Source: a virus. Taken from it: a stretch of 45,652 nucleotides of DNA. This document shows, one piece after another, positions 1 through 45,652 of the stretch (positions within the stretch are counted from its first letter, which is position 1; each line of letters starts with the position of its first letter). The position numbers were made by a program, and so were the translations under genes. The notes below the pieces were generated by a model. The model had not been told where the DNA came from and did no database searches. It saw only the letters and a list, made by a program, of their open reading frames with translations. The DNA lies in IMG/VR virus record IMGVR_UViG_3300027865_000013, positions 1 through 45,652 of that record; one strand, written 5' to 3'.

Positions 1-11
1 AGTTTGCACCC
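1..11. repeat. Left copy of 11-bp terminal direct repeat
   Basis: The first 11 bases (AGTTTGCACCC) recur at 45641-45651. The next base differs (C here, A at the right edge). The repeat lies upstream of terS in the circularised view, where lambda-type phages carry cos. It could be the cohesive-end or assembly-overlap trace of a circular or concatemeric genome. The short length means chance is not excluded. Confidence 0.5.
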
Positions 12-338
12 CGCCTGTCTGTAAAGGCCGAAAGAACCTATACACCCCTACTATCACATACTTAGCATCGTAATATAAGTTATTAATCTGATTAATCTTT
101 ATTGATTTGTAATAAGCTAATGATACCACCCCTTTAGACAATGAGTGATTGCATGGTATGATATGTGTTAAGTAATTACTATTAATGTGTACTATATATA
201 CAATGATATACTGTGTTAATAGGTTGATATGTGGACATAATAGATGATTAATTACAGCAGGATAGGCAATTGCTTTTAAAGTGGGTGTAATAGATAGCAT
301 ACTACAGCACCATATAGGCACCCCAAACAGATGATGTG
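1..338. other. AT-rich non-coding stretch next to the genome end
   Basis: No open frame with a ribosome binding site is visible on either strand. The stretch is very AT-rich and carries one TGGACA motif (232-237) of the kind clustered at 1071-1410. Together with 45519-45652 it separates the gpZ-like gene from terS by about 470 bp in the circular map. That is a likely position for the packaging site (cos), judged from lambda-like phages with a GpA-family terminase. Confidence 0.4.
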
Positions 339-1004
339 TCATAGCTTCACCTTCTTCAGTTCTTCCTGTAGTGCTACAGTGAACACTGCCTGATGCTTAT
401 CCACTCCAGCTTTAATGACTGGTTCACTGACACTGTCCTTCTCCCACAGCTTACCCAAGCCCGACACACTATGCCTGATGATAGGAAGGTGGGTCTTGCG
501 CTTCCACCCCTTCCTTCTGCCTGATACTTCCTTGGGGACTGCCTTAGAAGACCTTCTGAACACATGAAGTCTTGTCTTCTGAACACCCTTCCCAGCCTTG
601 ACCCTTGCTATGAATGCACCCTTCATATTTTTCGATCTTCCCTTGGAAAGCTTGACCTTCAGCTTTCTTCTTTCAGAAGGAAGTTTATTTTTCTGCTTAT
701 CCGGTCTTTTTGAACCCTGAACAAAGTGAATCATGCTGATAGGGCGTTTATCCACCTTCAGGACACCTTCAAGCTTTTCCAGCTTGCTTCCTTTGACCCT
801 TGATTTTTCTGTGTATTTTTTCTTGAGAGTAGAAAGCTTCATTGCTCTGACTTTTTGAACTTCCTTCAGAAGTGTTCTGTGCATTTCAGTCAAGCCTTTG
901 TTCATTGACTTCCTTGCTGCCCGAACAACTGCTTTTTCATTCTGCTTTGTCAACAGAACTGGGACTTTCTTCAAATCGGATTCAATTGACATAGTCATGG
1001 ACAT
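339..1004 (-). CDS. Minor tail protein Z-like (gpZ family)
   Basis: Encodes a very basic protein of 221 residues. The start at 1004 is chosen because AAAGGGGAAG lies a few bases upstream; a start at 1034 would lack this. The overall pattern matches the phage minor tail protein Z family: a helical N-terminus with an Ala-Arg-rich segment, a central AFIARVKAGK-type strand, then LPIIRHSVSGLG and a C-terminal helix ending in LQEELKKV. In lambda, gpZ helps complete the tail end that joins the head. The gene is unusual in lying far from the other tail genes, across the presumed packaging site from terS, whereas its usual place is between the FII-like and U-like neck genes (here 38164-38487 and 37595-38167). 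The family assignment comes from pattern recognition. Confidence 0.6.
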   Translation of the reverse strand: MSMTMSIESDLKKVPVLLTKQNEKAVVRAARKSMNKGLTEMHRTLLKEVQKVRAMKLSTLKKKYTEKSRVKGSKLEKLEGVLKVDKRPISMIHFVQGSKRPDKQKNKLPSERRKLKVKLSKGRSKNMKGAFIARVKAGKGVQKTRLHVFRRSSKAVPKEVSGRRKGWKRKTHLPIIRHSVSGLGKLWEKDSVSEPVIKAGVDKHQAVFTVALQEELKKVKL

Positions 1005-1070
1005 GCAACTTCCCCTTTCTTTGTGCAATAACATGGAGAATCAAGCAATACAAGGGGTTTCATAAATAAA

Positions 1071-1410
1071 GGACATGGGGACAGGCTTTTTTGAGTTAAA
1101 TTATGTACTTAACCCCCTGGACACGGAATGGACACCAAATGACGCAGCATGTTGTCCACGATATCCCCAGTGAAAACACTCGTTTGCGCCATTCTGGACA
1201 TGGAATCACGAAAAAAGGTGAAAAGTTTTCTGTGGGATTTTCCTTTATTGCCCCTCTCTATATATATTATTAATATACTATATTTTAAGTTATAGAGTTA
1301 TTTTATGATTCTGTGTCCAGATGCTTCCAACCTGGTGGTTTTATTGGGGATTCACCGGACACGAAATTGAAAATTCCATGTCCATTCCTTGTCCATTCTG
1401 TGTCCATTGG
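1071..1410. repeat. Cluster of TGTCCA/TGGACA iterons, partly phased at 11 bp
   Basis: Motif copies start at 1118, 1129 and 1195 (TGGACA orientation) and at 1153, 1314, 1379, 1390 and 1401 (TGTCCA orientation). Near matches occur at 1071 (GGACAT) and 1358 (GGACAC). The pair 1118/1129 and the trio 1379/1390/1401 are spaced exactly 11 bp, one helical turn. The longer unit is about TGTCCATTC plus two variable bases, and the two phased groups face in opposite orientation around the AT-rich core. Such phasing usually reflects a protein binding one face of the helix. Confidence 0.65.
1255..1310. other. AT-rich core inside the motif cluster
   Basis: A run made almost only of A and T (TATATATTATTAATATAC and following) sits between the two motif groups. 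It could be a DNA-unwinding element if the region is an origin. This role is inferred from position and composition only. Confidence 0.35.
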
Positions 1411-1491
1411 TGAAAATGAGGTATATGACCATTATTTATGAATCAACAATGTAACGGCAATGTAACAATATGAGTGTATAGCATTTTATGC

Positions 1492-1520
1492 TTGACAAAT
1501 GAGATATACCATGTTATAGT
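1492..1520 (+). promoter_or_regulatory. Sigma70-type promoter of the early/accessory operon
   Basis: A consensus -35 box TTGACA (1492-1497) is followed by a 17-bp spacer and TATAGT (1515-1520), five of six matches to the -10 consensus. It lies 36 bp upstream of the first gene of the plus-strand operon, which starts at 1557 behind AAAGGGGAA. Confidence 0.8.
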
Positions 1521-1556
1521 TAAAGGACAATAAGCAATGAACAAAGGGGAAATCAA

Positions 1557-2048
1557 ATGAAAGCAATAAGAATGAATTTGAAACAGGTCATGAAAGACAT
1601 TGGTGAAGACTACATGAAATTAATAAGGGAAGGTCAGGCACCCTCAGAAATAGCAAATTCAAGCATGTATTACAAATGTGATGTGTGTGGTGGATGGTTC
1701 TATACTGATGCAATTGAAGTCACCAGTGGTCAATGTGGGTCTGATGTCTGCATTAATTGTGTAAATGATGTTAAGAAGCAGAAAAATCAATCTGTAATGG
1801 ATGCAATTGAATTTTTGAACCCTAAAGTAAAAGTAAGCAAATGGATTCTAACAGGTGTTGAGAAGTCCAGAAGGGAAAAGTGGGCATTGATCTTTAATAC
1901 AGAGGCTGAAGCAATGCACAGAAGGCAGGAGATAGCAAAGGAAGAAGTCACTGAAGATGGTGTTGACTATGAAAATGCAGACAGATTTGCTGATAGGCTT
2001 GATGAAGTTGAAGGTGAAATGGACATCATAGAAACTGTAAATTATTAG
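1557..2048 (+). CDS. Hypothetical protein with zinc-binding Cys motifs
   Basis: First gene of the accessory operon, 163 residues, start supported by AAAGGGGAA about 7 bp upstream. Residues 41-44 form CDVC, and a second Cys cluster follows at about 60-69 (CGSDVCINC), a layout typical of a small treble-clef or zinc-ribbon fold. The C-terminal third is acidic (FADRLDEVEGEMD). No specific family was recognised. As the first product from a strong early promoter it may act on host functions or phage regulation; this is inference from position. Confidence 0.8.
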   Translation: MKAIRMNLKQVMKDIGEDYMKLIREGQAPSEIANSSMYYKCDVCGGWFYTDAIEVTSGQCGSDVCINCVNDVKKQKNQSVMDAIEFLNPKVKVSKWILTGVEKSRREKWALIFNTEAEAMHRRQEIAKEEVTEDGVDYENADRFADRLDEVEGEMDIIETVNY

Positions 2049-2065
2049 ACATATTGGGGGTTCTG

Positions 2066-2266
2066 ATGCTTGAAGAAATGATGGAAAAAAAATTAAATCT
2101 TTGGTATGCAAACTCTACTGCAATCAGGGATATATTTGAACTTGATTTTGAAAGTGCAAATTCACTGCACCCTGTCCTTGAAACTAAGGAACTTTATGAA
2201 AAAGTTCATCAATTCATTATCCTGAACCCCTCAGTGCTTGAAAAATTCGAATGTGCTTATAATTAG
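2066..2266 (+). CDS. Small hypothetical protein
   Basis: A 66-residue, mostly helical, acidic protein with no recognised motif. The ATG at 2066 follows GGGGG at 2056-2060; an upstream TTG at 2054 would start before this site and is disfavoured. It lies 17 bp after the preceding gene, in the same operon. Confidence 0.65.
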   Translation: MLEEMMEKKLNLWYANSTAIRDIFELDFESANSLHPVLETKELYEKVHQFIILNPSVLEKFECAYN

Positions 2267-2290
2267 ACCTAGACAGAGCGAATTCTATAA

Positions 2291-2339
2291 TGTATTCTAA
2301 TCTAATTTGCTTTTTTTTATGGGAAAGGTGGTTTTTATG
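2291..2339 (+). repeat. Gene leader repeat, copy 1
   Basis: This stretch (TGTAT, then CTAATTTGC, an oligo-T run, AAAGGTGG and ATG) is repeated almost unchanged at 2745-2790 in front of the next gene. It covers the 5' leader, the ribosome binding site and the start codon. A perfect -10-like TATAAT lies at 2286-2291, but no good -35 box precedes it. Confidence 0.6.
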
Positions 2340-2744
2340 CAGGTTTACATCACCATGCCTAATGGGTTTACCGCAACCATCACAACTGCTGATGCTCTGA
2401 AGGTTTGTTTTGATCAGCAGACAAGAAAAAGAATCCCTGCAAGCGCAGCAGCTGAAATTTATCATTATGCCTGTAGTGTGAAAAGGAACAGGGAAAGGAA
2501 ACCCCTGAAAAGATATCCTGTTCCCCACTTTGAATTCAGGTCTGTCCCAACACCTACTGCAATAGGTGGAAAACCTTTGTTACAAATATTCAATAATCAA
2601 GCATATAGATATTTTGAAATAGTTGAAATCAAAAAGACCAGAATCAGAATCGAAATGGACTTTCCTTCAGGAATTATTGGGACTTGGATTCCTGCAATCA
2701 ATTATAATGGTGAAGATTATTTTCTTTCACCCTATATCAAATAG
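2337..2744 (+). CDS. Hypothetical protein
   Basis: A 135-residue basic protein with no recognised family. The start at 2337 follows AAAGGTGG; an upstream ATG at about 2319 lies before this site. The N-terminal half is rich in Arg/Lys and the C-terminal half is predicted beta-rich. It shares its leader sequence with the next gene. Confidence 0.7.
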   Translation: MQVYITMPNGFTATITTADALKVCFDQQTRKRIPASAAAEIYHYACSVKRNRERKPLKRYPVPHFEFRSVPTPTAIGGKPLLQIFNNQAYRYFEIVEIKKTRIRIEMDFPSGIIGTWIPAINYNGEDYFLSPYIK

Positions 2745-2790
2745 TGTATCCCAATCTAATTTGCTTTTTTATAGAAAGGGTGGTTTTATG
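2745..2790 (+). repeat. Gene leader repeat, copy 2
   Basis: Second copy of the leader at 2291-2339: the shared part includes AATCTAATTTGCTTTTTT, then an A/G-rich ribosome binding site and GGTTTTATG. The copies sit directly before two neighbouring genes, so this looks like duplicated translational control or the scar of a gene insertion. Confidence 0.6.
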
Positions 2791-3396
2791 CCTAAATTAA
2801 ACACCGCACCAGACAACATTTTCACATGCTTCACTTGTAACAGGGAGTATGAAGGAATTCCCCACAACTGGACAAACAATTGGAAACCTGAACCCATGTG
2901 CAGCAACTGCATCTATGATGAATATTCGACTAAATACCCACCCCACCCTTATTCAATAAAGAACATCAAAACCTTCACTGGAATGGAAGGAACTGGGTTC
3001 AATGCTACTCTTTACCGTGAAAAGAAAAGGATTGCATTCCTGATTGATGATGCTTCAGGTGGTGATGTGCAGATTCAGTGGGTGGACACAGTCAAAAATA
3101 ATTCAGAAGCTGTAGCACTAGAACAATTTATTGCAGGACTTCCAATGAGAATGTTTAATGAAACACCTTTGAACATTGACCCGCAATGGTTTGTTTCTGA
3201 TCTTGTTAATGACTCTATAAATACAAAATGGCTGAAAAAACACTGCAAGACCAAAACAATATATAGGCTGAAAGGTGACAGTGCTGGTGAATTCAGAACA
3301 ATCAAGGGAGTATTCACCCCTGATGTCAAAATATACATTCTAAGGAAGTATAATGAACAACTTGAAGAAATTGTGAATGAAAGGTGGATGTCATGA
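2788..3396 (+). CDS. Hypothetical protein with N-terminal zinc-finger Cys pairs
   Basis: A 202-residue protein started at 2788 behind AAAGGGTGG. It carries CFTC at about residues 14-17 and CSNC at about 37-40, a likely zinc-ribbon, followed by an alpha/beta region without a recognised family. Its stop overlaps the next start (ATGA), which suggests translational coupling. Confidence 0.75.
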   Translation: MPKLNTAPDNIFTCFTCNREYEGIPHNWTNNWKPEPMCSNCIYDEYSTKYPPHPYSIKNIKTFTGMEGTGFNATLYREKKRIAFLIDDASGGDVQIQWVDTVKNNSEAVALEQFIAGLPMRMFNETPLNIDPQWFVSDLVNDSINTKWLKKHCKTKTIYRLKGDSAGEFRTIKGVFTPDVKIYILRKYNEQLEEIVNERWMS

Positions 3397-3689
3397 AATA
3401 TCTAGTGTCATACGTTGATGTAAACTCTGGAAAGTCAACTGAACATATTTTTCCCACACAGCTATCAGCAAAGAAAAAGATTGTAGACATGAAAAAAATT
3501 AGCGGGTCATTTTACAATTTCAACATCAGGAAACTGTATGAAGGGGAACTGATGAACCCCGCAGTTGAAATGCACTGTCCTTGCTGTTGGCATGGTTTCT
3601 ACATCCAAGCAACAGACCTGAAGAAGATCAATGACTGTGGGCATTGTGGTGCCCTGGTCAAGTGGAATGAAAAGGATAATAAAATCTAA
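3393..3689 (+). CDS. Small protein with C-terminal zinc ribbon
   Basis: A 98-residue protein whose ATG overlaps the preceding TGA; AAGGTGG at 3381-3387 serves as ribosome binding site. The C-terminal third has CPCC and CGHC about 21 residues apart, the typical spacing of a zinc ribbon. The N-terminal part is basic and probably alpha/beta. Function unknown. Confidence 0.75.
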   Translation: MKYLVSYVDVNSGKSTEHIFPTQLSAKKKIVDMKKISGSFYNFNIRKLYEGELMNPAVEMHCPCCWHGFYIQATDLKKINDCGHCGALVKWNEKDNKI

Positions 3690-3698
3690 AATTCCCCG

Positions 3699-3727
3699 TT
3701 GACAGAATGTTTTTTCTAGTGTATATC
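3699..3727 (+). promoter_or_regulatory. Promoter upstream of the methyltransferase gene
   Basis: TTGACA (3699-3704), a 17-bp spacer and TATATC (3722-3727) lie in a 76-bp gap and precede the methyltransferase start by about 40 bp. The -35 box is consensus and the -10 box matches at four of six positions. This would allow the methyltransferase to be expressed apart from the genes upstream. Confidence 0.6.
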
Positions 3728-3765
3728 ATTTTTTGATAATCAAACCTGTGGAAAAGGTGGTTTCA

Positions 3766-4797
3766 ATGAATGTTCTAAGTCTGTTTGACGGGATTTCCTG
3801 TGGGATGCTTGCACTGAATCAAGTAGGGTTCCATTTTGACTACTATGCTGATAATTTTTACTATGCTTCTGAAATTGATAAATTTGCAGAACAGGTCAGC
3901 AGGAAAAATTTCAAACAAATCATCAGACTAGGCAATGTCAAGAATCACAAAGACTGGGATTTGAATAATATTGATTTGTTAATGGGTGGTTCACCATGTC
4001 AAGGCTTTTCCATTGCTGGGAAGGGACTGAACTTTGAAGACCCAAGGTCACAGCTGTTCTTTGACTTTCTCCATTGTTTGGAAGACAGGAAGCCCACCTG
4101 GTTCCTGTTCGAAAATGTCATGATGAAGAAAACTATTGAAGCAGAAATCACAAAATTGCTGGGTGTTGAACCTATTACAATAAATTCATCACTACTGACA
4201 GCGCAGCACCGAAAAAGACTGTACTGGACAAACATTCCAAATATTACACAGCCCGAAGATAAAAATATTTTGTTAGGTGACATCATCCTGCAAGATGGAC
4301 TTCCTGTGACATACACCGAAAGAAGAACTGAAGAAGCAAAGCGAATCAGAAAGGAATATAAAAAACGTACAGGAAAGGATTTCTGTCCTAGACGAGCAAA
4401 GGAAATGATTCCCAGAACCGATGAAAAAACCGGATGCATCACAGCATCACTTTCAAAGGAACACCTGCTTCTTTCAGACAAAGCAATGAAATACATGGAT
4501 AGATGCACAAAGGATGGAAGGAACCACTGGGACTTTCAGCATCATTCCGATGTGCTTGATGGAAAATCAAGGGCAATAGTTGCAAATTTCTTCAAAGGTG
4601 TCCCCTATAGTGTCCTGAAGGACTGGGACTGTATCAGATATTTCCACCCTGTTGAATGTGAAAGACTTCAGGGAATCCCTGACAATTACACTGAAGGCAT
4701 CAGCAAAACACAAAGATATAAAGCGATAGGAAACGGTTGGACTGTCCCTGTCATTGCACACATACTTTCACACATTCCTTCAAAGGGGGGAAAATGA
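3766..4797 (+). CDS. DNA (cytosine-5-)-methyltransferase
   Basis: A 343-residue enzyme that should transfer a methyl group from S-adenosylmethionine to C5 of cytosine in DNA. Visible motifs are motif I SLFDGISCG (residues 5-13), motif IV GGSPCQGFS with catalytic Cys78, motif VI ENV (116-118), motif VIII QHRKRLYW (147-154), motif IX with HPVECERLQG, and motif X KAIGNGW near the C-terminus. The variable target-recognition part lies between motifs VIII and IX. No restriction endonuclease is adjacent, so it is an orphan enzyme, probably protecting phage DNA from host restriction or marking it. Its start follows AAAAGGTGG. It has its own promoter and ends in an ATGA overlap with the next gene. The target sequence cannot be read from the protein. 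Confidence 0.95.
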   Translation: MNVLSLFDGISCGMLALNQVGFHFDYYADNFYYASEIDKFAEQVSRKNFKQIIRLGNVKNHKDWDLNNIDLLMGGSPCQGFSIAGKGLNFEDPRSQLFFDFLHCLEDRKPTWFLFENVMMKKTIEAEITKLLGVEPITINSSLLTAQHRKRLYWTNIPNITQPEDKNILLGDIILQDGLPVTYTERRTEEAKRIRKEYKKRTGKDFCPRRAKEMIPRTDEKTGCITASLSKEHLLLSDKAMKYMDRCTKDGRNHWDFQHHSDVLDGKSRAIVANFFKGVPYSVLKDWDCIRYFHPVECERLQGIPDNYTEGISKTQRYKAIGNGWTVPVIAHILSHIPSKGGK

Positions 4798-4919
4798 AGA
4801 AAGAAATTGTGAAATGTTTCCACTGTAAACACAAATATGATGTTCAGTATCACTATTGGAGATGTCCAACTTGTGGGACTTGTTACGGAGACAGTGAACC
4901 ACCGAAAGGACTGTACTAA
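4794..4919 (+). CDS. 41-residue zinc-ribbon peptide
   Basis: A tiny protein starting inside the stop of the methyltransferase gene (ATGA) behind AAAGGGGGG. It has CFHC and CPTC pairs about 14 residues apart, a minimal zinc ribbon. Coupling to the methyltransferase suggests co-expression; a joint function is unproven. Confidence 0.65.
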   Translation: MKKEIVKCFHCKHKYDVQYHYWRCPTCGTCYGDSEPPKGLY

Positions 4920-5101
4920 TGAAAAGTTATACATTTACATACACCCTATCAGACGGCTTCCACACATGCGGTCCCTTTGAAATTAAAAAAGGGACTATTA
5001 CTAAAAGTCATGGCTCTATGTTTTGGATTAGGGGTTCTTTGTGTGAATTACAGGCAATTCATAGAAATAACAGTGGGGAACAGTGGGAATTCACCTATTG
5101 A
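4919..5101 (+). CDS. Small hypothetical protein
   Basis: A 60-residue, beta-rich protein whose ATG overlaps the preceding stop (TAATG), with GAAAGGA upstream. It has two Cys residues but no recognised motif. Confidence 0.6.
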   Translation: MKSYTFTYTLSDGFHTCGPFEIKKGTITKSHGSMFWIRGSLCELQAIHRNNSGEQWEFTY

Positions 5102-5112
5102 AAGGAATCCTG

Positions 5113-5313
5113 ATGAACATCAAACAGGAAGCTAAAAAGTGGAAAGATGGAAAAACAATTGTGAAGAAGCAGTTCAACACTCGACTGTCCCCAGCTACAA
5201 TTCAAGCTTTGAAGGAACTACAGCACCACTTGGGACTTAACCAAGCAGACACAGTTGAATTCTGTATTCAGAACAGTCTGCAACATGTCAAATCTGAAAA
5301 AGGGGAATCATGA
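5113..5313 (+). CDS. Ribbon-helix-helix (CopG/Arc-like) protein
   Basis: A 66-residue protein started at 5113 behind AAAGGA. Residues about 20-55 read as a beta strand (KQFNTRLS) followed by two helices (PATIQALKELQHHLG and QADTVEFCIQNSL), the classic ribbon-helix-helix layout of small dimeric DNA-binding proteins. It may autoregulate the operon or control another phage promoter. It overlaps the next gene by ATGA. No toxin partner is obvious nearby. Confidence 0.6.
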   Translation: MNIKQEAKKWKDGKTIVKKQFNTRLSPATIQALKELQHHLGLNQADTVEFCIQNSLQHVKSEKGES

Positions 5314-5786
5314 AGAAACCAACCCACCCAATCAATCTACTGGACGCTGAAAAAATACTTGAAGCAGGTGCAGACTATGTGCAGACAATTCATGGTGAAA
5401 ATCCACCACCAAAGATCAGGCATGACGTTGACCTGATGCATTTTCAAACTTTGATTTATAGGGAAAAAATCAATCAACTGATTGAAAAGAGCAACACTCA
5501 GACTGATGTGATTGTTAAACTGTTGGAAGCTTTACAACATAAAAGCATCACTTCTAATAATGAGAAAATCGCAATTGATGACATCATCGGAGACTTAACA
5601 GGCAGGGTGTCCAATTATTTTGAACCTGAAAAGGCAGACCCAAATCAAGGGGTTTTTTCTTTCGGCGCAGTCCCTGACAATAAACCCAATGAATTTGGAT
5701 TGTACCAATGCCCTTATGACATAAAAAGGCACTGCTCTGAATTTGGGAAATGTGGTGTATGTGAGACAAAGAAAGGGAAAGACTGA
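5310..5786 (+). CDS. Hypothetical protein with C-terminal Cys cluster
   Basis: A 158-residue protein, start coupled to the preceding gene by an ATGA overlap. The first 100 residues look helical and the end carries four Cys (CPYDIKRHC, then CGVC), a possible metal site. Not recognised. Confidence 0.7.
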   Translation: MKKPTHPINLLDAEKILEAGADYVQTIHGENPPPKIRHDVDLMHFQTLIYREKINQLIEKSNTQTDVIVKLLEALQHKSITSNNEKIAIDDIIGDLTGRVSNYFEPEKADPNQGVFSFGAVPDNKPNEFGLYQCPYDIKRHCSEFGKCGVCETKKGKD

Positions 5787-5790
5787 AATC

Positions 5791-6015
5791 ATGGGATATG
5801 TAAAAAGATTCTGTAAAAACAAACATTCTGACTGCAAAGCACTGCACCGCCTTGGAAAAAATAGATGGAAGTGTGATCTGGGATATATTATCACGCTGGG
5901 TGCTAAGTATGGAATTAGGACAGCCCCTATTTATTACCCAAAACCAGTTGTTCCTTGTCCAAAGCCCCTGACCTACAAAGATTATCTTTCTAAAAGTAAA
6001 GAGACACAGACCTGA
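5791..6015 (+). CDS. Small Cys-containing hypothetical protein
   Basis: Last gene of the operon, 74 residues. The ATG at 5791 follows GGGAAAG at 5775-5781; an earlier start at 5743 would overlap the preceding gene. Four Cys are present, three of them in the first 35 residues, in a basic context, followed by a Pro-rich tail. No family recognised. Confidence 0.55.
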   Translation: MGYVKRFCKNKHSDCKALHRLGKNRWKCDLGYIITLGAKYGIRTAPIYYPKPVVPCPKPLTYKDYLSKSKETQT

Positions 6016-6053
6016 ACCCCATCCCCAGCTTTACAGACCCAATCTCAAGGCAT

Positions 6054-6088
6054 AAAAAAAGGCTGAAGACTCATAATCTTCAACCTTT
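6054..6088. terminator. Bidirectional terminator between convergent operons
   Basis: The arms GGCTGAAGA (6061-6069) and TCTTCAACC (6077-6085) pair with one mismatch around a 7-base loop. On the minus strand the hairpin is followed by seven T residues, a strong rho-independent terminator for the gene at 6117. On the plus strand the T run is short, so termination of the accessory operon is weaker. Confidence 0.8.
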
Positions 6089-6116
6089 ATATATTCCAAA
6101 CCTAGTAATAATCCAA

Positions 6117-6701
6117 TTAAGGATTTGTTACTGTGAAAGGTACTGTGATCAGAACATGCCCTTTATGTCTGTAAACAACTTCCTGGTAAGGGTCAGCAGC
6201 TTCATTCCCACACTGTGCTTTGTATTGTTTAGCGCTGAAACTTCCACCACCACCTGAAGAAGACATCAAGATTTTTCCAGTGGCATAATTTGTCGGACTG
6301 ACTTTGTAAATTATCAGACTTTTATCAGCTTCAAAATAAAGCCCTTCTTCACCTTCAGTTGCAACAGGTCTTAAAACAATGGAAGCAACCCCTGTAAAAC
6401 TTTGACCCGCGCCTGGGACTTGCTGAACAACATCAACAGAAAAACCAGCACTGTCTATCAGTTCAAGCTTCCAGTTTCCATTTCCGCTTCTGTTGGTGTA
6501 TGTGGTGTCAGTTGTAGCACATGCCATGTCAAAAAGAGCATCAGACTGTGAAGACCTGATTTCTTTTGTCTCAAAAAGACCGAAATCTTCCTGAACCATC
6601 TGTGAACCCAAACTTGTGACTGTAGGTGCAGCACTGACTGTCACCGAAAACAGAACCATTGTCAAAAAAACCGAAATCATAAGAAAACTGAAACGCTTCA
6701 T
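6117..6701 (-). CDS. Secreted/periplasmic protein of unknown function
   Basis: A 194-residue protein with a clear Sec signal peptide: a basic start (MKRF), a hydrophobic core to about residue 21 and a VSAAP-type cleavage site near 24. The mature part is beta-rich with two Cys (in MACATTD and AQCGNE) that could form a disulfide, and has a Gly-rich GGGGS segment. AGGGGG lies a few bases before the ATG and a strong terminator follows the stop. Phage genes of this kind at operon ends may alter the host envelope or block superinfection, but nothing in the sequence identifies its role. Confidence 0.8.
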   Translation of the reverse strand: MKRFSFLMISVFLTMVLFSVTVSAAPTVTSLGSQMVQEDFGLFETKEIRSSQSDALFDMACATTDTTYTNRSGNGNWKLELIDSAGFSVDVVQQVPGAGQSFTGVASIVLRPVATEGEEGLYFEADKSLIIYKVSPTNYATGKILMSSSGGGGSFSAKQYKAQCGNEAADPYQEVVYRHKGHVLITVPFTVTNP

Positions 6702-6746
6702 AGTGTACCCCCTGTTATTTGATAATTAGAATTAACTATTCAAGAA

Positions 6747-6977
6747 CTAATCCATTTTCATGGAAGTGTCAAGACCATATTCAACCCTGTCACTGAATTC
6801 TGATTGCTTTCCTGCATTCCAGTTCCTGGTCGGTCTGTGGTATCCCACAACCCTTGAATATACGTCACATTTTGCCCCACATTTATTTCTTTTTGTATTC
6901 CCCCCTTGTCCCCCAAGGGTGATTGATTCTGTTCTTTTTTCTTCTTTTCCAACCATGTTTTCTTGAGACATACTCAT
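6747..6977 (-). CDS. Free-standing NrdD C-terminal glycyl-radical-domain-like protein
   Basis: A 76-residue protein (start at 6977, with an alternative GTG at 6983 or ATG at about 6956). Its second half strongly resembles the C-terminal end of class III anaerobic ribonucleotide reductase (NrdD). Residues 38-47 read DVYSRVVGYH, which fits the glycyl-radical signature with Gly45 as the radical position, and RNWNAGKQSEF followed by a DR pair fits the conserved NrdD tail. Two Cys (33 and 37) precede it, whereas full NrdD has four zinc-binding Cys. The catalytic barrel is absent. By analogy with YfiD and T4 Y06I, which replace a damaged glycyl-radical segment of pyruvate formate-lyase, it could rescue host NrdD. 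The 5' part overlaps the 61-codon gene upstream in another frame, and no strong ribosome binding site is visible, so the exact start is uncertain. Confidence 0.6.
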   Translation of the reverse strand: MSMSQENMVGKEEKRTESITLGGQGGNTKRNKCGAKCDVYSRVVGYHRPTRNWNAGKQSEFSDRVEYGLDTSMKMD

Positions 6978-7068
6978 TCTCACTTTCTGGTAGTACCTTG
7001 AATTTCATTCCACACCCACACTTGCAGGTTCTTTCAACCAAATTCCCCACAGCTTTTTCCAAATCCAT
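6883..7068 (-). CDS. Small Cys-rich zinc-finger-like protein
   Basis: A 61-residue basic protein with an excellent ribosome binding site (GGTGGGAAGGAAATC before the ATG). Residues about 15-19 form CKCGC, followed by a conserved-looking ESENEYVSRKHGW segment, resembling small zinc-binding domains that recognise nucleic acids, though a second Cys pair is missing. Its 3' end overlaps the glycyl-radical-like gene in a different frame. Confidence 0.6.
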   Translation of the reverse strand: MDLEKAVGNLVERTCKCGCGMKFKVLPESENEYVSRKHGWKRRKKNRINHPWGTRGEYKKK

Positions 7069-7116
7069 GATTTCCTTCCCACCTTAACCCATGAAGGTGT
7101 TTATTTCAAATCGGAA

Positions 7117-8343
7117 TTAGGAATAAATCTTGATTTTGGGCTTTGTGTCATGCCTTGTCTTCAAATAGATTTTTTCTCTCAGTAGTATTCCATACTTTCT
7201 GTTTATTGTGAAAATCCATTGATTTGGATTATTGGAACCCATCCACATTTTTGAACCTGAATTTCCCCCAACCCAGTTCCCATTGATGATTTTTTCCCCA
7301 TTGTCACTTGGAAGAATGGCTTCTGTGTGGTGATGACCCATAACAAAGTATGTGAAATACTGGTTCAGCATTTCCATATATTTTGCCTTTGCTCTGTCAA
7401 CCCCGTAGTAAGGAAGACCCATCCACCTTCCAACATCATCACCATGCAGGAAGCAGAAAATCCACCCGCAAGAATCCCAAAGCTGAAACCATGCATCAGA
7501 CCACTGAAATTTCATGTTCCCACCGTTTTCAACTTTGAAGTTGTGGAGCTTCTCTTCAAGGAACAAATAAAACAAATAATCAAAGTTGCATGAAGTGGGT
7601 GCATCACCCTTTCTTCCAATTCTTCCATGATTCCCCATCACACCTGGGACATTAATTGAAAGCTGGGGAAAGGTTTCACTGATTTCACCTAGTACCTTTG
7701 CAAACTCCATTGCACCCTGAACCAGTTGATGAATCACATGAAGGTCAAGATGATATGCCTGACCCTTGAAAATGTCATGCCCTTGCACGATATCACCGAT
7801 GAAAGGAATGACAATCTTCTGCACCTGCTGGGTCAGCAGCTGTGTGTCAATGAACCTTATGACTTCATTTTTCCAGATTTGCAATTCAATCTTAAAGATT
7901 TCAAAATTATATTCATTCAGCCCACCAACGTCTTTCCTTGTGACCTTTTCACCTATCTGACAATCGGAAACAAGAGCCATAATTTCAATGGCTTTATCAC
8001 TGGGTTTCTTTATTCGATGTTTCCTGGGTGGTTTCAATTTTGGCAGTCTATAAATTTCAGCTTTGATCTGCTCTGCAACCAGTTCTGAAATTGCCTGTCC
8101 TTTTCTGAAAAGGGACAGTTCTTTTCTTTCGGCATTTTTTATCAAGTCATCTTTGGTTCTTTGAATTTCAGCTTTTCTGAATGACTCTGGGTCAAATTTC
8201 CCCAGCTCTATTTCTTCAAGATTTTGAAGATTCCCAAATTTATCTTTCCACTCTGTGACACATTTGGTTTTGCAGAAGAATTTTCCCCTTCCTTCATAGT
8301 ATTCACCGCAATTCAGACAATTATTCCTGTAAGTCTTCCCCAT
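7117..8343 (-). CDS. Metallophosphoesterase with N-terminal zinc finger
   Basis: A 408-residue calcineurin-type phosphoesterase. The metal-binding motifs appear in order: SDCQ (126-129, with Asp127), GDIVQGHD (183-190), GNHGR (237-241), HGDD (300-303) and GHHHTE (336-341). The N-terminus carries four Cys (9, 12, 24, 28) in a small zinc finger, followed by a basic helical linker, which suggests nucleic-acid binding. Related phage enzymes may act as nucleases or phosphatases; the true substrate is not readable. AGGGGGG precedes the ATG. A strong terminator (8453-8486) isolates the gene from upstream transcription, so it likely has its own promoter in the 110 bp before it, though none is clear. 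Confidence 0.85.
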   Translation of the reverse strand: MGKTYRNNCLNCGEYYEGRGKFFCKTKCVTEWKDKFGNLQNLEEIELGKFDPESFRKAEIQRTKDDLIKNAERKELSLFRKGQAISELVAEQIKAEIYRLPKLKPPRKHRIKKPSDKAIEIMALVSDCQIGEKVTRKDVGGLNEYNFEIFKIELQIWKNEVIRFIDTQLLTQQVQKIVIPFIGDIVQGHDIFKGQAYHLDLHVIHQLVQGAMEFAKVLGEISETFPQLSINVPGVMGNHGRIGRKGDAPTSCNFDYLFYLFLEEKLHNFKVENGGNMKFQWSDAWFQLWDSCGWIFCFLHGDDVGRWMGLPYYGVDRAKAKYMEMLNQYFTYFVMGHHHTEAILPSDNGEKIINGNWVGGNSGSKMWMGSNNPNQWIFTINRKYGILLREKIYLKTRHDTKPKIKIYS

Positions 8344-8452
8344 AAAACCCCCCTATTGGACTGTTTCTGAAGCAAGAAATGCTGTAAATCTATTGAATTG
8401 TTTAGATATCCCATCAAGGAAAGGCTAAATGTCCGTTATTAGTAAAGTCAAG

Positions 8453-8486
8453 AAAAAAGCCCTGACAACTAGTGTCAAGGCTTTTC
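8453..8486. terminator. Rho-independent terminator
   Basis: A stem formed by AAAAGCC and TGACA on one side and TGTCA and GGCTTTT on the other has one mismatch and a 5-base loop. On the minus strand it ends in six T residues. It should stop transcripts of the small-gene operon ending at 8516 before they reach the phosphoesterase gene. Confidence 0.8.
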
Positions 8487-8515
8487 TGGGTTGCTTTGAA
8501 TCCCTGTCAGAAGAA

Positions 8516-8731
8516 TCAAGCTGATGACTTTAACAGGGAATCATTCAGTCTGTCAAGGTCTGAAAGAAAGTTTTTGTTCCCAATCTTGAAAATGTTGTTC
8601 CTAGTGTACTTGATACAGGTCAGGATGTGTTCCAGTTCCTGTGCTGATAATTCAACCAGCACTTTGTCTGATCGGTTTTCTGTTGACTGTGAATCCTCTT
8701 GAACGTCTGTGTTTTCTTCTTTGTTTGACAC
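8516..8731 (-). CDS. Small hypothetical protein
   Basis: A 71-residue protein. The GTG at 8731 is chosen because AGGGGG, overlapping the end of the preceding gene, lies about 7 bases upstream. An acidic, polar N-terminus is followed by two predicted helices. Last gene before a terminator. Not recognised. Confidence 0.6.
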   Translation of the reverse strand: MSNKEENTDVQEDSQSTENRSDKVLVELSAQELEHILTCIKYTRNNIFKIGNKNFLSDLDRLNDSLLKSSA

Positions 8732-8735
8732 TGTG

Positions 8736-8843
8736 TTACCCCCTGAATTCTTTGGTTTGATACCACAGATAACAGCAGACAATGACAAGTATTGTCCATG
8801 AAATCAGTGCATCTTTCCAGTGTGTTTGAAAAAATTCCTTCAT
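8736..8843 (-). CDS. 35-residue single-span membrane peptide
   Basis: Starts at 8843 behind AGGGGGATAT. One hydrophobic span (about residues 12-27, WTILVIVCCYLWY) follows a short polar N-terminus. One of several very small membrane genes in this stretch. Function unknown. Confidence 0.55.
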   Translation of the reverse strand: MKEFFQTHWKDALISWTILVIVCCYLWYQTKEFRG

Positions 8844-8854
8844 GTTATATCCCC

Positions 8855-9004
8855 CTATTTGACAAAGAATGCTGCAATCCCAGCACCCAAACCCATTCCC
8901 AACAGACACATTGTCACAGCTACACAAAACCATACTGTTTGGAATGTATGAAGTGGAATGACAACTTCTTTCCCCTGCGGTCTTTTTATTATTTTAGCTT
9001 TCAT
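8855..9004 (-). CDS. 49-residue single-span membrane protein
   Basis: The start at 9004 follows AAGGGGAAAAAG. A basic N-terminus and one C-terminal membrane span (about 24-47) rich in Gly suggest a small N-in membrane protein. It overlaps the preceding gene by 11 bases. Not recognised. Confidence 0.55.
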   Translation of the reverse strand: MKAKIIKRPQGKEVVIPLHTFQTVWFCVAVTMCLLGMGLGAGIAAFFVK

Positions 9005-9209
9005 TTTCTTTTTCCCCTTTTCCTTCCCCAAATGCACCTTTCAGAACATCATCAAGAAAGTTTGAATCAGCATCACCTAGTGTGACCCTAGTAATTAGAT
9101 TGATTATCGCCATTCGATCAGTTAGCTGATGGATGTCATTTGGGATAATCGCTGTTAAAGTTCTAATTTGTTCCAGTGGGCTTAAATGTGAAAATTCAAC
9201 ATAGGTCAT
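8994..9209 (-). CDS. Small hypothetical protein
   Basis: A 71-residue mainly helical protein with GGGGGAATGAC before its ATG. No membrane span and no recognised motif. The acidic tail overlaps the next gene. Confidence 0.6.
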   Translation of the reverse strand: MTYVEFSHLSPLEQIRTLTAIIPNDIHQLTDRMAIINLITRVTLGDADSNFLDDVLKGAFGEGKGEKENES

Positions 9210-9210
9210 G

Positions 9211-9411
9211 TCATTCCCCCATCAAACGTCCAATAAGTTTGTTAATGCCGTAGTAAGTATGGGCACCAGCAAACAAACCCCACCCGATAGCAAAGGCACC
9301 CCACCACAAATTCACAAACTTTGTGAACCTGGTCCCTAGTCCTGAAAAGGTTCCCTTGAAAAAATATTTGATGTATTGCCAACTGAATCTATTGATTTTT
9401 TTTCTCAGCAT
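9211..9411 (-). CDS. Small membrane-associated protein
   Basis: A 66-residue protein with a basic N-terminus and one hydrophobic, aromatic-rich segment (about 34-53). GAAGGGGAA precedes the ATG. Not recognised. Confidence 0.6.
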   Translation of the reverse strand: MLRKKINRFSWQYIKYFFKGTFSGLGTRFTKFVNLWWGAFAIGWGLFAGAHTYYGINKLIGRLMGE

Positions 9412-9413
9412 TT

Positions 9414-9599
9414 TTATTCCCCTTCATCATTATCTAGGATGTCCACAATTCCAGCTGCTTCTTCAAAGTAGTCATAATAATCATGCGTGGTCCCATCTTT
9501 CATTTTGATTGAAAAAAACCAGTTTGATGTGGTTTCTTTGAAAATGTACTCAGATATTTCACTGACCCTGATTCTTTTTTCTTTAATTCTAATGAACAT
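9414..9599 (-). CDS. Small hypothetical protein
   Basis: A 61-residue protein with alternating strands at the N-terminus and an acidic helical end (YFEEAAGIVDILDND). GGGGTGG lies just upstream of the ATG. No family recognised. Confidence 0.6.
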   Translation of the reverse strand: MFIRIKEKRIRVSEISEYIFKETTSNWFFSIKMKDGTTHDYYDYFEEAAGIVDILDNDEGE

Positions 9600-9600
9600 A

Positions 9601-9735
9601 CTACCACCCCATTATTTTTGAAGCTGTCCAGATTCCTGCATATAATCCAAATCCACCTGAAAAGCCATGAAGCAACCACTTCCCCTGAACAATGACATTT
9701 GCCAAAATTCGTCCAACAATTTCATTTTTATCCAC
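9601..9735 (-). CDS. 44-residue small membrane-like protein
   Basis: A short frame opened by GTG at 9735, with AAGAGGTC a few bases upstream, ending at TAG next to the following start. The product is hydrophobic and Gly-rich in its second half (LLHGFSGGFGLYAGIW), compatible with one membrane span. It fills the otherwise empty gap between two genes of the operon. Confidence 0.45.
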   Translation of the reverse strand: MDKNEIVGRILANVIVQGKWLLHGFSGGFGLYAGIWTASKIMGW

Positions 9736-9806
9736 AGTTTGACCTCTTTTCCCTTGAATATTTGTGTTTTTACATGTGTCTATTCAATCATTATGCCAAA
9801 ACATCA

Positions 9807-10184
9807 CTATTTCAGAACCCGTTTAATAATCCGCTGAACATCATCCAACTTTGCTTGAACAATCACGTCTTCACCCAGCGTGATGTCTTCCATGACCATA
9901 TGAAGTTCTAGATCATTGCTCTTAATTATGTTTTCTAGCAACCAATGCAGTGTCCCCTTTTCCTTTTTCCTGACTTCCTCCATTGCTTTAACAAAGCCCA
10001 TTATAAAAACAAATCGAAGTGTGTCATTGTCAGTTCTTTTTAGAATTTCATGGTTCTTTGGTGAATTGAATTTCAAGTTCATCATTGTTTTGTCAAACAA
10101 TTCACTTGCTGCGTCAACCTCCTTCTGATTCTCCGGTGAAGATTGATCTTTGATTCCAATTGGTTCTGTTTGTTTTTCACTCAT
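9807..10184 (-). CDS. Hypothetical acidic helical protein
   Basis: A 125-residue protein, start overlapping the preceding stop (ATGA), with AGAGGAATTAAG upstream. The first 30 residues are polar and probably disordered; the rest is helical with a LDDVQRIIKRVL ending. Not recognised. Confidence 0.7.
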   Translation of the reverse strand: MSEKQTEPIGIKDQSSPENQKEVDAASELFDKTMMNLKFNSPKNHEILKRTDNDTLRFVFIMGFVKAMEEVRKKEKGTLHWLLENIIKSNDLELHMVMEDITLGEDVIVQAKLDDVQRIIKRVLK

Positions 10185-10999
10185 TTTCTTAATTCCTCTA
10201 GTAAAGGGGAAACAAGTTTGTTCAACCTGATCTTTTTCCCCTGTGGTTCAGTTCCTTCAATACCCTGTGCAATGGGAGATGTCTGAAAATACCAGTCCCA
10301 TGCATATTGAAGGTCAATTTTTTTCAAAATCCATTTCATCAATGGGTTCCAAGGTGTTTTAAGTCTTTCACCTGCCTGATGGACAAGCAAAGTCAGGTTC
10401 AGCTTTGAACTGGTTTCATTCTTGTCCTGGTAGGTTGCAGCAGCACATGCAATCACTAGAAAAAAATCTGTGCAGAGTAGGACAGGATAGAACACCCACC
10501 AGCCCAAAGACCTGATAAACATTCCCCAGTGCTGGGGATGCAGAAAATCTGTGACATTAGGGCAGAACCCCAGCCTTTTGATGTGGTATCCAAGTGCATA
10601 TCCAAGCATTTTCATGACAATGTGCCCATGATACCTGCTGTCCATAGCTAGAATCAAAGTCACTAGGTTGTCCCTTGATACAACTTCAGGAACTTCTTCC
10701 TTCTGTTGTTCATTAGGTTCAACACCAAACCAGCCCTTGACAGTACACCAGATTTTAGTCCAGCCCCAGTGGAACCTTGGATATTTTGCATCAGGGTGCC
10801 TAATGAATAAACATTCCCTGCTGAACACTGTTTCAAGTGCCTTCCTGAACAGTTCCCTGTCCTTGGATGTGCATTCCCCTGTGTGCTGGGTGATGTACTG
10901 AACACACCCAGTCCTTTGTGTTGCATCTCCTGGGTCACCCGCCCAAAAAAGACCATATTTGTCAGGTGGGCAAACCTCCATGAATTCATTTCTGGTCAT
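10181..10999 (-). CDS. Hypothetical Trp- and Cys-rich protein with hydrophobic segment
   Basis: A 272-residue protein of unknown family. It is rich in Trp and Cys and has one hydrophobic segment at about residues 166-187 (WWVFYPVLLCTDFFLVIACA) that may be a membrane helix. Start at 10999 overlaps the stop of the small gene upstream (TAATG). It is the largest protein of this small-gene operon and may anchor others at the membrane; this is a guess from context. Confidence 0.7.
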   Translation of the reverse strand: MTRNEFMEVCPPDKYGLFWAGDPGDATQRTGCVQYITQHTGECTSKDRELFRKALETVFSRECLFIRHPDAKYPRFHWGWTKIWCTVKGWFGVEPNEQQKEEVPEVVSRDNLVTLILAMDSRYHGHIVMKMLGYALGYHIKRLGFCPNVTDFLHPQHWGMFIRSLGWWVFYPVLLCTDFFLVIACAAATYQDKNETSSKLNLTLLVHQAGERLKTPWNPLMKWILKKIDLQYAWDWYFQTSPIAQGIEGTEPQGKKIRLNKLVSPLLEELRK

Positions 11000-11169
11000 T
11001 AGTACATCCCCCCATTTTCCCTACGGATAACCCTGACACAATTCTGACAGGATGGTTCTTCTTCAGCCTTCACAAGAATTCCTTTATTGTATTTTGTGAC
11101 TCTGACACCGCACACTGTGAAACCCCTGAACCCCCACTTCCCCTGTGTATGCGTTTTTTCATTCTTCAT
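10999..11169 (-). CDS. 56-residue basic Cys protein
   Basis: A short frame read from 11169 to TAA at 10999-11001, with AAAGGA upstream. It contains three Cys, two of them in CQNC near the C-terminus, followed by VRVIRR. It closes the gap between the HNH gene and the 272-residue gene and overlaps the latter's start. Function unknown. Confidence 0.5.
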   Translation of the reverse strand: MKNEKTHTQGKWGFRGFTVCGVRVTKYNKGILVKAEEEPSCQNCVRVIRRENGGMY

Positions 11170-11181
11170 GGTCTGTCCTTT

Positions 11182-11538
11182 CTAATCATCTGAAGGAATC
11201 CACACTTCTTCAGCAGGGTCAGGACGTTTTCTGAACCTACAATGTTCTGTGTTTTCCATCTGTGTTATCACCCTTAAATTTGATTTTCTACAGTCTAGGC
11301 TTTCACCGTTGATGTGGTCAACCACTTTGTTCCTAGGTGGTTTCATTATGAACCTGTGCATGTAAATTGATTTACGTTTTTTTCGTGTAGACCCTTTTAC
11401 CCATGCCCTTGCATAACATTTCCCACCCTTTTCTTCAGGCCTGGTCCATGTAGCATACCAGTTCAATGTGGACAATTTTTCAAAGTCTTCAGCATCCACA
11501 AGTGCAACTTTCCCTTTTGTCAGTTGGATTTCCTTCAT
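11182..11538 (-). CDS. HNH endonuclease (HNH_3 type)
   Basis: A 118-residue nuclease. The N-terminal part resembles the small domain common in phage homing nucleases (LTKGKVALVDAEDFEKL, then NWYAT). The HNH core follows: MHRFI at about 60, VDHINGE at about 73-79 and SNLRVIT at about 85-92. Such genes are typically free-standing homing endonucleases that spread between phages by cutting unoccupied sites. It sits directly downstream of the primase-helicase gene, 8 bp away. Confidence 0.85.
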   Translation of the reverse strand: MKEIQLTKGKVALVDAEDFEKLSTLNWYATWTRPEEKGGKCYARAWVKGSTRKKRKSIYMHRFIMKPPRNKVVDHINGESLDCRKSNLRVITQMENTEHCRFRKRPDPAEEVWIPSDD

Positions 11539-11546
11539 GATTCCCC

Positions 11547-13886
11547 TTAAAAGTTTTGAAGATTGTCAACCCTGACACCACACATCACAGCAGTCTTTTT
11601 TCCCTCAACAGGCTTCCTTTTATACCTGTCATGGATTTTGGGAATCAGCCTTTTTATTCTCTTCCCAAATGTGATCATGGTTTCAGGCTTTTCACCCCTT
11701 CTTTCAGTGAAAAATTTATAGTTTGAATATAGTGCCTGAACTGGTGTGAAAGCATCTTCATTGATTTTTTCATCAACATGCACCATGTCCAGAAACCAAG
11801 CCTGAACTGAATTTGTTGCAAGCTGGTATTTGCTTATTTCTTTGTCGATGCTTGAACTTTTTGTGAATCCCTTCTGTTCTTTCAGTCTCTTATACCCATC
11901 AAGAATAAGATTGAACACACCTGGAAGTTCTTCCAGTAGTTTTGCCTTCAGGAATGGGTCACACTTCTTCCCCTCAAATTCCTGAGTAAAGGGAACAATC
12001 AGAAGCCTTCTGAAAAATCCCTTTGTAGTGTCCCTTGACTTAGGAAGTTCATTGCAAGCAAACATCAGCTTGCACCTGTTCTGAATTGTGTAGGGTTGCT
12101 TATATAACTGTTTCACAAGTGTTTCACCACCTGTCACAAGGTTCTTGAATAATGATGATTCAGTCATTGAATAGTGCGGTGTTTCTTCTGCAAGGTTGAA
12201 AAGCTTTCCATCAAGCTGATACCTGTTGGTTTCTGTCTTCAGTTCCCCCAAAGTCAATGAAGAATAGTTGTCTCTTCCTGCTGCTGCCCTTAGTACGTTC
12301 ATAAAGGTGCTTTTTCCATTTGCACCTTCACCTGTCATTATCATGGCTTTGTCAGTCCAGCATTCATCATTGCTGAAAAGATATCCCCCAAATTCCATCA
12401 AAACTTTTATAACATTTGCATCATCCCCAGTTACTTCCTGAAGAAATTTGATGAACTTAGGACACTGCGCTTCTGCATCATAGTCATATGGTAAAACGTA
12501 TCTGAAACCGTATTTGATTGAATGTGGTTGAAGTTCCATTGTGTCTATGTCAAGCACACCATTTTGGAAATTCATTTTTCTTTCTACAGATTCCTGAAAC
12601 CATTTGGTGCTTCTCAGGTTTGTTCTACACACAAGGCTTCTGAACTCCATGCACATTGCATTGTTTGCTGTGGGTTTGAAGTGTGCCTGACTGAAGCCTT
12701 CCAGTTCTACATCACTGAAAGATTCCCAGTGCTTTCCATTCCACACAAAACAAATCCTGCTTTCACCGTATGTCACATATGGATGCAATGATTCAAAGTA
12801 TCTTCTCAAATCCTCATAACAAGGTTTCCCAACTCTTTTCCCTTTGTCTGTGTATTTGACAGAATGAAACCCTGTGTTCCTGGTTGCAATATAGTCTTCA
12901 CCCCTGATCAGTATAGGTGATCTTACTTTTCCTTTTTCTGGACACTCTTCACACCCAGCCCACATTGCTTCAATGTTCTTACATGTTCTGGGTCCGGATG
13001 CATCAAGGGCATGATTCAGTTTTTCATCGGTTTCTTCTATTGTGTAGGATGGATGTTCACAGGAATAAGTATGTGCAAGCTTCCTTCCTTCCTTCATTCG
13101 TCCCAGTATTGAAAGAAGGGCATACCACATTGATTCATGCACTTCATCCTGGTCCCTCTTACAGTGCTTCAAGAACAGGCAACTTTCAAGAACAGATTTG
13201 TCATCACAATCAGGATATTTTTCAAACTGTTCAGGTGTTATATGCTCACCTTTCTTGATAATTGGAATCCTGCTGCATTCTGTCAGACTGAAATTTGATG
13301 GTTCAATATTTCCCTGCATCAATTCTGCTAGTCTTTCAGGCTTTCCTGGTTTGATATTCAATGTATTTGGAAGCCTTAAAAGCCTTGCAGGTGACCACAC
13401 AGCAGGGTCTGCAACCCCTGTCAGGTCTGCTTTTTTCAGTGCTGCTGTAATTCTACTACACACCGCTTTATAATGTGGGCGGTATTCCTTAAAGTGGGTC
13501 AACTTTGTAAAGGGCTTTTTCAGCCCGACAATTATTTGAAGACCATTCCCTGAAAACACAACACCTGTCTTCTTCTCTTCAAGTTTCAAAACCGAAAGGA
13601 CTATTGGAACGTATGCTTTTCTATTCTCAACATCAATCCCATCAATATCAAATGGGATGATCTGCTGTGACACAAATTTCCTGCCTGTTTCTTCCAGACA
13701 GATTGCTGCTGTGTAGTAAAGATTAAATTTTTCTTTTTCTGGGACTTTCTTCAATATAGCGTCGATGTTCTTAAAAAGGCTGGGGACAGAATCCGACCTC
13801 CAGCCTTTTTCAAAAAATGTTTCAAAAGACACATCCTGCTGTTTCTTCTCAGAATAGGTCTTTCTTAACCCCAATACTTGAATCAT
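11547..13886 (-). CDS. Primase-helicase (AEP-like primase plus D5/SF3 helicase)
   Basis: A 779-residue replication protein; the start at 13886 follows AAAAGGGGAATCC. The N-terminal third has archaeo-eukaryotic primase features: DID (80-82), SGNGLQ (112-117) and the SPARLLRLPNT segment near 165. A Cys pair region (about 302-315) may bind zinc. The C-terminal half is a D5-type superfamily 3 helicase with Walker A GEGANGKST (519-527), Walker B LFNLAEE (562-568) and motif C ending in Asn612 (FACNELP). It should unwind the fork and make primers for the polymerase encoded at 16141. The gene is transcribed divergently from the polymerase operon; both share the control region at 13887-14177. Confidence 0.92.
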   Translation of the reverse strand: MIQVLGLRKTYSEKKQQDVSFETFFEKGWRSDSVPSLFKNIDAILKKVPEKEKFNLYYTAAICLEETGRKFVSQQIIPFDIDGIDVENRKAYVPIVLSVLKLEEKKTGVVFSGNGLQIIVGLKKPFTKLTHFKEYRPHYKAVCSRITAALKKADLTGVADPAVWSPARLLRLPNTLNIKPGKPERLAELMQGNIEPSNFSLTECSRIPIIKKGEHITPEQFEKYPDCDDKSVLESCLFLKHCKRDQDEVHESMWYALLSILGRMKEGRKLAHTYSCEHPSYTIEETDEKLNHALDASGPRTCKNIEAMWAGCEECPEKGKVRSPILIRGEDYIATRNTGFHSVKYTDKGKRVGKPCYEDLRRYFESLHPYVTYGESRICFVWNGKHWESFSDVELEGFSQAHFKPTANNAMCMEFRSLVCRTNLRSTKWFQESVERKMNFQNGVLDIDTMELQPHSIKYGFRYVLPYDYDAEAQCPKFIKFLQEVTGDDANVIKVLMEFGGYLFSNDECWTDKAMIMTGEGANGKSTFMNVLRAAAGRDNYSSLTLGELKTETNRYQLDGKLFNLAEETPHYSMTESSLFKNLVTGGETLVKQLYKQPYTIQNRCKLMFACNELPKSRDTTKGFFRRLLIVPFTQEFEGKKCDPFLKAKLLEELPGVFNLILDGYKRLKEQKGFTKSSSIDKEISKYQLATNSVQAWFLDMVHVDEKINEDAFTPVQALYSNYKFFTERRGEKPETMITFGKRIKRLIPKIHDRYKRKPVEGKKTAVMCGVRVDNLQNF

Positions 13887-14048
13887 GGATTCCCCTTTTA
13901 ACATGTCTTTATTCTGTTTGCCTTTTCCAAAGGAAGAATTCACCAATACCTTGAAAATTTATTTTTTTCAAGCTTGATTTTAATATTTTTCCAGTATAGT
14001 GTTCTTGAAAGCTTTCAGGCTTCCTGCCTGACTGCCTTTTCCACAAGT

Positions 14049-14087
14049 TGGGGAACTTGAACAAAGATTCAGGTTCCCCACTTTTTT
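14049..14087 (+). terminator. Rho-independent terminator upstream of the replication operon
   Basis: A 13-bp stem (14049-14061 with 14068-14080, one G-T pair) with a 6-base loop is followed by six T residues. There is no plus-strand gene in the 200 bp before it. It may insulate the operon from transcription initiating further left, or act as an attenuator for a promoter near 13974-14000 (TTGATT, 15-bp spacer, TATAGT). Confidence 0.75.
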
Positions 14088-14088
14088 A

Positions 14089-14117
14089 TTGACAACAGGT
14101 CTTCACTGTGCTAGTTA
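14089..14117 (+). promoter_or_regulatory. Promoter of the replication operon
   Basis: TTGACA (14089-14094), a 17-bp spacer ending in TGC and TAGTTA (14112-14117) form a candidate extended -10 promoter directly after the terminator and 60 bp before the first gene. The -35 is consensus but the -10 is weak. The 3' arm of the 12-bp inverted repeat lies just downstream, where a repressor could bind. Confidence 0.5.
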
Positions 14118-14177
14118 ACTGAACTTGTGGAAATGGTAGAAAGCAAACTTCAAAAAATTTAATTGTGGGGAATTCAA

Positions 14178-14660
14178 ATGGACTTAATGGAAGCAGTCCC
14201 TGTGGTACCAGTCTTGAACAATGCTGTCAGGGGACTATGCCTGAAGCCATATCACGGACATAAAAAAGGTTGTCCAAATTATGGAAAAGCAGACAGGTGC
14301 CCACCTAATGCAAAATTACTGTGGGACATTATTGATAAGGATAAGCCTGTTCTGTGTGTTTATAATAAATTTCCTTTCGGTGAACATGTGGCCAAAATGA
14401 AAAAACTCCACCCTGAATGGAGTCAGAAGCAATGTGAATGCTGTCTTTATTGGCAAGGGACTGCTAGAAAACAATTAAAAGAAAAAATCAAACGTGCTGT
14501 TGATGGTCGGGGTCTGTTCGGGAACACTTTAGAAATTCTCACAACACCTGAAGCCTGTGGTGTTGATGTAACAGCGACAATGAAAAGAATAGGTATTGAT
14601 CTTGAATGGCCGCCCAAAAAATTTACCTACCAAGTGGCAATTATTGGATATATGAAATGA
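14178..14660 (+). CDS. Cys-rich metal-binding protein (DUF2284-like)
   Basis: A 160-residue protein, start at 14178 behind GTGGGGAATTC. Ten Cys include a CPNYG (32-36) and CPPN (41-44) pair reminiscent of DUF2284 predicted metal-binding proteins, plus QCECC at about 85-89. This suggests a zinc or iron-sulfur site. It opens the replication operon, so a role in DNA metabolism is possible. The family match rests on the Cys pattern alone. Confidence 0.6.
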   Translation: MDLMEAVPVVPVLNNAVRGLCLKPYHGHKKGCPNYGKADRCPPNAKLLWDIIDKDKPVLCVYNKFPFGEHVAKMKKLHPEWSQKQCECCLYWQGTARKQLKEKIKRAVDGRGLFGNTLEILTTPEACGVDVTATMKRIGIDLEWPPKKFTYQVAIIGYMK

Positions 14661-15154
14661 AACAGAGCCTGATTGACAAATACAATGAAGCAGCAGGAAT
14701 CAAGGTGGACACCAAACAGCTTGATGACCTTGTCAGGGACTTCAGGAAGACAAGGGAAGACTACGATGAAAAGAAAAAAATCAGCACTGAAGCATTTCAT
14801 CTGGTGGAAAAGAAGGAAGCAAACCTTCTAAGGGTCTTGCAGAAAATGAGTATAGCAAAACACCGCTTGATAGGTGTTGGGACAGTGTCACTGAAGACTG
14901 AAACATCAGTCAAGATACCAAAGACCATCCCAGACAAAATCAAATTTTGGCAGTGGTTGAAAGGAAAAGGTGCAGGTGTCATGTGGGAAAACACAGGCAT
15001 TGACTCAAAAAGTTTGAATAGCCTCTATAAACAAGAACATGAAAAAGCTGAAGCAGCTGGGAAATCAAAACCAATCATTCCTGGTCTTGAAGAACCTAAA
15101 GAAAAATTCTCTGTTCGGCTTAGAAAGGAAAAACAAAATGACAGAAAAGACTGA
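14657..15154 (+). CDS. Hypothetical replication-operon protein with coiled-coil N-terminus
   Basis: A 165-residue basic protein, started by an ATGA overlap with the preceding gene. The first 85 residues are helical with heptad-like spacing; the middle has a short beta region (IGVGTVSLKTETSV) followed by IPDKIKFWQWLKGKG. Small proteins of this layout occur beside SSB-like genes in phages, but no function is assigned here. Confidence 0.65.
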   Translation: MKQSLIDKYNEAAGIKVDTKQLDDLVRDFRKTREDYDEKKKISTEAFHLVEKKEANLLRVLQKMSIAKHRLIGVGTVSLKTETSVKIPKTIPDKIKFWQWLKGKGAGVMWENTGIDSKSLNSLYKQEHEKAEAAGKSKPIIPGLEEPKEKFSVRLRKEKQNDRKD

Positions 15155-15935
15155 AGTTGTGGGTGCTGAAGGGGCAGCTATTGAAGTTGCACCTAATGCA
15201 CTTGACCTTGGGAACTGGAACCTTCCAAAGATTCAATCAAGGGATATCTACATTCCCAGAATCTTTGTGATGCAGGGACAGTCACCGCTTGTGGGACTAG
15301 GAAAAGCAATTGTGGGGGAACTCAGAAGCTTTCCTGATGGACTGCTTGTGGGTGGAATTGATGACCCGCTGGAACTTGTCCCAGTTTATTACAACCATTT
15401 TTTCAGGGAATTTCACCTTCTACCACAGGAGTCAACCACCGAGAAAAGAGAAAGAAGATTCATCAGAAAAATCCCGCTGACCGATGAAACTTCTAATCTT
15501 GAATGGAGAGAAGAACTTCCAGACGGAATAACTCTCCAGCGTGACAGGTGCATGGACTTGTTTTGTCTGCTCCCTTCAGAAATTGAGAAAAAGGAAGCTG
15601 TCCCCTATATAATTTCATTCAGCAGAACTTCTTTCCCTGCTGCAAAGAACTTTGGGACAATCATGACTAAGCTTGCAATGAAAAACCTTCCACCACCATG
15701 TGCTGTTCTTGAATTGAGTATTGAAAGACAGACAAAGGAAGATAACACATATATGGTCATGTGTTTGAAACAGAAAAGAGAAGGGACACCTGAAGAAATC
15801 AATGAAGCTTTCAAGTGGGTCCAGCCTATTTCACAGGGGACTGTGAAAATTACTGAAGACCCTGAAGAACTTGACACACAGGAATCAGGGGCTTCTGTTG
15901 GGGATGTTCTGAAAGATGATGATATTAATTTCTAA
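15138..15935 (+). CDS. Putative single-stranded DNA-binding protein with SSB-like acidic tip
   Basis: A 265-residue protein, start at 15138 behind AGAAAGGAAAAAC and overlapping the preceding gene. It is predicted beta-rich through its body, with an acidic, Glu/Asp-rich tail ending in DDDINF (260-265). This differs at one position from the DDDIPF tip with which bacterial SSB recruits partner proteins. Placed between other replication genes and directly upstream of the polymerase, it is a good candidate for the phage SSB. The OB fold itself cannot be confirmed by eye. Confidence 0.6.
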   Translation: MTEKTEVVGAEGAAIEVAPNALDLGNWNLPKIQSRDIYIPRIFVMQGQSPLVGLGKAIVGELRSFPDGLLVGGIDDPLELVPVYYNHFFREFHLLPQESTTEKRERRFIRKIPLTDETSNLEWREELPDGITLQRDRCMDLFCLLPSEIEKKEAVPYIISFSRTSFPAAKNFGTIMTKLAMKNLPPPCAVLELSIERQTKEDNTYMVMCLKQKREGTPEEINEAFKWVQPISQGTVKITEDPEELDTQESGASVGDVLKDDDINF

Positions 15936-15947
15936 TTGAAGGTGGAT

Positions 15948-16178
15948 ATGTTTATTGAATCAAAGCTGATGGATGGAAAAATAATTTTTATCAACCTGAA
16001 TAAAGTTCAGGAAATTGTGGAAACATCAAATGAAGCACTGACTTCTGATATCCACTACTATGGACACAAAAATTCTTTCACCGTCGATGAATCCATTGAA
16101 AGTATTGCAAAATCAGTGGGCATCACACAGAGGAAATTCCATGCTTGTCACAAAGGAAAACTTCAAGACCACAGTTGA
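15948..16178 (+). CDS. Small hypothetical protein
   Basis: A 76-residue protein started at 15948 after AAGGTGG. The N-terminus has a beta pattern (SKLMDGKIIFINLNKVQEI) similar to small DUF proteins that display strands before a helix. Its end overlaps the polymerase start by 38 bases, indicating translational coupling. Confidence 0.55.
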   Translation: MFIESKLMDGKIIFINLNKVQEIVETSNEALTSDIHYYGHKNSFTVDESIESIAKSVGITQRKFHACHKGKLQDHS

Positions 16179-17964
16179 ACTTCTGTCCATGACAGGTCAG
16201 TATGGTCTGGACACAGAAACAACAGGATTGAAACACACAGACAGGCTTTTTTCCATCATCATTGCTGATTCTAATGGAGCATACTACTTCAATTTTTTAG
16301 ACTATGGGGATGGAGATTCCAGCGTTAATCTTCCAAGGTCGTTAATAAAGGAACTCCACCCCATTTTTTCAAATCCTGACAGCACATTCTTCATCCACAA
16401 TGCACCATTTGACCTGATGAAACTTTCACTTGAAGGTCTGACCGTCGATGGAAAAGTGCAGTGTTCATTAGTGGGTGAAAGGATTCTGAAAAACAACTTC
16501 ATGTCTTACAAATTAGCATTCCTTGCAAGAATCCACCTGAAGCAGAAAAAAGATGATGCTGTTGAGGCATGGATAAAAGAAAACAAAGCCTATACAATCG
16601 AAATCCAACCTGGGAAGAGTAAGAAAAACAAACTGAAACATTATGACAAAGTTCCACTTCCAATTATCCACCCCTATGGTGAGCAGGACACACACCTTCA
16701 TTTGAAACTTGGGAAACACCAGCTTAGAAGACTTCAAAAAGATGAAGAACTGCTTCCAGTGTGGGAGAATGAACAAAGACTTGTTAGAACCTGCACAAAA
16801 ATGATGCAAGCAGGAATTCAAATTGATATTGAGTACACAGAAAAAGCCCTTCTTCATGAACTTGAATTAATTCAACAGCTGAAAGATGACTTTGAAGCAA
16901 GAACAGGAAGAGAATTCAAGGACAGTTCCAAGGAATTCAGGGAAATATGGGATGAAACAGGGGCACCCTACAAATTGACCGACAAGGGAAACCCCAGCTT
17001 TAACAAGGAAGCCCTGGAAGCTTCAACACACCCACTTGCTGAACTGATTCTGGATATCAGGGGAAAAGAAAAAAGAGCAAATACATACTACTCCAGTTTT
17101 TTATATTACAAAACAGGGGAAACCCTGCATTCAAATATCAGACAGTCTGGAACTGAAACAGGCAGAATGTCAATGTCATCACCGTCCCTGCACAATGTCC
17201 CAAAGGAAGGGGAAGATGAAGACAAGAAAAAACCATTTAATGTCAGGAAATGTTTTGTCCCAAGGAAAGGGAAATTATTTGTGATGCTCGACTATGACCA
17301 GCAAGAATTCAGAATGCTGCTGGACTATGCAGGGGAACACGCACTGATCAAGAAAGTGAATGAAGGACATGATGTCCATCAAGCAGCAGCAGACCTGACT
17401 GGGATGCAAAGACAACCAGCAAAGCACCTGCAATTCGGGATTCTTTATGGACTGGGGACAAAAAAACTTGCAATCAAATTAAAGAAAACATTTGAACAGG
17501 CTTTCAGTTTGAAGATGGTTTATTTCAATAAGCTTCCCAGAGTGGAAAAGCTGATGAAACAAATCAAAAGGGTGTCTGTTCAGAGGGGATGGATTCGGAA
17601 TTGGTTTGGAAGAAAGCTGCAACTGAAAGACCCGAACAAATCATATATAATGATCAATCACCTGATTCAAGGTGGGTGTGCCGATGTAATAAAAGTTGCA
17701 ATGAACAGAATTGATGACTATATGATTGACAATAAATTGAAATCAAAGATGCTGCTTCAAGTCCATGATGAACTTGTTTTTGAAATGGAACCTGATGAAC
17801 TGCACCACATTGAAAACTTCAAGACCATCATGGAAAATGTTTACAAGCCCCTGAATGGAATGCTTCTGACCTGTTCAATTGAACACAGTTTTGTTTCATG
17901 GGGAAGTGTTGACAGGGTTTCAGGACTGCCAACTGATCAAGACTTAGATGACTACAGGGAATGA
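16141..17964 (+). CDS. Family A DNA polymerase with 3'-5' exonuclease
   Basis: A 607-residue replicative polymerase; the start at 16141 follows AGAGGAAATTCC. The N-terminal proofreading domain shows Exo I DTET (24-27), Exo II HNAPFD (87-92) and Exo III YGEQD (179-183). The polymerase domain shows TGRMSMSSPSLHNVP (340-354), motif A DYDQQEFR (384-391), motif B with Arg424, Lys428, Phe432 and Tyr436, and motif C HDE (542-544). There is no 5'-3' exonuclease domain. The layout is that of T7-like phage polymerases. Phe432 occupies the position of E. coli Pol I Phe762. With the primase-helicase and the SSB-like protein it provides an autonomous replisome. Confidence 0.96.
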   Translation: MLVTKENFKTTVELLSMTGQYGLDTETTGLKHTDRLFSIIIADSNGAYYFNFLDYGDGDSSVNLPRSLIKELHPIFSNPDSTFFIHNAPFDLMKLSLEGLTVDGKVQCSLVGERILKNNFMSYKLAFLARIHLKQKKDDAVEAWIKENKAYTIEIQPGKSKKNKLKHYDKVPLPIIHPYGEQDTHLHLKLGKHQLRRLQKDEELLPVWENEQRLVRTCTKMMQAGIQIDIEYTEKALLHELELIQQLKDDFEARTGREFKDSSKEFREIWDETGAPYKLTDKGNPSFNKEALEASTHPLAELILDIRGKEKRANTYYSSFLYYKTGETLHSNIRQSGTETGRMSMSSPSLHNVPKEGEDEDKKKPFNVRKCFVPRKGKLFVMLDYDQQEFRMLLDYAGEHALIKKVNEGHDVHQAAADLTGMQRQPAKHLQFGILYGLGTKKLAIKLKKTFEQAFSLKMVYFNKLPRVEKLMKQIKRVSVQRGWIRNWFGRKLQLKDPNKSYIMINHLIQGGCADVIKVAMNRIDDYMIDNKLKSKMLLQVHDELVFEMEPDELHHIENFKTIMENVYKPLNGMLLTCSIEHSFVSWGSVDRVSGLPTDQDLDDYRE

Positions 17965-17979
17965 GAAGGGGAAATGATT

Positions 17980-18069
17980 ATGACAGATACAGGAAAAGCA
18001 TGGATGACTATTCTTGCAGCAGGTGCATTTTATTTTTTATTCCTTCAGATTTATTACCGCAATAAATAG
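17980..18069 (+). CDS. 29-residue membrane peptide
   Basis: A very short frame with AAGGGG about 8 bases before the ATG at 17980 (an ATG at 17974 lies too close). The product has one hydrophobic span (WMTILAAGAFYFLFL) and a basic end. It lies 15 bp after the polymerase gene. Function unknown. Confidence 0.45.
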   Translation: MTDTGKAWMTILAAGAFYFLFLQIYYRNK

Positions 18070-18102
18070 CTTGAAAAGGCTTCTTCAAAGGGCACATTTG
18101 GG

Positions 18103-18124
18103 TCAAATAGGTAGGGTTATTTGA
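18103..18124. promoter_or_regulatory. Inverted repeat before the nucleotidyltransferase gene
   Basis: TCAAATA (18103-18109) and TATTTGA (18118-18124) are perfectly complementary around an 8-base spacer and end 17 bp before the start codon. It could be an operator or a weak leader hairpin; no promoter is evident. Confidence 0.3.
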
Positions 18125-18141
18125 TGGAATAGGGGGTTGAA

Positions 18142-18498
18142 ATGAGGTATAGCAAATATTCAACTGTGACGCACCTTCTGAAAGTTGCAGCAGATCAAAC
18201 AGCGATTAGATTCCTTTCCCCTGTCTATCTAGTTGGAAGCTTTATAAGTAATAAAAAACATGCGCTAGACATTGACATTGTTCTAGTTCTAACAGAAGAC
18301 AGATTTCACAGGCTATTTAATAGGGATGGACGCATACTGAATGACAGAGTCTTCAACTTCAGGAAAAAACAGAAGCTGTATTTTGAAAAAATAATTAAAT
18401 ACTATGATATTGATTTCAAAGTGCAGCGAATATGGGAATTTGAAGAAATAAAGAAAAAGAAATTGAAACTAGACAGTATTATGAAATTCCCTATCTGA
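18142..18498 (+). CDS. Nucleotidyltransferase-fold protein
   Basis: A 118-residue protein started behind AGGGGG. It shows the minimal active site of the polymerase-beta-like fold: GS (32-33), DID (43-45) in a hydrophobic strand, and a third acidic residue in DIDFKV (89-94). Small proteins of this class include MNT-type antitoxins that modify a HEPN toxin, and other NMP-transferring enzymes. No HEPN partner lies nearby. It ends the rightward replication operon and overlaps the convergent gene by 8 bases. Its target is unknown; a counter-defence role is conceivable. Confidence 0.65.
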   Translation: MRYSKYSTVTHLLKVAADQTAIRFLSPVYLVGSFISNKKHALDIDIVLVLTEDRFHRLFNRDGRILNDRVFNFRKKQKLYFEKIIKYYDIDFKVQRIWEFEEIKKKKLKLDSIMKFPI

Positions 18499-18772
18499 AA
18501 GACCTTGCTGCAAGTCCCCCAGCGACAACACCCAGAACAACATAAATCACAATAGCAGTATTGCTTCTGAACATGGACTGATCAGGACAGACCATGGTTG
18601 CTGCACAGCACTTTCTGTCAGTCTTGCACAGTTCAGCCCTTTCCCGTGACAGTAGGAAGCCTGTAAAGGGTGCAGGTGTCCCCAGCTTTAAGGAAATGGC
18701 GTGGGTGCCTTCAGCAGAAACTGTTGCTGAAAAACTAAATGTCAGAATCAAGATCAGAAGCAAGTTCTTCAT
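18491..18772 (-). CDS. Signal-peptide membrane protein, possible lysis accessory
   Basis: A 93-residue protein with a Sec signal (MKNLLLILILTFSFS, cleavage near VSAEG), a short periplasmic part holding TPAPFTGFLLSRERAELC and several Cys, and a C-terminal membrane span (about 71-89). The APFTGFLLS type of motif recurs in small phage envelope proteins near lysis genes. Its 5' end overlaps the preceding gene by 38 bases, an arrangement reminiscent of spanin pairs, but there is no lipobox, so it is not a classical Rz1. Confidence 0.5.
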   Translation of the reverse strand: MKNLLLILILTFSFSATVSAEGTHAISLKLGTPAPFTGFLLSRERAELCKTDRKCCAATMVCPDQSMFRSNTAIVIYVVLGVVAGGLAARSFR

Positions 18773-18941
18773 CAGTCATTTTCCCCACTGTGTGCTTGTA
18801 TTCAAGCAGTTCCTTGTCCTGTTCCAGCTTCCTGGTCCGGACCTTTTCATTTTTCCATAGACGGTAAAAAAGATATGCTGCACCCATCAATAAGGCAGGT
18901 GCAGCATATAGGAGATAATTCAACCACTTCACTTCATTCAT
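18735..18941 (-). CDS. Small membrane protein with helical tail, possible i-spanin-like
   Basis: A 68-residue protein started at ATG 18941 (GGGTGA upstream). One N-terminal membrane span (about 8-26) is followed by a charged helix (KVRTRKLEQDKELLEYKHTVG) and an acidic end. This single anchor plus coiled-coil topology is compatible with an Rz-like inner-membrane spanin, and the overlap with the next membrane protein supports a functional pair. Assignment is tentative. Confidence 0.45.
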   Translation of the reverse strand: MNEVKWLNYLLYAAPALLMGAAYLFYRLWKNEKVRTRKLEQDKELLEYKHTVGKMTDEELASDLDSDI

Positions 18942-18962
18942 CGTATCACCCAAAGTGAAAAT

Positions 18963-19304
18963 TTATTTTTGTCTGTTGGGAACCTTCAGGAAGTCCATTG
19001 CTTTCTTCACAACACTTCCAGCTTTCTTGACACCTTCACCCATTCTTTCAATGAATGCATCATCTTTTTCAGTCTTTGTCATCCTGGTGATGACTTCAGC
19101 GACTCCCAGCAGTCCAATCAATGCACCTACAAGCATTTCACATGCCTGAAGAAGACCTGCACCATTCTGCATGACCCATCCAATGGTCCCTTGAATCCAT
19201 GCCATGAAACCGCCCGAAGTCTGTGCAGCAACTTCTTCACCAAACACAGTCTGTGTGACAAGCATGACAGACATCAGCATCACTGCAAGCATCAATTTCT
19301 TCAT
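18963..19304 (-). CDS. Holin-like membrane protein
   Basis: A 113-residue protein with a hydrophobic N-terminus that looks like a signal (to about 22), a second membrane span (about 55-73, with LLQACEMLVGALIGLLGVAEVI) and a charged C-terminus with TRMTKTEKDDAF. The Thr-Lys-Thr-Glu-Lys-Asp-Asp pattern after the span recalls some phage holin families. GGGGG precedes the ATG. It may form part of a second lysis-related cluster with the two genes downstream. Confidence 0.45.
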   Translation of the reverse strand: MKKLMLAVMLMSVMLVTQTVFGEEVAAQTSGGFMAWIQGTIGWVMQNGAGLLQACEMLVGALIGLLGVAEVITRMTKTEKDDAFIERMGEGVKKAGSVVKKAMDFLKVPNRQK

Positions 19305-19399
19305 TTCAAACCCCCTTCAAAGGTTAGTATTAGACCCATTAAGATTGCAAGCACAGCAAGCAGTCTAAATAAGGTCTTTGAATTTCGATTCAATAACAT
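19301..19399 (-). CDS. 32-residue hydrophobic peptide
   Basis: A short frame from 19399 to a TGA that overlaps the next start (ATGA). It encodes a basic start followed by one membrane span (LLAVLAILMGLILTF). It overlaps the end of the preceding gene in another frame. No clear ribosome binding site, so support comes from the coupling overlap and the hydrophobic product. Confidence 0.3.
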   Translation of the reverse strand: MLLNRNSKTLFRLLAVLAILMGLILTFEGGLK

Positions 19400-19742
19400 T
19401 GTAACTGTCAGGGATGTCAATAATTTCCCGTTTGTCTTCAGGATTAGCACCGAAATCAACCACCACAAAAAGGGTCTGTCTCAGGTCGATTTTCAGAAGT
19501 TTTGTGTCAGCTTTCAGAAGTTTGACTTTGAACTTCCCAAGTGTTGCTGAAACAACCTCAACTTCAAGGACACCTTCAGTCTTCTTTTTGGTGATAAAGG
19601 CACCATTTTGCTGTGTGAACAGACATGTGATTTCAGTTGCTAGTGTCAAATCCAAAGGGTCTTTGGTTTGATCATTATGCAACGTCACATCAAGTTCTTT
19701 ACTTTCACCTTGATTGATGTCTGGAAGTTTCAAGTCTGTCAT
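19365..19742 (-). CDS. Beta-rich virion protein, BppU N-terminal-like
   Basis: A 125-residue protein started at 19742 (ATGA overlap, GGGGTG upstream). The pattern of LPDINQGESKELDVTL, then PLDLTLATEITCLF, alternating strands and DLRQTLFVVVDF resembles the N-terminal domain of baseplate upper proteins and related tail adaptor domains that attach receptor-binding proteins. It lies in the fibre-accessory cluster, which fits. Confidence in the family is modest. Confidence 0.5.
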   Translation of the reverse strand: MTDLKLPDINQGESKELDVTLHNDQTKDPLDLTLATEITCLFTQQNGAFITKKKTEGVLEVEVVSATLGKFKVKLLKADTKLLKIDLRQTLFVVVDFGANPEDKREIIDIPDSYNVIESKFKDLI

Positions 19743-20230
19743 ACTGAACACCCCACTGTTCCTGTAATTTCACTGAAATCATTATTTTGATGAATTATAT
19801 GCTCAAAATCCTCTACTTGTCCAACAATCTTTTCATCCCCCACAAAGCCTATCAAGGTTTGCCCATCCCTTACAAATCCCACAAGTTTTGGAACTTCCTG
19901 AACAAATCCCAGAATATTTGTCCCAATTCCTGGGATGTCAACCGTGACCACATATATCTGAAAAACTTCAACTTTTCTATCATAGTCTGTTTCAATCAAA
20001 TGACCTGAATCTGAAAAAACAATGTGCTGTGCTTTGAAATGTGTGCTTCCCGATGGAACAACCAAGCCGCTGTCACTGTAAAGACCCTTTGCAATATGGG
20101 TCAAATCAACAGGGGAACCAGCTATTTCAGAAGCCGCATCATCATAAATGTGAACCCTTGGAAAAAGGTCAATTTCACCTTCCCCCAGCTGAAGATTCAG
20201 GTCTAGTTTTTCACCAACTTTGACAAGCAT
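19739..20230 (-). CDS. Tail-associated protein with GFV repeats
   Basis: A 163-residue protein. The first 90 residues are beta-rich (VHIYDDAASEI, then GLYSDSG) as in phage fibre or virion accessory proteins. The C-terminal part holds degenerate repeats around ILGFVQ, LVGFVR, LIGFVG and IVGQVE, spaced 10 to 11 residues. Such repeats often form beta-solenoid stems. One-base stop/start overlap with the preceding gene. Confidence 0.6.
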   Translation of the reverse strand: MLVKVGEKLDLNLQLGEGEIDLFPRVHIYDDAASEIAGSPVDLTHIAKGLYSDSGLVVPSGSTHFKAQHIVFSDSGHLIETDYDRKVEVFQIYVVTVDIPGIGTNILGFVQEVPKLVGFVRDGQTLIGFVGDEKIVGQVEDFEHIIHQNNDFSEITGTVGCSV

Positions 20231-20442
20231 TAGTCTGCATCCCCTGTGTCAATTCTGTTCTTCAAAGCAGTCTTCAACTGTGAAAGTGTCCTATTTGGAA
20301 GACTGTGATATGACCTTAAAGTGTTCAGTTCATCAATCAGCAATAGAACTAAAGCCCTTAAAACAACAGAGTCTTTCCCACCAGCATCCACCACATCCTT
20401 TGCACACTGTCTTGCTGTCTGCTCTGTGACCTGTGTTGACAT
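20230..20442 (-). CDS. Small helical protein in the fibre cluster
   Basis: A 70-residue protein started behind GGTGGGGG with a TAATG overlap. It is mainly helical and has no recognised motif. It could be an assembly factor for the neighbouring tail proteins. Confidence 0.6.
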   Translation of the reverse strand: MSTQVTEQTARQCAKDVVDAGGKDSVVLRALVLLLIDELNTLRSYHSLPNRTLSQLKTALKNRIDTGDAD

Positions 20443-20867
20443 TATACCCCCACCAATTCAGTTCCACTTGCTACCACATAAAATTCAGATATTTCCTGAA
20501 CAACTGTTTTTCCAGCAGGTGAATTCCCGTATTCCCCTGAAGTCTTTTCAAATGCAAGAATTTCCAAGTCACCTGATGTGTCATCCCTTGCAACACTGAT
20601 TTTCACATACTTTGTCAAGCTTTCATCAGGTGTGACATCGTATGTGTCATCAATAATTGCAGTCCCAACATTCGAAGTAATTTGCAGCAAGTTTGCTGAT
20701 GCTGTTGGGACACAGTTTGATATTTCTTCAATGACAAAGTCCCTGACAGTTGCCTGTGTATGTGTCGGACATGTGACTGAATCATCAAGCACATCTGTCT
20801 GAATAACCCTGTGGTAATGTTCAGCAGCATATTCACAACACACCCTGACTGAATAATCTTTAATCAT
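20442..20867 (-). CDS. Hypothetical tail-accessory protein
   Basis: A 141-residue, mostly beta protein with four Cys. It is coupled to the preceding gene by an ATGA overlap. No family recognised; the context (between fibre genes) points to a virion or fibre-assembly role. Confidence 0.6.
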   Translation of the reverse strand: MIKDYSVRVCCEYAAEHYHRVIQTDVLDDSVTCPTHTQATVRDFVIEEISNCVPTASANLLQITSNVGTAIIDDTYDVTPDESLTKYVKISVARDDTSGDLEILAFEKTSGEYGNSPAGKTVVQEISEFYVVASGTELVGV

Positions 20868-21400
20868 TTTGTCACCATTGAAGCTGCTGAAGCAAGCTTT
20901 CCTGTTGTTCCAGCGTCAATCTTCACTTGAACTTCCACAATAATATCTGATGTAGGTGCTGTATATGTTGATTGCTTTTTTGTCAGGTCAGTTTCTGTGA
21001 ACACCAATCCCACAAGCTGGACACCATTAGTAACATCATAAAGCCTGATATACACATTCCCTGAACCAGTGTTTCTTTTAGCAACTACTTCAAAATTATA
21101 CGTGCTTCCTGGTGGATACAATGTGTCAGCGTCTACACTGTTGACCGTCACAACCTCATAATTCTGTTGGTTGATAACTCTCCCAACAGCATCACCAAAG
21201 AAAAAACTGTGATGATCAACCATTTTTTCAAGCTTAGAAGCTGCAATTTCATCAATTGCTGCTTGAATATCTGTTGCTGTCAATCCTGAAGCTGTGTTGT
21301 CATATTCAGTGTCAAGTCCCCTGACATGTGCCTCTGTTGCTTGATGCTGTTCAACACCAGCTTCATCTTCTAGCATTGAAAATTTTCTTTTTCCAGCCAT
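20864..21400 (-). CDS. Tail fibre accessory protein
   Basis: A 178-residue protein. Residues about 25-60 carry the EYDNTASGLTATDIQAAIDE type segment found repeatedly in phage tail fibres, followed by a beta-sandwich-like C-terminal domain (STYTAPTSDIIVEVQVKID). The ATG lies right after the terminator at 21412-21450, so it depends on read-through from the fibre gene. Confidence 0.65.
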   Translation of the reverse strand: MAGKRKFSMLEDEAGVEQHQATEAHVRGLDTEYDNTASGLTATDIQAAIDEIAASKLEKMVDHHSFFFGDAVGRVINQQNYEVVTVNSVDADTLYPPGSTYNFEVVAKRNTGSGNVYIRLYDVTNGVQLVGLVFTETDLTKKQSTYTAPTSDIIVEVQVKIDAGTTGKLASAASMVTK

Positions 21401-21411
21401 GGGTCACCAGC

Positions 21412-21450
21412 AAAATAAAAAGGGTTCCCAAGGTTATACTTGGGAACCCT
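21412..21450 (-). terminator. Terminator after the major tail fibre gene
   Basis: A perfect 12-bp stem (21421-21432 with 21439-21450, 6-base loop) followed on the minus strand by TTTTATTTT. It lies between two co-directional genes only 64 bp apart, with no room for a full promoter, so it probably lowers rather than abolishes downstream expression. Confidence 0.8.
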
Positions 21451-21464
21451 GATTTTAGTCAGAA

Positions 21465-23156
21465 TTATGCATTTTTCTTAACAAGTTCAATGTGTGTTCT
21501 TCCATCAGTTGAATTTTTAGCAACACAACCAACCCAAACATAAGCACCTGAAGTTGCAGGGACTGTTTCCTGCCAACCAGTTCCATTCCAGAACTGTTTC
21601 TTACCAGCTGTTGCACCAGTCAGAATCCCTGTGATGTCATTCCCACTGTGCCCTATACCTATGAACTGACCTGCTGTCCCTCCAGCAATCGCAATCCCTA
21701 TTGCATAAAAGCCTGAAGAAATCGGATATTTTCCAAGTTTGTCTGCTGATTTGAAATAAACCATGTCACCCTTGACAATGGTTTCACCTGTGTCAATTTC
21801 GTAAACTTCAAGACCAGCAGCGTCCAACTGCTGATATATTTCCTGAAGTGCTGCTTCAACATCAGTTGCTGAAGTGTACCCACCAACGTCTTCAATTCCT
21901 ATGATGGAAGCACCTTTTCCATTCACAACTGAATTCAGATCAGAAGCCTTGACTGCTTTGCTGTCATTGAATGCCGTACTCCAATCTATTGCTAGATTGT
22001 CAGCACCATCATCCACAAGACCTTCACCCGCAAAATCATTTGGTTCAATTGCAAGACCAGTGCTGTCTTTCAGACCACCTGAAGCAAGCAACTGAACAGC
22101 TGAACCTGAAACCTTGTTTGCTGCTGTGATTGTATTCAATTTGGAATCATCAATTGACCCTGCAAGCATCCCGTTTGTGATTCCAAGTGCTTTCACTTGA
22201 AGGGAATCAGCAGAAATTTCAATGGAAGAATCATCAACATTCACAGAAAGATCATCAGTATTTGCAGTCAGTCCTGCACCACCACCAACATTCAGGGTGT
22301 TGCCTGTCTTTGACATACCGTCCCCAGCGTTAATGGTTCCAGCACCTGTCCAAAGAATCCACATCCCTGAAGGAACTGTTCCTTCATAAACATAGCCCTG
22401 GTTGTCATATATGGAAACATGCCCACTGTCCTGAACCAGAACAGCTGCTTTGTCAACAGCGTCCCCTGTGTCAACACCTGTCAGCGATGTCCCATCAAAC
22501 TGAATAATTTTGTCATTGTCAGTTGTGTCTGTGTACGGTGCCTGAATGGTTCCTTCAGAAAGAATTGCCCTGACACCATCAGCCACAAACCCACCTGCAC
22601 CTGACTCAAGCTTCACCCAACCTGTTCCAGACTGGTATTCTATCAGGTCACCCGCAACCACAGCAAGCCCACCATCAGTCAGGGTTCCTGCACTGGAACA
22701 CACATACTGATCACCATGTGAAGGTGCCCCTGCTTCCAAGTTAGCATAAGTTTCATTTCCAATAAGGTTGTAAGCATTGACAGGGTCTTTCCAGAACTGT
22801 CCTGAAATAGCATTCTGAAGCTGTGAAAAGTTTATTGCATCATTTGGGTCAGAACCATCAGAAAGGGAAGTGATCTTGTTTGAACCCATCGACTGATCAC
22901 CCGTGAAAGGTCGGGTTCCATCAAGCAATGGAAACAAAGTGTGTCCTGTGGAAGTGGACATTCCAGCAGTGGAATCATGTGAAATATCCCCATCATTGAT
23001 CATGGAGTCATCAACATGCCCACCCGCATCTAGTTTTATCGGCTTCCCAGCATCCCCTGCACCCGCTGATGCACTTATGAAATCAGTTAATTCATAGGCA
23101 CCTGGTGAATTTTCATAATCACCATCGGCATTGACATATAAAAATTCCTTTGACAT
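21465..23156 (-). CDS. Tail fibre protein
   Basis: A 563-residue protein rich in Gly, Ser, Asp and Thr. Several segments are typical of phage fibres: FTGDQSMGSNKITSLSD with NDAINFSQLQ (residues about 84-112), TINAGDGMSKTGNTLNVGGG (about 275-294), ITAANKVSGSAVQ and TSATDVEAALQEI (about 430-445). The C-terminal 100 residues form a compact Gly-rich domain that probably binds the receptor or caps the trimer. The gene sits downstream of the baseplate and lysis genes and ends in a strong terminator. Receptor unknown. Confidence 0.85.
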   Translation of the reverse strand: MSKEFLYVNADGDYENSPGAYELTDFISASAGAGDAGKPIKLDAGGHVDDSMINDGDISHDSTAGMSTSTGHTLFPLLDGTRPFTGDQSMGSNKITSLSDGSDPNDAINFSQLQNAISGQFWKDPVNAYNLIGNETYANLEAGAPSHGDQYVCSSAGTLTDGGLAVVAGDLIEYQSGTGWVKLESGAGGFVADGVRAILSEGTIQAPYTDTTDNDKIIQFDGTSLTGVDTGDAVDKAAVLVQDSGHVSIYDNQGYVYEGTVPSGMWILWTGAGTINAGDGMSKTGNTLNVGGGAGLTANTDDLSVNVDDSSIEISADSLQVKALGITNGMLAGSIDDSKLNTITAANKVSGSAVQLLASGGLKDSTGLAIEPNDFAGEGLVDDGADNLAIDWSTAFNDSKAVKASDLNSVVNGKGASIIGIEDVGGYTSATDVEAALQEIYQQLDAAGLEVYEIDTGETIVKGDMVYFKSADKLGKYPISSGFYAIGIAIAGGTAGQFIGIGHSGNDITGILTGATAGKKQFWNGTGWQETVPATSGAYVWVGCVAKNSTDGRTHIELVKKNA

Positions 23157-23171
23157 TTCACTTCCCCCCTT

Positions 23172-23552
23172 TTATTTTTCAGGAAGCTTGATTTCCCCTG
23201 AATCTGGGTGATAACCCCAGCCTTCTTCAAGCCCCAAAGATTTTCCTAGTTTTTTTCTAAACTCACTCCCATTCTTTGATGAAACTGCATGAACAGATTT
23301 TGACTGCTTCAATGATGTCTGCTGTTCCTTCAGCCTGTACCCTAACATTTCAACCCTTGTCTGTGCAAGCTGCAATTGATCTTTAGTCCTTAGACATATT
23401 GCAGCATGTTTATCCACTTGGAACAAAGCCCCTTCTTCCCTCAGATCACAGATTAAAATGTCCTGAAGCTGTGATTTTGTCAGCATCCTGGGTGCTGTAG
23501 GTAGTGAATTCAAGCTTCCCTTTGGTTTTCCTTTTCCCTTGTCCTTTTCCAT
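23172..23552 (-). CDS. Hypothetical protein
   Basis: A 126-residue basic protein; ATG at 23552 chosen because AGGAG lies 9 bases upstream. Polar Lys/Gly-rich N-terminus, then helices including QLQLAQTRVEMLGYRLKEQQ. No family recognised. It lies between a virion beta protein and the tail fibre gene, so it may be a fibre assembly factor. Confidence 0.65.
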   Translation of the reverse strand: MEKDKGKGKPKGSLNSLPTAPRMLTKSQLQDILICDLREEGALFQVDKHAAICLRTKDQLQLAQTRVEMLGYRLKEQQTSLKQSKSVHAVSSKNGSEFRKKLGKSLGLEEGWGYHPDSGEIKLPEK

Positions 23553-23557
23553 GTTTT

Positions 23558-23941
23558 TCAACTCCTGATGATGATCTGTGACCTTCTGATGATCAATCTA
23601 GTGTCAGTCAGTGGGTCACCTATCTTGATTAAAATAAATCCTGACCCAGTTGGAACAGGAACTGTTGTCAATTTTCCTGGTAGTGTGTGACTCAAGAAAT
23701 ACTTCTTTGACGCATCAAGTCCAGAAAATATTTCATCAGTGACACCATCACAAAGAAGGTCACAAAGAACTGAAGTGTGCTTTTTTACGACTATCCCAAC
23801 CACAAGGGCATTCAGCTTGCTGTCTGCAAGTGCTTGAACAAGGACAGCACCATTCTTTCGGACTGCATCAGCAAGTTCAACTGAAGCTTCACATGCAACC
23901 CTTCTGATTAGTCCTGTTTTCTGTCTGGTGGTGTTTGCCAT
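23558..23941 (-). CDS. Beta-rich fibre-associated domain protein
   Basis: A 127-residue protein. After a short helical N-terminus it shows SGLDASKKYFLSHTLPGKLTT and a GFILIKIGDPLTDTRLII pattern, a beta module often found at the ends of phage tail fibres (the YFLS, PG and VG/IG landmarks). It probably forms part of the fibre or an attached tip. Its 5' end overlaps the transglycosylase gene by 53 bases. Confidence 0.6.
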   Translation of the reverse strand: MANTTRQKTGLIRRVACEASVELADAVRKNGAVLVQALADSKLNALVVGIVVKKHTSVLCDLLCDGVTDEIFSGLDASKKYFLSHTLPGKLTTVPVPTGSGFILIKIGDPLTDTRLIIRRSQIIIRS

Positions 23942-24419
23942 ATTCAGAAGCCTTAACCCTTTTTAAGTTGTTCAGAACTTTATCAACATAGTGTTGATTT
24001 CTATAGTTTCCATTTGCTTTTTTCCTAGGTTTCCCCTGATTGTAAGCTGAAATGAAATCATAGGAATTTGGATAAGTCCTTTTCAGGTGTGCAAGATATT
24101 TGCAACCATAATAAATCCCCATTTCAGGGTCACACAACACTGGGAAATAATCATTGAATCCAAACTCCTGTGCAACTGAACCCATTATTTGCATCAGTCC
24201 CCATGAAATTTTTTCACCTATTTCTTCAGTCTTGCTTGACATCCCAAAGAACCTGACAGACTTAACAAACCACTTCCAGTGATCTTCATACCGGATAGCA
24301 TTTGTTTCACCATTGCTTTCAGTGACAATTATTGCAGCAATCAGCATTGGGTCAAAGCCCCAAAGTCTAGCTTGTTTTTCAATACAGCACCAGAAAGGAA
24401 AATCTTTGATTTCCATCAT
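23889..24419 (-). CDS. Lytic transglycosylase endolysin (SLT/GH23)
   Basis: A 176-residue enzyme that should cleave the glycan strands of peptidoglycan. Landmarks of the soluble lytic transglycosylase family are ESNGETNA with catalytic Glu34, SWGLMQIMG (about 72-80), YYGCKYLAHLK (about 103-113) and AYNQG (about 125-129). It has no signal peptide, so it needs the holin-like protein encoded just upstream (ATGA overlap) to reach the cell wall. It is the most likely endolysin of the phage. Confidence 0.88.
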   Translation of the reverse strand: MMEIKDFPFWCCIEKQARLWGFDPMLIAAIIVTESNGETNAIRYEDHWKWFVKSVRFFGMSSKTEEIGEKISWGLMQIMGSVAQEFGFNDYFPVLCDPEMGIYYGCKYLAHLKRTYPNSYDFISAYNQGKPRKKANGNYRNQHYVDKVLNNLKRVKASEYGKHHQTENRTNQKGCM

Positions 24420-24640
24420 GCACCACCCTTGACAATGTATGTAACTGAGACAATAACAATTGCACCCAGAATTAAGAAAATCAACCTTCTATTCAGGTCT
24501 GCTTTTTCTTCAATCTTATCCTGTTTGCACTGTGGAAGATTATCCAACTTTGAATGGATAGACTTGAACCCCTCTGAAACAGTTCCTTCAAGGGTTCCAA
24601 GTGATCTTTCAATAGATTTTTTCCAAGGTGTTCTGAACAT
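24416..24640 (-). CDS. Holin (XhlA-like, tail-anchored)
   Basis: A 74-residue protein started at 24640 behind AAGGGAAACC. The N-terminal half is a charged helix and a single membrane span lies at residues 53-70 (LIFLILGAIVIVSVTYIV), the topology of XhlA-type holin partners. Coupling to the transglycosylase gene supports a lysis role. The membrane topology is read from hydrophobicity. Confidence 0.65.
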   Translation of the reverse strand: MFRTPWKKSIERSLGTLEGTVSEGFKSIHSKLDNLPQCKQDKIEEKADLNRRLIFLILGAIVIVSVTYIVKGGA

Positions 24641-24650
24641 TTGGTTTCCC

Positions 24651-26810
24651 TTATTTTGCACCAACACAGAAGATATTGAAAGCCTGGTCAGCAGCAGCAT
24701 CATGCAATGCTGAAGTGTCCAGACTATACGTGACCACATCAACAGAAGAACTTGAAGGTGCAGTTTGTATAGTTGCAATTTTTTGGACAGTGCTTCCTGA
24801 AAAAGCTTCAACAATTTTTGGAAAACAAATAGGTGCTAAAGAAAAAGTTCCTGCTGTGAAATTGATTGTCACATCACCTGTCCCATTGTCATCTACTGTT
24901 GAAATCCAAGAACCATCCTGTTTCTGTATTGTGGGGACACCCGCTGGAAAAGTAATTTCAGCTGAAGCAATCCTGACGCCGTTAACATCAGGACTGACAA
25001 CCTGATTATTCTCTTTCAGAATGGTTTGCTGGTGAATATTTGTCAGTGGGAACACAGTGAATGATGTAGGATTCATGTAAACATCAGAAGCTGTCATTGT
25101 GCCTGATACCTGCTGTTTCCCGTAAACCCTGATAGTCTTTTCCCCAGCTGAAGAAAAAGAGAAAATCCCACAAAGTGTGAAAGGCTGGTCATGCTGTGCA
25201 TTGAAGGAACCTGCATTGCTGTTCTGCCTTGCTTTGTCTGCAAGCACCATCCCACCATCTTGAAGTTCTGTGTCAGTGTCATCATTAGCAGTTTCAACCA
25301 TCTTGAACTGCGCTGTCAGATCACCACCACCTGTGGATGTTGTGTCAATTGAATGTGTGAAACCACTGCAAGCTTGATATTTCCCAGCCCTTGGAACCGT
25401 GAAAGATATACCAAAGTTTTCACTACCTGAACAGGTAGTTCCTGAAGAAGCTTCACCATCAGGACAAGCAATCCCCACAGTGTGGGAACCTGATCTTTGT
25501 GTCAAAGTCAGTGCTGAAGCATTCAATGGGGAATAACTTGCAATTGTAGAAGTCCCCATTGCTGGTCCGGTCCCTGAAATTTCAGCATCTACATGCCAAC
25601 CAGATTGACTGACTGACACAGCGTCCTGTCCTTCTGTTGGGTAGTAGTAAACATGAATTTTCATGTCTTCTTTCCCACCAGACTGATTATGAAGTAAAAT
25701 TGTTTCTGACCCATCAGAAGTAAAAGCCCTTAATCTGAACCTGACATTTGACTGTGATGCAGCATAGGTGAAATTTCCTACTAGCAAGTTCTTACTTTCT
25801 ACATTAGACACATTATCCCTGCTGACTGTCACATGACCTTCTTCAGTTGCACCATCATATATATGACCATACCCGACAACACCTGTTGAAACACCCGACA
25901 ATTCAAGCTTTACCCCTGAAACCATAACCTTGTATGTGCCTACTGGAAGATATGCAAATTGAATTTCAGGAATTTTAGTTCCTGGCGCATTTGCTTTGCC
26001 TGAAGCAGTTGGTGTGTTGCAATCACTATCAACAGGAAACTCATCAACAACATTTCCCGTGATGCTCCATGCACAGCTAGATGATGCACCATTCCAGTCT
26101 AAACTTCCATAAAGTGTTGACTGTGAAATTTTGATTTGATTTGTCTCAGAACCTAGATGCAGATCATCAAGTGTTATTTCAGCAGCATTAGTTGTTGACT
26201 CTAATCTAAACTGAAGTGTGCTTGCACCTTCTGCACAGGTGAAAGTCATGAAATCTTCAGTCCATTCAGTTACAGGATTGATTTCCTTTTCCACAAGAAC
26301 ATCAGTCCCATCATACACCTGAAATTTGATGTCCCCCAGTACACCTGAAGCCCAAAGATATTTCATCCTGACCTGACAGGTTTTTCCCTGAAGTCCTACA
26401 GGGACACTGACAGCTGGTGTGTTCTGGAAATATTCAGTTGTCAGTGCTGCGTCCCACTTTGCAGACTTTGCACCAAATGCAGGGGATGTTGTCTCTTCAG
26501 CAAGTGTCCCTGCTCCGGTTGCCTCATACCCAGAAACACCTGATTCAAAGTCAAAGTTTTCAAGCAGATTCACACCACCTGCACCACCTGAACCTGAACC
26601 CATGTTTGAAAAGTTTGTTCCCCCATCATTGGAAAACTGCATCTTGCTTGATGCTTCATCACCTTTTATCTGGAAATTGTCACCAAACTTGATGACCTTA
26701 TCAGATGCTGAACCTGGCTTTCCAATTTTGAATTCATCATCAGCAACCCTTGCACCCATTAGTGCTATAGACATTAAAAAAACTAGAGCTATGTGAAAAA
26801 ACTTCTTCAT
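24651..26810 (-). CDS. Large fibre-like protein with Sec signal peptide
   Basis: A 719-residue protein. Residues 1-20 form a clear signal peptide (MKKFFHIALVFLMSIALMGA), followed by ADDEFKIGKPGSASDKVIKFGD and a FSNDGGTNFS segment typical of some phage fibre starts. Residues about 80-220 look like a carbohydrate-binding jelly-roll (NLLENFDFESG, later EITLDDLHLGS). Further beta domains with paired Cys follow (ACPDGEASSGTTCSG, QACSGF). A signal peptide on a structural-looking phage protein is odd. It may be exported during infection to coat the cell, or assembled from the periplasm. It lies between the tail fibre and the holin genes. Confidence 0.75.
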   Translation of the reverse strand: MKKFFHIALVFLMSIALMGARVADDEFKIGKPGSASDKVIKFGDNFQIKGDEASSKMQFSNDGGTNFSNMGSGSGGAGGVNLLENFDFESGVSGYEATGAGTLAEETTSPAFGAKSAKWDAALTTEYFQNTPAVSVPVGLQGKTCQVRMKYLWASGVLGDIKFQVYDGTDVLVEKEINPVTEWTEDFMTFTCAEGASTLQFRLESTTNAAEITLDDLHLGSETNQIKISQSTLYGSLDWNGASSSCAWSITGNVVDEFPVDSDCNTPTASGKANAPGTKIPEIQFAYLPVGTYKVMVSGVKLELSGVSTGVVGYGHIYDGATEEGHVTVSRDNVSNVESKNLLVGNFTYAASQSNVRFRLRAFTSDGSETILLHNQSGGKEDMKIHVYYYPTEGQDAVSVSQSGWHVDAEISGTGPAMGTSTIASYSPLNASALTLTQRSGSHTVGIACPDGEASSGTTCSGSENFGISFTVPRAGKYQACSGFTHSIDTTSTGGGDLTAQFKMVETANDDTDTELQDGGMVLADKARQNSNAGSFNAQHDQPFTLCGIFSFSSAGEKTIRVYGKQQVSGTMTASDVYMNPTSFTVFPLTNIHQQTILKENNQVVSPDVNGVRIASAEITFPAGVPTIQKQDGSWISTVDDNGTGDVTINFTAGTFSLAPICFPKIVEAFSGSTVQKIATIQTAPSSSSVDVVTYSLDTSALHDAAADQAFNIFCVGAK

Positions 26811-26834
26811 GGTGTCCCCCTGTTAATTGTCTTC

Positions 26835-26849
26835 ATTGCATTATGCAAT
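26835..26849. repeat. 15-bp palindrome upstream of the signal-peptide fibre gene
   Basis: ATTGCAT and ATGCAAT flank one central base in the 50-bp gap before the start at 26810. No T run follows, so it is not a terminator. It could be an operator or a translation-affecting hairpin. Confidence 0.3.
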
Positions 26850-26860
26850 TGACTTCAAAA

Positions 26861-27418
26861 TCATGCAACCTGTTTGATCTGTTTTATGTCTGTTACCCGC
26901 ATTTTTCCCAGATAACCTGTCCCATTCATATTTGATGAACTATATTCCAGTTGTCCTGCTGCTGTAATAGTGAATGTCAGACCTGAATCATTTCCCTTTG
27001 AATCAAAGGAAACTTCCCATGTATCACTGACTGCGTCATGCCATATATAAATCTCACCTGCCTCATTCAAACTTGCAGCAGGTGCATCAGTTTTCCTGTT
27101 GACTTGGAAGAACATTCTGACAGCTTTAACGGTTGCTTTACTGAACAGAAGACCTGTCAAGTCAGTTACACCAGCATTGTCAGCTATAGTGAAATCAAGC
27201 TGATTCCCAAAACCAAGCAGGTTTTCAAGTGCCTGTCTAAGCTGTGTCTTGTTTGCACCTGTCTGATCAAGTGTGATTCCCCTGCTTTCAATAAATGTTG
27301 CAAGTTCTTCCTGTAGAGCATTCAACCAATCAGACTTGACATCAGTTGCAGGGACTGAAGGTGGTGTTCCCTCTGTGAACAAATTTCCAACATGTCCTGG
27401 TCCGTCTATTCTTTTCAT
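26861..27418 (-). CDS. Tail fibre protein, Mu-like N-terminus
   Basis: A 185-residue protein. The N-terminus follows the Mu-type fibre pattern: MKRIDGPGHVGNLFTEGTP, then ATDVKSDWLNALQEELA and a TQLRQALENLL helix, which attaches fibres to the baseplate. The C-terminal 100 residues are beta-rich. It is short for a fibre and follows the gp48-like gene directly, as in Mu-like modules, so it likely acts as the baseplate adaptor for the longer fibres. Confidence 0.75.
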   Translation of the reverse strand: MKRIDGPGHVGNLFTEGTPPSVPATDVKSDWLNALQEELATFIESRGITLDQTGANKTQLRQALENLLGFGNQLDFTIADNAGVTDLTGLLFSKATVKAVRMFFQVNRKTDAPAASLNEAGEIYIWHDAVSDTWEVSFDSKGNDSGLTFTITAAGQLEYSSSNMNGTGYLGKMRVTDIKQIKQVA

Positions 27419-27430
27419 TGCTTCCCCCTT

Positions 27431-28021
27431 TTATTCAAATTTGAAAATGACTGATGCATTAGCTGGTTTCAATTTCAGAATTGTCAATTCAACTGTATTA
27501 TTTCCGAAAGTCCTTAAAGGTTCCCCTGCTTTTCCCTCACCCGCTTTGAAAGTCTGAATCAATGTTGCTGGTCCCTCAACTAGAAACCAATGGTCCCAAA
27601 GATCATTTGTTAATGGGTCACCTGCTCTACTGCGTCCTGCCTGAAATCTTTTATAACTTGAAACTTGAATTGTAAATCCAAATGCTTCAGCAATCCTTTC
27701 AAAAAAGAATCTGTCCTGTCCACCGCCCAAAGTAAGCTTCTGATTCACATGACTTCTACGCTGTTGGAATGTTGGGTCAACACCTGTTGTTTCATCAGGA
27801 AGTGCTGTGACACGTTCCCACTCAGGCAATAATTCAGAAGTGGTCCTGGGGTCAACCTCATCAAATAAGTTTTTCCCCCTTTGTTCCACCCTGTCAAATT
27901 CTAATGCACAGGCTTGAAGAAGTTTCCACAAGGTGCTTCCATCAATCTGTGCTGCAATCCAAGCTTTCCCCCTTGGAAGAAGCTTCTGAAGCAAAATTTT
28001 ATATTTTGGCTCTGTTCCCAT
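27431..28021 (-). CDS. Baseplate protein, Mu gp48-like (DUF2313)
   Basis: A 196-residue protein with the DUF2313 pattern: LLPRGKAW near the N-terminus, DPRTTSELLPEWERVTALPD (about 56-75), RRSHVNQKL and a FTIQVSSYKRF segment. Proteins of this family sit at the baseplate periphery between the wedge and the fibre. It lies 3 bp downstream of the gp47-like gene, matching Mu order. Confidence 0.88.
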   Translation of the reverse strand: MGTEPKYKILLQKLLPRGKAWIAAQIDGSTLWKLLQACALEFDRVEQRGKNLFDEVDPRTTSELLPEWERVTALPDETTGVDPTFQQRRSHVNQKLTLGGGQDRFFFERIAEAFGFTIQVSSYKRFQAGRSRAGDPLTNDLWDHWFLVEGPATLIQTFKAGEGKAGEPLRTFGNNTVELTILKLKPANASVIFKFE

Positions 28022-28024
28022 TGT

Positions 28025-29158
28025 TTACACATCACCCCAAGTAAATGTCCCCAGCTTGACAAGATCACCTGATGTGGTGGGTGTGAAGTCAGCTGTGGGG
28101 GAAACCATTGCATGGTCTGTTTCACCCGCTGCAATTGACACAGCTTCCCTGATTCGACTTATTAAAATTGTACCTGTGTAGACTTCAGTTGGACTTTTCC
28201 AAGCACCCTTTGGTTTTGCGTCCCTGAAAATAAGATCACTCAGTGATGCTTCAATTGCATCCTGAACAGCTGTGTTGTTAGGTGCAATATTTATTTCCAT
28301 ATCAAGTGCAATAGGATTTGGTGCAAACACAGTTGGGTCTGCTGTGACAGGTGCACCAATAGTCTCACCAGTGACAGGGTCTTGATGTTCTTCAATATAA
28401 GCCTGAACTTCAGCAATTTTTGGTGCTGAAGGAATAATATCAATTTCCCCATCTTCCACAAATGTGACACCTACAGTGTTTGTGCCTGGTCCGGTCCATT
28501 GTGGATATGTCCAAGCCCTTGTGACACCCGCAACTTCCAAGCACCATTGAATATAGTCATTAACATCACCACCAGCAGGGGGTTTCTGAATTCTTGCAAG
28601 CAGTCTGGAACGTAACGAATCATCATCTTCTTCAATCTCACCCTCAAAATTAACACTTGAAACTAACAATGAAGAATCCACATCAGCAATCGGTGATGTG
28701 AAAATCAATTCATCACCTGTTTCCATATTTGAATCAAGTTCAGTGGTATTTGGTGAAGATGCTGTCACTATACCAGTAGCAGTCCCGCCTGAAATGGTCA
28801 CTTCTGCATCAAGTGTGTATAATGCACCATCAGACCTTTGAAACTCTGTCCCAATAACAACAGGTCTTCCATCAAGACCAGTAAAGTCAACATTCAATTT
28901 TGCAAATGTTGCAGGAACCCTTGTCACACCCCTGAAAGAAGCCTGTCTTTCCAAAATAGCCTGTTCAGAAGTGTCTGGAAAAACCTGTTCCACTATCCAA
29001 GCAAGATGACCATGAAGAACATGGGAAACACCTGCAATTGCCCTTGCAAATGCCTTCAAAAAAGACCTTCTTAAAATTGTAACAATACCTAACACAGACC
29101 TGAAGTCACCTTCAACCCGTGAAATCAACTGTGTCAATGTGGGTCTTTCATATGGCAT
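28025..29158 (-). CDS. Baseplate wedge protein J-like (Mu gp47)
   Basis: A 377-residue protein of the baseplate J family. It has the typical N-terminus (RPTLTQLISRVEGDF), a helix then SEQAILERQASFRGVTR, the core beta region, and the GGDVNDYIQWCLEVAGVTRAW segment (about 193-213) conserved in J/gp47 proteins. It forms the wedges around the tail spike hub. Gene order with the gp46-like and gp48-like genes is Mu-like. Confidence 0.92.
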   Translation of the reverse strand: MPYERPTLTQLISRVEGDFRSVLGIVTILRRSFLKAFARAIAGVSHVLHGHLAWIVEQVFPDTSEQAILERQASFRGVTRVPATFAKLNVDFTGLDGRPVVIGTEFQRSDGALYTLDAEVTISGGTATGIVTASSPNTTELDSNMETGDELIFTSPIADVDSSLLVSSVNFEGEIEEDDDSLRSRLLARIQKPPAGGDVNDYIQWCLEVAGVTRAWTYPQWTGPGTNTVGVTFVEDGEIDIIPSAPKIAEVQAYIEEHQDPVTGETIGAPVTADPTVFAPNPIALDMEINIAPNNTAVQDAIEASLSDLIFRDAKPKGAWKSPTEVYTGTILISRIREAVSIAAGETDHAMVSPTADFTPTTSGDLVKLGTFTWGDV

Positions 29159-29159
29159 T

Positions 29160-29612
29160 TTATCCCCTTTTCAATTCTTGACCGTCCCAAATAAAAGAAA
29201 AAGATTCCTTCCCCCCATCCGGTCGGGTTATTTCAACCACATTGACAAGGTGTCCCCTGTCATTGTAGGAAGAAACCACTGAAACAGACTGTGCAATACC
29301 ATCTTCTATCATCCACTGCAAGCAGTTCTTCAATCCTGTTTCATATGACTTCCTAACTTTTTCAGTTCTTTTTTCCCTTTCAAGTGTCCAAAGGTTTGAA
29401 CCATGCTTGTCCTGGTCAGCTTCAGAAAACAGATCACCCCACCAACCCCTTCTGCTGGACTGCTCTGCTGGAAGTTCTTCTTCAGGCACCCGCATATCAG
29501 AAAATACTGAAATCAACACAGAAGTTTCAAGACCTTCTTCACCAACAATATCACCATTAAGCAGTGACAAGTCCATGAATCCTTCACCCTGTATTATTGC
29601 AGCATCGTTCAT
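29160..29612 (-). CDS. Baseplate protein, Mu gp46-like
   Basis: A 150-residue protein with the GP46 pattern: a DLSLLNGDI start, LETSVLISVFSD, SRRGWWGD (about 52-59) and SNLWTLEREKRT. Equivalent in position to Mu gp46 / T4 gp25-like lysozyme-fold wedge proteins. It sits between the spike and J-like genes. Confidence 0.9.
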   Translation of the reverse strand: MNDAAIIQGEGFMDLSLLNGDIVGEEGLETSVLISVFSDMRVPEEELPAEQSSRRGWWGDLFSEADQDKHGSNLWTLEREKRTEKVRKSYETGLKNCLQWMIEDGIAQSVSVVSSYNDRGHLVNVVEITRPDGGKESFSFIWDGQELKRG

Positions 29613-29622
29613 CCTAAGTCCT

Positions 29623-29787
29623 TTACACTATCGGGTCACCACCAGCAGAACCATTGTTTTTCAAATTGTCCTGAATTTCCTTCACAATTGCAGTCCACAA
29701 AGCAAGAATATCATCAGGGTCTTCAGATTCCATTGCAGTCTTTATTGCAGCAGCTGTTGCAGCAGCTGATGCGTCATTCAAAGCCAT
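29623..29787 (-). CDS. 54-residue baseplate-module small protein
   Basis: A short frame from ATG 29787 (AAAGGTTGACCG upstream) to TAA at 29623. The product is Ala-rich at the N-terminus (NDASAAATAAAIKTAM), with a WTAIVKEIQDNL helix, the pattern of short virion proteins found between gp45-like and gp46-like genes in several Mu-type modules. Exact role unknown. Confidence 0.6.
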   Translation of the reverse strand: MALNDASAAATAAAIKTAMESEDPDDILALWTAIVKEIQDNLKNNGSAGGDPIV

Positions 29788-29791
29788 TCGG

Positions 29792-30310
29792 TCAACCTTT
29801 CATTGAATCAAGTTTTGACTTCGCTGTGGTAAATGGTCCAGCTGGAAGCAGTGGTTGTGGTCCATTCAGTGTGTTAGTTCTTGCGTCCAATACCCCCTGC
29901 ACCAAATCTGACAGTATTGATACCAGTTCTTCTGTACCATTAGATATAATCACTTTTCCACCATTTTTCAAGTGGATAAAGCTTCCCTCACTGTTGTAAA
30001 GGGCTGATTCCCCTTCAGCAAGACCCTTTTTCCTTGAAGCCCTGTGATTTTCAGCAACTACAACACCATGTTCCCTGTCACCGGAGACAAAAACAACCAC
30101 TGCTTCACTTCCAGCAGGGGGATTTGAAGTGAACCCATATCTTTGAAATCTTTCAACACCATCTTTAACTTCATCAGCCATTAAAGAAAGCTTGACAACC
30201 TGCATCCCACCTGAATCAGTGACAGACTTCACCACTGCCCGTGAAATTGACAGAAGAATCCTTCTTTTCAAAGGTTCCACAACTTTCTGAATTGTGTGAA
30301 TTAAATTCAC
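29792..30310 (-). CDS. Baseplate spike protein V-like (Mu gp45)
   Basis: A 172-residue central spike protein. The family pattern is visible in VVKSVTDSGGMQVVKLSLMADEVKDGVERFQRYGFTS (read as separate segments), an OB-like region, VVFVSGDREHGVVV (about 72-85), RKKGLAEGESALYN and SFIHLKNGGKVII. The protein forms the trimeric needle that punctures the outer membrane of the host, which suits a Gram-negative host. Confidence 0.9.
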   Translation of the reverse strand: MNLIHTIQKVVEPLKRRILLSISRAVVKSVTDSGGMQVVKLSLMADEVKDGVERFQRYGFTSNPPAGSEAVVVFVSGDREHGVVVAENHRASRKKGLAEGESALYNSEGSFIHLKNGGKVIISNGTEELVSILSDLVQGVLDARTNTLNGPQPLLPAGPFTTAKSKLDSMKG

Positions 30311-31417
30311 CTACCACCCCATGTCATTTGTAGGATCTTTTTCCTTCTTCAGATTCTTCTGCAAATCAAATGCATCAGGTCTGACAAGTCCAAATGTTGT
30401 TAAAGTCCCACCTGCGGATTTGGAAAAATTCAAAGATTCCACAAGCATCTTCTGTCTTTTCAATCCAATATTTCCATCAGTAACCCTTATCAACTGATTC
30501 AATTGCCATAATGAACCATTTCCCTGTCTCCAACCCTGCACAGTGACAGAAGCCTTAACTGCTTCAGCTGCTCTGAAGGTTGCTTCCCAATTAGCCCTTT
30601 TTTGGGCACTTGCTTGTGTCATCCCACCTTCACCGATTATTATTGTGGGACGGTATCTGGAAATTCCTTCATCAGTTGATTCAGCTTTTATAGCTGTTGC
30701 AGATTCGCTATTGAAACTTTCACTTCCTTTGCTCTGACCTTTAACAATATATTTGCTGAACCTTTCTGTGAAATCATAAGATGCAGAACTTGACTTGATA
30801 TTTTCACCACTAACAAGGTCACTTGAAGCAGTTGTTTGACCCTTTTTAAGTATAATCAAATTCCCAAAACCATCAGTTGTGATCAATACACCCCTAAGTT
30901 TTGCACCACGCCCCAAAGCTTCAAAAACTGTTTCCCCCTGCTTGACAGCAAATGTTGAAAATTTCTCAGTGTCACCCGAATAATTGAAAACCTTCAACCT
31001 TCCATTAAAGAAGGGTTTGACAAACTCCACTGCAAGCTGTTCCAGACTCAAATTTTTATATTCACCTGTAGCACTAATGATTGAACAATCTACAAGGTCA
31101 CCTGTTCTGTCCCTCCCAGAAATAGCAATTGTCCTGCTCCCTGCACTACTTGCAGCGTCAAGAGAATCAATGAACCCTGTCATTATTTGATCTTTTCCGA
31201 AATGAATGTGTATTTCTTGTCCTGGTTTGACAATCCAAGGTTTCTGGTCAGGCTTCCACCTATCAACCAAGGACATTTGAAAAGCACCTGAAAGTGCTGT
31301 CAGACTTTTATCAATTGAAAGATTTTCCCACCCACTATAAGTCCTACCATTAAGGAACATTGTCACTGGGTCATCCACAGGTTTTCCAGCCTGTTTTATT
31401 CTGGTACCCTTAGACAT
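30311..31417 (-). CDS. Baseplate hub protein, Mu gp44 / P2 gpD-like
   Basis: A 368-residue protein; start at 31417 chosen because GGAAGTGG precedes it and it overlaps the upstream stop. Early segments (TMFLNGRTYSGWENLSIDKS) and DRTGDLVDCS (about 115-125) followed by KQGETVFEALGRGAKLRGVL are typical of the gp44/gpD hub family. It links the tube to the spike. Adjacent to the spike gene as in Mu. Confidence 0.9.
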   Translation of the reverse strand: MSKGTRIKQAGKPVDDPVTMFLNGRTYSGWENLSIDKSLTALSGAFQMSLVDRWKPDQKPWIVKPGQEIHIHFGKDQIMTGFIDSLDAASSAGSRTIAISGRDRTGDLVDCSIISATGEYKNLSLEQLAVEFVKPFFNGRLKVFNYSGDTEKFSTFAVKQGETVFEALGRGAKLRGVLITTDGFGNLIILKKGQTTASSDLVSGENIKSSSASYDFTERFSKYIVKGQSKGSESFNSESATAIKAESTDEGISRYRPTIIIGEGGMTQASAQKRANWEATFRAAEAVKASVTVQGWRQGNGSLWQLNQLIRVTDGNIGLKRQKMLVESLNFSKSAGGTLTTFGLVRPDAFDLQKNLKKEKDPTNDMGW

Positions 31418-32609
31418 CAACCACTTCCAGACTGGTGTTTGCAGGAATAAATCCTGGGTGCTTGATTGAATTCCTGTCAATCAAGTCCTGTTCACCATCA
31501 AGACTTTCAAAAAGATCATACGCAAGGACTATGGAAGAAATATTTCCTTCTGTAGTGACTGTCTGAATACCTGCTAAATCTAAATCAGGGTCAGGGACAG
31601 ATCTCACCATTGCTGCTTTAACATCCTGAAGAACTTGAAAAATCAAATCATTTCCTGTGTCTGTCAGTTGAATGTCCAGCTGGTCTGTAAATGATTCCCT
31701 AACTTCAACAGCTTCATTGCTGCTTGTATATTCAGCATCAATGGACTGCTCGCACCCGTTTAATATTGCACCCCGCTGAACCAGCTTTTCAACAGCACTA
31801 ATGTTCTGTGCTTCCTGTGTTCTAGTAGGTGTCACAACTGAAACAGGGGAAAAACTAGGTGGAACAAACACCATAACAGACTGGAAAGCCTTGACTGCTT
31901 CCCCTGAAGAGAATGAAACACTTGTCAACAGTCCAAGTGAATCCATCAACCTGTCAGCAAGTTTGCTGGGTGCATTCATTAACTCGGTTATTTCAGATTT
32001 AAGACTTCTAAGTGAAAAAGCAAGTTCCGCTGCTTCATCAGCAAGTGTCACAATGTCTTTAGTTGCATCATCAAATGCATCAAGCGCATCACTGACAGAC
32101 AATCTTGCTGACTCAACTGCAAAGCCTGGTAACTGTGCAACACTGAATTTTTCCACAAAATCTGCCTTTGCTTGAACAAAACTTTCAGCAGTGAAAGCAA
32201 TAAGTGTGGATTCTTTATCTTCCTGTGAAGATGGAAATCTGTTGTCCCCAGCTTCAAAGAAAGTCAGGGTGAACTTTGCAATTCTCCCATCCTTAGAAAG
32301 TGTTTCCTTAACTGAAACAGGTCCACACTGAACCAACTTTTCACCGTAAAAAGGATGTATGAGTTTTCCAGAACCTTCAGTTTGAAATGCTTCAATCAGT
32401 GCATCCCTTTTCTGCATGTAGTCATCACCCAGAACAAAGGCTTCCAAATTGTAACCATCAGAAAGCTTCCCAGTGTCTTCAGCATAAGGAAATTTCCTGT
32501 CAGGAAACTGATGGTTTGCAACCCTTCTTCCAGTGGTGAATTCAGAACTGTCCACTTCAAAGGGAACTTCCCTGAAACTTGCAGGAACTAAATTGTCTAT
32601 CCATCCCAT
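31410..32609 (-). CDS. DNA circularisation-family protein (Mu gp43-like)
   Basis: A 399-residue protein with the conserved N-terminal domain of the family (ASFREVPFEVDSSEFTTGRR, then HQFPDRKFPYAEDTG and SGKLIHPFYGE). Although annotated as DNA circularisation N-terminal in databases, members encoded in this position are tail or baseplate components. The C-terminal 280 residues are helical and variable. It starts directly after the tape measure gene. Confidence 0.88.
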   Translation of the reverse strand: MGWIDNLVPASFREVPFEVDSSEFTTGRRVANHQFPDRKFPYAEDTGKLSDGYNLEAFVLGDDYMQKRDALIEAFQTEGSGKLIHPFYGEKLVQCGPVSVKETLSKDGRIAKFTLTFFEAGDNRFPSSQEDKESTLIAFTAESFVQAKADFVEKFSVAQLPGFAVESARLSVSDALDAFDDATKDIVTLADEAAELAFSLRSLKSEITELMNAPSKLADRLMDSLGLLTSVSFSSGEAVKAFQSVMVFVPPSFSPVSVVTPTRTQEAQNISAVEKLVQRGAILNGCEQSIDAEYTSSNEAVEVRESFTDQLDIQLTDTGNDLIFQVLQDVKAAMVRSVPDPDLDLAGIQTVTTEGNISSIVLAYDLFESLDGEQDLIDRNSIKHPGFIPANTSLEVVDV

Positions 32610-34511
32610 TTATAATGCCCCTAAACCTGAAAAGCCCATGTTCACATTCTTGACAGCTGGTCCCCATACATCAGCCCTGGTCCCCTTTGGTGTATTTGCA
32701 AAATTGACATTGACATCAGTGGTTGAAGTTTCCCTTCTCTCTTGAATATTCTTTTGAATCTGGTTCACTTTGGATGAGTCTTCCCCACCAACTTTTTCAA
32801 AAAGGAAATCAGGTGCTATGTCTTTCAGTTTTTCATTGACAAAATCAAAACCTTTACCCAGAAAACTATTCTTTACAAGGTCAATCAAATATTGAACATC
32901 ATTAGTGAACCTTTCCACATCATCACTGATGAAATCAAATATGTCCTTGAAAAACTGTTTTATAGGTTCCCAGTGTTTCATGATCTTCTGAACAACCAGA
33001 ATAATTCCACCAATCCCAGTCAGGAAAAGTGCAAGTCTAACAAGTGGTGTGTTCCACATTTTAATGAAGAAATTTTTGATGGTTGTCCAGTGCTTTATGA
33101 CTAAAAAACCAATAGCAATCAAAGCTGCAACTGCTGCGACTATAGCAAGAATTGTTCCTGTGATCGGAAGTGATGCAGCAGACAGCAGCGCAAAACCCGC
33201 CGAAAGTGCAGGAAGCATTGCAATCACAACACCGATGATTGTCACAAGTGGTCCAATTACAGCAAGCACCAACCCAAATATGAAACCCATCTTCAAAATG
33301 AATGGGTTTGTCTTTGCAAGACCTCTTGTGAACCCCGCAACTTTATTGACAAGTTTTGTGAATCCCTTCAGAACCCCGCTATCACCGATTGCAAGTTTTA
33401 GCCCCTCAAATGCAGACTTCATGGATTTTATTCCACCCTGTGCCCCTGACATTTTCTTCCCTGCAATTTCTGCTGCACCAGCAACACTTCTTCCATCTTT
33501 ATTGGTTCCACCCAATGCTTTCTGAAGTTCTGTGATTCCTTTCACACCATCTTTCAGAAATGGTAGAAGTTTTGGACCCATCCTTTTTCCAAAAATTTGA
33601 ACCATATCAGCAGCTGATGCACCTGACTTCTGAAGCAGGTCAAGAACTTTTTTGAATGAAGTTATTTTTCCAGCACTGTTGACAATATCTGATTTTTTTA
33701 TTTTCAGCCTTGACAATGCTTCCTTTGCCTGTCCTGATGGAAGGAGTAATGAAGAAATACTATTTCTTAAAGCTGTTCCCGCCTCACCACTCTTAAAACC
33801 TGCATTTGCCATTTCTCCGAGAATAGCAACCATTTCTTTGAACTCAATATTCATGGATGCGCCCATTGGACCCGCAACCTTCAAAGACTCGGAAAGTTCT
33901 TCAAGATTAAAGTTTGCTGAATTAATACCCCTTACAAGAATATCATTCACCGCTGCAAGTTCCGAAGTCTCCTTTCCGTATCCCTTCAGGACATTGGAAA
34001 CAATATCAGCAGACCTTCCCAAGTCCATGTTTGCAGCTGCTGCAAGTTGAAGAGTAGGTTCCAAACTTTCCATTATTTGCTTAACATTGAAACCAGCCTG
34101 TGCAAGAAAAGTCTCTGCTTCTGCTGCCTCTGATGCTGAAAACTGGGTGGTTATCCCCAGCCTTTTTGCTTCATCAGACATTTTCTTGAATTCTTCTGTG
34201 GTTGCTGAAGTCTTTGCACCAACATCAATCATTGCTGCTTCAAATGAAGCACCTGCCTTGATTGTTGCTGCTGCAAATAGCCCAATGGGTGCAGTCAGTC
34301 CGATTGTCATCTGTGTCCCCACAGACTTCATGGATGCACCAGCAGACTTCATTGACCTTCTGAATGACCTTGTTTGTTTCTGAAGTATTTTGAAATTGTT
34401 TGCAGTTTTCTTGACGTTCCTGTTCAGCTTAGGAAAATTCCCAGAAATCTTCCTGACAATACTACTGACACCGTCTAAAGCTTTGAAATGAATTGTGGTG
34501 GTGTTCCCCAT
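32610..34511 (-). CDS. Tail tape measure protein (TP901 core)
   Basis: A 633-residue protein; ATG at 34511 behind GAAGGGTG. An N-terminal coiled coil is followed by the TP901 core (MIDVGAKTSATTEEFKKM, LAQAGFNVKQIMESLEPTLQ, LPSGQAKEAL), a strongly hydrophobic middle (about 400-475, ALSAGFALLSAASLPIT) and a helical end. It sets tail length and helps DNA cross the membrane. At roughly 0.15 nm per residue this predicts a tail of about 95 nm; that number rests on the known length rule and not on measurement. Confidence 0.92.
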   Translation of the reverse strand: MGNTTTIHFKALDGVSSIVRKISGNFPKLNRNVKKTANNFKILQKQTRSFRRSMKSAGASMKSVGTQMTIGLTAPIGLFAAATIKAGASFEAAMIDVGAKTSATTEEFKKMSDEAKRLGITTQFSASEAAEAETFLAQAGFNVKQIMESLEPTLQLAAAANMDLGRSADIVSNVLKGYGKETSELAAVNDILVRGINSANFNLEELSESLKVAGPMGASMNIEFKEMVAILGEMANAGFKSGEAGTALRNSISSLLLPSGQAKEALSRLKIKKSDIVNSAGKITSFKKVLDLLQKSGASAADMVQIFGKRMGPKLLPFLKDGVKGITELQKALGGTNKDGRSVAGAAEIAGKKMSGAQGGIKSMKSAFEGLKLAIGDSGVLKGFTKLVNKVAGFTRGLAKTNPFILKMGFIFGLVLAVIGPLVTIIGVVIAMLPALSAGFALLSAASLPITGTILAIVAAVAALIAIGFLVIKHWTTIKNFFIKMWNTPLVRLALFLTGIGGIILVVQKIMKHWEPIKQFFKDIFDFISDDVERFTNDVQYLIDLVKNSFLGKGFDFVNEKLKDIAPDFLFEKVGGEDSSKVNQIQKNIQERRETSTTDVNVNFANTPKGTRADVWGPAVKNVNMGFSGLGAL

Positions 34512-34520
34512 TGTCACCCT

Positions 34521-34664
34521 TCACTGGTTGTTGGTGAATTCTTCAGCCCTATCCAACCAGAAAATTAGTTCAATATCATCCAATTCATACAGAACAGCAG
34601 GGGGAAAATGAAAAACACCAGCAATACTTCCTATTGCTTGTTTCCAATTCCTGGGATACTTTCC
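34521..34664 (-). CDS. Tail chaperone -1 frame extension (E' part)
   Basis: This frame has no start of its own. It is entered by a -1 shift at the heptamer 34664-34670 from the upstream chaperone gene and runs 47 codons to a TGA at 34521-34523. The product part includes WKQAIGSIAGVFHFPP and FWLDRAEEF. The layout equals the E/E' or G/GT arrangement before tape measure genes, in which the minor fusion form guides tail assembly. The fusion would have 151 residues. Confidence 0.75.
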   Translation of the reverse strand, partial: GKYPRNWKQAIGSIAGVFHFPPAVLYELDDIELIFWLDRAEEFTNNQ

Positions 34665-34975
34665 AAAAAATCACCCACCACCTTTGAAATTCTAAGGGCA
34701 TCTGCACCGTCAACTTCATCCATGACCTTTTCTTCATACCCTGAAACTTTTCCAGCGATGTACAGTAACATTTGGATATCGAAACCTTCACCAACACCCT
34801 TCAGGTGCTTGACTTTGACCCTTTTCATTGTGATTGATTCAACCACATTTTTTTCAAGGTCTTGAATTGGGTAATAAAGAGGAACAGTCATGCTTCCATC
34901 ACCATTCTTTTTTATCTCCATTGACCTTTCAGATTTCTTTTCTGTGGTGCCTTCTGCTGCAACTTCCTTTTCCAT
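34631..34975 (-). CDS. Tail assembly chaperone (Mu gp41-like)
   Basis: A 114-residue protein with the tail assembly chaperone pattern: a variable polar N-terminus, MTVPLYYPIQDLEKNVVESI, a KVKHLKGVGEG segment, MLLYIAGKVSGY and DGADALRISKVVGDFLES. It lies between tube and tape measure genes, where such chaperones are always found. Near the end it holds the slippery site TTTTTTG in the correct phase, producing a longer fusion. The short form is the main product. Confidence 0.85.
   Translation of the reverse strand: MEKEVAAEGTTEKKSERSMEIKKNGDGSMTVPLYYPIQDLEKNVVESITMKRVKVKHLKGVGEGFDIQMLLYIAGKVSGYEEKVMDEVDGADALRISKVVGDFLESIPGIGNKQ
34664..34670 (-). promoter_or_regulatory. Programmed -1 frameshift slippery site
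   Basis: On the minus strand the bases read T TTT TTG with zero-frame codons TTT and TTG, the X XXY YYZ form. After slipping one base back the ribosome enters the frame that runs to 34521. The position, near the end of the chaperone gene and before the tape measure gene, is that of the conserved tail chaperone frameshift. Confidence 0.8.
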
Positions 34976-35026
34976 GATACTTCCTGCCTTTCCAAGTAAA
35001 ATTAAAAACTAGCTTCCTGGTGAATA

Positions 35027-35389
35027 TTATACCTCGTCTGAATCCATTCCATGAAATGAAACTGGAATTTCACCTTCTTCTGTTGTCTTCTCATTTTCCC
35101 CTGTCCAGAATCCATTTCTTAGAAGGAAAATTTTGCCGTTTGCCTGTTGAACTCTGATTGTTGCATCATCTGTTGCAATCAATGCATCCCAATCAAGCCC
35201 CTTATCATCGGTGATGGTTCCTTCAATTTTCGGTGCCATTGGTAGTTCCTTGAACCCATGAACCCTATCATGCCCAACAACAACTTCACGCTTCACCTTT
35301 CCATGTACCAGTGTGAAGCTTCCCTTTGCTTGAAATAGTTCACCGTCAACCGTGAAAGAAATTGTTCCACCCACTCTTTTTGAAGCCAT
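35027..35389 (-). CDS. Tail tube protein (Mu gpM-like)
   Basis: A 120-residue protein with the Mu-type tube pattern: VGGTISFTVDGELFQAKGSF, then FKELPMAPKIEGTITD and a central RVQQANGKIFLLRNGFW with TEEGEIPVSF. It forms the inner tube around which the sheath contracts. A hairpin lies between it and the sheath gene upstream. Confidence 0.92.
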   Translation of the reverse strand: MASKRVGGTISFTVDGELFQAKGSFTLVHGKVKREVVVGHDRVHGFKELPMAPKIEGTITDDKGLDWDALIATDDATIRVQQANGKIFLLRNGFWTGENEKTTEEGEIPVSFHGMDSDEV

Positions 35390-35420
35390 ATTTTCCCCCT
35401 GTCAAAGTTCAATTCTTTTA

Positions 35421-35446
35421 GAAAAAGTACGCCCATCCAATGGGCG
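35421..35446 (-). terminator. Hairpin between sheath and tube genes
   Basis: CGCCCAT (35430-35436) and ATGGGCG (35440-35446) form a perfect 7-bp stem with a 3-base loop. On the minus strand it is followed by TAC and five T residues. It resembles a terminator or a 3'-end-stabilising hairpin, and likely tunes the relative amounts of sheath and tube mRNA. Confidence 0.55.
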
Positions 35447-35466
35447 AAAATACATCCATGCAGATA

Positions 35467-36939
35467 TTAAAGCAAGAACCCAATCTGGGTTCCAACAACC
35501 CTTAACTGATTCGCAAGGTCCGGAGGTAGAAGAAAATCAAGCCTGTTCGCATTTGTAGTTGACCGGATAACAACTAAATCACGTATGAACTGGTCAACAT
35601 TTTCAACCAGAACTGCTTCTTCCCATTCCCTAAATTTTGCAATTGCTTCTGCTTTTCCGATTGAAGGTGTGATCACCGACTGCCCAAATGCAGGTTTCAC
35701 ACTGTCCCCTACCAGCTTATGTCTGGGGAATTTTCTTTTCATGGTGTTGTTCCAATCCCACCTTAGAAAAGACAGAGTCAACATTGTGTTCAGATACTTG
35801 TAAGAGGTATCATCAGCTGCTGCGTCATTTCGCTTGTATGTGGAAATCAAAGCTTCAATTCTAACTTTAGAACTGTCACTTGTCCAAGTTGCAATCCCAT
35901 TTGTCTTCAGAAAAATATCTCTTTCAATCCATGAATATTTGTCAGAAGAAACAGGTTCCTTGATTCCAACCAGTTCCAGAGTCTGGAAGGGTCGGGCCTG
36001 GTCAAGTTCCCCAGCCTTTGCAGCTGCTGCAACTGTTGCTGCTGCCCACTCATAAGGCATTGATGGACCCTTTGAAGGCATGATCAAAGTGAATTTGCTG
36101 TTTCTGCTGTCTCCCAAAGTCCCCATATTTGAAAAGCTGTCCTGCTTTGCGCCGATTGCATACCCATCATTCTGTCTGATTGCTGCAAATCTGTCACCTA
36201 ATTCAGATTCAAGTTTTGTCAAGTTTGCAGCATCAAGCCACGGGTTTATATACAGGTCAAACTGATCTTCAGGAAGAACAGCAATGATGTCTGCAATGTC
36301 AGGATTTCCTGCACCACTTGCCATTGGTGTTATGGTTTCAGTCAGACCTGTTGGAAGTTCTTCATTCTCATTGTAATTGAACCTAAGATCAATTGAATTT
36401 CCTTCTTCACCTTTGTTCAGTGCTGTGAAATCTACCTGTTCAGCAGTACCGCCATTAACAGCAGCAGAAATTGGAAGATCAGAAGCAGCTGTGATTGCTG
36501 CAACCAGTGCTGTTGCAATCGCTGAAGGTGCATCCCCTGAAGAGACAGAAACATTCACAACCTCACCACCGATATAGAAATAAAGAATTCCATCAGCAGT
36601 GGGTGCCCCAGCAAAAAGAACATTTCCTGTTGCAAGCACACCAGCAAGCAGGTCATCAATTGCAATTGCCTTCAAAGTTGTGACCTTGTTCCCCTGAAGA
36701 TATTTCCGACACATCAAATGAAGCATAGAACCTTCACCAAACAAAGTCTTTGCTTGACTTTCACTTGTGATAGTTGCCATTTCAAGTTCTGCCTTACTTC
36801 CAGACGCAACCTTCTGACCCATTGCAAGAATGGTATATGCTTTCACAGCACTTCCCTGTTCAGCCTTGGAATTGTCAAATTCTGTGTAAGTAAAAGGCAC
36901 CAAAGTATTTGGGACACTATTAAAACTGATTCCACTCAT
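35467..36939 (-). CDS. Tail sheath protein (Mu gpL-like)
   Basis: A 490-residue sheath protein. The pattern is typical: a start with ISFNSVPNTLVPFTYTEFDNS, TITSESQAKTLFGEGSMLHLM (about 56-76), AGAPTADGILYFYIGGE, and a conserved C-terminal region with LTLSFLRWDWNNTMKRKFPRH and VVIRSTTNANRLDFLLPPD. It forms the contractile outer layer of the tail. Its presence, with the tube, shows the phage is a myovirus. Confidence 0.95.
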   Translation of the reverse strand: MSGISFNSVPNTLVPFTYTEFDNSKAEQGSAVKAYTILAMGQKVASGSKAELEMATITSESQAKTLFGEGSMLHLMCRKYLQGNKVTTLKAIAIDDLLAGVLATGNVLFAGAPTADGILYFYIGGEVVNVSVSSGDAPSAIATALVAAITAASDLPISAAVNGGTAEQVDFTALNKGEEGNSIDLRFNYNENEELPTGLTETITPMASGAGNPDIADIIAVLPEDQFDLYINPWLDAANLTKLESELGDRFAAIRQNDGYAIGAKQDSFSNMGTLGDSRNSKFTLIMPSKGPSMPYEWAAATVAAAAKAGELDQARPFQTLELVGIKEPVSSDKYSWIERDIFLKTNGIATWTSDSSKVRIEALISTYKRNDAAADDTSYKYLNTMLTLSFLRWDWNNTMKRKFPRHKLVGDSVKPAFGQSVITPSIGKAEAIAKFREWEEAVLVENVDQFIRDLVVIRSTTNANRLDFLLPPDLANQLRVVGTQIGFLL

Positions 36940-36992
36940 TTTTACACCCCCATGAAAATATTATTCGAATTATTTTTCAACACCCGTTAAAA

Positions 36993-37268
36993 TTATTCTC
37001 CGGTTGACCCTGAATCAGTGTCTGAATCAGTGTCTGAATCAGTGTCTGAATCAGTGTCTGAATCAGTGTCTGAATCAGTGTCTGAATCAGTGTCTGAATC
37101 AGCGTCTGGTTTTCCAAGGATAATGATATCAAGAACACCCTCAGATTTTTTTCTGTACCAATAGGAATTATATGGAACCTCAAGACCGTCTTCAGGAACA
37201 GAAGAACCGTCCTGAAATGGATTCATAACTTCTTGACCTGATTTTGGTATAACTTTAATTTTGCTCAC
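36993..37268 (-). CDS. DUF2635-like protein with (DSDT)n tail
   Basis: A 91-residue protein, GTG start at 37268 behind GGGGG. The N-terminal 55 residues (KIKVIPKSGQEV, then VPEDGLEVPYNSYWYRKKSEGVL) match the DUF2635 / Mu gp38 type of small tail-module protein. The rest is a run of Asp-Ser-Asp-Thr repeats encoded by a 12-bp tandem repeat (37011-37104). It is a paralogue of the adjacent gene at 37307-37561. Confidence 0.8.
   Translation of the reverse strand: MSKIKVIPKSGQEVMNPFQDGSSVPEDGLEVPYNSYWYRKKSEGVLDIIILGKPDADSDTDSDTDSDTDSDTDSDTDSDTDSDTDSGSTGE
37011..37104. repeat. 12-bp tandem repeat inside the DUF2635-like gene
   Basis: Seven copies of TCTGAATCAGTG (37021-37104, the last with one change) follow a 10-base partial copy. 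The minus-strand frame reads Asp-Ser-Asp-Thr per unit. Such a pure repeat is prone to copy-number change by slippage without breaking the frame, since the unit is a multiple of three. Confidence 0.9.
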
Positions 37269-37306
37269 TTCAAACCCCCATGAAAATATCATTCAAATTG
37301 TTAAAA

Positions 37307-37561
37307 TTATTCTTTCAGTTTTCCTTTTCTTTTCTTAGTCCTGGGAACAGAAAGTTCTTCAGCAGGAAGTTCTTCAGGTGTTGATTTGGGTTTGTCATCC
37401 GATTCCCCAAGTTCAACAATGTCAAGAACACCTTCAGATTTCCTTCTATACCAATAAGCATTGAAAGGAACTTCAATCCCAGCATCAGGAATAAAAAAAC
37501 CACCCTGAAATGGATTCCTGACCCTTTTACCTGCCTTTGGTGTTATCTTGATTCGCAACAT
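37307..37561 (-). CDS. DUF2635-like protein (Mu gp38-like)
   Basis: An 84-residue protein that shares the DUF2635 pattern with its downstream neighbour (KITPKAGKRV, then IPDAGIEVPFNAYWYRRKSEGVL). Instead of the DSDT tail it has a Lys/Pro/Glu-rich end. The two genes also share flanking sequence (AACCCCC before the start and AAAATTATTC around the stop), indicating a segmental duplication. In Mu the gene is encoded just upstream of the sheath; its function is not known. Confidence 0.82.
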   Translation of the reverse strand: MLRIKITPKAGKRVRNPFQGGFFIPDAGIEVPFNAYWYRRKSEGVLDIVELGESDDKPKSTPEELPAEELSVPRTKKRKGKLKE

Positions 37562-37594
37562 TTCAAACCCCCTTCAATATGTATAATACATCAA

Positions 37595-38167
37595 TCATGA
37601 AATATCAATGGAATCTTCTGCATCAATTGTTTCACCACCCGATTCAGGAGAATCAACAGGAGACTTCCCATGGTGCCCAATCTGCCATTTATTGTCAAAC
37701 CCATCAAAATCAGTTGCTGATGGTTCCTGTTCCAAGTCCCTAGGTGAATCAGTCAAATATTGTGCTGTGTAAAGAATCTTTGCAGCACCTATTGGGGCAG
37801 ACCCACCACCTTCATAAGTCAAATCAGTTGCAGCAAGCCATTGATCACTGACAAGGTCACCCCAATAAGCATCAATGGAAAGTGTATCTTCAACTTGTTT
37901 GCACAATGCGTCTAAATTATCCTGACATTCAGTCTGGTCTTCTCCGGTGACAGTCACTTCAATCAGAACATTCAGACTTTTTTTCAATGTCCTGGGTGAA
38001 TCACTCTGCTTTTCACTGCCTTCAGAAAGACAATAAATCCTAATTTCAGGAAGGTTGTCCTGGTCGAAGTCTTCTGAAGCATTCATCAAAACCTTGTCCC
38101 CAGCTTCAGTTCTGGTTTTTAACCTCTCCTGAACATATTCCCTGATCTGTTGTCTTTCATGTTTCAT
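37595..38167 (-). CDS. Tail terminator/completion protein (gpU-like)
   Basis: A 190-residue protein. The N-terminal 140 residues (RQQIREYVQERLKTR, then LPEIRIYCLSEGSE and LNVLIEVTVTGE) fit the minor tail U / terminator fold that caps the tail end joining the head. The last 50 residues are an acidic, probably flexible extension. ATGA overlap with the joiner gene upstream. Confidence 0.75.
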   Translation of the reverse strand: MKHERQQIREYVQERLKTRTEAGDKVLMNASEDFDQDNLPEIRIYCLSEGSEKQSDSPRTLKKSLNVLIEVTVTGEDQTECQDNLDALCKQVEDTLSIDAYWGDLVSDQWLAATDLTYEGGGSAPIGAAKILYTAQYLTDSPRDLEQEPSATDFDGFDNKWQIGHHGKSPVDSPESGGETIDAEDSIDIS

Positions 38168-38487
38168 TTTTTCACTTTATGCAAATACAAAGTTGCCCCA
38201 CCTTGTCCATCTTCCCTAGGGTCAGTCACTTTGTATGTTTGACCATCTTCAGTCACAAGCTTATCCCCTTTTTCTGGTGGTGAGGAAAGATCAGAAAGCC
38301 TGATTCCTATTCTGGGGATATTCGAAGAAACAAGTTGTTCAGTCTCAGGGTCCACTGATTCATACTCATTATCAAAAACAGCGTTAATGATAATAGAACC
38401 CCCAGCCTTGGGTCTGTACTGCACTTTTTCACCCAAGGTGGGGATAACTGTTCCAAGTAAATTTTGAACTTTATTTTTGAAACTCAT
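38164..38487 (-). CDS. Head-tail joining protein (gpFII-like)
   Basis: A 107-residue beta-rich protein with INAVFDNEYESVDPETEQLVSS and a GDKLVTEDGQTYKVTDPRED stretch, matching the FII / phage head-tail joining fold that links connector and tail. It lies between capsid-related and tail terminator genes as in lambda-like necks. Confidence 0.78.
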   Translation of the reverse strand: MSFKNKVQNLLGTVIPTLGEKVQYRPKAGGSIIINAVFDNEYESVDPETEQLVSSNIPRIGIRLSDLSSPPEKGDKLVTEDGQTYKVTDPREDGQGGATLYLHKVKK

Positions 38488-38490
38488 TTT

Positions 38491-38820
38491 TTAGAACTGC
38501 GGGGAAAGCTTGACTCTTCCAACAGTAGCAGCAGCAAGGGCATCTTCTGAAGCAAATCCTGCAACAGTGTCAGACCCTGCGTCTGTGGTCGAAAGCTGTC
38601 CTGCATTCCAATAAAGCTTTTCACCAAATGCAAATGCTTCAGTGTTGTTCTTTGGAAGTTCAACAACACCTTCAGTCAAAACAGACCCAGTGTCACCTGA
38701 AGCAATGTCAGTGGTTGCAACAACCAGCGAAGTTCCAAGGTCGATTGCATCACCTGAAGCAATGGCACCCCCTGCATTTGGATATTCAAGACTGGTACCC
38801 TTCTGTATAAAATTTTTCAT
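38491..38820 (-). CDS. DUF2190 capsid-associated protein
   Basis: A 109-residue protein with the DUF2190 pattern: a YPNAGGAIASGDAIDLGTSLVV start, SGDTGSVLTEGVVELPK and FGEKLYWNAGQLSTTDAG. Members are encoded beside major capsid genes and are probably decoration or stabilising proteins of the head. Located between the capsid and neck genes here. Confidence 0.85.
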   Translation of the reverse strand: MKNFIQKGTSLEYPNAGGAIASGDAIDLGTSLVVATTDIASGDTGSVLTEGVVELPKNNTEAFAFGEKLYWNAGQLSTTDAGSDTVAGFASEDALAAATVGRVKLSPQF

Positions 38821-38881
38821 TTTCCAATTCCCCCTTCAAAGGTTATTTCAACTTGCAACTTTCAATTCTCAATTACTCAGA

Positions 38882-40969
38882 TCATGCGCCTGGGTTCTTA
38901 TAGAATCCTCTCCAGTCGATGGCCTTTGCTGCCCTGTCAACTCTGCACTTGATCTTCAGACCGTCAACATCAAAGCTTTCTCTGGTTTCAATGACAGGTG
39001 CTTCTTCACCCACAAGCCCTGCAAGTTCAATTGTGTCAATCTGTGCAGGTGATGCGACACCGTACCAAGACAGTGCTGAATCTTTGTCAAGTCTTGCTTC
39101 AGAAAGGACACCCTGTCCAACAAAAGGATTGACTTCACCGGAAACAACCGGACTGATTTGGGAAGTCAGCTGCTGCGCCTTAGTTCGAAGTGTTGCAGGT
39201 ACAAGCAAGGACATCATTTCCAACTGAACCTCTTCATCATCAATCCCTGTTTGTGTCTGCATAGCAAGTCTTGCTTTGCTGATGGAATCAATAGAAAGAA
39301 TTGAACCCGCAGCTGCAAGGTTACCATGGTCTGCATGGAAAAGTGTTTTTCCATCACCCATCACTGGGTTTCCAGTGATAATGTTATAGACCAGTGTTGA
39401 TTCAAGATCACGTACACGACGCCCAAAAAGTTCCACCACTCGACTGAAAGCCTGAAGGTCATCATTGACCAGCATCTTTCTGGTGAAGGCAATGATTTTG
39501 CCATATGTACCAAGGGCATAAAATTCCTTTGCTTCAGACAGGGTAGAATATTTGTATTCCCCATGTTCTTTGACCTGTTCAAGTTCTGACAATGCGCCCA
39601 ACTGAACCCTGTTGACAGGTTTGAAATCATTCAGGGACACCCTTCTGACAAAAGTTTCAAATGTCTGCATCACAGCAGCATAAGCATCACGCAAGGTTTT
39701 GTTTGCAACATCAGCAAGAATTATTGGAAAATCACTGGAACTGTTCATTGCCCTAGATGCAATTTCCATCCTACCAAGTCCACGGGTTCTTTGACCCGCA
39801 ACTTCCAAACATTCCCTTGCAATTTCCATCATGGTCATTCCACGGTATTCCTTGCCGATGTCTTCAAGTTTGTAGAAGGAGGAATTCACCCTGTGAAGAA
39901 GTGAATTTTCAATTCCCTGTTTCCTGGTTGTCTGATCTTTCACCACAGCACCCCCTGCAAAATTTGAAGTTCTGGTTTTAGCATCTTCAGAAGCATCATT
40001 TTCAATTGCTTCCTTCCTTGCTTCATCAACAGGTGTCCCTGCTGTTATCATTTCAGAAGCCCTTGCACCCGTGATTTTCCCAAGTCTGGAAAGATCATTG
40101 ATGACAAGAACACGTTCCCTTTCAGCCACAAGTTCAGAACCCTGAACAGGTTCCTTTGCAGGTTCAGGAACAGGTTCTGCTGTCCTTGCTGCGTCCTGAA
40201 CAGGTTCAGGAGTAGGTTCAGGAGTAGGTTCAGGAGCAGGTTTTGCTGCTTCTTTCCTTACTTCATCAACAGTTGTCCCTGCTGTTATCATTTCAGAAGC
40301 CCTTTCAACAGTAATTTTTCCAGACTTGGAAAGATCATTGATGACAAGAACTCTTTCTCTTTCGGCTTTGATTGCTTTATTTTCCGGCATTGTGACATTC
40401 CCCCTTGTAATTATTTCACATTCATATTCCAAATTACTTGTTTCATTTCTAACCATTGATTTATCATCTGCACCCATAGTCACTATGGAATTTTCAAAGG
40501 GTTCCCAATCAACAGCACGTAAAGTCCTTAGACCACCTTCTTTTTTCGGTGCTATTTCTTCAAACTTATGAACCCTGTACCCAACAGAAGTATGCTGAAT
40601 TATTCCATCCCTGACATCATCCCTCAACCACTGAAGGTCTTCCCTTGCAGAAAATTGCCCCTTTGCAGTTCCTTTTTTTCCATCAGTTTCAGCAGACCTG
40701 ATCACACCAACCTGATCTTTCAAGGCTTCAATACCTGAACGACCTCCCCGGCTGTGCATTGCTAGAATTGGGGCACCATTCTGAAATCTTTTCAGTCTGA
40801 CATGTTTTGGGTCAAGTGAAAGTTCTTCAATGAATGGTTCATCAAACCAAGGAACTCTTAAAACCTTTGCACCCGTACTGAAGACCATGTCAATTTCACG
40901 GGTTTCAGAATTATATGACTTCGATTCAAAGGAAGCCTTTCTTGATAAGTTGCAAATTTTTGCTTTCAA
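38882..40969 (-). CDS. Fused prohead protease and major capsid protein
   Basis: A 695-residue protein opened by TTG at 40969 (AAGGGGAAATATT upstream). The N-terminal part is a HK97-type prohead protease: MHSR with His72, HTSVGY with Ser128 and a downstream acidic residue in DWEPFENS (Glu156 or Glu159). The middle (about 200-325) is a scaffold-like region with two near-identical 40-residue units (202-241 and 282-321, each starting AERERVLVINDLS) split by a Pro-Glu-rich linker. The C-terminal 350 residues are a Mu-like major capsid protein. Self-cleavage should free the capsid domain during head maturation. Confidence 0.9.
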   Translation of the reverse strand: MKAKICNLSRKASFESKSYNSETREIDMVFSTGAKVLRVPWFDEPFIEELSLDPKHVRLKRFQNGAPILAMHSRGGRSGIEALKDQVGVIRSAETDGKKGTAKGQFSAREDLQWLRDDVRDGIIQHTSVGYRVHKFEEIAPKKEGGLRTLRAVDWEPFENSIVTMGADDKSMVRNETSNLEYECEIITRGNVTMPENKAIKAERERVLVINDLSKSGKITVERASEMITAGTTVDEVRKEAAKPAPEPTPEPTPEPVQDAARTAEPVPEPAKEPVQGSELVAERERVLVINDLSRLGKITGARASEMITAGTPVDEARKEAIENDASEDAKTRTSNFAGGAVVKDQTTRKQGIENSLLHRVNSSFYKLEDIGKEYRGMTMMEIARECLEVAGQRTRGLGRMEIASRAMNSSSDFPIILADVANKTLRDAYAAVMQTFETFVRRVSLNDFKPVNRVQLGALSELEQVKEHGEYKYSTLSEAKEFYALGTYGKIIAFTRKMLVNDDLQAFSRVVELFGRRVRDLESTLVYNIITGNPVMGDGKTLFHADHGNLAAAGSILSIDSISKARLAMQTQTGIDDEEVQLEMMSLLVPATLRTKAQQLTSQISPVVSGEVNPFVGQGVLSEARLDKDSALSWYGVASPAQIDTIELAGLVGEEAPVIETRESFDVDGLKIKCRVDRAAKAIDWRGFYKNPGA

Positions 40970-41023
40970 AATATTTCCCCTTTGTTTGGACTCTTAAACA
41001 AGTAACACCAGAACAAATCAAAT

Positions 41024-42550
41024 TCAAGCATCATTTTCAGATTCTTCAGACTTTTCTGGTTCTGATTGAAATAGCCCTACCTGAGACACTTTTCTGGGGT
41101 CAATGTCTAGTATTATACCTAACTTATCTAATTCGGCATTAGAGTCAGCAATTTCCTTCAGTTGGTGTGTGAAGTCAAAACCAAATGACCTGACAGCTTC
41201 AGGAAGGGAAATCAAGCCTGATCTGATCGCCTTCATGATTGCTGGAATTTCTTTGGTTGGGTCAACCATTTCCCTTCTAGGTGTTGTATGAACAGAACTG
41301 ACACCCCTGACATTTGCCCCAGCAAGTTCAATTCCTTCAAGGAACCAATTAAAAACTGGTTTAATGAAAGAAGGAATCATCATCATCCACTGCCATTGCA
41401 CAATGCTTTTTCCAAATTCAATATGTGACATTCTACCACTGGAAAAATTTACCTGTGAATAGTCCCCAGTCATCGAAGAATAGGGAACACCTACACCAAT
41501 AGAAATCCCTTGAAGAAGTTTTGTGGTGTATTCAGCATAGCCTTCCACTTCAGGTGGTTTTCCAAATTCCACAGACTTTCCTGGTGGAAGAAATTCAATC
41601 ATTCCTGGTTCAACCTTTTCACCCATTTCAATTTTTTTGGTTTCAGTAGAAAGGTCATTCAGTTCCATGTCCCTGATAAAAACAGAATAGCAAGCAGCAA
41701 TTTTTTGTCTGACAAGCTGTGCATCCTCATATTCATCAAAGTCCCTTAGTCTAATAATAGCAGGTGCCAACCAAGGAACACCCATCACCTGTGAAGGTCT
41801 GTCCATTCTGTAAATGTGAAGGATATCTTCAGCAGGAATTCTGTTTGATCTGAAAGAACCAGTTGTGAAAATACCACCACCAGTCCCCCCTGGGTGCTGC
41901 TCAAAAATATGATAGGCAACTTTTACGCCTGTGTCTTTGTCAAATTCAATCCCCATGATAATCGGATTTTTTGTGGATGAGTCAACAGACAATCTTGAAT
42001 CAAGAAAGTCAGGTTCCAATACCTGCACCTTGAAAGGAACCAACAGATTGTTTGTCCTTATACGCCTGACAAGGGCACCGCCTGATTCAGCAATTGTTCT
42101 GATGACAAGCCTTTGAAGCCCCATAAAATCATGAACACCATCAGCATCACACAAACCATCTTCAGTCCACATCCCCCACAAGTCTGTGACCCTTGAAAGA
42201 TTGCCTTTGCTGGTGGACTTCACCTGTGTCATTATCCCGCTGCCCACTACATTAGAAGCAAGAACTTCAATTGCTCTAGTTGCATAAGGATTGTTTCTGA
42301 CTAAATCCCTGCTTCTTTCCCTTAGAATTTTAATACTTGCTTTTATCTCAACATTTGCAGAAGTCCCTGCTGTCACCCAGCCTTCAGTCCTTCTACCTCT
42401 TGAAGCACCTTCATATTTCCTGCTAGCAAGCCTATGTGACATCATGTCAAGATAAACTTTATGTTGGAACCTGCGTGTTTTTTCTGCTGGTGAAAATATT
42501 CCAATGAAATCATCCAACAATGATGTTCTGATAATCTTCTGTTTTTCCAT
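41024..42550 (-). CDS. Portal protein (lambda gpB family)
   Basis: A 508-residue portal protein. The family pattern includes RSRDLVRNNPYATRAIEVLASNVVGSG (seen in parts at about 79-104), FKVQVLEPDFLDSR, HIYRMDRPSQVMGVPWLAPAI and GVPYSSMTGDYSQVNFSSGRM. It forms the dodecameric ring at the head vertex through which DNA is packed by the terminase. It lies directly between the gpW-like and capsid genes. Confidence 0.94.
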   Translation of the reverse strand: MEKQKIIRTSLLDDFIGIFSPAEKTRRFQHKVYLDMMSHRLASRKYEGASRGRRTEGWVTAGTSANVEIKASIKILRERSRDLVRNNPYATRAIEVLASNVVGSGIMTQVKSTSKGNLSRVTDLWGMWTEDGLCDADGVHDFMGLQRLVIRTIAESGGALVRRIRTNNLLVPFKVQVLEPDFLDSRLSVDSSTKNPIIMGIEFDKDTGVKVAYHIFEQHPGGTGGGIFTTGSFRSNRIPAEDILHIYRMDRPSQVMGVPWLAPAIIRLRDFDEYEDAQLVRQKIAACYSVFIRDMELNDLSTETKKIEMGEKVEPGMIEFLPPGKSVEFGKPPEVEGYAEYTTKLLQGISIGVGVPYSSMTGDYSQVNFSSGRMSHIEFGKSIVQWQWMMMIPSFIKPVFNWFLEGIELAGANVRGVSSVHTTPRREMVDPTKEIPAIMKAIRSGLISLPEAVRSFGFDFTHQLKEIADSNAELDKLGIILDIDPRKVSQVGLFQSEPEKSEESENDA

Positions 42551-42552
42551 TA

Positions 42553-42750
42553 TTAAAGCCCCTTTGAAAAACTTGCATGAAGTCTTGCAGTCTTTGGAAC
42601 CAGTCCAAGGTCTTTACGCATCATATCCCTGATGCTTTGCATCTGTTCCAATGATCTGTATTCAATTTTTTTGTCACTGTACTGGACAATCAATGCACCT
42701 TCAGCAATTGCAGCTTCCAGTGCTTCAAGTTGTTTTGCTGTCCAAGCCAT
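42553..42750 (-). CDS. Head completion protein, gpW-like
   Basis: A 65-residue protein with the gpW-type pattern: LEALEAAIAEGALIVQYSDKKIEYRSLEQM and a C-terminal helix. In lambda, gpW joins the portal ring and stabilises packed DNA. The order terL, gpW, portal is identical to lambda. Confidence 0.85.
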   Translation of the reverse strand: MAWTAKQLEALEAAIAEGALIVQYSDKKIEYRSLEQMQSIRDMMRKDLGLVPKTARLHASFSKGL

Positions 42751-42769
42751 ATTTCCCCCAAAATAAAAA

Positions 42770-44686
42770 TTATAAAAAAGTTGATTTTCGTCTGGTCACT
42801 GTAGTCTGTCCTTTAATCTGCTTTTTCGGTGCTGCTGTTTCCTTATCTCCAACAGGTTGCAATGTTCCAAGTTGTTCTTCAAGCTGTTTCCAATTGGGTT
42901 CTTTGAATCTTGAGATACCAACCATTTCTGCTGCTGCTCTTGCATACACCCTACAATCAAGAACTTCATTCCTTCTACTGCTTTGAATTTTAATCCATTC
43001 CTTAACATCAAAACCCTTTTTATTTTTAGTTGTCACAAGTTCTTCAGAAGTCAACTGAAGAAAAAAATCTTCCCCATACATTGGGAAGTGACAAAATCCA
43101 AATTTGTCAGGGTCTGATTCCAAGCCTTCAGCAAGTCTTAAAAACCCATATAATTCAGACTTGACCAAGCTAACACCCACACCCCAGACTTTCAACCCAA
43201 ATTTTGAAGCCTTTCCCCTGCTAGTGAAATCAGTCTTCTTTGGTGTACTTATCACAGACATCAAGCTGTCACTTCCCTTGATTGCTGCAACCCTATTGAA
43301 AGGAAACCCCCTGACCCATGAATAAACATTTACTGTGTTATATCCACTGTCAACACACATCATGCGAAGTGGAAGACTGACACCTGATTCATGTTCCCAT
43401 GATTCATGAAGAACTGCTTCCAGTTCCTTCCAGACTTCAGGTGATGATGTATCACCATACATCACCCTATAATCAACAGACCATGTGACCTTGTCCCTTC
43501 CCCAGCCTACAATTTCACATTCCAGCCTGTCTTTCTGAACATCAACACCTGCTGTGACAAATAGGACACCCTGTGGAAGTGTGTTCATAGGGTAGGATTC
43601 TCTTCTTCTATAAAGATTTTTCCAGTCAGGTGCATCCCCTGATTCCTTCCAAGTCTCACCAAGCACCGTATTGATGAACCCTTTCAATTCTGCTGTTTTA
43701 TCCTGTGCATCCCACCAGTCCTGTGCTGCTTCTTCCCATGAAAACCAGCCTAATGGAGAATACAAAGCAGACAAATGAAACCCCGCAAGCTTTTTATTTT
43801 TAACATCAGGATTTTCTGCCCGCCATTCACCAGCAGCAAGCATTTCAGTTTTGTGATGCTCTGCAATAAGTTCATCACAGTGCAGACATTGAAACCTAAC
43901 TGTACTAAGCATTGGTGAACCATCTTCATATTTTTCCCAGACAATCCTTTTCCATTCAATAGTCTGCATCCCCCCACAATGTGGACAAGGGACATAATAT
44001 TTCCTTTGATCTGATTGCTTGTATGATTTTGCAATTCTGGAAGTGCCTTCAATGGTAGGTGTAGAACACTTGAAGATTTTTTTCCTTGGAAAAGTTGAAG
44101 TTCTTTTCTCAGCAAGTGCAATTGGGCACCCTTCACCGTCAACATCCTGTGGATATCTTTCAATTTCATCCATGAAAACTACCCTGATAGGTAGTGAACA
44201 CAGACCACTTGCACTGTTTGCACCAGTGATGACTAGGGTTCCACCTGGGAAATCTTTCATGAAAGCAGTGTCTGCTGTTTCTTTTGTCTTATGTTCCTTC
44301 ACCTTCGCAAATAATCTGGGACTTTCATTGATCAGTGGTGTGATGCGCTGTCTGCTGTTCTTCCTTGCAGTGTCAACAGTGGGCATAACATAGAGCATCG
44401 GGCCTGGACAAGCATCAATGACATAACCCATCAAATTATTTCCCACCTCTGTAGCACCAACCTGACTTCCCTTCATGAAAACTACTTCTGAATATGGGGA
44501 ATTGTCTGAAAGACAGTCCATGATTTCTTTCAGATAAGGTGTTCTGTCAGTTCTCCATTGTCCTGCTTCTGCTGAAGCCTTCGACGATAGAACCCTGTGC
44601 TTGTCAGCCCACTGGGAGACAGTCAGAATGGGGTCAGGTTTAATCCCTGATTGATATCCCTTTATGAATGGATTATTTTCCTGCAC
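42770..44686 (-). CDS. terL: Terminase large subunit (GpA family)
   Basis: A 638-residue packaging motor. The ATPase part shows Walker A KGSQVGATE (72-80), Walker B VVFMDEIERYP (169-179, Asp173-Glu174) and CSTPT (207-211). Cys pairs at 234/237 and 267/270 form a zinc finger typical of lambda gpA. The nuclease part has GVDVQKDRLE with Asp382 and CVDSGYN with Asp446. The family cuts cos or pac sites and pumps DNA into the prohead. Its lambda-type makes a cohesive-end packaging site upstream of terS plausible. Confidence 0.95.
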   Translation of the reverse strand: MQENNPFIKGYQSGIKPDPILTVSQWADKHRVLSSKASAEAGQWRTDRTPYLKEIMDCLSDNSPYSEVVFMKGSQVGATEVGNNLMGYVIDACPGPMLYVMPTVDTARKNSRQRITPLINESPRLFAKVKEHKTKETADTAFMKDFPGGTLVITGANSASGLCSLPIRVVFMDEIERYPQDVDGEGCPIALAEKRTSTFPRKKIFKCSTPTIEGTSRIAKSYKQSDQRKYYVPCPHCGGMQTIEWKRIVWEKYEDGSPMLSTVRFQCLHCDELIAEHHKTEMLAAGEWRAENPDVKNKKLAGFHLSALYSPLGWFSWEEAAQDWWDAQDKTAELKGFINTVLGETWKESGDAPDWKNLYRRRESYPMNTLPQGVLFVTAGVDVQKDRLECEIVGWGRDKVTWSVDYRVMYGDTSSPEVWKELEAVLHESWEHESGVSLPLRMMCVDSGYNTVNVYSWVRGFPFNRVAAIKGSDSLMSVISTPKKTDFTSRGKASKFGLKVWGVGVSLVKSELYGFLRLAEGLESDPDKFGFCHFPMYGEDFFLQLTSEELVTTKNKKGFDVKEWIKIQSSRRNEVLDCRVYARAAAEMVGISRFKEPNWKQLEEQLGTLQPVGDKETAAPKKQIKGQTTVTRRKSTFL

Positions 44687-44689
44687 TAC

Positions 44690-44920
44690 TCACACCACCT
44701 GCAAACAATTAGGAACCAAGTTTGGCAACAGATCACCAAACAAATCTTTTTTAACTTCAATTACTGATTTATGTTCCAGTGAAAAAAACCATGCAGACCT
44801 GTTCATTTCAGAATAGAATAGAAAACGCATAGGACTGAAAGTCTTTCCGCTTGCTTCATCACTGCCAACCAATGTCCAATATTTATATTTTTTGAAATGT
44901 TCAACCATTGTCTTTGTCAT
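44690..44920 (-). CDS. Hypothetical protein between terminase genes
   Basis: A 76-residue protein started within the end of the terS gene, with AAGGGACTGAAG before the ATG. It is rich in aromatic residues (KYKYWTLVG, RFLFYSE, SAWFF) and has no recognised motif. Its place between the terminase genes suggests a packaging-related role, without direct evidence. Confidence 0.65.
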   Translation of the reverse strand: MTKTMVEHFKKYKYWTLVGSDEASGKTFSPMRFLFYSEMNRSAWFFSLEHKSVIEVKKDLFGDLLPNLVPNCLQVV

Positions 44921-45518
44921 CTTCAGTCCCTTCCCACCCAGAAAGTTCTTCCAGTGCCTGTTGAATTTCCCTTTGAAGCAATATTTTAATTTTCAATGGG
45001 TCTGATTCAGCTGCAACTTCAGAACAAAGCCTGTCTGGAATCAGCAGCATCCTGTCCCTAATTTTTCTTGCTGCTGCAAAGGCTTCCCTTTCAACCATTG
45101 CTGCATCAATCAAGCTTCCTTTTTTCTCTTCAAGTTCAAGTTTTTTTATTTCAGCCTGAACCGACTCCCGTTTTGCCCTTGCAGAATTCAAAGAATCCGA
45201 TTCAGCACCATACTGGTCTGGTGATGTACCCTGCTGATCTGGTTTGATTCTAACATTGTTAGCTTTTCTCACATCCCTATTTTTTAACCAGTCTGCATCA
45301 GCTTCTTCCTGATTGATCATTCTCCGGTTGCCTTTCAGGTGCCCCTTGATGTGTCCTTTCTGCAATGCGTCTTGAACATTGGAAAGGGTGGTTCCCCTGT
45401 GCCTTCCGTACTGGTTCAGACCCATCCAATTTGCTGAAGGTTTTGGGCCTGGTTTTTTTCTATCTTTTTTTTCTTTGGTTCCACCAACCCTATTTTCAAA
45501 TTCTGCTGTAGTTTCCAT
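44901..45518 (-). CDS. terS: Terminase small subunit (Nu1-like)
   Basis: A 205-residue protein, start at 45518 behind GGGTGGGG. The N-terminal part contains a helix-turn-helix region of the Nu1 type (TTLSNVQDALQKGHIKG, about 43-60), which would bind the packaging site. The second half is a long helix (ARAKRESVQAEIKKLELEEK) followed by MLLIPDRLCSEVAAE, typical of small terminase oligomerisation regions. First gene of the late operon. Confidence 0.82.
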   Translation of the reverse strand: METTAEFENRVGGTKEKKDRKKPGPKPSANWMGLNQYGRHRGTTLSNVQDALQKGHIKGHLKGNRRMINQEEADADWLKNRDVRKANNVRIKPDQQGTSPDQYGAESDSLNSARAKRESVQAEIKKLELEEKKGSLIDAAMVEREAFAAARKIRDRMLLIPDRLCSEVAAESDPLKIKILLQREIQQALEELSGWEGTEDDKDNG

Positions 45519-45557
45519 ACACCCCACCCAAATAATTCAGATCATTTTTCCAAAAAA

Positions 45558-45576
45558 GATATCAATTTCTGATATC
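45558..45576. promoter_or_regulatory. Palindromic operator-like site before terS
   Basis: GATATCA (45558-45564) and TGATATC (45570-45576) are complementary around a 5-base spacer, and overlap the start region of the candidate late promoter. A dimeric regulator could bind here and control late transcription. Confidence 0.45.
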
Positions 45577-45601
45577 ATATATGTCCAGCGCAATTTGCTA
45601 A
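45574..45601 (-). promoter_or_regulatory. Candidate late-operon promoter
   Basis: On the minus strand TTAGCA (45596-45601) and TATGAT (45574-45579) are 16 bp apart, matching the sigma70 boxes at four and five of six positions. They lie 56 bp upstream of terS. A TGTCCA motif at 45582-45587 falls in the spacer, the same hexamer that is clustered at 1071-1410. Confidence 0.45.
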
Positions 45602-45640
45602 CCTATCAGAAAAAGGGTCATTTTTTAGCGAAAACCCGCA

Positions 45641-45651
45641 AGTTTGCACCC
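45641..45651. repeat. Right copy of 11-bp terminal direct repeat
   Basis: Identical to the first 11 bases of the window. The two copies would merge in a circular molecule, placing the junction about 125 bp upstream of terS, a position typical of cos in lambda-type phages. Confidence 0.5.
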
Positions 45652-45652
45652 A

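Follow-up and report, generated by a model that had tools for sequence, protein, structure and literature searches.

The window analyzed here is the whole of the 45,652-nucleotide viral record IMGVR_UViG_3300027865_000013 (positions 1 to 45,652). Near its left end, two divergent gene blocks are separated by a gap of ~0.5 kb (positions 1035 to 1556). Late genes run leftward from 1034, where the gene next to the gap is a tail-completion gene (339 to 1034; PHROG 27), and an early gene block runs rightward from 1557 (first gene, 1557 to 2048). Within the gap lie a cluster of short repeats, an A/T-rich core, and a sigma-70-type promoter (Table 1). Elsewhere, the record encodes a D5/DUF5906-type primase-helicase, a family A DNA polymerase (16060 to 17964), a lambda-type (GpA) terminase, and relatives of Pam3 gp33 and gp34. 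Local profile, Pfam, and PHROGs scans detected no integrase anywhere in the record, a tRNA scan and an Rfam scan found nothing, and none of the INPHARED phage records was similar at the DNA level to window positions 1 to 12000. Positions 1 to 11 and 45641 to 45651 both read AGTTTGCACCC, a sequence located 125 bp upstream of the small terminase gene. These shared ends may be the cohesive end of a cos phage of the lambda type, in which case the record is nearly complete.

Table 1 Features of the repeat region and of the candidate initiator gene in the window
Feature	Position	Strand	Remarks
Two weak GGACA copies (1071, 1079)	1071..1083	+	Left edge; membership doubtful
Iteron 1, CTGGACACGGAAT	1117..1129	+	
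Iteron 2, ATGGACACCAAAT	1128..1140	+	Exactly 11 bp past iteron 1
Degenerate core copy TGTCCA	1153..1158	-	Without extended motif; membership doubtful
Iteron 3, CTGGACATGGAAT	1194..1206	+	
A/T-rich core, candidate unwinding element	1255..1310		87.5% A/T
Iteron 4, CTGGACACAGAAT	1308..1320	-	
Iteron 5, CCGGACACGAAAT	1355..1367	+	Orientation exception within right group
Iteron 6, ATGGACATGGAAT	1373..1385	-	
Iteron 7, ATGGACAAGGAAT	1384..1396	-	11 bp from iteron 6
Iteron 8, ATGGACACAGAAT	1395..1407	-	11 bp from iteron 7
Sigma-70-type promoter, TTGACA-17-TATAGT, 11/12	1492..1520	+	Adjoins array; predicted to drive + strand early genes from 1557
D5/DUF5906-type (SF3) primase-helicase, candidate initiator	11547..13946	-	
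C-terminal winged-helix domain (~residues 733 to 793), candidate iteron reader	11568..11750	-	Pox_D5 match, model, fold match, alignment

Repeats around the A/T-rich core

Self-alignment of the region revealed eight copies of a 13-base repeat, [AC]TGGACA[CTA][GA]GAAT, between positions 1117 and 1407. An earlier note on this DNA had described about ten TGTCCA/TGGACA-type motifs in 340 bp. That count is borne out and the TGGACA core is present, but the true repeat is the longer, 13-base unit. Exact TGGACA/TGTCCA words number eight in 1118 to 1406 (1118+, 1129+, 1153-, 1195+, 1314-, 1379-, 1390-, and 1401-), and the shorter core GGACA adds copies at 1071+, 1079+, and 1357+, giving 11 within 1071 to 1405. 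The eight TGGACA words per 340 bp compare with a maximum of five in 200 dinucleotide-preserving shuffles. The exact 11-bp steps previously noticed in the pair at 1118/1129 and the trio at 1379/1390/1401 were confirmed, and the three same-strand 11-bp pairs that they represent compare with none in 195 of the shuffles and one in the other 5.

A degenerate form of the 13-mer, [AC][TC]GGACA[ACT][AG][AG]AAT, had seven matches across all 45,652 bases of the record, each of them in 1117 to 1407; the eighth iteron copy, at 1128, ranks just below them. Our strict array detector called a single cluster in the window; in 30 shuffles of the window it called none. The extended 13-base repeat is missing from the TGGACA copies at 232, 998, and 45582, and record-wide the word TGGACA occurs 54 times, versus 45.6 expected; we therefore regard these copies as background, and the "network" that the copies at 232 and 45582 had been thought to form falls away.

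The mirror orientation of the two groups holds approximately, with exceptions in both (left group, +,+,(-),+; right group, -,(+),-,-,-). The core between them had been called nearly pure A/T, which overstates its composition (87.5%), but it is the most A/T-rich stretch of the record at 40, 56, and 60 bp. The array and its A/T core are nonrandom and unique within the record. GC skew changes sign near 1000 to 1500, but the change coincides with the switch in gene direction and is thus not independent evidence for an origin.

A D5-type primase-helicase as candidate initiator

The phage had been thought to have no recognized initiator; its primase-helicase, with a predicted RFX-like winged helix at the C terminus, alters that picture. 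The protein matches Pfam families D5_N (2e-11) and DUF5906 (9e-20), with a Pox_D5 match at the C terminus, and the SaPI5 primase-helicase (7ola) was its sole strong sequence match in the PDB. Its predicted structure matched 7ola and other AEP-type primase-helicases. The final ~60 residues are predicted to form a winged helix (pLDDT of about 90), for which the best fold matches were RFX DNA-binding domains, one of them solved on its cognate DNA. Vaccinia D5 has been reported to show the same resemblance to RFX in weaker form (PMC9611036). The presumed recognition helix is among the variable parts of the primase-helicase alignment, as would be expected if each protein reads its own word. In the window, the array lies ~10 kb downstream of the 3' end of the primase-helicase gene; the position directly behind the gene, where most relatives place the iteron array, is occupied by an HNH endonuclease gene (11182 to 11538).

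Arrays in relatives of the primase-helicase

Single-protein scans of viral contigs with the tail-completion protein, the product of the 1557 gene, or the primase returned no relatives. The relatives described here came from an alignment-based scan with the primase-helicase, which yielded 66 loci, the closest being 46% identical. Arrays were sought de novo, as any 6-base word concentrated in 360 bp, with none specified beforehand. Noncoding arrays with words in both orientations around an A/T-rich core were found in the records of the closest relatives, G001 (TGTGAC; primase identity, 46%), G006 (TGGCAG; 41%), G002 (GGTGTC; 40%), and G004 (GGTTAC; 35%). A noncoding GTAACA array likewise surrounds an A/T-rich core in G003 (39%), where the strand order, ++-+----, is the same as in the window. 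The array is displaced from the primase gene in G002 and G003, too. In L359, a GGACAC array begins 19 bp past the primase stop, and its word is close to the TGGACAC of the window. No array was seen in L360 (about 33% identity across the full alignment) or L361 (about 24%). Arrays of AGGTCC (G002), GCCGCC (G005), and AGACAC (position 37018 of the window) were not used, being one-sided or resembling repetitive coding sequence. Positions 36993 to 37292 of the window hold an ORF with an (SDTD)n run encoded by a DNA repeat of AGACAC-type words.

Detector thresholds were tuned on these same data. The strict detector found an array in 22 of the 66 primase loci and in 1 of 80 terminase controls, loci whose total length was similar. 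A looser detector put the start of an array 0 to 940 bp beyond the primase stop codon in 27 of the 40 nearest loci (at 100 bp or less in most of them), versus an array anywhere in 2 of the 80 controls. Three further loci of the 40 end at or just after the primase stop. Since most of the 40 loci are from closely related streptococcal phages, the fair comparison is that with the nine other loci, 6 of which had an array (versus 2/80 controls; p = 4e-6).

We rejected the idea that TGGACA itself is conserved with the primase, as the 11-bp TGGACA pair was present in none of 10 relatives' records. The earlier note had named a lack of conserved spacing in relatives as an argument against an origin. 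Neither the iteron word nor the 11-bp step is kept among the primase relatives, and the origins thus show no direct homology in sequence; the conserved features are the architecture of the array and its link to the primase.

TGGACA arrays in other contexts

A scan of viral contigs for three TGGACA words at 11 bp returned at least 120 stretches. Among the triplet loci listed, 88 of 119 have a gene of a replication-initiator group, the array almost always lying inside that gene; a representative of the group matched the Pfam families Phage_rep_org_N and DnaB_2. In 64 of the 119, a DnaB-type helicase gene was nearby. Most phage contexts of the triplets among these matches are replication contexts. 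Together with the equivalent arrays that accompany the same primase-helicase family, the 88 loci support the view of the region as a candidate iteron origin. Proteins of more than one kind use TGGACA arrays at 11 bp, so the word alone is not diagnostic. Very dense GTGGACACC/GGTGTCCAC arrays surround an A/T stretch in a GC-rich phage (L163, 7313 to 7960 and beyond), where they overlap the upstream end of a long ORF with no Pfam match. In genome loci, many recurring TGGACA triplets, often as facing pairs, came from single Bacteroidales MAGs (RUG13410 and Reindeer_2_mag_28; loci L234, L236, L237, L240, L245, L256-L258, L260, L267, L268, L270, L282, L287, L288, L298, and L310); these are a host repeat family unrelated to the array in the window.

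The origin could be read by another phage protein, either the ribbon-helix-helix (RHH) protein encoded at 5083 to 5313 or the product of the gene at 1557 to 2048, with the primase-helicase recruited second. RHH proteins are able to bind helically phased short repeats, and an unrelated 45.7-kb phage (L135) carries an array almost identical to that of the window (+ copies, A/T core, - copies) with an RHH-like ORF right beside it and an OmpR-type winged-helix ORF on the other side. In many lineages, however, arrays come after the D5 primase gene, and the related protein SaPI Rep reads iterons of its own (PMC7581432). We consider this alternative unlikely, and neither the RHH protein nor a network of outlying copies is needed for the origin reading.

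The array might instead be an operator for a regulator of the divergent late and early gene blocks, between which it lies together with a strong promoter. TGGACA arrays also adjoin genes for ArpU-like regulators (L091, 7989 to 8027; L202, about 4.6 kb) and a ParB-like gene upstream of a terminase gene (L010, 3290 to 3348), contexts in which yet other proteins may read the word. However, the array stops 85 bp before the -35 box of the promoter, and an operator would explain neither the A/T-rich core nor the association with the primase gene that is seen in relatives; this explanation is very improbable.

In six viral loci (L093, L098, L099, L102, L108, and L113), tandem TGGACACAGAATGGACA pairs at 11 bp neighbor a tyrosine integrase gene, and this 17-bp pair pattern made an attP, with the repeats as arm-type integrase sites flanking a crossover core, our first lead. 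In L102 and L093 the pairs flank a tRNA-like sequence, and TGGACA triplets adjoin integrases in L116 and L253. Matches of the 17-bp pattern within long ORFs were mostly chance or coding. Each of two loci (L102, 962 to 1190; L093, 6321 to 6558) has the form of an apparent attP, with an integrase gene followed by TGGACACAGAATGGACAC pairs on either side of the tRNA-like core. We dropped the attP lead, now hardly credible for the window, because the window encodes no integrase and the triplet search gave replication contexts and the look-alike in L135; moreover, no tRNA was found in the record, and the same architecture accompanies the primase in relatives.

A probable replication origin read by the primase-helicase

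The computations establish the iterons and A/T core, assign the primase-helicase to its family, predict its winged helix, and show that arrays recur with its relatives; on these grounds, we think it likely that positions 1117 to 1407 are a replication origin read by the D5-type primase-helicase. Judged from comparison with related phages, the 340-base region is probably a replication origin of an already known kind. We infer that this primase-helicase binds these iterons, melts the DNA, and starts replication in both directions. Several copies of the protein would bind the 13-bp iterons through the C-terminal winged helix, and the two iteron groups would place it on both flanks of the A/T-rich core. 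After melting of the core, the helicase would load itself, and a replisome would assemble in which the phage's own family A DNA polymerase may serve.

We hypothesize, with even confidence for and against, that phages with D5-type primase-helicases share one origin architecture in which a lineage-specific iteron word changes with the variable C-terminal winged helix. If this is true, there is a natural recognition code by which origin word and protein could each be predicted from the other, and an origin could be located even after moving away from its gene. For an otherwise divergent phage, an origin and a named candidate initiator are now proposed in testable form. The approach also provides a simple route to origins in other phages with D5-type primase-helicases when the repeat is not known beforehand, and the variety of iteron words found with related primases could be used to work out how these winged helices choose DNA.

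Comparison with known systems

Iteron plasmids resemble the window in their direct repeats and A/T-rich region, but the record yielded no protein of a plasmid Rep family and there is no DnaA box in or near the array. Systems of the lambda O/P22 gp18 type likewise combine iterons with an initiator, and in most phage loci listed the TGGACA 11-bp triplets are inside replisome-organizer genes. They differ in having the iterons within the initiator gene and, usually, a DnaB-type helicase partner, neither of which the window has.

Phage P4 has a second site, crr, for which the window showed no counterpart. Among the fold matches listed, the P4 origin-binding domain was absent. The P4 alpha protein uses a winged helix to bind origin repeats and then carries out unwinding and priming (PMC4234260). 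Like the window's protein, it joins (predicted, in the window) winged-helix origin recognition, an SF3 helicase, and a primase in a single polypeptide that goes with origin repeats. However, the P4 primase is of the Toprim (bacterial) type, whereas the window's protein has no Toprim Pfam match and its fold matches are AEP type.

The C-terminal domain of SaPI Rep recognizes iterons directly downstream of its gene, and the C terminus of Cch2 (SCCmec) alone binds the putative origin (PMC7581432). The window differs from SaPI in its iteron word, in the distance of ~10 kb between gene and array where SaPI has its origin directly downstream, and in being a whole phage rather than a satellite island. 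The likeness lies in the protein, which, as in SaPI Rep (7ola) and Cch2, combines an AEP primase and a D5_N/SF3 helicase with a C-terminal double-stranded-DNA-binding domain (predicted in the window), and in the possession of multiple short iterons with an A/T-rich region in their midst. Among the 40 nearest relatives of the window's primase, 27 also carry the array directly behind the gene, as SaPI does.

Follow-up and report, generated by a model that had tools for sequence, protein, structure and literature searches.

The tail region of the viral record analysed here, a stretch of 45,652 bases referred to as the window, encodes a 719-residue fibre-like protein (P0001) with a signal-peptide-like N-terminus. 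We know of no route through Sec in the assembly of tailed phages, and the question raised by this locus is whether P0001 is an unusual component of the virion or a protein that the infected cell exports. The open reading frame, proposed earlier in a sequence-only reading of the window, was confirmed, with an ATG start on the minus strand and a GGGGGA ribosome-binding site (Table 1). Its upstream neighbour, the short tail-fibre protein, possesses neither cysteine nor a signal peptide; a small membrane-protein ORF and the gene of an SLT transglycosylase come after the P0001 gene. The 563-aa fibre-like protein is a candidate for the canonical virion fibre of this phage. In its head module the phage follows the lambda-portal/protease-capsid fusion type, and for replication it encodes a DNA polymerase A and a primase. 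Among the window ORFs tested, a set that omitted some small ORFs, none was recognised as the gene of an integrase, a transposase or a repressor; as no lysogeny gene was recognised, lysogenic conversion forms no part of the core claim made below. Other ORFs encode a C5 cytosine methylase or, in two cases, match Pam3 gp33/gp34-like families (3733-4797 and 14606-15935, plus strand).

Table 1. Features of the P0001 gene, its product and its surroundings in the window
Feature	Position	Strand	Basis or remark
CDS, exported fibre-like protein P0001 (putative)	24651..26810	minus	719 aa, ATG start
Ribosome-binding site GGGGGA	26815..26820	minus	Read from sequence, ~5 nt upstream of the P0001 ATG
Predicted Sec signal peptide, residues 1 to ~20	26751..26810	minus	Home-made screen and inspection; kept in all relatives
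Short N-terminal segment, residues 24-78 (KIGK...KMQFSNDGG...GSGSGG)	26577..26741	minus	Common to L002 and the G016 prophage
CBM-like beta-sandwich, residues 79-225, Cys pair C145/C192	26136..26576	minus	Pfam, model, fold match, family profile
TNF/C1q-like tip domain, residues 230-390	25641..26123	minus	Homologous to Bd2734 tip (PDB 8OKW), phmmer E=7e-10
Further beta region (putative), residues ~400-595	25026..25613	minus	Aligned with G356, L076 and L077 proteins
C-terminal domain, residues 602-719, with C662 and C715	24654..25007	minus	Common to G356 and G155 signal-peptide proteins
Short tail-fibre protein, 185 aa	26861..27418	minus	PHROG 2617, E=5e-12; directly upstream of the P0001 gene
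Mu-type baseplate genes gp48, gp47 (J), gp46	27431..29612	minus	Pfam and PHROGs
SLT transglycosylase, probable lysis/wall enzyme	23889..24419	minus	Pfam SLT E=1e-16; downstream of the P0001 gene
Fibre-like protein, 563 aa	21465..23156	minus	YadA-stalk match just below cut-off; 2 Cys, no signal peptide

The N-terminus of P0001 (MKKFFHIALVFLMSIALMGARVADDEF) has textbook n- and h-regions, with a charge of +2 in the former and an uncharged hydrophobic core in the latter, and the rest of the protein holds no hydrophobic segment comparable to this core. It passed a home-made signal-peptide screen, cruder than SignalP, and was the sole protein to do so among the window's 16 ORFs of at least 250 aa; 93 of 20,000 shuffled versions of P0001 (0.5%) passed. 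The c-region is not ideal, as cleavage would fall between LMG and A or between MGA and R, and a site after A23 would have an arginine at position -3. Taken alone the signal peptide is suggestive, and it is the relatives described below that make the case for it strong: one was kept in 15 of the 15 family proteins examined, while the remaining N-terminus varies. The Sec signal peptide claimed in the sequence-only reading was in this way confirmed, with the reservation that its cleavage motif is weak. A second signal-peptide-like N-terminus (MKRFSFLMISVFLTMVLFSVTVSA) occurs in the window on a 194-aa protein (6117-6701, minus strand) with no match in Pfam or PHROGs.

In 14 further phages and prophages the corresponding slot was found to hold the gene of a signal-peptide protein, making fifteen with the window. 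Thirteen of these were found via similarity to the family (prophages G016, G356, G155, G160 and G153; contigs L002, L074 and L076-L079; ct8d5349, annotated as a podovirus; and phi1422), and the fourteenth, prophage G273, was reached via its terminase only. The slot follows the tail-fibre/baseplate genes and, where the contig continues, precedes genes for small membrane proteins, spanin-like lipoproteins or endolysins. The family spans Mu-type contractile, phi1422-type, long-tailed and apparently short-tailed phages and its presence is independent of tail type, prophage morphologies having been read from gene content. At each of eight family loci, exactly one ORF of at least 400 aa passed the screen (8/41 in total), and every time this was the family gene; in seven control stretches, 2 of 69 ORFs of at least 250 aa passed. 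No large signal-peptide ORF occurred in related tail modules from phages with other hosts, among them Bordetella phage PBb001 and Mu. Because similarity to the family led to most of the loci, these counts give no unbiased frequency. Among terminase matches with contigs reaching the tail end, the gene was present in G356, G273 and G016. No family gene occurred in the stretch read of prophage G223 (a distant terminase match), nor in phi1402, another cultured Bdellovibrio phage, and the family is therefore not universal. Searches by tblastn revealed no relative of P0001 in 50,697 phage records or 72,556 plasmids, and a whole-protein pattern scan of viral contigs gave no match. The G155 prophage encodes a tyrosine integrase.

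The family proteins are mosaics in which different domains link different pairs; P0001 and the L076 protein, for instance, match at 27.7% over 658 aa. In P0001, residues 81-207 were matched by Pfam CBM_4_9 (PF02018; E=3e-5, 24.9 bits), without reaching the curated cut-off of 25.9. A structure model of residues 79-225, built from six relatives (pLDDT 82.8, pTM 0.78), resembled the porphyran CBM 8xmz (Z 15.0, rmsd 2.1 over 131 residues) as well as CBM22, CBM4 and CBM16 (Z 13-14). By prediction this domain is a CBM beta-sandwich, a shared fold that does not prove sugar binding, and the carbohydrate-binding-like region proposed earlier is borne out to that extent. The full-length monomer model of P0001 was too poor for use (pLDDT 44.9) and residues ~400-595, a presumed beta region that aligns with relatives, have no confident model; they are possibly a second tip-type domain. 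The C-terminal domain (602-719) was also found in short secreted proteins outside phage regions.

The ten cysteines of P0001 only partly follow the earlier description, in which paired cysteines were placed in the later domains, as they occur in the CBM-like domain as well. Disulphides are predicted for C145-C192 and C246-C264. The profile of this domain found 11 of the 15 family members at E<1e-15, and all eleven have two cysteines in the expected part; five of them (phi1422 and L076-L079) lie outside the set from which the profile was built, yet have the pair. Most family phages have additional fibres that lack a signal peptide and are nearly free of cysteine. The family proteins contain 112 cysteines in 8,152 aa, against 8 in 3,313 aa for the adjoining upstream fibre/tail proteins without a signal peptide (Fisher p ~2e-9, which is only a guide because residues are not independent). 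Of the phi1422 proteins, gp68 has eight cysteines, and the fibres gp67 and gp73 lack them altogether. The signal peptides, together with this enrichment over ordinary fibres, make export into an oxidising compartment the simplest reading, and we infer export of P0001 with good support.

It was the tip domain that linked P0001 to fibres of predatory bacteria. Mosaic adhesive trimer (MAT) fibres have been described in Bdellovibrio bacteriovorus by Caulton et al. 2024 (PMC10769870). Their defining feature is a conserved beta-rich domain of ~130 aa right behind the signal peptide, present in 21/21 MATs; C-terminally tagged MATs that were tested, including Bd2734, were located on the predator surface, deletion of bd2734 led to slower predation, and one MAT fibre binds prey glycans (PMC10769870). 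PDB 8OKW comprises residues 691-843 of Bd2734, a MAT fibre with a TNF-like tip (PMC10769870), and residues 230-390 of P0001 are homologous to this tip. A full-length MAT of 843 aa (L022/L030), encoded in a Bdellovibrionota genome outside any phage region, shares 29% identity over 157 aa with the same domain, and BLAST showed a significant match between the two proteins at residues 232-387 only. P0001 resembles MATs in having a signal peptide (by the crude screen), a long beta-rich mosaic build and swappable tip domains, one of them of a known MAT tip family. It differs from them in being phage-encoded and in carrying a CBM-like domain in place of the MAT N-terminal domain; an S74 domain, unlike in MATs, was not found. 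Comparison of the N-terminal profile with one MAT N-terminus (L022/L030) by hhalign gave a probability of 0.2%. Since the MAT N-terminal domain was not found, P0001 is, as judged against that one N-terminus, not a MAT by definition, although by analogy it may work like one.

A pattern scan of genome contigs for the Bd2734 tip gave no match, and genomes of the phylum were for this reason reached with a 16S signature of Bdellovibrio; all matches were Bdellovibrionota. P0001 had no match in 13 Bdellovibrionota genomes, and a search over 369 gave matches in seven. The baseplate J protein of the window has a single relative in these 369 genomes, located in the G016 prophage, where gene order is the same as in the window (gp46, gp47, gp48, a short fibre gene and a P0001-related signal-peptide protein). 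The large terminase (TerL) shares 59% and 57% identity with the prophage terminases of G356 and G273, respectively, and at best 50% with phage records, among 898 with a match. Wolbachia phage WO, with a terminase at 50%, was dropped as a pointer to the host, the Bdellovibrionota prophage terminases being closer. Comparison of the DNA polymerase gave no indication of the host. The terminase identities and the baseplate J relative make Bdellovibrionota the likely host, and the phage most likely infects Bdellovibrio-type predatory bacteria, the predatory habit of the hosts being assumed.

Signal-peptide proteins encoded in tail regions are not without parallel. Lom of phage lambda is a surface protein with a signal peptide whose gene lies inside the tail region; it is a small outer-membrane barrel and not a fibre. 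The PblA/PblB proteins of streptococcal prophages are phage tail-type proteins that serve as host adhesins, but their hosts are Gram-positive. A putative signal peptide has been reported for pneumococcal PblB, while PblB of S. mitis reportedly reaches the surface via phage-induced permeabilisation and is required for tail morphogenesis (PMC4508584). Signal-peptide-bearing phage morons are already known as a kind, and so are phage tail proteins that serve as adhesins. For a recurrent family of exported fibres among the phages of predatory bacteria, a literature search thin in subscription papers gave no earlier description. The one cultured case is gp68 of the Bdellovibrio bacteriovorus phage phi1422 (NC_019525), annotated merely as a hypothetical protein. 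Like P0001, it has a signal peptide and a CBM-like domain with a Cys pair, and its gene is located behind the tail-fibre gene gp67 and ahead of lysis-type genes; its remaining domains are unlike those of P0001, and predicted cleavage of its signal peptide would leave Q20 as the first residue. Direct search between the two gave no match at E<=1, and their link is the shared domain profile. It has been reported that phi1422 is lytic, and virion proteomics of this phage was not found in that paper (PMC3391216).

The explanation that we favour, and place just on the probable side, is that P0001 is a Sec-exported, disulphide-stabilised, fibre-like adhesin made during infection, most likely displayed on the infected predator, and not an ordinary cytoplasmic tail fibre. 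The phage would make P0001 in the infected cell and the host Sec machinery would export it, presumably with cleavage of the signal peptide; disulphides would form in the oxidising periplasm or outside, and the protein may trimerise. The infected predator, or else the interior of the bdelloplast, would most likely be the place of display, with the C-terminal tip-type domains and the CBM-like domain binding glycans or another cell-surface partner. P0001 would then work as a counterpart, carried by a phage, to the MAT fibres of Bdellovibrio, encoded in a slot between tail-fibre and lysis genes. The host of such a phage must enter prey to grow, so that better attachment to prey would pay the phage, and this is our favourite among the proposed benefits. 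Adhesion is likewise favoured among the functions suggested in the sequence-only reading, the others being a block on superinfection and action on polysaccharide. The export and glycan-binding architecture of that reading has stood, given the family-wide signal peptide, the conserved Cys pair and the MAT-tip homology; the probable host, the link to MATs and the wider family had been missed. As phi1422 is lytic, a benefit via lysogeny alone does not explain the family, and the window phage is perhaps lytic too, outside any such benefit. Against the adhesin reading, the gene sits in the late tail region, the place of virion genes, and the cleavage motif is weak.

There are several rival explanations. 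P0001 could be a receptor-binding fibre of the virion that takes an unusual route, being exported, given disulphides while folding in the periplasm and added to particles upon lysis or later, or else held in the membrane by an uncleaved signal. The gene lies directly behind baseplate/fibre genes in all phages of the family, the tip domains are of receptor-binding type, and solved phage tailspikes contain CBM-like domains (K2-2 TSP, CBA120 TSP4). Furthermore, the P0001 N-terminal segment has a weak match (E=5e-4) in a fibre without a signal peptide, which has 3 Cys in 814 aa and is encoded in a phage region of genome G036 (L062, 2964-5408, plus strand), a natural contrast to the exported family. 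We nonetheless regard a virion role as rather doubtful, because Sec use is to our knowledge without precedent in tailed-phage assembly, the same family occurs alongside different tail types, most of its phages have other fibres that lack a signal peptide, and a domain for baseplate attachment was not recognised. That an ordinary cytoplasmic fibre has a hydrophobic N-terminus by chance, mistaken for a signal peptide, would accord with the weak cleavage motif and the crudeness of the screen, but the conservation in all fifteen proteins despite otherwise differing N-termini, the ~0.5% chance by shuffling for a single protein and the enrichment in cysteine make this extremely improbable.

If exported, P0001 might instead mask or occupy the receptors that phages use, either on the infected cell or on debris from lysis, so that superinfection or the loss of progeny is prevented. 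Known phage exclusion proteins are small, whereas members of this family are large multidomain mosaics, and the diversity of their tips goes beyond the need of masking one receptor; we consider this role unlikely. Export and domains of glycan-binding type would fit it, and it would be sensible for the lytic phi1422 (PMC3391216) and for a phage without lysogeny genes. Action together with the lysis genes, for example on predator polysaccharide or on that of the prey shell around it, is very improbable: holin-, spanin- or endolysin-like genes always adjoin the family gene, but no catalytic domain was identified by Pfam, NCBIfam or PHROGs.

Should the adhesin explanation hold, phages may change what predators stick to. 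A wider proposal, which we offer tentatively and think on balance doubtful, is that 'auxiliary predation genes' are routine in the phages of predatory Bdellovibrionota, these genes encoding Sec-exported MAT-like fibres that would stand on the infected predator and alter or widen the prey that it grips. If so, the tail region of predator phages would be a source for diversifying predator adhesins. The present locus joins the field of phage-borne surface proteins to that of prey recognition in predatory bacteria. MAT fibres have been named phage-like for their folds, and the phage family described here encodes secreted relatives of at least one MAT tip. With P0001 on the predator surface, phages may help to set prey range; were it a virion component, a tail fibre would be routed via Sec. 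The family includes a cultured phage-host system, phi1422 and Bdellovibrio bacteriovorus, that is open to testing.

Genome G356 combines a window-type head module (terminase 59% identical) with a long-tail gene set and not a Mu-type contractile tail (L028 and L039), a case of module exchange. Smaller signal-peptide proteins are encoded near the exported fibre in phi1422 (gp75, 170 aa; L070, 11870-12382, plus strand) and in the G016 prophage (239 aa; L029, 17963-18682, plus strand). Short secreted Bdellovibrionota proteins ending in the P0001 C-terminal domain are encoded on the minus strands of L024 (1357-1887), L047 (1498-2166) and L048 (1492-2076), that of L024 among surface-sugar biosynthesis-like genes.
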